Of a DNA stretch of 64,000 nucleotides, positions 1 to 64,000 are shown one piece after another. Where the stretch lies: assembly GCF_000218685.1 (NCBI RefSeq), contig NW_006763304.1, forward strand, positions 987,269 to 1,051,268, read 5' to 3'. Within the stretch, counting starts at the first letter, position 1. Each line of letters opens with the position of its first letter. The position numbers and the translations under genes are program-made. Source of the stretch: Serpula lacrymans var. lacrymans S7.9. Taxonomy: Eukaryota; Basidiomycota; Agaricomycetes; Boletales; Serpulaceae. The notes below the pieces were generated by a model that saw only the letters and a program-made list of their open reading frames with translations, was not told where the DNA came from and ran no database searches.

Positions 1-995
1 TGTGATCGGGAGCAACGCAAATCTTTTCGATGAAAGACGTCAGAGCCAATCAGCCTGGAGAAGCCACGAGAACTTACCTGACCAGCATTCTGCTGCTTAC
101 CCCACAAAATTCGCTTTGCGGCAATTTCGAGGTCCGTGTTGTCACCATCGACAACGACAGGTGATTTTCCACCAAGCTCAAGCGTGACAGGGGTGATGTT
201 CTTGGCAGCAGCGGCGGCCACAACACGACCGACAGACGTGCTACCGGTGTAGAAGATGTGGTCCCATTTGAGGGAGAGGATGTGGGTTGTCTCGGGAATA
301 GCACCCAAGATGACGGCATAGGCGTTTGGGTCGAGGTAGCGAGCAACGAGGTCAGCCATTAATTGGGAGACGTTGGGAGAATGCTCTGATGGTTTGATCA
401 CGCATGTGCAGCCGGCGGCGATGGCACCAGCGAGGGGCAATATCGAAATGACCCAGGGGTAATTCCAGGGGCTTCACGAAATAAAATAAAATAGAAGGAA
501 TAAGATCAGTGTTAGATCCATTCCTATCGGAAACTAAGACATACGTGATGTTAACGACAACTCCCTTGGGAGCTTTGTAGATGGTCGTATCCCAAGAGCT
601 ACGCCATTCCTCGACCTCGGGTTTCTCAGGTTTCGTCCATTCCTCGAGTTTTTGGGCAGAGAGAAGAGCACCAGCGACCATAGGACCGACTTCTGGCAAG
701 GCGGCCTCCAGTCTGTGCCGTCCCAAATCGGCTTTCAGGGATCCCATGATAGCCTCAGCATTTTCCTGGACGAGGCGGGCAAGCTGCAATAATTGTTTAC
801 GACGGTAGGCAAGCGGGACAGTGACTCCTGATTGGAAGGTCTCCGTCAACCTGGTGTGAATCTAATAGAAGATAAGTATTGAGCACAACGTGTCTCGCAA
901 ATTAGAGCTGGGACAGAAAACTGCAAGTATGATAAGATGGCAAAAATCAGACATACCTTGGTGATCTCCTCTACGGAGTGGAATTTGAGAGCCAT
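1..995 (-). CDS. Aldehyde dehydrogenase, N-terminal half (ALDH3-like, partial)
   Basis: Oxidises aldehydes to acids with NAD(P)+; ALDH3-like fungal members act on fatty aldehydes. Exons read on the minus strand: 957..995, 545..861, 78..471 and 1..22, running off the window. Phases agree across the three introns (all GT-AG). The start is the ATG at 993-995, in a short first exon beginning MALKFHSVEEI. Seen: the family's N-terminal helical region with AEAIMGSLKADLGRH, then PWNYPW, the ELGGKSP motif holding the general-base Glu, and IFYTGSTSVG of the nucleotide-binding region. The catalytic Cys would lie beyond position 1. The assignment to class 3 rests on PWNYPW and the absence of a targeting peptide. 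No defect is visible in the part present. Confidence 0.9.
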
Positions 996-2506
996 GGTGG
1001 GATAGAAAGAAGTGGGAGGGTGGGAGAAATGTGAGTAACAGCGATAAACGTTTGAAAAGACCGCAGTGCCTTATAAGAGGAACGTACGAGAGATGAAAAG
1101 ACCTATACTTATTCTGGAACGGATTTAAAAGTCGCTGAAAGATATGACAGGACTCCGATGTTATTCGTGTGGTATGTTTCCATCAGGAACTCGACAACAT
1201 CAATGATGGGTGCGATAAGCGCGTCATGCCGATTTGAAAGTTGAGGTAAAATATTGGCAATGGCACCCTGTTCCCATAGTGTCCCAAGGTTCTTGGCTCT
1301 CCCCCCCAGAAGCGATGGAGACGTTGATCTGAGACGATTTACGCTGGAAGAGGCTGCAGCATACAGAAAAAGAAGCTGCAAGGGAGAGCTATTTTTGAGT
1401 TGCGTATCAGTCCATCAAACGCATGATACAAATCAGGCTATTATCTGTATAGAAGACCTGGTATTCAAGTTACAGTGAACGAAGATCTGATGGTTGCGAC
1501 AGAGCGACGAGAGTATCTTCACTTGAAGGGTGTCCAGTCGCTTAAGCCTGAGACGAGTGATATATCACAAGTTTCTGGGATTTCCACGGGGTCACTCCGG
1601 AGAATGCCGTCCGACTGTGACACCATGCAATCGTCCACCAGACCTTGACACTGCCAGAACACCCTCATACAGTTTCACCATGCCATAACATCACATTTCT
1701 TTCATTCTATAGCCCACCATGATCGCATCACTGTTAGTGACTTTACACACGTACACATCGGCGAAGAGCGAGCTGCCTAAACACTTGAACCTGGCCATCA
1801 GCGGTTTCTCTGCCTAGAACCGCGCGGCTGACAACGGAACGGTTGCAATCGAAAGCAGCTCGTAGTCCAGTAGTCACCTGTTCTGCAAGCGCGTAGAATC
1901 AAAGACATCTCACTATTTTTCCAGATGTCCCGGGCCAGCCCGCTGACCACACTGGGCCTTATCAAAGCTACGTTATCCCTCTTAATTTTGGTCTCAATCG
2001 AAGACTTAGTCGACGTAACCGTAGCATGCCCCCACACAAACGTACGTGCGGTATCTTGCGGTATCGCTCGGGAGCAAGCAAGGAAGCTCTATTGGCGAGC
2101 TAGTCTAGAACTAAGTTATCAAACAGCTATTAATTCATCTTTGTCGCAAATCTCAATCAGCGATACGCGTGCCCCAGATCCCAGATCCCTGTAGTCTCTT
2201 GCTGTGATTTCCGCACTCCAAACAATAGGCGAATCCGGCCTCTTTTGACAAAGCACCATCAAAGAGGCATCAAAGCCAATCAGACAGAAGACCAGACGAG
2301 AAGGGGCAAATAAATTGATCTGCAATACTATGTGGATAACCAGCCAACGACGTGCGAGTTTGGACATTGAATGCTGTGTCATATAAGAATGTGGTGCATT
2401 TTCCGGAACGGTTCTCTTTTTCGGTCTCACCTCTGTTCCACTCGTTTCATTCTCTTATTCTTTGCTTTTACCGCCGTCTTAGCATAGTACGTAGCTTGCA
2501 GCGAGC
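996..2506. other. Intergenic region between divergent genes
   Basis: Shared upstream region of the aldehyde dehydrogenase (minus) and the membrane protein (plus). Open frames here are short and lack family signal or splice-linked continuation. I see no RNA gene, repeat or regulatory motif that I can support. Confidence 0.5.
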
Positions 2507-3964
2507 ATGTCAACCGCATCTGGGATCCCGTTGGACACGGCGGCCATTGCATCAACGGTGTTGGAGGGTATTCTCTATGGCGAGTACCAGATTTTTTGCG
2601 GTGGGTTATTTGATAGCTGACGCTGAACGGTGGTGTGAACAGGATTCTCTGTACTTATGTATGTTGGCACCATCTGGTCTCTAACCAACGGTCGCAAGAA
2701 ACACGACGTAAACATGAAGATGGTGGCCATTGCCAGTGCCTTGCTCGTTCTCAGCACAGTCGTACGTCCCACAAAAATGCGCAGGGGAGGAATTTACGGC
2801 TGACAATTTACGACTGAATTACTCTTGAACCGGTGTAATTTAGCATATGATTATGGACATTATACGTGTGGAAGAAGGTCTTGTGCAGTATCGCGATACC
2901 TTCCCTGGTGGACCTAACGGATTCTTCGCGGATGTCGCTCAGTGGAGTTTCGTCTACAAGAACGTCATCTATACCCTACAAACACTCCTTGGTGACGGTG
3001 TCGTTGTAAGTACACTCTCAATCCTCCCCTGGTCATATTCAATTCAATTGTTGTCTGATTCCGTAACTTTGGATTTGCCTGCTAGATTTATCGCTGCTAT
3101 GTTGTCTGGCAGTCTGCATACATCATCATATTCCCCATGATCATGTGGTGCTCCGTCGCTAGTGAGATGCCACTGCTCTCCGTTTGCTCACACGGCGTTC
3201 TAACTCCTTCTGTTCATGATGCGTTTACGTTACAGCTACCGGCATAGGCTGCGTGTACACGCTCTCAAAGGCGACTACCGACTCCAACAACATTTTCTCT
3301 AAAGAAACAGGCCAATGGATTACAGCATACTACGCCTCCACGCTCGCTACGAATCTCATAGGCACCAGTACGTATATTTTTTTAAAATCCTATTTTAATT
3401 AATTATATGCATTGGGGTTGATGTTACGACGTGTGCGCTGACATATGTATTGCGTTGTAGTTCTTCTGGCCTTCCGCATTTGGTCCGTTGACCGTAACGT
3501 TTCGAATCTCCGCTCGAGACGGTCGTCGTTGGGCCCGCTGCTGCTCATCATCATTGATGCGGGTGTTTTATATTCCGTCACTCTCTTAGGCGCACTCGTA
3601 TGCTTCGTTTCCGCCAACCGTGGACAATATGTTCTGCTTGATATGGTATGTCGCCTGGCTGTGGGCCTCCGTTATCCCTGATGCATATGTGCTGACTCAT
3701 TGGCGGTAGATTATGCCTATCATCTCCATCGCTTTCTACATGGTTATCATCCGTGTTGGCATTTCAAAAAGGCACGGTGGGCTGCACAGCACGACCGGGC
3801 GGAGTGCGAGCCACAGCCAGATGTTGCAGGATCAACAACAATACTCAATGAAGCGCGTTCAGGTGCACATCACCAAGCTCACGGAGACGAACGAGGACGG
3901 AACGCCATTCACGAACGACGATTTATCGGGTTCGCGGAAGATGCAGAGCTACGATGAGGTGTAG
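2507..3964 (+). CDS. Seven-pass membrane protein, fungal family of unknown function
   Basis: Exons 2507..2579, 2643..2761, 2844..3005, 3086..3161, 3236..3367, 3461..3645 and 3710..3964 give 333 aa in phase throughout. About seven hydrophobic segments are visible (for example around KMVAIASALLVLSTV, IIIFPMIMW, LGPLLLIIIDAGVLYSVTL and IMPIISIAFYMVIIRVG). A YRCYVVW signature, which I recall from Agaricomycete 7-TM hypothetical proteins, sits after the third segment. The C-terminal ~75 residues are polar and probably cytoplasmic, ending in a Ser/Gln/Asp-rich tail. The first intron must start with GC rather than GT (2580) to give the family reading LYGFSVLMY. The gene looks intact. The role is unknown; a receptor or sensor is possible, but nothing in the sequence shows it. 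Confidence 0.85.
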
Positions 3965-5529
3965 ACCTGTATGTGTATATACCTGGAAAGCTCGCTGTGG
4001 CGTGCGGCCATATGGGGAAATGGAGATCATTGAGCGAGGACTCGCGTCCGTTCCGTTCCTTACACGCAGGCACGTTCCGTCCCCCTTGTAATAGACTTAT
4101 TGTTATTTCCTGGATTTTTTTGTTTGTTTGTTTCATCAAAATCGGTGTCGCTCTGGAGGATGAGGGTGATTCGTATATCCCCCGTGTATTATGGCTAATA
4201 TTATTACGACAAAATGATATTAGGTTCAAGTTTCACTTTGCATGCTGTGGTGCTGTGGTGTTGTGATAAGAGAGAAAGCGTTTGTACGCTCCGCTTGCTT
4301 GGTAAGGTCCTAGTACGTCGGACAGCGCTTGCCGGCGTGGTCTGATTTTTATGTTTTGGGAAAGCTCTCGGTGACCTTGGCATCTGTGGAAAGTGGATCA
4401 ATACATTTGGCACCTGTCTCTGGGGACCCGTGTACGCATCAGATATCTTTTTTGAAGGCTGCCAGTGCTTCTGTTGAATTCGTGCCAAGATGAATATTGC
4501 GCCGCTTAAAGCGGGATTGGGTTTCAAGCACGAGCCTCACATTCGGTGTCAATAGACGGTGTTCCGAATGCTCGAATGCCCGGCTTGATGCGGCATCATG
4601 GGTCTGTGTCGGCACAGAACGGCATTTTCACCAAAGTGAGGGACTTGGAATAAAAGTAGACATAATCATACACTCCTATATCCTCTGTATATATGACCAT
4701 TCATGTTAATAATCCGACCACCTTCTCTAATCAGTTCAGTTGCTTGTCACTTGAAGGCCAAACCATTGTCAAAGGCATGATGTATGCTTGGATGCCCCGA
4801 TGGAGGAATGGGCCTTGCCCACTTCAAATAAATAGCTGGTGTCATTCACTTGCTGGCATTGATGAAGTTATAAGACTAGAATGAGAATTAAAAGACTATA
4901 GTAGTTTCAGTGTCATGTATTATTAATGTGTATATAAGAATATCCTCACCCTCAGTCTTTGAATAATAGACTGAGGTGTAAGATCATCAGGAGAACAAGT
5001 AAGTACAAGTTTATGGGAAAGTCCGACGTCAGGAGAGGAAGGACTTTCCCACGCACAAGGGAAAATTCTCACATGCGTCCTACGACAGTTGAGGTGGGAT
5101 TATCTCTATGCATAGAGCGTCCTATTCACTACAGGCATTTCACAGCTGTTAGTAATGCCTACCAAAGGAGGTAAAACAGCTGTCTACTATGGCCTCATGA
5201 TGATTATCTATTGAAGAGCTCCTCAAGAAGCCCATTATGCAGATGCAGGCCTGAGTACTGAGTACTGAGTCCTGAGACCCAATGTCTACATGTTTGCTGA
5301 GCTTGTTATGGCAGAGATTGACTGAGTTGTTGCTGGGTTTGACTTCTGGCAAAAAAAGTGTTGACCATCTGTGTTATTGGCACCAACTGACCTAATTCAA
5401 TATATTGATGACAATCAATCATATCTTGTAAATGAGGTCTGCTTTCAAATAATGGTGGCATGCAAAGTGCCCCCCTTCGGTGTCAATACAGCAAAAACAT
5501 GAACACTAAGGCATGTTGTCAGGAACTGT
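3965..5529. other. Intergenic, AT-rich, no gene seen
   Basis: Only short shadow frames are present. The stretch leads from the 3' end of the membrane-protein gene into the transposon-rich block. No terminal repeats or RNA genes were recognised. Confidence 0.5.
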
Positions 5530-6945
5530 TTGAGTTTTCAGGAAATATTGTACAACACACTTGGTGAGTGGATATAAACATGAATGTGAAGCAATGTTGA
5601 GTTATCACAGGGAACTATTGATGTGCTTGTAACACTCACTTTCATCTGGTCAAATTGAGCAAATATCCTTGTGTTGGCTCAAAGTCTCTATCTCTTTTCC
5701 ACAAAAGCACACAGGTCTATTTTCTGTGTTAAAAGTCACCTAGGCCGTTCAATAGCCTACAATACAGCCTATGAGGCTCTTAGGACAATGACCCATGCTA
5801 TGCATGGGATGTTGAGAGAAGCAATTTGTCCAGAGTCAGGACATTTCTTTTCGGTTGTTGGCAACAATATACAGGTGTACTCAAGAATCCGGGACCCTAG
5901 AATTGGGAGGGAAAGTTACATGGTTAAAGGATTTGCTGGTATAGCTGTTGAGATGCAAGACTTTGATCATTCAGCACTAAACATTGAAGAACTTGTTAGA
6001 AGACAAAAGCTGGGAGAAAGAAAGCACTTATCCACTGATATAATACTTGCAGATATTGATTTTCCCCACTTGGAGAAAGTCATGGCTCTTCATTTCCTCG
6101 AGGCTTTGATTGATTTTATTCCAGCTTTGGAGATATATCAATGAGACATTCAGAATATGTGGGCGACAGTCCAAAAACATCAGATCTCACCTACTCAAAA
6201 AACAAACATCATACCTCTGGCTACAAATAGCGCAGATGAGATGCATGTTAGTGGAATAAAAGACAGTGCATAATTTGATCAAAACCCAGCTTAATCTTGA
6301 TGATACTACGCTGGGGGACCACTTAGTTATTTCCGGTGGGGATGGAAAAACCTTCAATCAACTGATCAGGCTCAAAAAAATATCTTTCCATGCATACGGG
6401 GAACCTAGAATCCACACATTCAATAGTATTGATGCTGGAACTCTGGCACACAAAATAGACTGACCTTAGTCAAGTGTTCCGTACTCATTGGGGCAAGGAC
6501 TATTCCCGCAACCCTTTGATGTTAAGCTGCCTGGCATACAAAATAAATAGCCCTACACCAAGCAATCTGAAAAAAGTAGATTTTTGTTAGGGTTCCATGT
6601 TCTTAGAATTGGCTTTGGATGCTCACCTTTTAACCTGTTGGCAGTGAGTGTGAACTTGTTACCTTTACACTAGAGTACACTAACAAGGACTTGAATAGGA
6701 CCTATTTTGGTTGCAAAGATATGTTTCAGTACTTCGCCAATGCAAAATAACAGAATAACCTACCTACATTTGCTGCCCTACTAAAGGCAGCCATGCTTCT
6801 TTTTTGAGGCTATGCTATAACTCTTGCATACAACAATGCACAGGATCCTTTAATAGACACCAGCATGCATGAGAACATGCAAATTGGCTCTACGTGGGTG
6901 GGTGCCTCTGGTCAAACCAATCATACATGGTGCCGAAAGCCATGT

Positions 6946-7745
6946 CATCAGGAAAAACCCTTTTGCTATATAGCGCTATATAGCCACCACCTATATATAT
7001 AAACGCACTCATAGAAACTATAGTACTATCAGTGCAATTATAGCTTTTATAGCTCTTATAGCACAGTAGTAGGCAAAATTTTGACCAAGGGGAGAAGTAT
7101 CTATAATTCCCTCAAACTCTGGATTAATCTAATAAACTTGTTCAATAATAGAAAGAGGCCAAAAGTGTTTGGAGTCAAGTATATTATTATAGGCAAGACA
7201 CTATAAGTGCTCTTATAGCCTATAGCAGCCTACATAGCTCCTATAGCTGTAAAGGTCATAGTTATAATATAGTTCAAGGTGCTTAAAAGGGCTAATAAAT
7301 CATCCAGTATTAATTAATTGTGTAGCCTGTATTAGTGAAATAGTAGTTTGTATCCCTGATACTCACAAAATAAGAATAATGATTTATCCAAATATAAGTA
7401 GTGACAATGAGTAAAAAAATAATCTAAGTCCATAAAAGGTCAATATATAACACCTGTATAATACATTTTATAAGCTCTCATGGTGTAGTGGATAAATGTG
7501 ATGTGTGGCTGTAAATTGCTTAGTCACCCAAGAGCTGACTAGCAGGTTGAGAGTTCAAATCCTGTTTGTGTTAATTTTATTCAATCAGCCACACAACAAT
7601 TTCCAACATCTATAAGAGCATTTATAGAGTTATATGAGGCTCTATAGATGGCAGAGGTTCTATAACAGGTTTGACCACTATAACAGCTTTATGAGTACTT
7701 ATAGTGCTATAGAGCTCTATATAGCTACCCCCATTTTTCCTGATG
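6946..7745. mobile_element. Non-autonomous ~0.8 kb DNA element (CATCAGG termini, Plavaka-like), copy A
   Basis: The ends are inverted: it begins CATCAGGAAAAACCCTTTTG and ends in TTTTTCCTGATG. The interior is AT-rich with many copies of CTATAG-type words in both orientations and codes for nothing recognisable. Copy B (9516-10335) has the same terminal motif and nearly the same length, and holds a transposase fragment that points to the Plavaka group. No convincing TSD was found; a 2-base GT on both sides is possible. It lies inside the DUF6589 relic. Confidence 0.6.
7474..7572 (+). other. tRNA-like (SINE-head-like) sequence
   Basis: An A-box-like TGGTGTAGTGG (about 7481-7491) is followed about 60 bases later by a B-box-like GTTCAAATCC (about 7553-7562), spacing as in tRNAs with a long variable arm. 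The would-be acceptor arms do not pair, so this is not a functional tRNA. It may be a tRNA-derived promoter captured by the element, or a degenerate tRNA. Confidence 0.3.
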
Positions 7746-8321
7746 GTGTTACGCACAAAGTGCTTAACAAAGTCTGATGTTTGTCTGAGGAGTTATCTGA
7801 GGCTTATCCGAGGATAAGTTTGAGAGCGGTTCTGAGCAGAGTTCTTTGAGGGGAAGTCTGGTTCTTAGAGTCTAGCTTTATAAGCGTAAACTGCATAGAA
7901 TTGTATTGAGGAAATACTACTATGTGTACATGGCTATATATATAGGTAAGGGGGTTGGTGATAGGAGTTAGGTCCTATCTAGGGTAGGCCTGTCCATTGA
8001 AGGACTAGTACTATACAACATAATATGAATGCACAGATATTAGAAGCTTCGTGAAGGAATATGAGTCATCGGTTCAATGGTATAACCGATGAGTAAAGGA
8101 AAATAACTAGTCCATGAAAGAAGTAGAAGTGAAGTAGAAATTGTAACGCCATGTGGAAGAATGTGGTGATGTACATAGCAAGACAGACAGTGATGCGTAC
8201 ACTGAGACCATATCAGAATTGTCAGAACCCACCAAAAAAGCCCAGCATCCCAAACAGGACCTCACATTGGCTAATGCCATTCTATTCATTCATATGGAAT
8301 GGCGTATTGTGGCGGAAAATG

Positions 8322-8825
8322 TGTTACAATAGACATACCAGCACCTACTTACGCTTCACTTTTGTACTTCTACTTTTATTTTCCAAGTCACATGACCAAT
8401 CATGTGACCATTTACCTTACTTTTCATTTTCGGACCTTTCCTTTGATTTTCATTCTCCGCTTTAACCTTGTACTGTAGTTTTCACACTGTGCCATGTGGC
8501 ACTTCCCCTTTTAGTTCAAACTCCTCTTTCTCGCGCCGCGTTGCCTTTCTTCTTATTATAGATACAACTCTCTCACACAGTGGAGCTGGCCATGCGGGCT
8601 AGGTCCCATGACATCATCAGCCACTGTCGCTATCAACTGTATAGTACATATGTACAAATAACCCTGTAGTAGTATATATACCCCAATAGATCCAGGAGAC
8701 TCCTCAGCGAGTCCTCCTGTTGTATACCAACAAACTCTCTGCAGCTCAAGGGGTAACCACTCCCTTATCATCTTCCTTATAGTGTGTTCTGTGTGCGCCA
8801 GAGTAACTAACTCTTGGTTGTTACA
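8322..8825 (-). mobile_element. Solo LTR, gypsy family, 504 bp, TSD AAATG
   Basis: Begins TGTTACAATAG and ends GGTTGTTACA on the plus strand. Flanked by AAATG at 8317-8321 and 8826-8830. Most of it matches the LTRs of the 16330-22589 retrotransposon, with extra sequence near its left end. Inserted in the DUF6589 relic; no internal region remains, so it is a recombination product. Confidence 0.85.
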
Positions 8826-9110
8826 AAATGTGTCAGGCCATATCATCGGGTGCCACAGGAAGAGTCGGGGAGGTGCAGAAAGTTTGGATCTTTACCTTTG
8901 CAGGGGGGGAAAATCCCTATTACTCACAGTATCTGCTTGAGTTCTTCTGCAATTTTAAATGGGATTTTTCCCTGGTGCTGGTATCAGCCATCTTCAGCAA
9001 CTGGCTGGCAAACATGTACAGGTTGCCAGGTTAACTTGGTACAAGAGCTTTCAAACTTTTGGCTGGAAGAAATGGTTCAGCACAAAGGAAAGGAATTTGA
9101 TGACCCTTAC

Positions 9111-9497
9111 TGTACCAGCACCTACTTACACTCTACTTTTTTGTACCTTTACTTTTCATTTTCCAAGTCATGTGACTGATCACGTGATCATTTACTTTAC
9201 TTTACTTTTTGGACTTTTCATAGTCACATGACCAATCATGTGACACATCACCTAACCAGTGTCTAGACTCACCATGTGACTGGTCAGATGCTAGACATTG
9301 GATTTTAAACTTTATTTACAACTGTACAGTACCTGAGCAATACATGGGGAAGGACTCAGTGAGTCCTCTTCTAGTGTATACCAACATTAGTATGACAACC
9401 TCACTTATTTGATAGGTTGCACCATTATTCCTTTGAGTTGTAGCCTTTGAGGTTATGCTCCAGTGCCCAAAGATTGTACCTTGTTGGTGTTGTCACA
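9111..9497 (-). mobile_element. Solo LTR, diverged relative, 387 bp, TSD CTTAC
   Basis: Begins TGTACCAGCACC and ends GTTGTCACA. CTTAC lies on both sides (9106-9110 and 9498-9502). It shares the left-end block of the 8322-8825 LTR and fragments such as ACTGTACAGTAC and GGACTCAGTGAGTCC, but is more diverged than the other solo LTRs. Confidence 0.75.
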
Positions 9498-9515
9498 CTT
9501 ACTATCATTGGGTAA

Positions 9516-10335
9516 CATCAGGAAAACATGATTTAGATATAAATGCAATTTATTGCGTTTATATGCTATAATAGCAGGGCCAGTGGAAAAAACAATCTAT
9601 TGCCACAGTTTAACACAGTGGTTGTGATGAGTTCTCCTGATTGTGAAGCTACAGGCATAAAAGGTAATGTTTCCCTTACCCTATGACCACAAGCATGTCT
9701 AATACTAATGACTGTATTCAAGGAACAAGAATTGGGAGATTGAGAGTAATATTTAAACTACCTGAAACACTATACGGTTTCCACACATCCCCCAATAATT
9801 GGCCAAAACATCATTTGGCATATGTAGAGTGGTATAGCAGCCTCAAATCCACAGCTGAAAAGGACCACTTAATGTACACTGTTAACAAGGTACCTCTAAA
9901 CACTGAAGGTTTTCCTCCAGGACAAATCATATCTTTATCCAGTATTAGACAGGTTTGTCAATTTATCCCTGCTTTTGGTGGTTTGCAGGATACATGTCCT
10001 CATCATTGGACTCATAGTAATGTTCTGGATGTTTGTCACAAATTTTATCTTAATACCTTTAGTAGCAAATATGCATATCAAACATTATGGTAGTCATATA
10101 TAGCATTTTAAATTTTGCATATATAATACTATTATTGCTTTTGTTGCTCCTGTTGCTCTTATTGCTTGTATAACACTATGGTCGCTATGATCATACTATA
10201 GTTGCTCTTAAAGTACTATAGGGACTTTGATTGTACTATAGTTGCTCTTATAGTGCTATAAGTGCTATAGATGCTATAATAGGCTTTATCTGCACATATG
10301 TACAAACCCCTATAGCAAAAGGCTTTTTCCTGATG
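9516..10335 (+). mobile_element. ~0.8 kb DNA element with CATCAGG termini, copy B, Plavaka-like
   Basis: Starts CATCAGGAAAAC and ends CTTTTTCCTGATG. It carries the C-terminal fragment of a transposase (9683-10093). The right third is made of short TATAG/TTGCTCTTAT-type repeats like copy A. The two copies differ internally but agree in ends and length (820 and 800 bp). Confidence 0.65.
9683..10093 (+). pseudogene. Plavaka-type transposase, C-terminal fragment
   Basis: Open frame whose product resembles the C-terminal part of Plavaka (CACTA-related) transposases as I recall them: RIGRLRVIFKLPE, then HLAYVEWYSSL, ISLSSIRQVCQFIPAFG, and a closing WTHSNVLDVCHKFYLN. The catalytic domain is absent, so it cannot move the element by itself. 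The family call rests on recalled motif order, not on a search. Confidence 0.55.
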
Positions 10336-11576
10336 GGAGGAGGACACAGCGACTTACCATCTGTTCCAGGGTCCCTCTGTAACAACCAAGAGTTAGTTAC
10401 TCTGGCGCACACAGAACACACTATAAGGAAGATGATGAGGGAGTGGTTACCCCTTGAGCTGCAGAGAGTTTGTTGGTATACAACAGGAGGACTCGCTGAG
10501 GAGTCTCCTGGATCTATTGGGGTATATATACTACTACAGGGTTATTTGTACATATGTACTATACAGTTGATAGCGACAGTGGCTGATGATGTCATGGGGC
10601 CTAGCCCGCATGGCCAGCTCCACTGTGTGAGAGAGTTGTGTCTATAATAAGAAGAAAGGCAACGCGGTGCGAGAAAGAGGAGTTTGGATAAAAGGGGAAG
10701 TGCCACATGGCACCATGTGTGAAAGCTAAAGTACAAGGTTAAAGCGGAGAATAAAAGTAAAGGGAAGGTCCGAAAATTGTGTTATCGTAACACCCTCAGC
10801 ACCTTTACAACCTCTCATGGCACCCTAGAGCCCACCCTACTCAATGTCCAATGCACGTCAAGGCCAATGATGAGGACAAAAGAGTAGATTGTCCCACCGG
10901 CAGCAATTTTCATGTACTTTCAGCCGGTCAAGACCCACTGGTAGAATGCACGCTCGGTGGGACATCTAGCAAGGCCCTTGAGGTTTTGGTAAGGACCTGC
11001 AGCACTTAGCAGGCTCAAGTTTGTGTAAGCGTGTACATTCAAAATGTAATTATAACATTGCACTTACCTGTGAGTCTTCACAGCAAGATTATTCTTGCTC
11101 ACCATCATCATGAAAGACACGCCTACCTCATGGCTAATCAAACAAGAGCAGAGCAAAACAGCGTCCTCCAAATGATTGAACCCAGATCCCTGCCAAGTCC
11201 CACAGGAAATAAAGGCCTTGATATCATTGATCCATCGAGCAGGACTGAGGGAAATTGAGTTGAAATGAGCTGTAGCCATGGTAGAAATGATGGCATCCAA
11301 AGATGCAGTTGAGGTGCGTGCAATGTTCCTGCCAATTTTCCATCTGCTACCGGCTACTAAAGCCACACCATTTCTAGGGCATCTGTGCTGGGGAAGCGGC
11401 CTATCTCCATCCGGTCCTTGCAATTGAATAGGAGGTCCGGCATCCAGTGAGAGAAGATCTTGGAGTCTTCTTTTCAGCTGCATGTTTTGATCCTGGCTAC
11501 TTTCTAGACAGGTTAGGACAATCTTAGCATCTTGGTAGGATAGCAAAACTTTGAAGATTTTGCGTGAGTCTTGCAT
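10336..11576 (-). pseudogene. Unassigned fungal hypothetical gene, decayed
   Basis: Exon 11068..11576 (start ATG 11574-11576) encodes a protein-like stretch with ARWINDIKAFISCGTW and GFNHLEDAVLLCSCLISHEV, ending at a clean donor. After an intron (acceptor near 10997) the expected frame continues as CPTERAFYQWVLTG, a TGA, KYMKIAAGGTIYSFVLIIGL and a second TGA, with a one-base phase problem at the junction. A solo LTR (10378-10792) interrupts it, and the rest runs to the end of copy B. I recall similar hypothetical proteins in Agaricomycetes but know no function. Confidence 0.45.
10378..10792 (-). mobile_element. Solo LTR, gypsy family, 415 bp, TSD CCCTC
   Basis: Plus-strand reading TGTAACAACC ... 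GTTATCGTAACA, as in the LTRs of the complete element at 16330-22589. Perfect CCCTC flanks at 10373-10377 and 10793-10797. Same orientation as the complete element. Confidence 0.9.
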
Positions 11577-11627
11577 TTTGAGACTTTTTGCTGAGAGGTT
11601 CTCTGATGCTGTGTGACACAATGTGGC

Positions 11628-11651
11628 GCAACTGCGCTGCAGCGCAGTTGC
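11628..11651. repeat. Perfect 24-bp palindrome
   Basis: Centred at CTGCAG; each 12-base arm reads GCAACTGCGCTG. It lies just upstream of the decayed gene at 10336-11576. Confidence 0.9.
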
Positions 11652-11918
11652 ACCTCTTGCCCTACCCGCTGCATGTTGTGGACAACATTCTCATGCCCAT
11701 TTTACAACCTTGCTGCAGTCAAATCACGCTATTAATGCAAAGTTTGAGCATAGTTCTGGAGCTCTGGTCCTGTTCTATGCAATGATCAGCTATTCCTGAT
11801 GGTATTATGAAAGGAATGGGACCAGAAATACAAACCTATTAATGGTTATCAGAGATAAAAGTGACTGATATATCTTACTCACTCAGAAAACTGCAGACAC
11901 CCCTCAACCCCTTCACAC

Positions 11919-13312
11919 TGTCGATGATGAGAACTGTTGTTGGAAAACCACACACAAAAATAAACTAACACACAATCCTCCCAGATTCCACGGAACTTGT
12001 TTATGGGCTTTGCCTCCTAGAACAGTGGGTGTTCTGGTTGTTTGTGGGGTGGTATGTATAAGGATCCTTCAAAGTAAAACCCAGAGATGTATGGGTGTGG
12101 GTTTTGAGGAGGAGGGATAGTTGGAATATAGAAAGATAGGGGCTTTGTGGCGAGTATAGACGAGCACTACCTTGCTAATCATAGCACAAGGTAGGTTTGA
12201 GAACGACAATATGACGAGGTTCCCAGTGATAGCAGGCTCCTGACGCACAAACTGTAGTGCTCAGAAGGACTCTAATCGAAAGGGATGACAATGACTTCAA
12301 AAGTGGGAAGTGACAATGACAGCAGTTGACAGTGGTAGCAGTGGGAAGTGTTGTGACCACACTGGATCACAAGCAGCAGAGTAGTGAACTTGAATTTAGA
12401 GAAGAAGTCTGGAATGGAGTTCTTGTTCTTTTTACAAGGTAAAATACAGGGGTTTATATAGTAAAAGAAAAGTAGGCTATGCACAGTATAGCTGTGCAAA
12501 AAGAATGAGAAAGAACATGAAGGAAGGAATGTATGCTGACGAATCCTGCGTAGGTAGTACAGGATAAGATTGTCAAAAAAGGAAAAGAAAGGGATAGAAC
12601 AATGAATGCTGTGAGTAATGTCACAGGTTTGTACAGCCATAAAGTAAAGTCCAATAGCAAAAAAAGAGCAGGAAAATCATGATGTCATGGGAAGATGCAG
12701 TAAAAAAAGGGCAAGGCAAAACACTATCAGTATCAACACAGTTCCTTTATTGTCAGTCAGGCATTCTAAAAAATATGTGTCCATAAAAATGATTCAAAAA
12801 TCAAAAATAATTGCACTGTAAATGAATGTTCTGCTGAAAAAAAAAAACTGGAGCCACCAGTCCACCACCTAGTCCAAATCCGACAGTTCCATGGCCTTAC
12901 CAATAGACTGGTTGTATTGGACCACCTGGTCAAACGAGGGAGGGAGGGGAGTAGTCCCAATTTGGGAACAAGTGGGTCCCAGGCAGCGTGTGGTAGCTGT
13001 AGCTGTAGCGAAGACAATGGACGAAAGATAAGTGTACCCAAGTGAATGGGACGGCGATGTACATGGGCGCAATGTGTAGCCAGTGGCCACGCAAAAAGTT
13101 GCCGAAATGCTGAAATGCAGAAAATACTGAATGGAAAGTAAAGGTGAGCGCGACTGGATTGCCTAATAGAGGTGGTGCTGATCAGCCACAAGTTCCAAAA
13201 AGGCAATATTAATTACTATTCCACATGGCACTGTGACTGTGTGGTGCAAAGGCGAGTTTTTTGAATATTTGCTTCATTTTTGACACCTGTCCATGCTACC
13301 AATCAACTTTGG
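11919..13312 (-). repeat. Copy 1 of a 1.4-1.8 kb repeat unit
   Basis: Closely matches 60597-62407 from TGTCGATGATGAG to AATCAACTTTGG, with about 0.4 kb missing inside relative to copy 2 (the gap falls near 13055). Its right end abuts the mariner transposase sequence. No matching flanking duplication was found for this copy. It may be a solo long LTR of the gypsy element at 62539-64000. Confidence 0.75.
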
Positions 13313-13923
13313 ATACCACCATGCTATGCATCTCATCTCCACTCACAAAGCAGAAAATGCTGTCTAGATCACCAAAGCTCTTACCAACATCATCAACCAA
13401 CCTCTTTCCCCAAACACTGTCCGCCAGCACTTGAAAAAAGGCTGGCATGAAGGCTGTGGCCAAGCAGAAACACCCTCTTCTCTCTGCCAAGCATTGTAAG
13501 GCTAGGTTGGAATTGCTCATGCTCACACGGACTGGACTGTGGAGGATTGGAAGAAGGTTGTATGGTCTGATGAGACCAAAATCAATTGCCTGGGGTCAGA
13601 TGGACGCAAGTGGGTGTGGAAAAAGCCAGGTGAGGGGCTCAGTGATAGATTGGTACAGGGAACTATTAAGTTTGGAGGATGTTCCATGATGATCTGGGGC
13701 TATATGACTTGGGAGGGAGTTGGGTATGCTGCTAAAATAGATGGTAGCATGGATGAAGACCTTTACCTTCAGGTTTTGAAGGATGAGCTGCTAAACACCC
13801 TGCAGTATTATGGTTTCAATCCTCCTGACATCATCTTTCAGCAAAATAATGACCCCAAGCATACCTGCAAAAATGTCAAGGAGTGGCTAGATGAGCAGGA
13901 GTTTAGAACTATGGTGTGGCCTG
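13313..13923 (+). pseudogene. Tc1/mariner transposase, left part (helix-turn-helix and first two catalytic Asp)
   Basis: The frame shifts near 13530. Readable pieces: HTH-like LTNIINQPLSPNTVRQHLKK in pieces, KQKHPLLSAKHCKARLE, then VVWSDETKINCLGSDGRKW (first Asp) and FQQNNDPKHTCKNVKEWL (second Asp). The text stops in the codons for W-P at 13923, where the 13.6 kb element begins. The remaining C-terminal part resumes in frame at 27521, so both pieces are one original copy. Confidence 0.85.
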
Positions 13924-13960
13924 TATGGTGGTTGTTTGGTTACAGTTTGATTTTGGATGC
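13924..13960 (+). repeat. Left terminal inverted repeat of the 13.6 kb element
   Basis: Starts TATGGTGGTTGTTTGGTTAC. Pairs with 27484-27520 in inverted orientation; six mismatches, all C/T or A/G. Confidence 0.85.
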
Positions 13961-16329
13961 AAGCCGACGTCCGGCATAATAATTTTGAAATCCCGCTGTC
14001 CCTCTAGAAATTAAATTCATATTAACCAAAATTTGGGCCAAACTATTGATTTTTGATGGGCGATCAACAAAGTGGGCAGTGTTGTGAATTAGTGATTCAG
14101 TGATTTGAATTACAAATTTCAAACGAGTGTGCACTTCAACATAGGATTTGATTTGTTGGCATTATCTAAAGAGTAGAACTATATGCAACAATGAAAGACC
14201 CCTCTCAATCACAAACTCGACTAGACATAATGTCAGCCTCCTCGAATGCTCGCTTTATGGTAGCAGAACCCTATGAAATGTACAAAAAACATGTTAGAGA
14301 AATAAAACATAATAGAGACAGAATACATACTTCAACTGCTAATGAATGGAGTCCGAAGTATAAGCAATACTCGTTGCACTTGTGCAACGAGGAGAAGTTG
14401 TCCAAGGTTGCCGTCCAATTTCCATCACCAAAGTTGTTCACAAAATCACTGAAAGAAAAGATGAAAACAGAACACGCAAAGAGATAAGGACTCACTTAGT
14501 TGTAATAATCTGGCAGTCCGTTAAAATTCCACCAGATCCTGAAAAGCAAAATTAAGTAAGAGATTGTAAATAAGAGAAAGATAAATGTACCTTGAAAGTC
14601 TGAGACAAATACAAGACCTTGCGAGAAATGATACTGTGTGTGCTGTGCAAAGCACAAAAACATTGCAATTTCCAGTTTGGGAGGGGCAAGGTGGTCTCGT
14701 GGAGTTGCACAATTGTTATTAATGTATTTGACAAAATGGCCACTTATCTTCTCTTCAAGAAGATAGACAGCATTGCGCGACTCTCTGGTGTCTTGAGGGA
14801 TGGCCAAAGCGGCATGGACCACACGCAGTTGGGGGATCACTGGGGAAGGAGAAACGAGGGGCCTCTGAGTGAGTTTGTTGTCGACAAAGCTGTAAACAAG
14901 AGCCATCAGGCTCGTTGCCCAGTAAAGGCAATTGGCCTTGTTGAGCATCTTCACTAGCTCATCCTTGACAGCTAGCCCTTTACGCCCTCCTGAAGGACTC
15001 GAGGTTATTGCGCTCTTTTCGGCCCCTTCCACTGCTTTTCTGTAAAATCAATGTTTGGCTACTATAGCCTCTACCCCTAGAATGGTATCCCCCGCTTGCT
15101 TCAATTCACTTTGTTCCAACAATGCAGGGTGGCATGTTTTGAAACTTCTGGCTGGGCCCAACATTGCCTTTAAGCTACAGTCGGCAGTCAGTGTCACTAT
15201 AGGGTGGTTAACCTTGTTCATAACGTCAAAAGGCACCCGTTTCTTCAGAAGATCAGTAAACATAATTGATGGTACTAGGAATAAAATGTAGGTTCCTATG
15301 TCAGTACTTACTTTAGTTTTGCATTAGTACACGTGATGAGAAAATAATACATTTACTTACAAATAGGCTTAGCCAGGCGCCGAACATCCCCTTGTGCCAT
15401 CATGACACTCCGGAGAACAGCCTTGTCAGGCACACTGAATGATGGGACATCTGGCTGCGTAATATCCTTTCATAATATTCTAGACGGCAGCACTTGGCTG
15501 CTGGAACTCGAGGTTGAGGGAGCGAGGGGGCATAGTTCAGGTGTCTTGAGTGGGCGAGGTTTGCTTCGGAACAAGCTTGAGGTCAAATCAGTACATGTCT
15601 TGGTATCATAACGGTTGGATAGCTACACAAAGTCAGTATTGCTTTCAAATGTAATGGCCAAGGACGTACCTTTTCTGCAATTGGTGCTTTGCTATGCATG
15701 GGTAGAGAGTTAGATGTGGGAGGAGCAGGTCTCTTTTTTGTGCGACTCTTTCTGGCTTGTTTTCCACCCCTTGTTGCTGCAAGGAATATCTGTAAGTGCT
15801 GTGAGTATGACAAAGTAAAATAAAATAAAAAGGGCAGGTACTACCCTATCCATTGGACCACCCACATCATCATCATCAGATGATGATATGCTCGGACTCT
15901 GAACATCTTTGTTATGCATCTGTGCTTTGGCATGTTTATCTTCTTCCTTCCATAACAAGATGTCTTCGAAATCTTCCTTCGACATAAGGAGGATGATAGA
16001 TACTTTGATATTGGGTGAAAACTTTGGGGTATTATCCTTAGCTGAGCTGTGAAAGAAAAAGTCATGGAGAATGAATTAACCGCTCGGAGTATTGCTGAGG
16101 CTCTTCAGGGCCGTAAATTAGTAGCAATGGAGCCTTGAGCATCTGTAAGGAGTCGAGCACCAGCTGATGGCCACAAGACCAGGCAACCCACAGAAGATTC
16201 AGGCTCTCAATCACAGTCTCACGTAGTTGGCCGCATTTGATAGAAAGTGGTACAGTAATGTCTCACTCAATATTCTCAAAAGAAGTGTGTGTGAGCATCC
16301 AAAGAAAATCAAGACAAAGTGGTGGACTC

Positions 16330-16719
16330 TGTAACAACCTAGAGTTAGTTACTCTGGCGCACACAGGAACACACTTTAAAGGTAGTGGAAGATGGGGAGT
16401 GGGTACCCCTTGGGCTGCAGTGAGTTAGTTGGTATACAACAGGAGGACTCGCTGAGGAGTCTCCTGGATCTATTGGGGTATATATACTACTACAGGTTTG
16501 TTTGTACATGTGTACTATACAGTTGATGAAGGCAGTGGCTGATGATGTCATAGGGTCTAGCCCGTATGGCCAGCTCCACTGCGTGAGAGAGTTAAGTCCA
16601 AAAGTAAAAGAAAGGCAACGTGGCGCGGGAAAGGGAAATGCCGCGTGGCACTTAAAGTATAAAGTTAAAGCGGAGAATAAAAAGGAAAGGAGATGTCCGG
16701 AAATTGTGTTATCGTAACA
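16330..16719 (-). repeat. 3' LTR of the gypsy element
   Basis: On the plus strand TGTAACAACC ... TATCGTAACA; near-identical to 22199-22589. The same family is seen as solo copies at 8322, 10378 and 27609. Confidence 0.95.
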
Positions 16720-16732
16720 CTACCCCCCTTCT
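16720..16732 (-). other. Polypurine tract
   Basis: On the coding strand AGAAGGGGGTAG directly precedes the 3' LTR and overlaps the pol stop codon (16731-16733). This is the usual plus-strand primer position. Confidence 0.8.
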
Positions 16733-19700
16733 AAGGCTTGACTTCCAGGCGAGACCAAATTCCGGAGGTAGTGGTAAAATTTTCGGGCATAGGTTGAAAG
16801 AGGGAATTAAAAAGGTTTGAATCCATGCCTCTAAGCTTCCTGGGAGCTGAGGGATTCCTAGCATAAAATTCGCGAACAGCGTCGCGGGAGTTTTCCAGAT
16901 GGGATTCTGGTTCCCACGTTCTGTCCTCGTCTCCGTAGCCCTTCCATAGGACCAGGAACTCTAATTTTCCACGCTTCAAGCGTGCATCTACCACCCGTTC
17001 GACTTCGAACTCTTCTTCACCTTCCTGGGTGACTACTACCGGACCGGGCCGGTCTACGCGCTGTCCCGGCAGCGGTCCCTTGTAGGGTTTCACACGGCTA
17101 ATGTTAACCGTGGGTACCACCCTCATTCGTTTTGGGAGTTCCAGCTCCACCGCATTAGGTTTGACTTCCTTAATCCGGTAAGGGCCAATCCACTTTTCGG
17201 TCAGTTTTCTAGACTGCCGGTCTTTTAATTTTAAGTGGTCGGTATCTAACCAGACCAGGTCGCCGACCTTGTAGTCAGGGGCCTTAGAGCGTCTACGCTC
17301 TGCCCTGTCTTTCATCTGCTCTGCAGTTCTAAATAGCGCTTTGCGCGTTTCGTCCAAGACAGACTTCATGTCTTTTGCCATGTTCCCAGCAGCCTCGTTT
17401 TTGCTCTTGCCAGGTTCTACACCCATTCTGGGGAGGTACGATCTAGTAACCTCGAATGGTGCCTTGCCTGTAGCCGACGACTGTTTAATATTGTATGAGA
17501 ACTGGGCTATCTTTAGCCACTTGGCCCAATCCGTCTGTCTGTCATTAATAAATATACGGAGATACTGCTTCAACTCCTGGTTGAGTCTCTCCGTTTGTCC
17601 ATCGGTTTGCGGATGGAACGCCGTGGATAATTTAGGTTTGATGCCCAGCATCCGGCATAATTCTTTCGTAAATTCGCTAGCGAATTGCGGTCCTCTATCG
17701 GAGATTACCGTTTCTGGTAACCCATGGATTGACCATACAAAATCTTTAAATAAGTCTGCCGTACCGGCGGCGGTGATGGTTTTGTTGGTAGGTATGAATA
17801 CCACTTCTTTGGAGAAGCGATCTACTACCACCATTACTGAATCGTACCCGTTTGACTCGGGCAGATCCGTCGTGAAGTCCACCGATATATCCTGCCAGGG
17901 GCCAGCTGGTATCGGGTTCGGCATGAGTTTACCGGCTGGCGGTTGATGGGAATTCTTGGCCATGGCGCATCTTAGGCAGGATTTTACATATTCCTGTATG
18001 TCTTTGACCATGCCAGGCCACATGTAGTTTCTGGAGATCAACTCCATTGTTCGTTGCCATCCAGGGTGCCCAGCCACTGGAGTATCATGATGTCTATCTA
18101 TTGCCTTGATCCTTGCGGACTCAGGCACATAGATTTTGTTTTTAAAATGAAAGAGCCCGTCTTTCCATAAATAGTTTTCATTGCCGTCAAGGCGCGCCTT
18201 TTCCTCCGGGGAGATGTCTTTTCTAAAGACTTCTAGGAGGTCGGAATCTTGCCCGATTCTAACATTGGCGACCCTTGATTGATCTATCAGGGTGACACCT
18301 TTGTTGTCATCTTCAATGCTGTTGGCATGATCCTCTCTTCTAGATAAAGCATCTGCTTTCCCCATTGAGCTTCCTGGCTTATGAATTAATTTATAATTGA
18401 ACCTTGACAAGTACACCGCGTAGCGGGCCTGTCTCCGGTTCAGGTCTCGGGCCGTCATGAAGTACTCCAGGTTCTTATGATCGGTCCAAATTTCGAATTG
18501 GTGCCTAGCACCTTCTAAGTAGTGCCGCCAGTGCTCTAAAGCTCTAATGATGGCCAGCATCTCCTTGTCGTATATTTGATAGTTGCGCTCTGTAGGCGAC
18601 AAACTATGCGATAAATAGGCACAAGGCCTCCAAAGATCATCAGGGCATTTGATTGATAGAACAGCCCCAGTGGCGAAGTCAGAAGAGTCGGTTTCTAGCC
18701 GGAACTCTTTGTCTAATTCAGGGAATGCCAATATGGGCGCTGTTGTAAATACCTGTTTAAGCTTATCAAAAGCTTCCTGTTCTTTGGCGCCCCAATGCCA
18801 AACAAGGTCCTTTTTGGTGAGATCGTTCAACGGTCTCGTGATTTTTGCAAAGTTTTCAATAAACCTTCGGTAGAAATTGCCTAAGCCTAGGAAAGCCCTA
18901 ACCCCTTTGACGCGAGTAGGTTCTGGCCATTCCAAAATAGCTTGAACTTTCTCAGGGTTCATCCTGATTCTGTTCTGGCCTATGATCATACCGAGGAAGT
19001 CTACTTCCTTCACTTTAAAATTACATTTTTCGGGTTTAACGAATAGGTCCCGTTCCTGTAAGCGTCGAAGGACTTCTTGCACGATCCTGTCATGCTCAGC
19101 CTCATCGTCCGACTTTGTAAATATTAATAAATCGTCAATGTAAATGACGACACAGTTTTCCATATCCGCAAAGATCTCATTCATCATGCTCTGAAAGGTC
19201 GCCGGTGAATTGGTCAACCCAAAGAACATAACAAGGGGTTCGAAAGATCCTCGGTGGCACGTGAACGCGGCCTTCCAAGCATCTTCCTCTTTGATTCGTA
19301 CGTTATTGTACCCCCATCTGAGATCCATTTTAGTCAGAATCTTGGCGCCAGCCAATTTGTCTACTAGCTGACTAATTAAAGGCAACGGATACGCGTTTTT
19401 AACTGTGTGCTCATTCACGTAACGATAGTCCATAATCATGCGCTTCTTACCATCCTTTTTAGGAATGAAGAACACCGGGGACGTCATAGGACTTTTGGAA
19501 GGTCTGATGTAACCCTTCCTAAGTTGTTCGTCTATGAAACTAGATACCTCGTCTCTTTCGGGAGCAGAGAGTGGTATCATGTGTCCCTTCCTTGGTTTGA
19601 AGGTGTCTTTCAAATCTATAGCATGGTCCCAAGGCTTAGCCTCTGGGAAGCGCTCTGACTTGTGTTCCGAAAAGACTTTCCAGAAGTCGTGGTACTCGGG

Positions 19701-20603
19701 AGGTACCAGCCTCTTAATCTCTTCCTCAGGTTTCACCTCATCATCGTCATCGTCGATCTTTTCTAAAGATCTGAGCTCGTAAACGTGACTAGCGTTTAAC
19801 TTTTCGAGACGCTCATTGTGACGGACATGATTTGGTTTACCCAAGTTTACACATTCCTGGGGACAACGTGACAATGTGACAACCCCTGTCTGCCAGTTGA
19901 TCTCAGGATTGTGTTTAAATAGCCAGGTCCAGCCTAAGATTAAATTAATTTTCCCTAGTTGGGTAGCCTCGGCAGTGACTCGTTCTCTGTGTCCTTGGTA
20001 TTCGACCACAAAAGAACATTTGTGTGTGATACAGCCACCTGCGTTAAGCGTACCGTCAATGTTATAGACGGGAATAGATGTTTCTAATTTTACAAGGGGG
20101 AGTCCAATTTGCTCCGCCCAGACCTGATCTATGAAGATCCCGTTAGCGCCTGAATCAAGCAGTGCGCTCGTTGAGTGTACTTTGCCCCTGGCAAGGTTTT
20201 CCACGCCAACGTCTAAACGGATCTCCTTTTGGAATAAATACGTGCGCATCAACACACGTCTTGGGATTTCGGGAAAGGGTGGCTCCGAAGAAGAAGAAGA
20301 AGAAGAAGAAGAAGGAATTTTGAATGACACATGTTTTTCTATTTTTGTTTTACCAGAATCAAGCACCCTAGTGTTTGTCTCGCCGGGGCCACGCTCCAAG
20401 GGAGACGCTGGTGCAGCGGTAGTATCATAAATTTTGCAGTCACATTTCTTTATACAAGTACATACTTCTGATAACAATTTTAAAAACTTATTTACAAATT
20501 GGGGAGCCATCCCCGTCATTCCGTTATTGCTCGTGCAACACCCCGGAGCAGGGGCCACTTTGTTGTGGTTTACTTCATTTTTACTAGGAGCTAAGGCACC
20601 CAA
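16731..20603 (-). CDS. pol: Gypsy Pol: protease, reverse transcriptase, RNase H, integrase, chromodomain
   Basis: A ~1,290-residue open frame. In order: protease with ALLDSGANGIFID; reverse transcriptase with MDYRYVNEHT, LTKMDLRWGYNN and the active-site YIDDLLIF; RNase H with LETDSSDFATGAVLS; integrase with zinc finger (HHDTPVAGHPGW ... CLRCAMAKN), VDFTTDLPES, ISDRGPQFAS and the later DGQTERLNQELKQYL, supplying D, D and E; C-terminal chromodomain with VERVVDARLKRGKLEFLVLW, WKGYGDEDRTWEP. This order defines the chromovirus branch of Ty3/gypsy. A run of nine Ser near the N-terminus is encoded by a GAA-type repeat (about 20286-20312 on the plus strand). There is no ATG at the 5' end: the frame is entered from gag by a -1 shift. 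Confidence 0.95.
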   Translation of the reverse strand: MGALAPSKNEVNHNKVAPAPGCCTSNNGMTGMAPQFVNKFLKLLSEVCTCIKKCDCKIYDTTAAPASPLERGPGETNTRVLDSGKTKIEKHVSFKIPSSSSSSSSSEPPFPEIPRRVLMRTYLFQKEIRLDVGVENLARGKVHSTSALLDSGANGIFIDQVWAEQIGLPLVKLETSIPVYNIDGTLNAGGCITHKCSFVVEYQGHRERVTAEATQLGKINLILGWTWLFKHNPEINWQTGVVTLSRCPQECVNLGKPNHVRHNERLEKLNASHVYELRSLEKIDDDDDEVKPEEEIKRLVPPEYHDFWKVFSEHKSERFPEAKPWDHAIDLKDTFKPRKGHMIPLSAPERDEVSSFIDEQLRKGYIRPSKSPMTSPVFFIPKKDGKKRMIMDYRYVNEHTVKNAYPLPLISQLVDKLAGAKILTKMDLRWGYNNVRIKEEDAWKAAFTCHRGSFEPLVMFFGLTNSPATFQSMMNEIFADMENCVVIYIDDLLIFTKSDDEAEHDRIVQEVLRRLQERDLFVKPEKCNFKVKEVDFLGMIIGQNRIRMNPEKVQAILEWPEPTRVKGVRAFLGLGNFYRRFIENFAKITRPLNDLTKKDLVWHWGAKEQEAFDKLKQVFTTAPILAFPELDKEFRLETDSSDFATGAVLSIKCPDDLWRPCAYLSHSLSPTERNYQIYDKEMLAIIRALEHWRHYLEGARHQFEIWTDHKNLEYFMTARDLNRRQARYAVYLSRFNYKLIHKPGSSMGKADALSRREDHANSIEDDNKGVTLIDQSRVANVRIGQDSDLLEVFRKDISPEEKARLDGNENYLWKDGLFHFKNKIYVPESARIKAIDRHHDTPVAGHPGWQRTMELISRNYMWPGMVKDIQEYVKSCLRCAMAKNSHQPPAGKLMPNPIPAGPWQDISVDFTTDLPESNGYDSVMVVVDRFSKEVVFIPTNKTITAAGTADLFKDFVWSIHGLPETVISDRGPQFASEFTKELCRMLGIKPKLSTAFHPQTDGQTERLNQELKQYLRIFINDRQTDWAKWLKIAQFSYNIKQSSATGKAPFEVTRSYLPRMGVEPGKSKNEAAGNMAKDMKSVLDETRKALFRTAEQMKDRAERRRSKAPDYKVGDLVWLDTDHLKLKDRQSRKLTEKWIGPYRIKEVKPNAVELELPKRMRVVPTVNISRVKPYKGPLPGQRVDRPGPVVVTQEGEEEFEVERVVDARLKRGKLEFLVLWKGYGDEDRTWEPESHLENSRDAVREFYARNPSAPRKLRGMDSNLFNSLFQPMPENFTTTSGIWSRLEVKP

Positions 20604-20608
20604 GTGAC

Positions 20609-21676
20609 CTAAGCCCCAAATTCTTTTCCCTGAGCCTTCATTTCGTTGACCTGTTGGTCATAGAAGAAGGCCCGGATTTCGTCGTAAGAACGACCGGCCA
20701 AAGAGTTGAGCCGATCGTCCGGCTTCTCGGATTCTAATTGGCGCGCCTGGCGCCCTTGATTATTTTTTTGTTGGGCGGCCTGCGCCCCGTTTCTACAGTC
20801 TCGGGACATGTGTCCCTCTTGGCCGCAGTTGTAACAGCTGCCCTTGAATCTGCGCATTTGTCCGCCTTGGACCGCGCCGATATCCATAGGAGCACCCTGT
20901 CCTGGCTGCAGCCCGAACGGCTTGAACCCGTGAGAGTGATTATAATTTTGGTTTGATGACCCAGGGCGCCTCTGGGGTATTGTGGTTTGTTTGGTGGACC
21001 CGCCACCTTGGTGCATAGCGTAGAGCTCCATGGCCCTACCAACTCGTCTGACTTCCTCGGCTGCCAGAGCCAGGTCGTCACTTCTCGTATCCTGCAGGTA
21101 GATCTGCTCTGCAATGCGAGGGTTCACATTGCGTTCCAGCAGTTCTACTGCGTGTTCGTTACCTAACCCTCCTTGGATGGAGAGGGCCAGGAACCGGGTG
21201 ACGTAATCGTCCGTTCTCAGGTTTCCCTGTTTGAACGAACGGATTTGCTGCCGAGCCCAGTCACGCTCAGCTTGTGGTTTGAAGTATTTTTCGATCTCCT
21301 TCTTGAGATCATCCCAGGTAGGCCACACACCCGCGGTGTAGCATTCCTGGAGTCTTACTTGGGCGTATCGACCCGCCACAGGTCCTTTTAGTCGAGATAG
21401 CACCGCAGTGGATACCTCAAAGTCGTCGGCAAATGCTTCCCAGTTTGCCTTGACCCAAATCTGGAGTTTGATCCACCATTCGGCGAATCGCGCTCGGTCT
21501 CCTTCGAAGGCGCCAGGGTCAGCGACGACTTCGACTTTCTTGTTGAATTTCTTTTCTACCGAGGGGGTTGCTACAGGGGGGTTGGCCTGTATCTCGGCGA
21601 GTTGCGAGGTTAACTCAGCTATCTGCACACGCATTGCATGCAGTAGCTGATTCATATCTTGGGATTGCGACGACAT
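20609..21676 (-). CDS. gag: Gypsy Gag (nucleocapsid)
   Basis: 355 aa from the ATG at 21674-21676. A capsid-like region (FAEWWIKLQIWVK, then GPVAGRYAQVRLQE and the segment up to FKQGNLRTDDYVTRFLAL) is followed by a Gln/Gly-rich linker and one CCHC zinc knuckle, CYNCGQEGHMSRDC, for RNA packaging. It ends FGA-stop at 20609. Pol follows in the -1 frame with about 44 bases of overlap. Confidence 0.95.
   Translation of the reverse strand: MSSQSQDMNQLLHAMRVQIAELTSQLAEIQANPPVATPSVEKKFNKKVEVVADPGAFEGDRARFAEWWIKLQIWVKANWEAFADDFEVSTAVLSRLKGPVAGRYAQVRLQECYTAGVWPTWDDLKKEIEKYFKPQAERDWARQQIRSFKQGNLRTDDYVTRFLALSIQGGLGNEHAVELLERNVNPRIAEQIYLQDTRSDDLALAAEEVRRVGRAMELYAMHQGGGSTKQTTIPQRRPGSSNQNYNHSHGFKPFGLQPGQGAPMDIGAVQGGQMRRFKGSCYNCGQEGHMSRDCRNGAQAAQQKNNQGRQARQLESEKPDDRLNSLAGRSYDEIRAFFYDQQVNEMKAQGKEFGA
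20624..20630 (-). promoter_or_regulatory. Candidate -1 ribosomal frameshift site GGGAAAA
   Basis: On the coding strand, in the gag frame, it reads G GGA AAA, the X XXY YYZ form. Slipping back one base after AAA enters AGA ATT TGG GGC, exactly the pol frame, 13 bases before the gag stop. The shift direction and the position in the overlap both fit. Confidence 0.65.
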
Positions 21677-22198
21677 GTCGACTTGTTCTCTTTGGGTAAT
21701 GTAAAAATAGGTAACTGGGGGTCCCCGCTTGCTATCTGCGGATCAACCTCTTCCCAGCTGAGTATCGGATCTCAATCTCCGACTACCCACACTATAGTAT
21801 TTGAAAAGTATATAAAATGTAAATGTAATAAACCCTGGTCCGAACGGTTGTCAGGGGGTGGTCCGCTTGTTAAGCTGTCAACCCTTCTCCAGACTGGCGG
21901 AGGCAAGTGCCCGGCCTGGTCAGAGGTATTCGAAAGTGAAAGTTTTGTATTTTAAGTCTAATCAACAGTGGTTCCACACCGACTGCTGAGCTAAGTACTC
22001 CCCTTAACGCTGGGGGCCGCGTATCACAGGTTTTGGGTTCTTCTCCCAAAGCACTACAAGGCCGTCGCTAGGAGCGCACCTATCTGCTATATGGGATATT
22101 CCTAACCGCTAACCAATCTCCTTAACCCTGGAGTCCGGGTGCCCAAATGATGGGACTTCTGCACACACGTGCGAGAGAGTAGAAAGAGCGAGTCCTAA

Positions 22199-22589
22199 TG
22201 TAACAACCTAGAGTTAGTTACTCTGGCGCACACAGGAACACACTTTAAAGGTAGTGGAAGATGGGGAGTGGGTACCCCTTGGGCTGCAGTGAGTTAGTTG
22301 GTATACAACAGGAGGACTCGCTGAGGAGTCTCCTGGATCTATTGGGGTATATATACTACTACAGGTTTGTTTGTACATGTGTACTATACAGTTGATGAAG
22401 GCAGTGGCTGATGATGTCATAGGGTCTAGCCCGTATGGCCAGCTCCACTGCGTGAGAGAGTTAAGTCCAAAAGTAAAAGAAAGGCAACGTGGCGCGGGAA
22501 AGGGAAATGCCGCGTGGCATTTTAAAGTATAAGGTTAAAGCGGAGAATAAAAAGGAAAGGAGATGTCCGGAAATTGTGTTATCGTAACA
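22199..22589 (-). repeat. 5' LTR of the gypsy element
   Basis: In element orientation begins TGTTACGATAACACAATTTC and ends GGTTGTTACA. Pairs with 16330-16719. Confidence 0.95.
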
Positions 22590-23613
22590 GACTCACCCCA
22601 ACCAACTCTGTTCCAGACTTTCCCTCATTTTTCACATGGTGAAGAGCTATCCTGATCATAACTTGATGTTGAGGTGCTAATGTAGAAGCTAGCATTTTGC
22701 TGCGGTGGTGTGCATGGAATGCATGGTTGGGAGTGTAACCTATAGCCTGAGAAATACTACCCGCACTGGAACCGGCAGACATAGGCATGGTAGGTGGAGG
22801 CATATTGCTGCTAGCAGCATGAGCCACCCCAATATGCTGCCTAGGGAATGATTGTTCTGTGACCAGGTCAGTACTGCGACCACAGACAAGTGAAAATTTA
22901 CTCACCACCATGTTGTGCTGCCAAAGAAGCTCTAACAAGAGCCTGCCGGGAATTTACATCCATGCCATGCGATCGAGAAGCTACTTTGGTGAAGTCTAGA
23001 TTGATCATTGATCCAAGCCCTATCAGCACTTAAGATTAGATTATCAAAATAAAATAACCATACCAACTGGTGTGCCCAACGTTCTACCAGGCTCTCCTCC
23101 AGCTTCGGCACGCTTGAGTTGGTAGTGTGCAGCACAATCTGGACAGCAGTGGTGACCAGATCCATCTTTGCCCTTGATGTACAAGAAGTGGATTGACCTG
23201 TCAAAGTCTGTACAACAACGGCCACAAGTTTTGGTTGATGGACCTTCAGTTGTGGGCGTGAATTCCATGATGGCTATTTTACTTACCATTTCACCCTCCT
23301 AGCGTGGTTTATATGGATTCTTCAAGATGAGTTGCAGTCCAATCTGAGTCAAGTCGAGCCCCAGGCTTCTGTGAATTCCTGAGAATTTGATGGCAACTCA
23401 TTAACGGGCCATCCTCAAGCCATCCTCAAGCACACAACATGTGTATGAGGATCAGATATGGTTCTGAGTCAAATGAGGCCACAGAAATTTTGACCCAAGA
23501 TAATGTCAGCAAGGAACAAATGGGGAAGCAGCGGCAAGTCAGCTAAACAAATTGACGGTTAGTCCTGCAATTCCGTCTACCTAAATAATCTTCCATATCC
23601 TTTCTCCCCATAG

Positions 23614-25583
23614 CATTATCTGCATAACAGACACCACCCTGCTTACACTGCACAGGCGGTTGATCAAATAGGAAGTGTACTATTAGACTGTGCATCCTAC
23701 GTGGTAAGTTTTACAATATTCTCTCGTGCCTACCACATGTTCAAGTTGGTCAACAGCATAATACTAATATTTTTGTTCCTTTACATCTAGCACGTTATAC
23801 TTCCCTCAAACAATGCCCAACCTTCTAGGTACCAATGGATACAAGGTAACCCCAGGTAGATGTGTAGCAGTGACAACCCAAGACTGTCATACTTACTTTA
23901 TGTGCTTTTCCCCACAGCTCCTGATGTTATAATCCGACTGTTGGTGGAGAAATTTGTAGCAGATGGGTACTCCAACCCCAAAATTGTTACCAAACTCAAG
24001 GACCACTATGACACAGATCACCACTCTTTTTCGTGAGCTTTTACTAAGTGTGATACTAGGATATACTGACATGAATGGTTAAACCAGCTTGTCGTTATTG
24101 AAGAAAAAAAGAATGCTCTGGGGCTTAAAAGAAAGAGCTCTCGTGGCCAGGCACACACAGTCAATAGCATTGGACCAACCATTGAACGGGTTCAGGCACA
24201 GTTTCCTCAACAGGGATCACATGATATGAAGGAGATGTTGCAACAAGAAGAAAAGGTTATGGTGCCCCGGTAAGTTATATTATTGTACATACCGACACTC
24301 ACAATGACATTATAATAGACAGGTCATACTGGACTACATGAATCTACACCATCCAGACGAAGTACAAGGACGGCTCAAACGACGACTCAAACATAGCTAT
24401 TTCTGGACAGCAGGAGTCAACAAGTTGTGGTGTTTTGACCAGCATGATAAGTGGTGCCGCTTCCAGCTCTTTTTTCATGTTGAGCTGGAGCCTTTTTCTG
24501 GCTGTGTCCTCTGGCTGAAGGTTTGGTGGACAAATCACAATCCTTGTTTGATATGTGGGTGGTACTGTGACGTTGTGGAGAGATTGGGTGGTAAGTACAT
24601 TTACCTCAGGCATTCCAAATTCTGATCATACTCTTGCGTGGCAGGGATGCCTCTAATCACACAAAGCAACCCCGGCACTGAAAATAATGGCATTGCAAAT
24701 GGCCATACATTACTTCGCCATATGCAAGACTCAGCCCTAGACAAGTCGCTTCAGCATATGTTCAAAGGATCCCACTGTAACATCAAGCCCGAGATCTTCT
24801 GGGGTCAATTCCGAAGACGGTGGGCACCGGGGTTTGAGGCGCTCATTGAATGGGGAGTCAATGAGGGGCTCTATGATGCAGATGATGCACTCGAACGGTG
24901 GCGTGACTTCTATCTGCCCTTGTTGTAATGCGACTAACACAAATCTGTAGGCTAGTATTTCATTATGTTTTTATCCCTTGGATCCAGCAGGAGCTTGATT
25001 GCTTCATTGAGAGATTCAACAACACAAAGTCCCAACACAACTCACACAAGCTCTTACCTCACGGACACCCTATAGATATTTTCAACAAGCCGGAACAATT
25101 TGAGTCGCGCGACTTTGCTGTAAGTTTCTGTTTCTTCATTTCTATCACCCTGTTTACTTATGCATGCTTGTCCAGGTTAAGCTCCATCCACCATATCTCA
25201 TTGAAGTGCGAAACAAGTATGCACCCCCTGATCATGCTGTCTTCAACTTAGTCCCTCCAGCCTTTGCATTACAAGCTTGCACATTCTCAGATGCCGCAAA
25301 CTACCCACCAGTCAGTTGGGACAATGTATGGGACATTTACATCCACCTGCTCAAGCAGTTTCAAAGCCAGCCAAACAACATCGAATTCCAGGCTATGCTG
25401 GCCAAGTCTGCTATTTCCGACAACGCAAAAGACTTCATGCCGGTTGTACCTCTTCCACCACACCGGCAAGGGAGACCCGCTGTGGGAGGCGCACCACATA
25501 ATGCCGCATGCTACTCATCAGACGAAGCAGAGACTGACTTTGAATATGAATGGACGGATGATCCGGATGGAACCTGGGATTGA
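23614..25583 (+). pseudogene. Integrase-core (DDE, IS3EU-type) transposase of the 13.6 kb element, damaged
   Basis: Exons 23614..23703, 23791..23845, 23918..24032, 24088..24269, 24319..24590, 24645..24897, 24951..25119 and 25176..25583. The N-terminal half is HTH-like (VIIRLLVEKFVADGYSNPK, ALGLKRKSS). The catalytic core reads LWCFDQHDKWCRF (first Asp), FHVELEPFSG, LITQSNPGTENNGIA and KPEIFWGQFRRRW. Phases close at every junction except in 24088..24269, where an A-run near 24105-24115 lacks one base. The second acidic residue, Asp in the family motif TQSDPGTEN as I recall it, is Asn here. I could not join a start codon in frame; the ATG at 23503 gives the wrong phase at the next acceptor. The tail is acidic. 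Probably inactive. Confidence 0.75.
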
Positions 25584-25715
25584 TTTACCTTAGCTAGTGT
25601 CTTGTAGTACATGTCTCATTTTCTTGCAATGTAATGTCTATAATTATGAATATAGAATTACAGTTTCTATTATCAAATTACCGGCCTCCAATCTGAGTCC
25701 TTGTAATGAATTTTG

Positions 25716-26050
25716 TTCGGATACTCGTAGTTAGCAGATGATGATCGAGTTTTGGGCCAACCCTACTTGAAGTCAGTAGAAGGCTTGAGGTCCGGTTTCT
25801 TCAAGGCCGCATGACTGGTGTGCTTGGAGTCCTTCAATACTCCCAGTGCCCGCAATACTGGGGACCTTGCGACGTCATGGAGGATCTTTGTTATTGAAGT
25901 TAGAATCTGCGGAACAGTCGTTCGGCTCATCGTAGTTAGCAGATGATCAAGTTGTGGGCTGACCGTACTTCCTTGAAGTCAGTAGAAGGCTTGAGGTCCG
26001 GTTTCTTCAAGGCCGCATGATTGATGTGCTTGGAGTCCCTCGATCCTCCC
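25716..26050. repeat. Tandem duplication with ~205-bp period
   Basis: Two units start TTCGG...CGTAGTTAGCAGATGAT (25716 and 25921). Both contain GTCAGTAGAAGGCTTGAGGT and TTCTTCAAGGCCGCATGA. A third partial match (CTTGAGGTCCGGTTTCTTCAAGG) lies near 26118. It is inside the 13.6 kb element, downstream of the transposase. No coding function seen. Confidence 0.75.
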
Positions 26051-26805
26051 AGTTTGTGAGCAAAAGGATCCGAACCTTTGTGGTCAGTTGCTTCCTTGAC
26101 TCGGAACTTGACAGAAGCTTGAGGTCCGGTTTCTTCAAGGATGCATTGGAGGATCTGTAGGGAGCTCATTTGAGCCTTCGTAAGTTAGCACTACAATAAA
26201 TAATCGGGCAACTCATTTCTAAATTTCTTCTTTGAACTTGATGGAAGGCTTGAGGCTTGAGCTCCAGCATCTTTGACTTGACCTTGAAGGTTGGCACTTT
26301 GACATAACAGATCAGAAGAGGTGCTCCCTTGCAAACGGCTCATGCTCATGCCCTTTTTCCCATGTCCTTGTATTTGTTTCCTTGTTCCAAACGTGAATGT
26401 TGTGAACACTTGTGGATAACTTGACAAAGTTTCTGCTGCACTGACTTGAGATCCATGTGCGCAAAATGGTCATGTGAGCTGATTTTCCTAATTCGGCAGC
26501 CTTCCTCATTTTTTGTTTTGCTATGACATCTACAACTACCCTGCCTATCCACAACATTGTGTCTTTTGACTCGACTCATAGCTCTGAATGCTGGTATTGT
26601 TACTCCCTTCATGCACCTTGCATATAGGGCTCTGGTTTAGGTTGGCTCACGCTGTAAGGGATCATATACAGGTCAGGATGTTCTCTCTACATTCTGTACT
26701 TACTGATAATACGCTCATGGGGATAATGATAGTGGTGAAACTGGGACCAGTAAGTCGTTTTTTTTGTCAACCATCCCTGCTCGCTAACTCGCCTCTCAGA
26801 TTTAA

Positions 26806-27204
26806 TTGTTTCCATCCTCACGCCTGTCAAATACCAACACTGATGTCCTTTTTGCAACTATCATCCATTGCACTCACCCTAAATTGTCCGCCAGCTCTTG
26901 CACACTCAGTCCCGAGGATTGGTCCATATTCCCCGTGGTCAACGCGCAGATGCTCCAGCCAGGTGTGTCTGCTCTGCTGTCTTATTTGTCAGGTGCAGCC
27001 ATTGTTCCTGCCACCGCCACCTCCCTTGTTACTGTGCCTGCTCCCCATGGTCCAATCACCCTCCTCATTCCACTTCCAGCAACTGGTGCGGCTCCTGTCC
27101 AACCCATCCCCCCTCCCAAGTGTACACACATCTACTATGGTGTCATCTTTGAGGTCCTAGAGAGCAGTGCTGCGGGACCGTTCTGGCTGGTATGTATCTA
27201 CTGA
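26806..27204 (+). other. Unassigned open frame inside the 13.6 kb element
   Basis: An open frame whose product looks protein-like in its second half (ALLSYLSGAAIVPATATSLV, then KCTHIYYGVIFEVLESSAAG) and ends near a donor-like GTATGT at 27190. The first ATG is only at 26950, and I could not join it in phase to the following segment. It could be a third element gene or chance. Confidence 0.25.
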
Positions 27205-27483
27205 GTCTCATCATTTTCATCCCACTGAATTCTTCTGTAGGGCTAAAGCCTCTCTTATTGGCACAGGAGTCGGCCGTGCTGTCTTCATTTGTACTACTTC
27301 AGTTGTATGCCCTGAAAGCACGTCTGTGACAATATATTTATTTTTTCTGGTCTCGCAATCTCTAAGGAAGCTCTCTCGATCTTAATTAACCTATCGCTGA
27401 TCATCATTAACATATCTATAAATTTACAATATAATCTTTGTACAGTTTATCGGCCTTCAAAAAAATTACTAAATTTTAGATCG

Positions 27484-27520
27484 GCGTTCAAAATCGAACC
27501 GTAACCAAACGACCACCGTA
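27484..27520 (-). repeat. Right terminal inverted repeat of the 13.6 kb element
   Basis: Ends CCAAACGACCACCGTA on the plus strand; inverted partner of 13924-13960. Confidence 0.85.
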
Positions 27521-28166
27521 GGCCTGCACAGTCTCCTGACCTTAATCCTATTGGACATGGGTAGGGTTATCTCAAGAGGAGGCTTGCAGAGTATGAATAC
27601 CCTCCTAATGTTACGATACACAATTTTCGGACCTTTAATTTTCATTCTCCTTTTTAACTTTATACTGTAGTTTTCACACATTGTGCCATGCGGCACTTTC
27701 CCTTTTGTTCAAACTCCTCTTTCTCGCACGGCGCGGCCTTCCTTCTTATTTTAGCTACAAGTATCTCACGCAGTGGAGCTGGTCACATGGGCTGTGCTCA
27801 TGACATCATCAGCCACTGCTTTTATCAACTGTACAGTACACATGTACAAACAACCCTGTAGTAGTATATATACCCTAATAGATCAAGGAGACTCCTCAGC
27901 GAGTCCTCCTGTTGTTTACTCACAACTAACTCAGTCCTACCTAAGGGGTAACCACTCCCTCATCACTACCTTTATAGTTTGTTCTAGTTGTGCGCCAGAG
28001 TAATTAACTCTTGGTTGTTACACCTAATGGGATGAAGGAGTTGTGGGAGAGGATTCAAGTGGAGTGGGAGAAGATAACAGTTGCAGAGTGTTGCAACTTA
28101 ATTGAAAGCATGCCTAGGAGTATTTGGGTGGTGCTCAAGGCAAAAGGAGGCTATACCAAGTACTGA
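27521..28166 (+). pseudogene. Tc1/mariner transposase, right part, interrupted by a solo LTR
   Basis: Continues the left part (13313-13923) in frame: WPAQSPDLNPIGHG with the third catalytic Asp, then YLKRRLAEYEYPPNG across the solo LTR at 27609-28022, and MKELWERIQVEWEKI to a stop at 28164-28166. One TGG-to-TAG stop lies near 27562. A likely 3' end of the mariner element is GGAGTCACTGTA near 28392-28403; the left TIR is not seen. Confidence 0.85.
27609..28022 (+). mobile_element. Solo LTR, gypsy family, 414 bp, TSD CCTAA
   Basis: Begins TGTTACGATACAC and ends TTGGTTGTTACA. CCTAA flanks at 27604-27608 and 28023-28027. Orientation is opposite to the complete element's plus-strand reading. Removing it restores the mariner frame. 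Confidence 0.9.
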
Positions 28167-29339
28167 TATTCCCTAGATATCTCCCTTGATGCCAAAAGTG
28201 AAAAAACTGTTGCAATGGTATTGCTGTTTTGAAATGGACATATCTTCACAACCACTGGGCCAAATCACATAACCCAGGAACCATTTCGTAGCCAAGACCA
28301 AGTATTTTTGTCAACCCCACCAAAGCTGAGCAAAGTTGGTGGTGCACTTTGCACATCCATCGCATTTAGGCCAAACATTGCAACGGTTTTTGGAGTCACT
28401 GTAATTCCGGAGTACCATGTGGGGGTGGGGTACAGGGCTACATAAGACCACTATTGCTATTCCTTATGTCTTATGTTCTAATCTATCAGGCAATCTTATG
28501 TTATGCGCTATGGCATATGCCAAGCGGCAGAGCACGAGGAGCGTAATTCCGAGAGTACCAAAGATTTGGGAGTTTGGACTTGAGGATCTCTGACTTTTCA
28601 GAAGTCTGGAAACCATGGCCTGTGGCATGGATATGACAGTAGGTACCATTATAGAATCAGATCTTGTATGCTAGAGTCGCCTCAAACAGTAAAAGTAAAG
28701 AAAAACAACACTATAGAGTTAAATATGCATTAGGAGGACACTACAAGACATTGTAAACCCTGGTCAATGTGGTACAGAGGTGACAACAACTTACCATGAT
28801 TGGTGTGGTCTGCATTGCCTTACAATGTCAAGTATCCTGTTATGGGCATTGACAAACATTTATTGACCAGCCAAACAAAGCAAGGTGCTGGCGACTGATT
28901 CCACTGATGTCAACTTGGGTGCATGACATCAAATAGCTTTATTAACATTATTCTGCCCCTTTTATCATGTGTATTGTTTCTGTATTCCTTGCAATACTGA
29001 TTAAGTAATGTAACAATATGGGAAGTTGAAGACAAAGCAAAATGACAGCAAAACAGGACTTGCACCCTACACTGCATCCTGTGAATTAATAGTGTGTAGT
29101 AGGCTTACACTTGACACTGTCATTATCCATCAAGTGTGTAAGACTATGTATGAAAGTGAACCAATAGTTCCACTGGGATGCTATTAATTGCAGAGTAGAA
29201 GCTTGGTGACGTAAGTGCTATTTGCTGCGGGGAATGACGTCGGGTTGTACGGGGTAGGTGCTTACGTGATGTGCAGCAGTGCCTCCCCTATGTGTATAAG
29301 TATCTTCCATCGATAACATCGCCTACGACTACCACAGAC
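28167..29339. other. Mariner 3' flank and intergenic region
   Basis: Up to about 28403 this is non-coding mariner sequence. The rest is AT-rich and leads to the PIL1-type gene; no gene or repeat was recognised. Confidence 0.5.
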
Positions 29340-31086
29340 ATGCCCGTCCCAGGTTTCCTTTCGTCCTTTGCAGACAAGGCCCAGTCCGCCATAAACGCAA
29401 CCCCGCTTGCAGGCCACATCCCCCACACCTCTCCCCCTCCCCCCGCAGACCAAGCCCATCCCCTGCCCCCCTCCTCCTCCTACAAATCCCATGCACTCGA
29501 GTCCCTCCAGCACCAAATCCGCACTTTCGGTCAACAGTACATCGCCACCTCCACCCTCCCCGTGCAACGCATCATCACCGTCCAAAAGGGCGTAGCTCTC
29601 TCTTTCGATGCCCTTTCCCGCGACTCAAAGGCGCAGAGCAAGGAGCTTTATACCTGGGGGCAGGGCGAGGACGCAGATCTCAAGGACGTTTCTGACAGAC
29701 TCGCCTATCTCAATTTTGTCCAGGGGTCTTTGGCTGGCACGTTGGCGAACAAGCTGGATGCCGCGAGGACGCCGTTCAAGGCTTTGAGAGATGCTGAGAA
29801 CGCACTCGCACCCCGTCGCGCAGCGCGCCAGGGCCTTCAAAACCAGATCGCGCGTACGGAGCATGATCAGCTCAAAGGCTCAGAACAGCGTCTCGCAGAG
29901 CTCAAACAACAGCTCTCCCGCGCAGAAGCCGCCGACGAGCAGCCCGAAAAAGACGTCGAGCTCCTCAAGAGAAAGGCTCTCCGCGAGAGCGAGTTGGCAA
30001 AGTGGGACGCCATGCGCGAGGTAAGTTCCTTCCTCTTCCTCCCTTCTTATGTACTTGCTCACTCACTCTCTATGACCCACACAGTACGGCGAGAAAATCG
30101 TCCTCCTCTCACAAGCCTCAAAATCCATCATCGGCGCACTCCCCACTCTCCCTCCCTCCCCCTCCTCCCCCTACACCGCAGCTCCATCCACAGCAGCAGC
30201 CCGCGCCTCCCTCCAACGCGCCCTCGACAATTACAAAACGGGCCACATCAACCTTCCCCCTCCCTCTCCCTCTCCCTCCTCCCACGGCGGTGGCTCAGAT
30301 ATCGACGGCGACACCCGCTCCTTTGGCGAGAGCCACGCCAACGAGCTCGACAGTCTCGCATCCGAGTCGGACCACACCCAGCCTGGGATCCCACTCACCC
30401 CGCCGCCGCCTCAGCCCAGGAGTGTCAGTGGGACGGAGCAGGGAGGATCGGCGGAGGACGCAGAGAGGACGCGTTCCCCGCCTATCAACCCGTCTGCGCT
30501 CAACAACGCCCCTGCGCTTCTCCCAGCTCCCATCCCCTCTTCCTCTCCCAGCGCGTTCCCCTCTGCCCCTGGCCTTGTCGACACGTCTTCGTCGTCGTCC
30601 GCTCCAGCTCAGACGACGTCGCCGCTGACAATCCCACCTCAGCCTACGATCGCTGAGACGGGTGTCCCGTTGAGCGCGTCTTCTGCATCAGGTCCTGGGC
30701 CTAAGAGTGGGTCGTTGAAGGATGTGAGAGGGGCGAGGGAGGATGCGGGGGTGAGGAGTGGGGGTGGCTATGGTGGCTATGGGCAGACTCCGAGTCCCCA
30801 GGCGGCGACGACGGAGGCTGCGCATCCGACTGCAGAGGAGGAAAAGGCGAGGTTGGAGAGGGCTGAGAGGGAGCGCGTTGCTTCCTCGTCTGCCAATGAG
30901 AGTGCTCCGACGACCGCGACGCCCGGGTATGAGACTGCGGAAGAAGAGAAGAAACGGTTGGAGAAGGAGGAAAGGGAGAGGGTGCTTGCGGGCGGTGGTG
31001 CGAATCAGAATGTGAGTGCGAATGAAGGAGAAGGGGCGAAGAAGGAGGATGAGGATGAGGAGCTGCCTGCGTATCAGGAGATGTGA
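29340..31086 (+). CDS. PIL1: Eisosome core protein, PIL1/LSP1 family (BAR domain)
   Basis: Pil1/Lsp1 proteins assemble into a curved lattice under plasma-membrane furrows (eisosomes). Exons 29340..30020 and 30085..31086 give 560 aa. The start ATG opens MPVPGFLSSFADKAQSA. Family features in the first ~270 residues: FDALSRDSKAQSKELYTWG, a long heptad-rich helix (IARTEHDQLKGSEQRLAELK) and KWDAMREYGEKIVLLSQASK across the intron, which together correspond to the BAR domain. The remaining ~290 residues are low-complexity (Pro/Ser-rich, then AEEEKARLERAERER-type charged repeats). Yeast Pil1 is about 340 aa, so the tail is a long extension. The gene looks intact. Confidence 0.85.
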
Positions 31087-31490
31087 GACTGTTTATGACG
31101 CAAAGGAAGGAAGGAAGATAGGACGATCCTTACTGTACCACCACCTCAATTCGCCACGACAGGCGATCGGATTTACCCCTATATTTTGCTTACAACAATG
31201 CTGGGATTTGGATCTGGAGTGGATTTGATACGTGATATTTTACTGCGTTACTGATTCTACTGATTCTACTATGTATGTACATTAATGTCGGTTGGTTTGT
31301 CGATCAACGGACCGTCAATGCCAGTGGTCATGATTTTGTGACTTTGTAATTTGGTCTGTGAAATTGTAAACGTTGGGGTTGGTTAAGTTATGGAATTAGT
31401 ACTCATAGGAAGGTAAGGGCAGGGAAGGAATCAATTTGTATTTTGTGATGTGCTATGATACAGTGAAAAGTATTGCATATCTCCATATCA
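31087..31490. other. Convergent intergenic region
   Basis: Lies between the 3' ends of the PIL1-type gene (plus) and the terpene synthase (minus). No features recognised. Confidence 0.5.
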
Positions 31491-32703
31491 CTAAACTTTC
31501 TTCGGTAGCAAAACGACTGGCGCTCCCTCTTTCGCTTTCAGACCATCTTTACCTAAGTAACGCTCACATTCCCATGCCCAGCTATCATTCCCTCCCACCC
31601 AACATGCTACAGAGTCGAGATATCTTTGCACCTGGGTTATCAACGGCTTCGTCCCATGGTGGTAGGCTCTTCCGTAGTTCGATGCACTTCCGGGTCATGC
31701 CTTCATGAAAGTGTAAAACTGTAGGGCATCTCGTAGCCCCATTCGATACTGGTGCATGATGATGGTAACGAGATTGTGAGTGTCGTCTCCGCGAGCCTGT
31801 TGTCGATTATATGAAATGATGTCCTGTAGAAGCATAAGATTCGAAATATAATAGCTCCCAAATAACTACTGACATTGACGGTTATGATAGAATCAGTTGC
31901 GCAAATCTCGAGTTCAAGCACAACTAGGTGATCGAGAACTTGGTCGGGTGATATATCGAAGTCGGAGTCGAAGAGTATTAGTGCTAATGACGACTTCACG
32001 CCCGATGTTCCGCGTCTAACAGCGAAATATTCGTCAACAGTACGCAGATGGTTGGATTGGCGATCCCCGGCTTGCTGTATGACCGTATCGGTATATTCTT
32101 GAAACGTGTCAATGAATCGCTGCTGGTACCTAGGATTCGCTCCCCTTGTTGCCCGCTCCCGGAATCTAATTAAGAGAGCTCAGCTACTGTCATGAACAAC
32201 ACTTACTGCCAAACTATCTCGCTATAATTGGCTCTCCTTGAAGTCGGGGCTTCGTTGGGTTTCTGAAGACATTCATATACATGTTGGCCAGTGCTCTAAC
32301 CCCTTTTTCATCCTCACGATCGCTGTATTCGTCGAAAATAAGGAGGGTAGCCATTAGATCGCAGCAGCCACTGCGAACAATTTCTGCCGGTACTACCATT
32401 CATATATATAGCTCGGGGGTATACTGAGGCTCTCACCTTTGTTCGATAACGCGAAGGCCAAAGTGCTTAGGAGACCTAGAAGGCCTTATATCTGACTTTT
32501 GGCTTTTTCTTTGTGTGCAACGATGCAGACTTAGCGATATGGCTTGCATCGTAGACTTCTATTTCTCGTGGCGTGAACAGTTTGAAGTCGAGAAACCAAG
32601 CACGAGAGGCCGCCCAAGTTTCCTGGGAGTGAGGGCTAAGAATTTGAGGCCAAGGCCAGCTGGTCATAATATTGGGAATATAAAACTCAGAAGGTCTCTC
32701 CAT
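31491..32703 (-). pseudogene. Sesquiterpene-synthase-type terpene cyclase with indels
   Basis: Class I terpene synthases cyclise farnesyl or related diphosphates using Mg2+. Exons 32522..32703, 32437..32465, 32207..32392, 31874..32165, 31491..31823. Seen: N-terminal FYIPNIMTSWPWP, GCCDLMATLLIFDEYSDRED with the Asp-rich motif DEYSD (about residue 91), VNDIISYNRQQARGDDTHN (NSE region), ACWVGGNDSWAWECERYLG and the usual ending VVLLPKKV. Defects: a missing base near 32218 (stop TAG 32214-32216); a compensating pair of one-base shifts in the last exon (about 31701 and 31648); and Gln where NDxxSxxxE has its metal-binding Glu. It is either a pseudogene or partly assembly error. It neighbours the methyltransferase on the same strand. 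Confidence 0.75.
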
Positions 32704-33834
32704 CGCGAGTGAGGTAAGGACTTCGACGTCGTTTTAACCAGTGTGCAAATGGCCATAAGTCCTGAGTCATGGTTCGATTTCGTTCAATCTCGTGTATATA
32801 TTATCTTTTTTCTGGCGCTTCACTGGCAAGTCCAAGTTAGAGCCTCTAGCAGCCACACTGCCAATACTGTATATAGTCCTGATTTCCCGCGCGAAAGGAA
32901 AAGTCCGATAAGACTCGAACGCTCTTGCTGCCAAGTCATTGACCGAGGTCACGGTAAGAGCACTTTTACAAAGACTAAAGTTTACAATAATTCACTCATA
33001 CTCTACATATAGATGTGTTTATTGGTTCCTACAGCCATCACATAGGTTTTCACAGGCCATCAGAACATTGAAGGGAAAAAGAGAGTGCATGATGATCACG
33101 AGTACTCGCCGTCTTTACTCGCCTGAAGCATGCGCCCATATGCATCCATATTTCAGCCTGGTGGTGCAATCCCAGTATATATGCAGTCAGGAAGTCTCAT
33201 GATTGTGCAATCTAGACAATCTGCGCCGTGACGCTCGGACAGCGCCGATCAAAGATAAGATTCCTGACAGTACGTACCTGTAACGCTATATTTCATACCG
33301 GGATACCCACAAACTGGATATGAAAGATACATCACCATCATCCATCATCCCATCATGTCTGACACAGCCCATGATCAGAACGTAGAATTCATAGAACTTC
33401 ATCAGAGCGCTCGCGATGTCACTTGAGAATCCAGCATGACGCTGTAACTTTGTCAAATTTGGACGTTTTTTTCCATCCTCGAGGCCAGCGATATATTTGG
33501 AAGGGATATAGTACACGAACATTCCGTAAGTTAAATGTTCAAGGGCGTTCTACGCAGTTAACGCCAGAGCCAAAAAATCTAGATGCAGAAGTAAGGTATA
33601 GGAGACAAGAAATAGAGGTAAAGAAAAAGGAGGGAAACAAGTGAAGCGAACCCATGAAGCTCGAGTTTTTCTATTTTCGTAACTTGGCAGTTCTGGCAAT
33701 CGACAAGCAGACCGCCCAACTCCAGCCCCCAACAAAGGCCAAAATAAGAAACAACGACAAGAATAACGACAGGGACGATCAACGAGTATGAGATGGATAT
33801 CATGGACGGTCATGGTGGATGGTGAATACAAGCA
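32704..33834. other. Intergenic region between terpene synthase and methyltransferase
   Basis: Upstream region of the terpene synthase and downstream of the methyltransferase. Only short shadow frames; no repeat or RNA gene recognised. Confidence 0.5.
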
Positions 33835-35874
33835 TTATGCGAGTTCACACTCTATCACCGACACACTAGCGCGGAGGCTGTATACTCCGGATATCTTCAG
33901 ACCGGCTGCTTCGATGATCTCTTGCCATTCGGTCTGTTCATGGTTGTGTTGAATCAGCAGTGTGTAATAAGATGTGTCGGGAAAGAGACTTACGAGTGAT
34001 CGCTCGAGCGCGTTGAAGACACCCATCATGTGCACGCCCAGCGCGAGGTGCATCTTTGCGTTCGCGCCAAAGTTGGCGGGTACGTAGGCGGGCGCGGTGA
34101 TTGAGCGGTAAGCCTTGCTCTTTGTTTTCACCACACCGTTCCCGTTCCCGTTAATGACACCATTAGAGTTGGAGTGGGAGTGGGAGTGAGAAGTAGCGGA
34201 GAGGTCGGAGAGGCTGATGGTGTCACCAGAAGGAGTAGATGAGATGGTAGAAGGGGTGGATACGTATTCGACAATTAGGATTTTGGACTGATTAGGAGAT
34301 ATGAGAGTGAGCAAAAGCTTCTTAAGGAGATGGAGGATGGAGAGGGCTTACCCGTCGGCCGGCAGCGGCCTTGGTGTTCTTCAGGATGGTTATCTATGGA
34401 ACAGGTTAATAGGGAATAACAGAGGGGAGCAAGATCTTAGCCATACGCAATCAGCTTCTGGCCAGTCATGCCTGCGTACAAAATTGTCAGTACAAAATTG
34501 TCACACTCAGGTCGAAAAATAGCTATGAAAGGAACGGTGATAGAAGGCGGAAGACGTACAATATATATCGAAACATATATACTATATCCTCTGACGAGCG
34601 TGGCTGTGTGTGGAAAAAGTTGTGAGCCTCAACGACGATGCGACCTTCTTCGGCAAGTTCAGGTATGTCACGGTCAATGTTACCCTGGGCGATGGGTACT
34701 ACTTCGGGCAGGTCCTGGATCACAAAATTACATTCTGGAAGACTATGGTAAAATGTTTTTAATTTTCTTCTTTTTTTAGGAAGCAGTACTCTTACCACTT
34801 CGCAAGGGAAATTGACAAATTCCCTTGTCCGCCACCAACATCAACGATTGTGCGAGGCCCAAGTCGCTTCCAAGGGTAGTCATTGACTATTGCAGGCTGG
34901 TAAACATCACCGAGGGACTGGACGTAGATAAAGGTCAAATTCAAGCTGACAGCTTTATCAATAGTACTTACTCGAACAGAGCTTGCCCACTGCTTTAGCT
35001 CAGCAGGATTCTGCTTCAGGTAAGCAAAAAGAGTGAGGGGAGTCTTGTGTGAGAGCTGGAAGGCTGTCTCTTTGGGAGATCTGGAGTGCTTCCATTGCGG
35101 GTGGGTTATGACATCTAAAAGTGAGCTGGCAACTTTGGGTTTTCCAGGTGTACTACGAAAAGATTGAAGTTAGACGCCATCATGATGGTTCAAGGATCAA
35201 CGAAAAAACAGACGCACAGGACCCATTTCCGGCCATTGTTTCCTTTTCTTAGCTCAAGTGCGGGACGGTTGAGTGTGAAAACATCCTCCTGAGTTTCATG
35301 CACCCATCCTTGGCAAGCTAGGTACCGCATTACGGTCCTGAGCTTGGGGGCGGGGAGGTCAAGTTGTTTTTGCAGTTCAAGAACGTGAAGACCAGTCGCA
35401 GAATGGGGCGTCTCTGCAAGAGCATCCACGATTCCAGTTTTGACGAAGATGTCGAGGCATGATGTGTCGTACACTGCACACGATTGTTCGACAACCTTTT
35501 CGTAGGGAACTTGGAGGAGGTTTTTCAGTTGTCCCTATGAGAGATGGAATTTGGATGTGAGTGATTGTGCCAGGATAAAAGAGGTTGAGTGAGATAAGAC
35601 GTACGATGGATGCTGCAGAGACAAAGTGGTATTCGGATCGATGGATAACTTCATCAGAGAGGTAGCCGAAGGTACAAAGAAAAGGCTTACCCAGAGCGAG
35701 GCGGCGTGCTTCATATAATCTAGGCGAGGTGGAAGCGTTGGAGTGATCCAGAGGGTGTGGTTCTTGTGAGGTGGTGGAAAGCTCGGGGAGGCCATCATTG
35801 CGTATTTCAGCCTGAATGGCGTCGAGGGCCTCGTTGAGGGTGGACTGAAGGGCGACCAGTTCTGTCAAGTTCAT
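33835..35874 (-). CDS. SAM-dependent O-methyltransferase (two-domain type)
   Basis: Transfers methyl from S-adenosylmethionine to hydroxyls of small molecules. Ten exons in phase: 35691..35874, 35605..35612, 35218..35534, 34972..35152, 34796..34917, 34560..34742, 34447..34471, 34352..34393, 33994..34287, 33835..33933, giving 484 aa. The N-terminal dimerisation/winged-helix part (LDLPAPKLRTVMRYLACQGW) is followed by the SAM motif TIVDVGGGQGNLS (about residue 255), IQDLPEVV, and the catalytic ILHDWPEADC with His and Asp near 332. A Ser/His/Asn-rich insert (SHSHSHSNSNG) sits in exon 9. The second exon is only 8 bases, supported by phase and by canonical splice sites. It has no visible defect. 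Its substrate is unknown; the neighbouring terpene synthase suggests a shared pathway. Confidence 0.9.
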
Positions 35875-37687
35875 GACTGGTGATGTTAATGTAAAGGTGA
35901 AAGGGATTGTTGGCTCTTTGCAGACCTTTGACAGTGGCCGTTGGAATTTAGCCGTGCTCGGCACATTTATACTGAAAGACCTGATAGGTGATGCGGCTGA
36001 TGATAATAATCCCAAAACCTTGCTGGGGCGTATGGCGTGGGTGTACGAGATCGATCTGTGACTATAGAGTCCCGAAGGGTGTACGGGAATCCGAAGATGA
36101 GGGGTCCGAGGGGGCGTAGGACACAGCACGTTTTTTCGGGGAAAAAAAGTTGGCTTATCCGGAAGAGGTTCATCAGCTAGGATTTGGATAAATCAGAAAA
36201 GACAGCAGCCGACCTCACACGTTTAGGAAACCTAGAAGTAATAGAATGCAACGTTTTTACGAGCTGGCAGCTCAGGTAAATGTTATTCTCGGAGGGCGAT
36301 TCGAGAACCATGATGGCAGACGCTGGGACCCGATAAGCCCAGTAAGGTGTATAGCGTAGGCTATCGTACTAGAACCTTCTAATACCAACACACGTAGTTA
36401 CAGGTTGAATGGGACGTACTACGTCCCATTCAACCTGTAACAGCCTGTAACTTGAAGCTCGCTTCAGTGAACGACGACCCTTGTGGCACCCAGATCCGAG
36501 GTATGTCGTTTGCCACGCAGTAGCCACGCCGTTCTGTCGTAATTCCAGTTATCGAACATCAATTTGTTTAAATCAACAACCGTATTTATTATTATCGTTT
36601 TCTCCAGCTCACAATTAAATAAATCTGATGGCCCATATTATTCTCAGCTATACGGTCTAGACATTCTGTTCAGCGGGCCCTTCCCAGTCTGCAGTGATGG
36701 TGATATGATAACATATTTATCTGAATCATACGATCAGCTCCCATTGCGTGTTCTTTCACCCGCATCGCTCTCTTGCACCTTTCCTACAGTGCTCATCGTG
36801 CAAGTTTATGTTTATGGGCTTTTCCGTCTGATGTCAAAGTCACGCATCTTTTACTTGTCGATTTGTTTTTACTCTCGACCACAATGCTAACGGTTGTCAT
36901 CGAAACTATACTCATCAAAGCTCCCCATGGGAGTGATTTTCAGAAATCCATATTGTGTTCCTTCGCCTGTCTGATCTCATTTATACCCGGTCTGCAGCAA
37001 TCTAGTCCGCATCCTGCCGGGAGTCATAAGTAACGGCATTGACATGTATCTGGTCACGGTACGAATCCTTCATTTGAATACGCCAGTATCACTTCGAGCC
37101 CCAATTTTTCTCATTTCAATTCGGTTTCTGATAGCATGCTCTTCAGGATCACACACACATTGTTAGAAGTTCTTATGGAGATAGCATCGCGCATCATGCA
37201 TCATACCAGGTTGATTCTCTCAGGCTACTAGGCTACTCAATATACTCTGCCTGTTATCTGCCCGTCCTATATCAGTTTTGCTGCGATCCAGTCTCAACTT
37301 GAATGACTGGCGCTGAACTTTAGGAGTGTCGTCGACGTGATGCCCGATGAAGACCTTTGATAATCAGATTATCCATGCAGAATGCTTCTATGCAGAAAAA
37401 CAACCAGTACTTATAGCAAAGCCCGTCTTCATCGGTTTCTGATTCTAACAAAGTGCATCATCCAATTCACCATGTTTTTGATGCCACCCTCTCGGCATCA
37501 TTGATGTTGCCCAACAAGGCAGCACAGGTTACGACTGGGACAGCGCCATCATCAATCTCAAAGCCACACGAATCTAATTGCACCATTAACAAAAACACCA
37601 ATATGCTAGAGAAATCTATGAAGTGGGAAGATGATGTAGAACACGGGGTCTGCCAGCGCAAATAACAAGATGCTGTCATCGTATCAG
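35875..37687. other. Intergenic region holding a long hairpin
   Basis: Lies upstream of the methyltransferase and downstream of the IDO-like gene. Apart from the perfect hairpin at 36397-36441, only shadow frames are seen. Confidence 0.5.
36397..36441. repeat. Perfect 45-nt inverted repeat (22-bp stem, 1-nt centre)
   Basis: The arms start GTTACAGGTTGAATGGGACG and mirror exactly around C36419. A short echo of the arm (AACAGCCTGTAAC) follows at about 36439-36451. Confidence 0.95.
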
Positions 37688-39249
37688 TCACCTTGTCTCC
37701 GCCAACCGCGTTGCAAGATGATCTTGCAGGAATTGCAGTGCCTCTTGAGAATCAAGGGCACGAGAGCGCTCCAGTACAGATTTCCCAGCAGTCATTTTCT
37801 TTCTCTCTGGTCTTTCAACACCTTCGTATGGTCTCATGCGTCGCAGATGACCCATTCGCCATGTCTGCATTATCATATCAGCCTAGTGACTTGGGTAGAG
37901 GAGTCAGACATACCTTCAGCTGACGAACCAAGTGTTCCAGTCCTTTGGTTACCTCTGGGTCATGGCTAGCAGCTTGTCGAATGTTGTATTTTCTCAGGGC
38001 ATTCAGCCAGTCCCTCTGAGGGGAAGGGAAGTGAAGAGCCTCGACCTCTGGTTCAGGCACGGGTTGAATATCAAGAAACGCGTCAAGCGATTTGATGACC
38101 AATGCCTGTCCACCTCCAGCACCGTCAATGCCATCCAGCGTCCATGCGTGGAATCCCTGTACATAAGCCATCCAGTATTGCTGCGATACCTTTCGGTCAA
38201 CGAGATTTTCGTAGAAATATTGGAATACGGTTTTTAGGGACTGATTGGCAATCTTCAGAGCTTCCACTGTCGAGTCAATATCTCCGGAGTCGAGAAAACG
38301 CGCAGCGTCACCCATAGCTCTGTATAGCGGAAGTGCCTGACAAGTAGTGTCCAATCAAACTGTTAAGACGCGTTAAAATGTAAAATAACTCTTACTCTGT
38401 CCTCCATCTCACGGAACAACCATGCATTTACCTTCTCAGCAGACCGATGGATATTTGACATCCCAGCGGTGCAACTATAAACTACTTCTTTCTCATCGTC
38501 AAGGTTGCATAAAACATTCGATGTAAGGCAGCCTCCCGGAGAAGTATGCCCATAGCGTTGACGAAGAGCCAACGAAGGCCATTCCAGCTCTGGCGGAAAG
38601 TCTAACGATGTTTCGTTTTGAGCTTCGCGGACTATAGGAGTAACACCCCAGCTACATGGAGATCCGGCATCAGTTGGTGAGTTCAAACTTAAAGTGATTC
38701 GACGAACCGATAGGCATGCCTTAACATCGATATGCAAGCAAAGAAGCCTAGCCATGCGGAAGTAGAGAGCCTTTCGGAGGTCCCCTCTTCCTCAAGTAAA
38801 GCAACCTTGACGTCCTCCAAGCACACACTGTCGACTAATTCTTGGCGCACGCGAGCACGGAACGTTTCGATGACGTGACGATTATGTTCATCGTCTAATG
38901 AGGCTTCTTCAACGGGAATGAAAGGGGCTACGCGCTGGAAGACGTGATGATAAGGCCTTAGACAGGGAGGCCATGTCTCTTCGAAGGTAGCCCGAGGGGG
39001 CCAGGCATCACCACCAGTGGAGATGAGATTATGCAGAGCAAGGCTTATAGGGTGATCATGATCGCTGCCCGACTCTGAGGTGTAAGCTACACAAGACCCA
39101 TGATCAGCACCAGAGAAGTAAGAGAACGCAGACTGCAGGAGACAAAACATGAGACGGAGGCTAGTGCGGAAAGAGTAATCTCTTTCCATGGCCACTTCTA
39201 ATATTGTGCCATATGATTGCATGTGGTCACTCACTCCGTCCGTAAGCAT
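37688..39249 (-). CDS. Indoleamine 2,3-dioxygenase-superfamily heme protein (IDO/PrnB-like)
   Basis: IDO-type proteins bind heme and cleave or oxidise indoles. Exons 38708..39249, 38396..38651, 37914..38336 and 37688..37864 give 465 aa with consistent phases. Order of family-like features: helical N-terminal domain (LALHNLISTGGDAWPPRATF); RALPLYRAMGDAARFLDSGD and VEALKIANQSLKTVFQYFYE; YVQGFHAWTLDG followed by GAGGGQALVIKSLDAFL, corresponding to the IDO GGSAGQSS...ALD region; and the closing WRMGHLRRMRPYEG, where His413 fits the proximal heme ligand. The overall match to textbook IDO is loose, and it may be a distinct branch. The ATG at 39247-39249 was chosen as the first in frame; an alternative is 39192. 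Intact. Confidence 0.6.
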
Positions 39250-41267
39250 AGCTCCCGCTGAAAGAAAAAGAACCGTTCACTAAACTCTCCCCGTGCTTTC
39301 TCACAATCACTCTGAGTAGCGCTTTCCGCGGTCGTTCCGCGAAGCCTTGCTATGCAGCTGGTAATAGTGCTACACCGCTACAGCCTGTGAAGACTCAGAA
39401 AAGCGGCGAAGAGTGGGCTAACCGGATTTCAGGATCTAGATATGTCCCGCCGGGGTCCCGCCCTGAACAGCGAAGTATCGTAGCGAGGTCGCTAAAAAAG
39501 GTAAATACTTGCGCGGCGGTCAGAGTTTGAGGTCTCGACTGATTGATCCCGAAACTTACGATAATTGTGACAGGCCCCCTGCAAGCGCCCTGGTTTTTCC
39601 GAACTTGTAGTTTCAGGCGCACTCGACAAACTAGGGAAGCAACAGTTTGTGCAGACGAGCTTATAGACGAGCACGACCCGTCTCGCGCGTAATTGAGGGG
39701 TACTGGCTGCACATTGAGCTTCAGGTTTGAAGTACCGCAGTGTGTCCGGAAGCCGTGTGTCGGACTGAGTTCGAGTAGCATTGGCACCCTGTGAGTCTAC
39801 GCAAGACCTCACACAGTGAAGACCCTCGGGGAACGACCTGGATCCTGGGATTTTGAGGTCCTAGCTGCACACACGGGCGTTAGGAAGTCCTGTCAGTCCG
39901 CATGCTACCCCACCACCGCCACGCCGTCGCCGCTGTCATAAGGAGGAACCGCAAGGTGAGATGATAACGCCAGTTACATGCACCACAGTGACTTACCTTG
40001 ATGCAGTGATCTGAGTCTTTTGCGAGGATAACGCCAATTCTACATCTGCACAAGCTCAATCTTGCCAACTTGGGGTCGTCTGATATGATGGATCAGTTTC
40101 GCCATCTGAGCAGAGTAATTGATGGTGTTCAACTGATTATTAAGCTGGTAACGAACTTGAATTAAAGAGTGGTGAAAAATGCTCGCGGGATAGGAATCAC
40201 GTTGTCACAGGTCATTCTGTTACTTGTCACAAGATTTCCTGTGACCCGGATTCCTGCTCAGGTTGACAATGTTCAACAACAATATCCCCATGATGGTGAC
40301 AACGACATATTCAAGTTGGCTTTACTGTACCGGTCCATCGCTGTAAAGTGCACGCTTCATCTGATCCTATCAAAGTCCGTTTCCCAGACGCATCCCGGGC
40401 ACCGTGCGTTTGTACATAATGCCAATACCCCACTGAGCAAATGGGCTGTGCAAGTATCATAAAGTTTGAACAGAAGATATCCCCCGAAACATTCCCGGCT
40501 GTAGCGTACGACAGAGAGCAGTGCCGTCGTCGCTTCTGACATGCATGTGGAGTCACTGGGAACGCGGCTGTCAAACGGTCAAGTTAAGATTCCCGCAGAC
40601 TTGCGGTAACATGGACCTGAGGTTTCGAAAATTTAATTCTGTCGACAGGTGAGTGCCTACTGACCACGCGATCGGTATGTCTCACATAGAACATAGATCT
40701 GAGTATTTTTTAACTTTTAGGATATCGTACTAAGGCCAATATGGGTACCCTGCCAAGTACGCTGCACACGATTTCCTCTATCGTCGTGATGCGGCTGCCT
40801 TCTGAATAAGATCTTCACGCAGCCTATCACATTCGAAGGTTTTGAACGCATATGCTTTTGCATTATGTATATCGATGTGCTGGCTCGTGACACGGTGGAA
40901 ATGATCGGGCATTCGGTGTTTCTGCAGCCATCGCATTGCATATGGAATGCCACCGGCCGCTCGGGCCCCCCCTGCCACATCAGACATCAATTCTGAAACG
41001 CAGTGATTGCCTCTGAGTTTTACATTCCCTTCACACACTCTTTTTCACAGCAGAAACTCAGCAGGGAGCTGAGAAACTGGCTATAGGGTTGAGCAATCGT
41101 GGCAACTAAAAGAAGCTGATTGCCTGCAGCCTTCTTCGCCGATACACAAGGAGTGTCATCGCATGCGGTTCTGAGAGCTCTCTCTCTTGCTGACAGTTTA
41201 GAGTCTTCACAAACAATTCAGTAGTGCCTACTGTTCGGTTGCTTGTATCTCTTAGCTATTGTCAGCT
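39250..41267. other. Intergenic region, no supported gene
   Basis: Lies between the IDO-like gene (minus) and the transporter (plus). Several frames of 60-130 codons exist (for example minus 40778-41038) but none shows family motifs or joins across good splice sites. Confidence 0.45.
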
Positions 41268-43305
41268 ATGACGACGACCTCTACCTCCCCTTGCGCTATA
41301 GGCGGAAACAGTCCTGCGACTAATGTCTCCGAAGTTTCTATCAATCAAGAAAAACAGGATGTTCAAAACCCTTCCCGGTATGCTGATGGTGCACTCCGTG
41401 CTTGGTGCACTGGTAACTATTTGGTGACATTGACTTGCTCGGCCTGGCTCATGTTATCTCGCTAATAGTTGCTGGTGCCTTTTGTCTCCAGCTCTATGCA
41501 ATCGGAGTGGTGAGAAACATTGTCTTCTCTGATGAGTCTTTTATAATAATCTCATGATATCATAGATCACGTCTTTTGGAGTCTTCCAAGATTTCTACAC
41601 TACTACATGGTTGACCAAGTTCTCTGCGTCAGACATTAGTTGGATAGGCGGGATACAATATTTCTTCGAGCTTGGCTGCGCTCCAGTTGCCGGAAAACTG
41701 TAAGTAATTTTACAGCGTACTGTTTTGTTACTAACCAATGAACTGTAGCTTTGATAAAGGCTATGTCCGAAGTGCAGTTCTGTTCGGATCTATGCTCTCG
41801 TGCTTCAGGTATGTAGTACTGTGCTTTATTGTAGGCATCAGCTCATGCCCAAATCAGTTTCTTCATGTTATCTATTGTCAAGCCGAATCAGTATTATCAG
41901 GTGCTTTTATTTCACCCCTGCTTCGAAGAACAGTATCTAATCTGAGAATAGGTCTTCCTACCTCAAGGCGTCGCGATGGGTATCGGGGCCTTGATCTACC
42001 TTCCTTTGATGACACTCGTTTCTCAACATTTCAAAGCCCGAAAAGCCCTGCCTATGGTGAGAACAATAGTAAGCTACTGAAGGAGTCCCTCTAACACCAT
42101 GGTCAGGGTATCGTGGCTGCCGCCGCTCCAGTTGGTGCCATAGTGTTTACCAGTAAGTTACTATTTCTTGCAGGCTAGAGTGATCCTAACTGCTTTTCCA
42201 GTAATGTTAAACCATTTGTTTTACAAGCTTGGTTTCACACAAGGCATACGAGCAGCCGCTTATATGACTCTAGGGCTGTTTGTGCTGGGGAATGCACTCC
42301 TTTTCGTCCCTCGAACAAAATCCATATCACCGGCATCTACACAGTCTGACCTTCCAATTCGACCTGCACGTTTGGTGTGGGACATGCCATATGTGCTTAC
42401 ACTCACCAGTGCTTTCCTGTTGTCACTCGGTTCAAATACTCCCGGTTTCTATCTACAATTATTCGCTGAAGTACACGGAGTGGACAAGACTGTCGTTTTC
42501 TATTGTCTTGCCATCATGAACGTTTCTAGTTTTGTTGGTCGCTTGCTACCCAATCATTTAGCCGACCGCGTAGGTGCCATTAACGTATACATCCCTTGTC
42601 TGGTTTTAACTGGTAAGGCTATTCCGGTCACGTTTAGTTTTCACATACTAACCGCCGCCAAAGGACTCGTGGAGTTGGCTATGCTGGGTTGTATCAATGT
42701 AGTGGGGTTGATTCTTTTCTCTATATTGTATGTCTTGGTTTCTTGTTTCACTTCGTCTGACCCCTAATTCTCATGACGCTGTAAGCTACGGATTTCTTTT
42801 TGGATCTGGTAAGTCATTGTTAATTCAATATTAACCTATGGTAGAGATTGACTAGGGACCTTAGTGATCGCTCTTTATTTGCCCATGATCTCTGAATTGA
42901 CGCCTCCGGGAGTCGAGATGGGGTTGGTTTAATGTGCTTTATCATTGATTATGTGTATGCCTGACTGGGTACTTCTAGAAAGCGTATGGGTGTGGCTTTG
43001 ATACCTATCGGAGTCGCGTCAATGGTTGGGCCACCTATCACTGGTGCTATCCTCGGACCGGACTACGTTTGGTGGAAGGCCATTGTTTTCTCATCAGTAC
43101 GTTCCGCCTCTTGTTTTCATTTGATACATGTTGTTGAGTTGTGCAGATTATCATACTTGCCGCTTCTGCGTGTAATATAACAGCTCGTCAGGTGCACAGA
43201 AGAGGAGCAAGTGGTCAGCTTCCGCCTCGGTGCGAGTCACCTCTCGACACTCCTCATGCTTTAGATAGCGTGAGCACCGACTTGGAAAAATCTTGCCACC
43301 ATTGA
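41268..43305 (+). CDS. MFS transporter, monocarboxylate-permease-like
   Basis: Thirteen exons in phase (41268..41412, 41469..41509, 41566..41699, 41749..41808, 41858..41900, 41952..42056, 42107..42152, 42202..42612, 42664..42727, 42786..42808, 42865..42922, 42979..43096, 43147..43305) encode 468 aa. A polar N-terminus of ~45 residues precedes about 12 hydrophobic segments. MCH-family features: AGAFCLQLYAIGVITSFGVF, YTTTWLTKFSASDISWIGGI, PLMTLVSQHFKARKALPMGI with the loop 4-5 signature, MNVSSFVGRLLPNHLADRVG and GVASMVGPPITGAIL. It probably moves a carboxylate or metabolite across the plasma membrane. No defects. Next to the terpene synthase / methyltransferase / IDO-like genes, it could export their product. 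Confidence 0.88.
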
Positions 43306-43740
43306 GGTGACGAATATGATATATTCTCTATTCTTACAACTAGACTATCATTCATGCATTCATAGTCGCTGGCGCATATCGGCATCGTGACTTGTAGCTC
43401 CAGCGACGTCCCTGATCTTGACGATCGATGTATCCATTGTTTTTATGTTCTTCTATTTCATTTATTCTCATGTATTGATTCTTGGTCTCACTGGCATCCA
43501 ATCCATCCAATGTGTTTTCACGCGTGTGATTTAAGTGGTCTAGGTCACGTGGTTATGCATCCATTTCTTCATCCATCTTTGGATGTTAACCACGGCTTGC
43601 ACGTCAAAATCTACCTGCGTTCTTCAGACAACCATCTCAAACTTGTACCGTGTGACTTCTTCCTGGTATTCACAACCCACTTTCAAGTTCGCAAACTGGA
43701 TAATGCTCATTTGAGTTGTACTAAATTGCTCAACCGTAAC
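43306..43740. other. Short intergenic region
   Basis: Promoter and 5' leader region of the BEACH gene. An open frame extends upstream of 43741 in the same phase but has no ATG closer than the one used and no domain signal. Confidence 0.4.
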
Positions 43741-51529
<7,789 letters not shown>

Positions 51530-51954
51530 ATTTTCTTTAGACTCTCTACATTGTATACAGGATATCAATCAATTTTCGCCTTGCTAGGCTCGCTCTTGTT
51601 TGCATTTTACCGTGTGACTTGACTATCATGTCTCAAAAAGTAAGCACTATTCGAGGAAGGCACGATTAATTGAACGAGGCCGAGTACGAAAAAGCTGATA
51701 CAAAACGTGTTCCAAACGGACGAAATCAAATAACGACGACTGGTCTAGTGCATAATCTAAGATAGAAAAGAAAAAATGAGAGTTGGATGATATTCTAAGA
51801 GAATGTGTGGATTTTGGTCATTTGTTGATAATGCAATTGAGGAAAACGAGCGGTGGTATCAATCCATGTGCGCGTCTCCTATTTTGTGGTTTGTGTCTTC
51901 CTTCATTCCTTTTGCTTCCTTTGTATCCATCTTTGCAACGAGTCATAGGCAACT
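51530..51954. other. Convergent intergenic region
   Basis: Shared 3' region of the BEACH gene (plus) and the F-box gene (minus). No further feature seen. Confidence 0.5.
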
Positions 51955-54900
51955 TCAATTTTCCTGCTCCTCACTTCCACCGCTTTCTTCATCTTCATCT
52001 TCGTCAATATCGTCCTCTTGATCACTCACCACGCGCTTCTCCCGCTCTTTTTGGTATTCATATCCCACAAAGTTCATCACACTTGAAAAAAAAGCGCATT
52101 AATGCACAAGTAATACAACAGGGAGAAAAGCAAAAGCAAAGAAAAAACTCACTAGATAGTACCATCCGCACACCCCACCACCACCTCCTCATGGCTCAAC
52201 TGCATCGACATCGGATTCTTCTCCGGAGTCGCCAGCCCCGCAAACTTGGCGGGCAGCGCCCCAAGCAGTCCTTTCGTATTCCCGCCACCGGCACCTACAT
52301 TCGCCAGTGCAGCCCACGCACCACTCAACTGTACGATATCCGTGTCGATATCCACAGAAGGAGGAGAGACCGGTCCGAGGTTCAAGCCGCCTTCACTTCC
52401 TTCATCCTCACCATCTTCATCTTCATCCTCGTCGGCGTCGCGTATACTCTGCTTGTCTTGGTGCGTAGACATCAAAATCTATCAGTGGACCAACAAACGC
52501 CCATCACCATCAGTCCCTACACTGAAGCCAAGGCAAGAACAAAAGAAAAAAGAAAACCCACCCTCCGATCAGCCCCCGCCCTCGAACTAAACCTCGTCGC
52601 CGTCACCACCCGCCTCTTCCTCGGGTCCACCGCACCAACCGCCACATCTGGCGTCTCCACCAACGCCACCAGCTTCGGCGGAGCCGTCAAAATCGCAGCA
52701 CGGCCATACCTCACAGCAAACGGCGATCCCATCAACGGCGTACCCGCCCCAGCCCTAACAGAAGTCGGCGTCGGCAGCCCACTCAGTCCAAACGCGCTCC
52801 TCCGCCCACTAGGCGTGCCAGCGCGCGGTGAGGGGCTGAGGGGCGTCCCAGGCGTCAGAGGGCTTGCAAGGCTTGCCCTTCCTCCTCTATCGAGCGAGCT
52901 CCGTCCTACAGCGGAACCGTTGCCCGACGTGGTAGAGACGGCGAGCGATTGGCGACGTTGAGGCGTCGTGGTAGAGGTGATAGAGCTTGAGGTGATGCTC
53001 CGCGCGAGAGAAGAGGATGTCGTGGAACGAGCAAGGGTGGAAGAGGTGCGAGTACGTGGTTGGAGAGGCGTTGGCCCTGGTGGTGCGGGACTCGCCTCGC
53101 CTCCGTTGGCGCTCGCGGCACCGGGAGCGAGTTTGGTATCTTGCTCGGTCCACTGAAGATGCAAAATCACGGATTTCGTGGCACACTTTACGAACCCGAG
53201 TCAGCAAACGAGTACCAGTAGATTTAACACGAAGAAGGATAAACGTACCGTCATCTGCGTCCCCTTCGCTGCAAACCATCTACCGCACACAGTGAGTTCA
53301 TCCGTCACGTCGTCGTTCCAGTAAAAGAAGGGGGACTCACTGTAGCATATTATTCGGTGCGGCGCCCACATTGAACAACTTGGCGTTGAGCACAGGATCG
53401 CCGCCTCCAAGCTCCGAGAGCTTAAACTGCGAAACCATCTCTCTGCGCTCTACACAATAATAAGGTAGATAAAATCAGCATCAGCTCAGCATTAACATCA
53501 GCTACAACAAGCCTCGACGCCCCCCACACGAGCCCAAGATCCCCCGAATCAATCCACCAAATCCCCCCAACCCAGCCCAACGATCGACCGAACCTAATTT
53601 TTTTTATTAAAAAAAAGACACTCACTAATCGAAAACACCCTCACGATCCCATCAATCGTCACGCTAACCACCCTCTCCCCTTCCCCTCCTGCGACACCCC
53701 CGTCTCCCTGTATGATCTGTACCCCAATATTGATCGTCGTCTGCTGTCCAAACCGCACAATCTTCGTCCCCGCCCTCCAATCCCAGCACACCAGCGCCTT
53801 GTCGGCACCGGCGGAGACGAGGTTCTTGGAGGAGAGGGCGACGGCGCGGATGCCGTTCAGGTGGCCGGCGAGCTGTTGGAGAGGCGTGAAGGTGAGGGAG
53901 GAGTAGAGGTGGACGCGGCTGGAAGACGGGAGGTTAGCTATGTGAGTGAAGCAAGGGTGCGCGAGGGGGAAGGAAATATATCGATGCTCACCCGACATCA
54001 TGGAACCCGACAACAAACACCTCTTCCTCTGCGAGGAAATCAACACAACTCACAGGCTTCTTCACCTGTATGCATTTTTTCATCTCGCCAGTCTCTATAT
54101 CCCAGAACCGGATCGTCTCATCGTACGACCCACTGATCAGGCGTTTACCTGGACAAAACAACAGGCGAATCGTTAGCCAGCTGAACAACCCCATATTTAT
54201 ATACGCGACGCGAATGCTTATACTGCCTTCCACCTGACTCAACAACTCGCACGAGATCGAAATGTATCAGATCATCGATCCACTCCAATGGACGCCGAAG
54301 GACGAAAAATGCAGCGCTAAAACCATAGATAAACCAACACACTCACCTCTCAGCAACAACGTGGTGCAGAAATTCGAATGTCCATTCAAGAACCTAATAG
54401 TCTGCGGCAGTGCATGCCTGAAATTGGACTCGCGATGATGCAATGAGCGGTACAGCACTTCCCTATAATGATTTGCATTAGTCAATCAGTTTCTTTTTCA
54501 CTGACCCGCCAATTCAAGTTCGTTGGGATGAAGTTACCGGAAATAAGAATGCAAAATTCGGGAACACGAAAAAGCACATTCCGAACAGAGGAAATTTGAC
54601 TCACCACCCCTCAGGTCTTTCTGGCTTCTTGAGACCCACCGGATCATCCTTCGTGATCCGCAGACAGTGATAACGCCATAACGCAGGGTGATGCGTCAGT
54701 TCGGACCATTTCTTGCTCACCTATCATCAGGAGTTAGCTAGAGCTCAATTCCCCGGCTCGTCAAGTTTTGTAAAATTAAGAAAGCGACGGTTATATCAAT
54801 CAACCTCTGCGGCAAGAAAAAAAAGACCAAGAGCAACAAAGACTATCAAGATGTAATGAGATAGAATATCAAGCAGTAAAGCAACGAAATAAAAGGCATC

Positions 54901-56794
54901 AAACAAAGCAATGACTCACCACCCTGCATGCTCCTACCACTGAGCTCACCTCGAGCTCGCGCAGTATACGCACACCAAGCTCGGACGGGAGGTGAGAGAG
55001 AATGTCGAATGTGGACCGCAAGTATTTTTGAAGGAGAAGGATTTGGAGACGGATGTCTGTTGGGAGGAGGGCTGGTGGGGGAAGCAAAGGTTAGCGCGAG
55101 AAGATGTGCATCATCAAGGGCTGGACGTACATTCTAGAATGATGTGAATTCTACGATGCGAGGTAGGACGTCAGTATCGCTGGTAGATACGTTAGTAGAA
55201 GAAGACAACTGACAAACGCCCCTTCTTCTCTTTCCCCATCACCCTTACACATTTCTTGACGGCAGTCTCATCGAAAACTTTCAAAGCTTTGACCAAATCC
55301 AGGTCCTCGGCACCTTCTTCCTGGCCGATCTCATGTCCTCCGTTTGCCTTCCTACGCCCACCACACACGCAGTCATATCCGCCATCTGACGCGTCGCGAC
55401 TGTGGCTCTGTTGGGCCTGTTGAGATTTGAGGATGGCGACTTCAGCTTGAAGAGCGTGGAGCTGTGCGGCAGCGCTTGCTTGTGAGCGCTCGAGGAGACG
55501 TTTGAGAGCCGTTATTTTTGAGGTATGGAGGGTGAGAAGGGTTGCGAGGGCTTGGGTTATCTGCGGTGAAAGAAAAGGAGGTAAGAAATGCGATATACGC
55601 ATTAACGTTTGACGCAGAAAAGGAACAAGGTTGCACAGACCTCTTCATCTTCTGCGCTGTCGTTGATGTCTGTGACGATTTCAAAGTCATCGCCGTCTTC
55701 GTCCCATATAGCTGGGGGCATGAACGCGTCTAAAGATGATTGAGAGTCACGTGACAGCATAGGAGGAGGTGACTGTGAAAAAGACTATGAGAGTGTGATC
55801 TCGATGCGGGGGAGAGGCATACCTCGACGTGTTCGTCCGAGTTGAGGCTGATGGAACGACCGCGTGCAGCTAGTGAGTTTGAGAGGAGGGCGACCTGTTC
55901 TGTGCGCATATTTATATTTGGGGAACGGTGGGTGCGGTGGGTGAGAGGAGATTGGTGAGTGCGGGCAAGGACGGAGGCGCCTGAGCCGGTGCGTGACTTC
56001 TGGATCTTTTCTGCTGAGGCACGAATGGCTGGGGAGTGGTTTGGGGGAGTTGCGGTGCCGTGGGTGGTGTCAGCATTCGTGCTGTGATGGTTGGCATTGA
56101 TGTTTTGTGGAGAAACGAGGTTGATGGCTGATCTGGAAGTGATTTTTGCAGGGCTGGGAGAGGTGATGCTGACGCTGACGGGGGACTGGGTGGACTCTGT
56201 GGTTGTGCGTGGTGGAGTGCGGCTGACGTCTGACATCAAGCGGGTGCGGTGGGAAGAGGGAGAGTGCACAGACGAGACAGAGGTGGAGTAGAGCGAGCTG
56301 GTGCGGGCCAGACGACGCGTGCTCGCAACAGACGCGCTTGAGTTTGGGGACACAATCCCACTCGCGCTCGACTGTCGAGGGCCAGGCTGAGGGCGGCGGA
56401 CGGCGGCGGACGGCGAGTCGGTGCACATGGGGGCGGGGACGGCCGAGTGGACGGGGGCAGAGGAGCGGCGTGGGTTGGCAGACGACGACAGAAAGGGAAT
56501 AGACGACGAGAGCCGCTTGTTGGCAGACGACGGCAGCGGGACAGGCGTGGCGTTCGGCGACCGGGTGCGGGTGCGGACGCGACTCACGCTCAGTGCAGCA
56601 CTGGCATTACTCGCAGTGCTCTTTGCAGCCACCGACCGAGTCGTGCTCGCGGTGCTCGTGCTGTTGCTCGTGCGCATGACGTGGTTGGGTTTGATCGTCG
56701 TGACGTCACTCACCAACGATGCGTTCGACAGCGCGCGTGCTTTCGTCCTCGATGACGTCCTCGAAGACTGGCCGGTCGACGATGACACTGACAT
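51955..56794 (-). CDS. F-box / WD40 protein (SCF ubiquitin-ligase substrate receptor type)
   Basis: Such proteins join Skp1 through the F-box and bind substrates with the WD40 propeller. Fourteen exons, phases closing (3,522 bases, 1,173 aa): 55823..56794, 55641..55772, 55214..55560, 55131..55150, 54920..55071, 54605..54720, 54347..54462, 53992..54148, 53626..53918, 53341..53449, 53249..53279, 52562..53185, 52153..52478, 51955..52081. Ser/Thr-rich N-terminus (~325 aa); a coiled region ([20 protein letters not shown]); F-box [19 protein letters not shown] near 510; then [21 protein letters not shown] repeats follow: [54 protein letters not shown]. The C-terminus is again low-complexity, with an acidic tail. 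Exon 4 is 20 bases; the donor after exon 5 has two in-frame choices. First ATG used (56792-56794). Confidence 0.88.
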
Positions 56795-57425
56795 CGAACG
56801 AACGAGTGCTTTGGTCGTATGCGATAGCACCTCAACCTACTCAAAACTGCCAACCACGCGTCATTCCCACGCTCTGTGGCTTACCAAGACACGCATACAG
56901 TCAGTCGAGCATATAACCAACCCTTTCTCCATAGAACACCATGCGCTTTCTCCCACTCGCAGCATCTCTCCACTTCAACGTTTTCTGATTCTCTTATGAA
57001 TATTCCATGTCGACCAAACTTGATCGCTGTCTCTTCTTTCCGCCATCATTATTCTACCCCGGGCCATCAGTGATCGCGCTACTCTACCCTATCAGCAACG
57101 GCGCTCCAACCACTAGTCATCACTGCATTAATAGCTGTTTTCAGCTCTCACTATAAGCGCTACTGTCCAACGGGAGGCATACACAACACAGCTTATGCAA
57201 TGCAACCTACACCGTCCTCATTAGCCCTCATGCTACCAATATCTCCATACAAGCTTTGACAGCGTACGCTTCCAGCCCAACGTCTCTGTTTACATGGTGA
57301 TTTCAATGCTCGTTCTCAGCCTTTGATGCACTTCCGCGCCCATTAACGAGTTATTCAATTTTTTGGCTTTGCATCCTTCAGACGCAGTCTGAAACCCACT
57401 GAATGGGAAAGTCATTTTTCTCCTC
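56795..57425. repeat. Upstream region of the F-box gene, partly duplicated at 59575-59880
   Basis: ACGCGTCATTCCCACGCTC with GTGGC downstream (near 56857) recurs near 59584, followed by similar diverged text (TATAACCAACC / TATAGCCAACC; TCTGCCAGCATTACCCC-like). Both copies lie upstream of minus-strand genes. No coding sequence is seen here. Confidence 0.5.
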
Positions 57426-59465
57426 TCAGTCAACGTCTGTCCTTGTGAGGTGCTTGAACAGGTGTCGGTCATGCTCAGCTAATATCTTTCCGCCACGTTT
57501 CACCCCCTCATGCCAGCCCATCTCGTCTACCATGTTGATATCCGCGGGATAACGTACATCCCCCAACTTTCCACACCAATCGAAATCGACCAGCTTTATA
57601 GACGAGGTCCCACGGTACTTGTAGAGAATCACATTGGGGCTTCGCAACTCTCCAAAAACAAACCATGGAGCAGTTGGACAGCCTTTGCGAGCGCACTGAT
57701 CGCAGTTGCAGATAGTCCACCGACAACGCCAGTGGCAGACTCTCCCTTCACTAACTCTATCACCACAACGTACATCGCCACCTCGTTTGGTTTCCCCCAG
57801 TAAAATAACTTTGGCGCGAGGCCATCCTTCGCCAACAGTGCATGGGCCTCTATGCAGTAAGTGTCGGTGAACTTGACGACAACGTCCACCTCGTGGTCTT
57901 CGCCAGGTATATGTGTAGAGGCCATAAAAACGATCTTGTCCGAGTTTTGAGGATGAAGCCGATAACGGTATTTGAGCTGAATGTCGCCGTTGGAAAGATG
58001 GAATGAAGTCATATAGGGGAATAATGGTGAATTCATAGGAGTGGCGCGTGCAGAAGAAGCGAAACGACCCTTTAAAGTGTGCGATGGTTAGTTGGGAAGG
58101 GGGAAAAGACTGGAATAGTAGGCGTGCAAATCGGCAATGCCTTCTTTCAAAAGACGTAAGGCCCGAGCAACATTGTACACCTGGTTGTTTAATCTCGGAC
58201 CTCCACCAAGGTAGATGTTCTCCGTCAAACGTTGGGAAATGAAGCGATCTGTGAAAACGGCGCCAGAGATGGTCATGTTACACTCAGAAATCCCGACAAG
58301 GAACGAAGGACAACAAGAAACAGCCCGAAGTGGCCGATGCTGCAACCATCTCAGCTTGCCAGGCCAAACCAGAAGAATTCATCTCACCTGCTCTGCTGAA
58401 TAGAAACATACATAATCAGCCTCTGCCTGGTGGGTGGGATCACATCCACCATCTCCAAGTCCGTTTTTGAGCTCAGTGAAACACAGCGTGGCATCCGTTT
58501 CGCTGGTGTTCTTGTATATGACAACAGGCCGCATTGTGATCACACCATCGAGTTCCATCGCTGCGAGAATATCCTTATGAACGAAGTTGGCAAAGGAGTC
58601 CAAGCTTATTCTTCGTTCAAACTCAGTCGCGTAGAAATGAGCAGACTTGACAATAAAGTCGTATGCCAATCCCAGCTCCTCATCGCTAAAAGTGGAGGGG
58701 TCGATATCGGAGGCCATCCCCGTTCGAAATGTGGTGAATGCAAGATGATAGATCTCGATCCGAGGCGCCGTCAACTCGACGAGTCGTCCATTGTATATGG
58801 CATCAAGCTCGCTTTCTTTCTACTTCAAACAAAGAACTGAATTCCTCGCGCCTGTAGAAGGTGAGTCGCGCGTGAAAGCTGCCCGAACGACCGTCTCTCG
58901 ATCTATACAACTGTTACAGGTATATAGGTGTTTCAGCAGATCTAGACTCACCAAAGATTTGTGTCTCCTCGATAGAGTCAAGGGCACGACGTGGCTCCCG
59001 GGGGTCTATGAGAGGAAGTTGATCAAGCGAAGAAACGACACCACGAAAAGGGAGACGTACAGAATACCACTAACACTCGCCCCTCCTCACTATGTCCACG
59101 CCTGACTTTCTCACCTGAAAACCGGCGGATTACCTTTTCCCTGAAGAAGGTCTCGTCAAGGTCCCCCAGAAATTCCGTGATCCCGTTTATACTACAGTCT
59201 GTCATATCGGGAATGGGGTGGAGAAGCTGTAGGGGTGTCAGTCACATCGAGAGCAACACAGCTGCTTATGATAACGTTCCTCATACACAACAATATGAAT
59301 TTCTTTAGTTAGGTCCGTTTCGAACCGTGGAGAGCGAATATAGGTTTTGGCAGCCTGCTCCAGCTCGAGGAAAGTGTCGTCCTTGGAAAGGCTTTGATAA
59401 AACCCTTTTGAGACGATATCCGGACCTAAAGACTTATGCTCGGCCAAGATGTAATAGAGTTCCAT
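57426..59465 (-). pseudogene. Fungal kinase-like protein (FunK1-like), decayed
   Basis: Exons: 59289..59465, 59115..59226, 58952..59005, 58388..58815, one starting near 58326, and one from about 58069 to 57426. Readable parts: MELYYILAEHKSLGP; ELTAPRIEIYHLAF; VYNVARALRLLKEGIADLHA; VDVVVKFTDTYCIEAHALLA; GLAPKLFYWGKP; then ELRSPNVI and KLVDFDWCGKLGDVRYP, the analogues of the catalytic and metal loops. Defects: a phase mismatch at the 58069 junction; a lost base near 57668 (HG-FVFG); and Glu where the catalytic-loop Asp of the family (GDLR) is expected. The donor of exon 1 is uncertain. Family placement is by recalled motifs. Confidence 0.6.
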
Positions 59466-60591
59466 GGCGGGTGTGAGTTAGTCTCCTTTAGCCGACCCCG
59501 ACCAAAACAAGGATAGTACGACTGGAATTCGAACGACCGAGTGCAAAACTTTCAAAGGTCGTGTTCAGATAGACAGGGGCAACTACGCGTCATTCCCACG
59601 CTCGGTGGCATCAACGCGATCACTCCCAAAACATATTCATATCCAGTTTTGAGCTTGCATCCAGGTTATATAGCCAACCATAGCTCCATAAAACAGTACG
59701 CCATTACTCCGCCCATAGATCACTGTCGTGACTCTCGTTCACAACCACGAATATCGATATCTGGTGCACATGCCTAGTCACTGTGTCTCTACTACTTTCT
59801 GCCAGCATTACCCCGCCTGAACGATCGACGACCACCCTACCACTACGTTATCACTCGAACCGCCAGTCGTCACCGCGTCACCCACGCCATCATGATTCTT
59901 ACAGCTGGTCACTAGTGTGCTGCCAATGCATAGCTTACCCCCTCAACACCTTTCCTTTATAATAACAATCTGCCCTTTAAACCAGAGCATCACCGTATGT
60001 TTTTACCATAAAAAGATAGTGCACATACATATTTGGGAAGTGTTCCTGGAACATTCCTTGATGGATTGATGGGGAGGCTCACAGCAAGATCTGTCAGAGG
60101 CTCTCACAGAGTGTGTAAAGAGGGTCAAAATTTATGTTTTTTTTATAACATTAATTATAGTGTTTAGGAGGTGTTATTTACATATGGATGTGCAAGTGCT
60201 TGAAATAATTATTGTAGAAGAAAAAATATATTGGGAATTTGGGGGAACCCTCTGGAGAGAGGGTGGTCTTACAGATGGGTTATTGCTAACATAAAAACCC
60301 TGTCTGTAAGACCCTGGGAACCTCTTGAAAGTGCTGCCAAGGGTGTCCACAGGCACTTCCCTCGCCTTGTCTTTGATGGGACGCGGGAGAAGACATTTAT
60401 GTTGACTGGGTATATTTTTAGAGGAGAAGGATCAGAATGCAGAGTGATACTAGAATGGCCAGTGAGGTTTGAATGGATTTAAGAAAATCAGGGAGGAGAA
60501 ATGGGGCTGAATGCAGCAGGAGGACACAGAAAGTCAGAACAGCCATGGTGGTATGAAGCGGACTCGGAGGACAAGAGGCATTTACTGACGG
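59466..60591. other. Intergenic region with diverged promoter-like duplication
   Basis: 59575-59880 resembles 56850-57130. From about 60000 on the sequence is AT-rich. The pair CTTACAGA (60269) and TCTGTAAG (60303), with surrounding GGGAACC words, forms a weak inverted repeat. No gene supported. Confidence 0.4.
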
Positions 60592-60596
60592 ACATT

Positions 60597-62412
60597 GTCG
60601 ATGATGAGAACTGTTGTTAGAAAACCACACACAAAACAAACTAACACACAATCCTCCCAGATTCCACGGAACTTGTTTATGGGCTTTGCCTCCTAGAACA
60701 GTGGAGTGGTCTGGTTGTTCGTGGGGTGGTACGTATAAAGATCCTTCAAAGTAAAACCCAGTGGTGTATGAGTGTGGGTTTTGAGGAGGAGGGATAGTTG
60801 AATTTATAGAAAGATAGGGGGTTTGTGGCGAGTATAGATGAGCACTACCTTGCTAATCGTAGCACAAGGTAGGTTTGAGAACAACGAGGATGACGAGGTG
60901 ACGAGGTTCCCAGTGATAGCAGGCTCCTGATGCACAAACTGTAGTGCTCAGAAGGACTCTAATCGAAGGGGATGACAATCACTTTCAAAAGTGACGAGTG
61001 ACGATGACAGCAGTTAACAGTGGTAGAAGTGGGAAGTGTTGTGACCACACTGGATCACAAGTAGCAGTAAGAAGTGGACTTAAGATTAGAGAAGAAGTCT
61101 GGAATCGAGTTCTTGTTTTTTTTTTACAAGGTAAAATACAGGGGTTTATATAGTAAAAGAGAAGTAGGCTATGCACAGTATAGCTGTGCAAAAAGAATGA
61201 GAAAGAATATGAAGGAAGGAATGTACGCTGACGAATCCTGCGTAGGTAGTACAGGATAAGATTGTCAAAAAAAGAAAAGAAAGGGATAGAACAATAAATG
61301 CTGTGAGTAATATCACAGGTTTGTACAGCCATAAAGTAAAGTCCAATAGCAAAAAGAGAGCAGGAAAATCATGATGTCATGGGAAGATGCAGTAAAAAAA
61401 GAGCAAGGCAAAACACTATCAGTATCAACACAGTTCCTTTATTGTCAGTCAGGCATTCTAAAAAAATATGTGTCCATAAAAATGATTCAAAAATCAAAAA
61501 TAATCGCACTGTAAATGAATGTTCTGCTGAAAAAAAAGAAACTGGAGCCACCGGTCCACCACCTAGTCCAAATCTGACAGTTCCATGGCCTTACCAATGG
61601 ACTGGTTGTGTTGGACCACCTGATCAAATGAGGGAGGGAGAGGAGTAGTTCCAATTTGGAACAAGTGAGTCCCAGGCAGCGTGTGGTAGGTGTAGCTGTA
61701 GCGAAGACGATGGACAAATGATAAGTGTACCCAAGTGAATGGGACAGCGATGAACATGGGCAACGCAAGGGGATGAACCTTCTCCAGCTCAAAAATTACC
61801 CACCCACGCTCCAACCAGGCAAGACGAGCGACCGATGTTTTGATAGTATATGATGGCAGATCGACGTCATGAAGATGGACCTGTTGCCCTATTTGGACCG
61901 GCCGCCGGGGCTTTGCTGATATCAGCAGTGGCACGTGGTAGTCAACGGATCGGCGACGGAAGCGGATAGGAAGTGGTGACATCAGAAATGGTGGGGGTGC
62001 AAAGAAGATGAGGAGGAGGAGGGTGGAGGTGACGAGGAGGTGAACTAAAATGGGGACCCAGAAACGACCGTCGGGTGAGAATAAAAAGGAGAGGAAGGGG
62101 CCCATGGTGGGGCTAGGCAAAGGAAGGGGAGTAAGGGAAACGACAAAAGCAAGGGCGCAATGCAATGTGTAGCCAGTGGCGACGCGAAAATTTGCCAAAA
62201 TGCCGAAATGCGGAAAGTACCGGATGGAAAAGCAAAGGTGAGCGTGACTGGATTGCCTAATAGAGGTGGTGCTGATCAGCCACAAGTTCAAAAAGGGCAA
62301 TATTAATTACTATTCCACGTGGCACTGTGCCTGTGTGGCGCAAAGGCGAGTCTTTTTGAATATTCGCTTCGTTATTGACACCTGTCCATGCTACCAATCA
62401 ACTTTGGTGCAT
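60597..62412 (-). repeat. Copy 2 of the 1.8 kb repeat unit (possible long LTR)
   Basis: Matches copy 1 at 11919-13312 but is longer by about 0.4 kb. GACAT lies at 60592-60596 and 62413-62417. On the minus strand it starts 126 bases after the stop of a gypsy pol gene and ends ...CATCGACA, so it could be that element's 3' LTR. Against this, no clear polypurine tract precedes it, and the flanking GACAT pair would instead suggest an independent insertion. Confidence 0.65.
61563..62105 (-). CDS. Hypothetical membrane-associated protein inside the repeat unit
   Basis: 180 aa from the first ATG (62103-62105); the frame is open further upstream to 62300 without ATG. One likely membrane segment (FWVPILVHLLVTSTLLLLIF) is followed by a basic region (RFRRRSVDYHVPLL) and SVARLAWLERGWVIFELE. 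In copy 1 this region is deleted and out of frame, so the protein is not needed for repeat spread. Family not recognised; sense is the same as the neighbouring pol gene. Confidence 0.35.
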   Translation of the reverse strand: MGPFLSFLFSPDGRFWVPILVHLLVTSTLLLLIFFAPPPFLMSPLPIRFRRRSVDYHVPLLISAKPRRPVQIGQQVHLHDVDLPSYTIKTSVARLAWLERGWVIFELEKVHPLALPMFIAVPFTWVHLSFVHRLRYSYTYHTLPGTHLFQIGTTPLPPSFDQVVQHNQSIGKAMELSDLD

Positions 62413-62538
62413 GACATCCACGGACAACTTGAAATTGCAACTGTCCCCAGTTGCTTCCATAAAGGTAGGGTCATAGGGAATGAAACATGGCAACACATTG
62501 AAGGGTCATGTCAGCATAAAATTCGTTCAGGTAAGTCA

Positions 62539-64000
62539 TTAATCGTTATCTTCATCATCTGAGTCGTTATGCTCATAGTCAGGTTCATCTTCTGGTTCAT
62601 CTAGGTCGTTATCATGGTCATCCAGTTCGTCCAAGAGTGGCATAGAGTGGCGGTTGAAATAGGGAAGTAGGCGAAATGCTGCAATTCCTCTTCGTGATAC
62701 TGATCCATCCATTTCTTTTAGAACATACGATCCTCCTTTAGTACGTCGCACAACTTCATAAGGGCCATTGTAACGAGGCTTTGCTTTACGATCCAGCTCT
62801 TTCTCAACCTGAGTATTCCGCACTAGAACAAGCTCTCCAGGCTGGTATTCGTTCTTGAACATCCTTCGTGCATAGAGTTTCTCAAACTGCGCTTTAGATC
62901 TGAGACGAGTTTTGCGTATAGTGAGTGCAGCTTGTTGCAAATCATCCTGTCTCTTTTCTAGTTGACGAATGCGCAGAGCAATGAGGTCTTCTGTTGACAT
63001 TGCAGTATGGAATCCATGAACAAGGAAAGTTGCTTCTGTCAGATCAAATGGTAGGACTGGGTCAACTCCGTGCAACAGATAAAAAGGGCTGAATCCAGTA
63101 GAACGACGAGTAGTGACCTTGTCTGCAAAGAAGGCATGATGGACCTTGGTTGGCCATAAATCGACATTCCCTTCACAGGACTTGACAAGTGCTTCTCTTA
63201 TGACGAAGTGTCCACGCTCAACAACACCATTTGCCTTGGAATTGTAGGGAGAAATGCGAATATGAGGGATCTGGTAACGTTCCACAAGCTCTTCAAATGC
63301 TCCTTTGACTTCGCTTCCATTATCTGTGACAACTTCTCCTATAGCTCCATAGCGACAGATGATTTCTTCCCAGAAAAAGCGAGCAAGATTATGTGCAGAT
63401 GCTTTCTTCAATGCTCTTCCTTCTGCAGCAAGTGACAGATCATCTCTTGCAGCAACAAGATATCGATATCCTCTGGCCTTGGGCATGAGCATAATGTCGA
63501 CATAGACTTTGGTGAAGATTGTAGGAGGTGATGAGATGGTAAGTGGGACTTCACTTTTGCGTACACTTCGGATCTGGCATTCATGGCAGGTGCGAATATG
63601 ATGCTTGACATCCTGTAACATATGGGGCCAGTAAAAGCGCTCTCTGACTGTAGAGAATACACCATTGACTCCTCTGTGACCAAGCCTTTCATGTGCTTCA
63701 GTAAGGATGTGAAGTCGAAGGTCAGGATTGAAGATAACTTTGAGAGGAGGAGCAGAGTGACGACGCTTGAACATGCTGTCTCCTTTCAAGAAGAATTGAA
63801 GTGATCGCTTGACAAAACGCTTTTGAGCTTGAAGAGAGGAAAATATAGGCAGCTCCATAGTTTGAAGAAAGTGGAAGATTCGACGAAGGGTATCATACTG
63901 AGAAGAATCATTGGTAAGGAACGAAGGGAGTGACATAGGGTGATATGGGAGAGGTCTGGCAAGATCAACAAGAAGAGCGATATCATCAAGCCAATCATCT
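62539..64000 (-). CDS. pol: Second Ty3/gypsy Pol, integrase part (partial)
   Basis: The open frame runs off the window end; the stop is at 62539-62541. Integrase features: zinc-binding HERLGHRGVNGVF ... HIRTCHECQ; catalytic core with VYVDIMLMP (D), EVVTDNGSEVKGAFEEL (D) and NGVVERGHFVIREAL (E); then the GPY/F-type KPRYNGPYEVVRRTKGGSY. The C-terminus is strongly acidic (DEPEDEPDYEHNDSDDEDND) with no chromodomain, unlike the first gypsy element. Protease, RT and RNase H would lie beyond 64000. No stop codon within the part seen. Confidence 0.9.
   Translation of the reverse strand, partial: DDWLDDIALLVDLARPLPYHPMSLPSFLTNDSSQYDTLRRIFHFLQTMELPIFSSLQAQKRFVKRSLQFFLKGDSMFKRRHSAPPLKVIFNPDLRLHILTEAHERLGHRGVNGVFSTVRERFYWPHMLQDVKHHIRTCHECQIRSVRKSEVPLTISSPPTIFTKVYVDIMLMPKARGYRYLVAARDDLSLAAEGRALKKASAHNLARFFWEEIICRYGAIGEVVTDNGSEVKGAFEELVERYQIPHIRISPYNSKANGVVERGHFVIREALVKSCEGNVDLWPTKVHHAFFADKVTTRRSTGFSPFYLLHGVDPVLPFDLTEATFLVHGFHTAMSTEDLIALRIRQLEKRQDDLQQAALTIRKTRLRSKAQFEKLYARRMFKNEYQPGELVLVRNTQVEKELDRKAKPRYNGPYEVVRRTKGGSYVLKEMDGSVSRRGIAAFRLLPYFNRHSMPLLDELDDHDNDLDEPEDEPDYEHNDSDDEDND

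Follow-up and report, generated by a model that had tools for sequence, protein, structure and literature searches.

An alpha-kinase gene as a probable core component of an IS3EU-type DNA transposon family in Serpula lacrymans

Introduction

Transposons of the IS3EU/GingerRoot type have TA..TA termini, create 6-bp target-site duplications (TSDs) and encode an integrase-like DDE transposase; no kinase is described for them in the accessible part of the source (PMC10045372). The closest described relatives of the element reported here are the TET+ IS3EU families, which come from seven rusts and Tuber indicum. According to the sections of Kojima 2025 available to us, a transposase gene and an alpha-kinase gene in divergent arrangement are found in every one of these families, which have 6-bp TSDs, terminal inverted repeats (TIRs) longer than 30 bp and TAYGG..CCRTA ends (PMC12730594). 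Those sections contain no kinase analysis. The same portions of the paper report that TET/JBP genes pass between transposon superfamilies in fungi, and that in mushrooms Kyakuja/Zisupton (KDZ) elements hold a TET/JBP gene (PMC12730594). The KDZ arrangement resembles ours in placing an enzyme gene beside a transposase and in being tied to gene expansion, whereas both the transposase superfamily and the enzyme are different.

Alpha-kinases have been noted in rust genomes in their own right. In the parts of these sources that we consulted, the family is called highly expanded in rusts (PMC4469406), it appears in the table of a rust comparison (PMC5295586), and one member is listed among rust proteins under diversifying selection (PMC4150398). 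The closest known alpha-kinases are TRPM7/ChaK, MHCK-A and eEF2K. Few transposons are known to code for a signalling enzyme that selection maintains and whose divergence tracks that of the transposase.

Here we analyse a 64,000-nucleotide stretch (the window) of contig NW_006763304.1 of the boletalean mushroom Serpula lacrymans var. lacrymans S7.9. An initial annotation, made from the letters of the window, had placed in it a 13.6 kb IS3EU-like transposon with an alpha-kinase gene as cargo.

Results

The window holds a dead IS3EU-type element (Table 1). Its flanks read GGCCTG/TATGG...CCGTA/GGCCTG, both directly and by repeat search, so that the 37-bp TIRs (31/37 identical), the 6-bp TSD and the TAY...RTA ends of the initial annotation all stand. 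The ends agree with the IS3EU consensus TAYGG..CCRTA (TA..TA), the TIRs exceed 30 bp, and the transposase is of the integrase-like DDE type (PF24764 was scored on an intact relative); the element thus has the features of IS3EU. The insertion interrupts a mariner gene, and joining the flanks restores the reading frame (...FRTMVWP/AQSPDLNPIGH). The frame continuity of the initial annotation is thereby confirmed. Uninterrupted versions of the site also exist: the joined 29-mer with a single GGCCTG is present at 27 places in the same genome at ≤3 mismatches, eight of them exact, and the reversed pattern at none.

Table 1. Features of the Serpula lacrymans element and its flanks (window coordinates)
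Feature	Position	Strand	Evidence and remarks
IS3EU-type DNA transposon, TIR to TIR	13924..27520	.	7,332 bp native plus nested LTR retrotransposon
Left TSD, GGCCTG	13918..13923	+	direct read; exact 6 bp
Right TSD, GGCCTG	27521..27526	+	direct read; exact 6 bp
Left TIR	13924..13960	+	TATGGTGG...; repeat search, 84% of 37 nt
Right TIR	27484..27520	-	...CCACCGTA; repeat search, 84% of 37 nt
Mariner gene, 5' part, cut by element	13281..13923	+	left boundary approximate
Mariner gene, 3' part	27521..28165	+	right boundary approximate; solo LTR inside
Alpha-kinase gene, decayed	14340..23268	-	tblastn; PF02816 match at G000:C15:1001854; split by retrotransposon
Kinase piece 1	23268-22597	-	aa 1-193 of young-copy protein
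Kinase piece 2	16274-15362	-	aa 194-463 of young-copy protein
Kinase piece 3	15320-14340	-	aa 461-754 of young-copy protein
Spacer between divergent start codons	23269..23812	.	544 bp by gene model; putative promoter
Integrase-like DDE transposase gene with introns, decayed	23813..25583	+	start by analogy with young-copy gene model
Possible third-gene remnant (RNase H1 N-terminal-like)	27120..27290	+	matched by eye only; intact relative known
Nested Ty3/gypsy LTR retrotransposon	16330..22589	-	6,260 bp; LTRs 16330-16719 and 22199-22589
TSD of nested retrotransposon, GACTC (5 bp)	16325-16329 and 22590-22594

The internal account needed more revision. The outer span of 13,597 bp matches the 13.6 kb first given, but 6,260 bp of it belong to a younger Ty3/gypsy insertion (LTR identity 99.2%), and the native element is therefore 7,332 bp long. 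The retrotransposon sits at an intron of the kinase gene, as placed by analogy with the young-copy model described below. Instead of a spacer of ~235 bp between the divergent genes, the gene-model start codons lie 544 bp apart. Of the statement that there are only two native genes, the kinase and the transposase were confirmed, but by eye a further small gene, decayed, seems to lie close to the right TIR, where tblastn gave no match. The window kinase has five stops over the aligned positions of the tblastn exon alignment and the transposase has one, although some of these stops could stem from intron sequence read as exon. In the transposase, Asn also stands in place of the second catalytic Asp. 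For these reasons we conclude that this copy is dead.

The TIRs define a family that extends across the genome. A TIR 22-mer at ≤3 mismatches matched 61 places (1 in the reversed control), and a degenerate TIR pattern at one mismatch matched 72 (0 in the reversed control), so these matches are not chance. From both sets of matches we assembled 19 long TIR pairs, 7.2–22.8 kb in size and 199,262 bases in total (0.47% of the genome). Of the 19, 14 have exact 6-bp TSDs, for example CGCTCT on both sides at C5:2917363 (C-labels denote contigs of the same genome). Three have TSDs with one mismatch (C13:632576, C12:1217588 and C19:42900), C14:365979 has a 7-bp TSD (GAGTTAT on both sides), and C21:160256, whose right flank is common to C21:116403, has none. 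Almost all ends (37/38) begin with TA and one with CA; several read TA[CT]AG instead of TAYGG. We also saw six short TIR pairs of ~1.0–1.6 kb, with exact 6-bp TSDs in all three whose ends were read.

One family in this genome is young. It comprises 11 copies of a 7,307-bp element, seven complete and four with runs of N, with TIRs of 253 bp at ~99% identity. Among the seven complete copies, five have the same sequence; a sixth departs from it at 13 places, and the seventh only in a 59-base block that, judged by its position, belongs to the final portion of the transposase gene. Identity among these copies may be partly assembly smoothing. The kinase frame (9-exon model) is unbroken in all seven gap-free copies, and a public predicted protein matches the transposase model at 98% along its length. 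The kinase scores 63.9 bits against PF02816 (curated cut-off 21.3; the window exon reaches 33.3 bits). All 15 catalytic and zinc positions checked, which were taken from this copy, are present in it, and the subset from the C-terminal half can be aligned with TRPM7. Downstream of the transposase lies a third gene that resembles the RNase H1 N-terminal domain; its score of 18.3 bits is under the PF01693 cut-off of 21, and we therefore call the protein RNase H1-N-like rather than a PF01693 member. No such gene was found for the TET+ elements in the available sections of PMC12730594.

The kinase and the transposase are partners in nearly all recognisable copies of the element in this genome. We found a divergent kinase–transposase pair at 16 of at least 23 distinct kinase loci, with the young family counted as one locus. 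The genome searches give lower bounds (candidates scored: 59/136 in one kinase search, 66/66 for the transposase, 25/25 for PF02816). In a formal test, a transposase lay within 20 kb at 15 of 22 kinase loci, compared with 0.43 expected by random placement, and all 15 pairs were divergent. A further TIR-bounded pair, C1b, was found by tblastn outside the formal test and is also divergent (16/16). Viewed from the other side, at least 16 transposase loci have a kinase (C17:108722 being counted as a split end of the C17 transposase gene), and three fragments of 42, 70 and 98 aa have none. Most long TIR pairs (17/19) contain a detected kinase. There are two exceptions: at C5:2917363 the assembly has a gap in place of the interior, and at C19:42900 retrotransposon-like frames lie between ends resembling those of the short elements. 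Other copies with these TIRs and this transposase thus do hold an alpha-kinase, placed and oriented as in the window copy, as the initial annotation required, and the kinase lies opposite to the transposase as reported for the TET+ families. Unlike those families, in which a TET/JBP gene lies between transposase and kinase, the Serpula elements have no TET/JBP gene in or near them: of 18 genomic PF12851 matches, none falls inside a TIR pair and none comes within 20 kb of a transposase that is paired with a kinase.

Seven kinase loci have no nearby divergent transposase, which counts against the kinase as a core gene of the element. Their state also bears on whether the kinase is a host-beneficial cargo, that is, a signalling gene that pays its way as is thought for large fungal cargo elements. 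This was the reading of the initial annotation, and the reported alpha-kinase expansion in rusts (PMC4469406) and the family's place in a rust comparison table (PMC5295586) would sit well with it. Yet the transposase-less loci are mostly broken or partial. C14b lies in a TIR pair and is accompanied by the third gene. At C13b the third gene is at the expected place and strand, and the kinase has three stops; C2b, with only a weak 3-mismatch end, has two stops over aligned positions; C15b and C5b, which have neither a TIR-like end nor the third gene, have four stops each, and in all four loci some stops may be intron bases. C5c has one TIR-like end beyond the kinase, and at C2c a distant transposase relative lies on the opposite strand in convergent rather than divergent order. 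Among the kinase loci found, we saw no intact alpha-kinase outside an element context; moreover, the kinase tree follows the transposase lineages (see below). We therefore regard host-beneficial cargo as unlikely. At C2b and C5b, retrotransposon-like frames adjoin the kinase, as judged by eye. Among the paired loci, C3, C5a and C17 are bordered beyond the kinase by a TIR-like end that has 1–2 mismatches.

Kinase and transposase have diverged together. Their distances are correlated across 13 Serpula pairs and four pairs from other species (Mantel r 0.78–0.81, 0 of 5000 permutations); C9 and C1b, with poor kinase coverage, and C1a were left out of this comparison and of the trees. Five groups appear in both trees: {young, window, C13, C14}, {C12, C2a}, {C3, C5a, C17}, {two Suillus} and {C18, Mycena}, the last joined in the kinase tree by long branches that the program flagged. 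The positions of C4, C7 and C16 are settled by neither tree. Could several element lineages have captured a kinase separately, its presence being a recurrent accident? The movement of TET/JBP genes between transposon superfamilies (PMC12730594) offers a precedent, as far as the accessible text goes, and the gene order at the distant locus C2c is convergent. However, the same place and divergent orientation in 16/16 pairs and the match between the two trees make repeated capture very unlikely.

There are signs of the pairing beyond Serpula. In public predicted proteins, 4 of 14 non-Serpula kinase clusters agree with a transposase cluster in species and in the exact length of the longest contig: Boletus edulis (48,838), Suillus occidentalis (82,938), Suillus clintonianus (147,019) and Mycena citricolor (1,468,039). 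The Boletus and Suillus contigs are short enough for this to mean linkage of the two genes, whereas the long Mycena contig is less telling. For the remaining 10 clusters no such match was seen, a weak negative that covers the longest contig per cluster and a transposase list of 103 proteins.

The alpha-kinase has evolved under purifying selection. Over the main kinase exon, dN/dS is 0.08–0.22 in eight chosen pairs (upper bootstrap limits ≤0.34), and over the transposase exon it is 0.04–0.18. In frame, pN/pS is 0.08–0.30, compared with ≥0.73 when these alignments are shifted out of frame by one or two bases. Whole-alignment medians at dS <2 are 0.20 for the kinase (16 pairs) and 0.26 for the transposase (13 pairs). 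Among the transposase pairs listed, some at low dS reach 0.56–0.57, which is expected if young dead copies decay. Because synonymous differences are high (kinase pS 0.46–0.69; both genes 0.41–0.71) and the pairs are not independent, the dN/dS values are approximate, though far from 1. Selection at the level of the element is not fully separable from selection in a host before capture. Many old copies are broken, as would be seen if the kinase were a functionless passenger that is simply carried along. Nevertheless, the low dN/dS of the main kinase exon, which speaks for the time before the copies died, and the full frame in 7/7 gap-free young copies leave a neutral hitch-hiker extremely improbable.

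Discussion

We consider it probable that the window contains a dead copy of a three-gene IS3EU-type family in which the kinase is a selected core gene that probably licenses or times transposition. In this mushroom the family is laid out as [TIR] <- alpha-kinase, spacer, -> DDE transposase -> small RNase H1-N-like protein [TIR]. We observed TIRs, TSDs and empty sites directly, and the integrase-fold transposase would cut and join the TIR ends and so make the 6-bp target duplications. The kinase moves between the TIRs, has diverged in parallel with the transposase and was maintained in working order by selection, as the pairing, the trees, the dN/dS values, the active-site residues and the fold show. 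It may be expressed from a shared divergent promoter and may phosphorylate either the transposase of the element or a host factor of silencing, chromatin or repair; such phosphorylation could license or time transposition.

The kinase, then, is cargo in the sense that it is carried between TIRs, but the matching trees and purifying selection mark it as a core gene, not an occasional passenger. If so, most alpha-kinase genes found in the Serpula genome belong to transposons or are relics of such genes. Even under the most stringent criterion, location between paired TIRs, which occupy 0.47% of the genome, more than half of the PF02816 matches (14 of 23) are borne by the element, which supports the initial suggestion as far as this genome goes.

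What might the kinase do for the element? One version of the core-gene reading is that its main task is to protect the element from silencing by the host, with no part in the transposition reaction. This is suggested by analogy with the TET/JBP genes that adjoin the kinase in rust IS3EU elements, as described in the available part of PMC12730594. None of the 18 TET/JBP matches is in or near a Serpula element, so the kinase could fill the TET/JBP role here. We hold this version as a tentative possibility, somewhat on the doubtful side.

The initial annotation took a partnership between a kinase and an IS3EU transposase to be undescribed. The link is not wholly new in print: Kojima 2025 states it for the TET+ elements, in the sections accessible to us (PMC12730594). 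Among the literature matches listed, we found no printed account of its extent in Serpula, of the co-divergence or the selection, or of the third gene. The TET+ hosts are rusts and Tuber, and the host here is a boletalean mushroom.

A wider reading is that from rusts to mushrooms transposition in this lineage has the kinase as an obligatory component, that the cut-and-paste element runs a protein-phosphorylation step of its own, and that the spread of the element explains the alpha-kinase expansions of the Basidiomycota. Its basis is one genome and contig-level linkage in four other species, and the expansion we found in print is one in rusts (PMC4469406); we give this reading a little less than an even chance. 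Were the partnership general, the number of alpha-kinases in a mushroom or rust genome would measure transposon load rather than host signalling, and what is currently annotated as a host kinase would be a transposon gene. The near-identical young copies in a single fungus open the purpose of a transposon kinase to direct test.

Conserved genes of the kinase elements

The kinase elements carry a third conserved gene, resembling the N-terminal domain of RNase H1. In all eight places where a paired transposase lies nearby, this gene is downstream of the transposase and on the same strand. We saw a single exception to the divergent arrangement of alpha-kinase and transposase: locus L051, where the order is convergent. 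The additional open frames of one kinase element (L025) may belong to an element inserted within it or may be further cargo. The direct repeats of the window element sit between its transposase and its right TIR.

Neighbouring and nested elements

The short elements with IS3EU-type ends differ from the kinase elements in inner TIR sequence. One short element of this group encloses a kinase element; the outer TSD has one mismatch.

The solo LTR in the interrupted mariner gene is of the same kind as the nested Ty3/gypsy element (77% identical) and has the TSD CCTAA, as read by eye. Near the right end of the window lies a retrotransposon-like integrase frame, whose companion frame is seen again beside two kinase loci that have no transposase (L073 and L075).

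Coordinates of features in the window and elsewhere in the S. lacrymans S7.9 genome (G000; C, contig)
Feature	Location	Details
RNase H1 N-terminal-like gene	L010 (young element) 6476-7100	transposase strand
L051	G000:C2:1710224-1713658	distant transposase relative, weak alpha-kinase match
L025, kinase element	G000:C1:5443220-5452220	several further open frames, 150-200 aa, between ends
Imperfect direct repeats	window 25766-26053	82 bp, 94%, spaced 206 bp; repeat search
Short element	G000:C4:2625150-2626201	~1.05 kb, exact 6-bp TSD
Short element	G000:C7:1564660-1565710	~1.05 kb, exact 6-bp TSD
Short element	G000:C14:155310-156367	~1.05 kb, exact 6-bp TSD
Enclosing short element	G000:C14:602304-618739	
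Enclosed kinase element	G000:C14:602912-618293	TSD CAATCT
Solo LTR	window 27609-28022	reverse orientation; in 3' part of mariner gene
Retrotransposon-like integrase frame + companion frame (SNLWLISTTSIRQ...)	window 62539-63936 and 61563-62300
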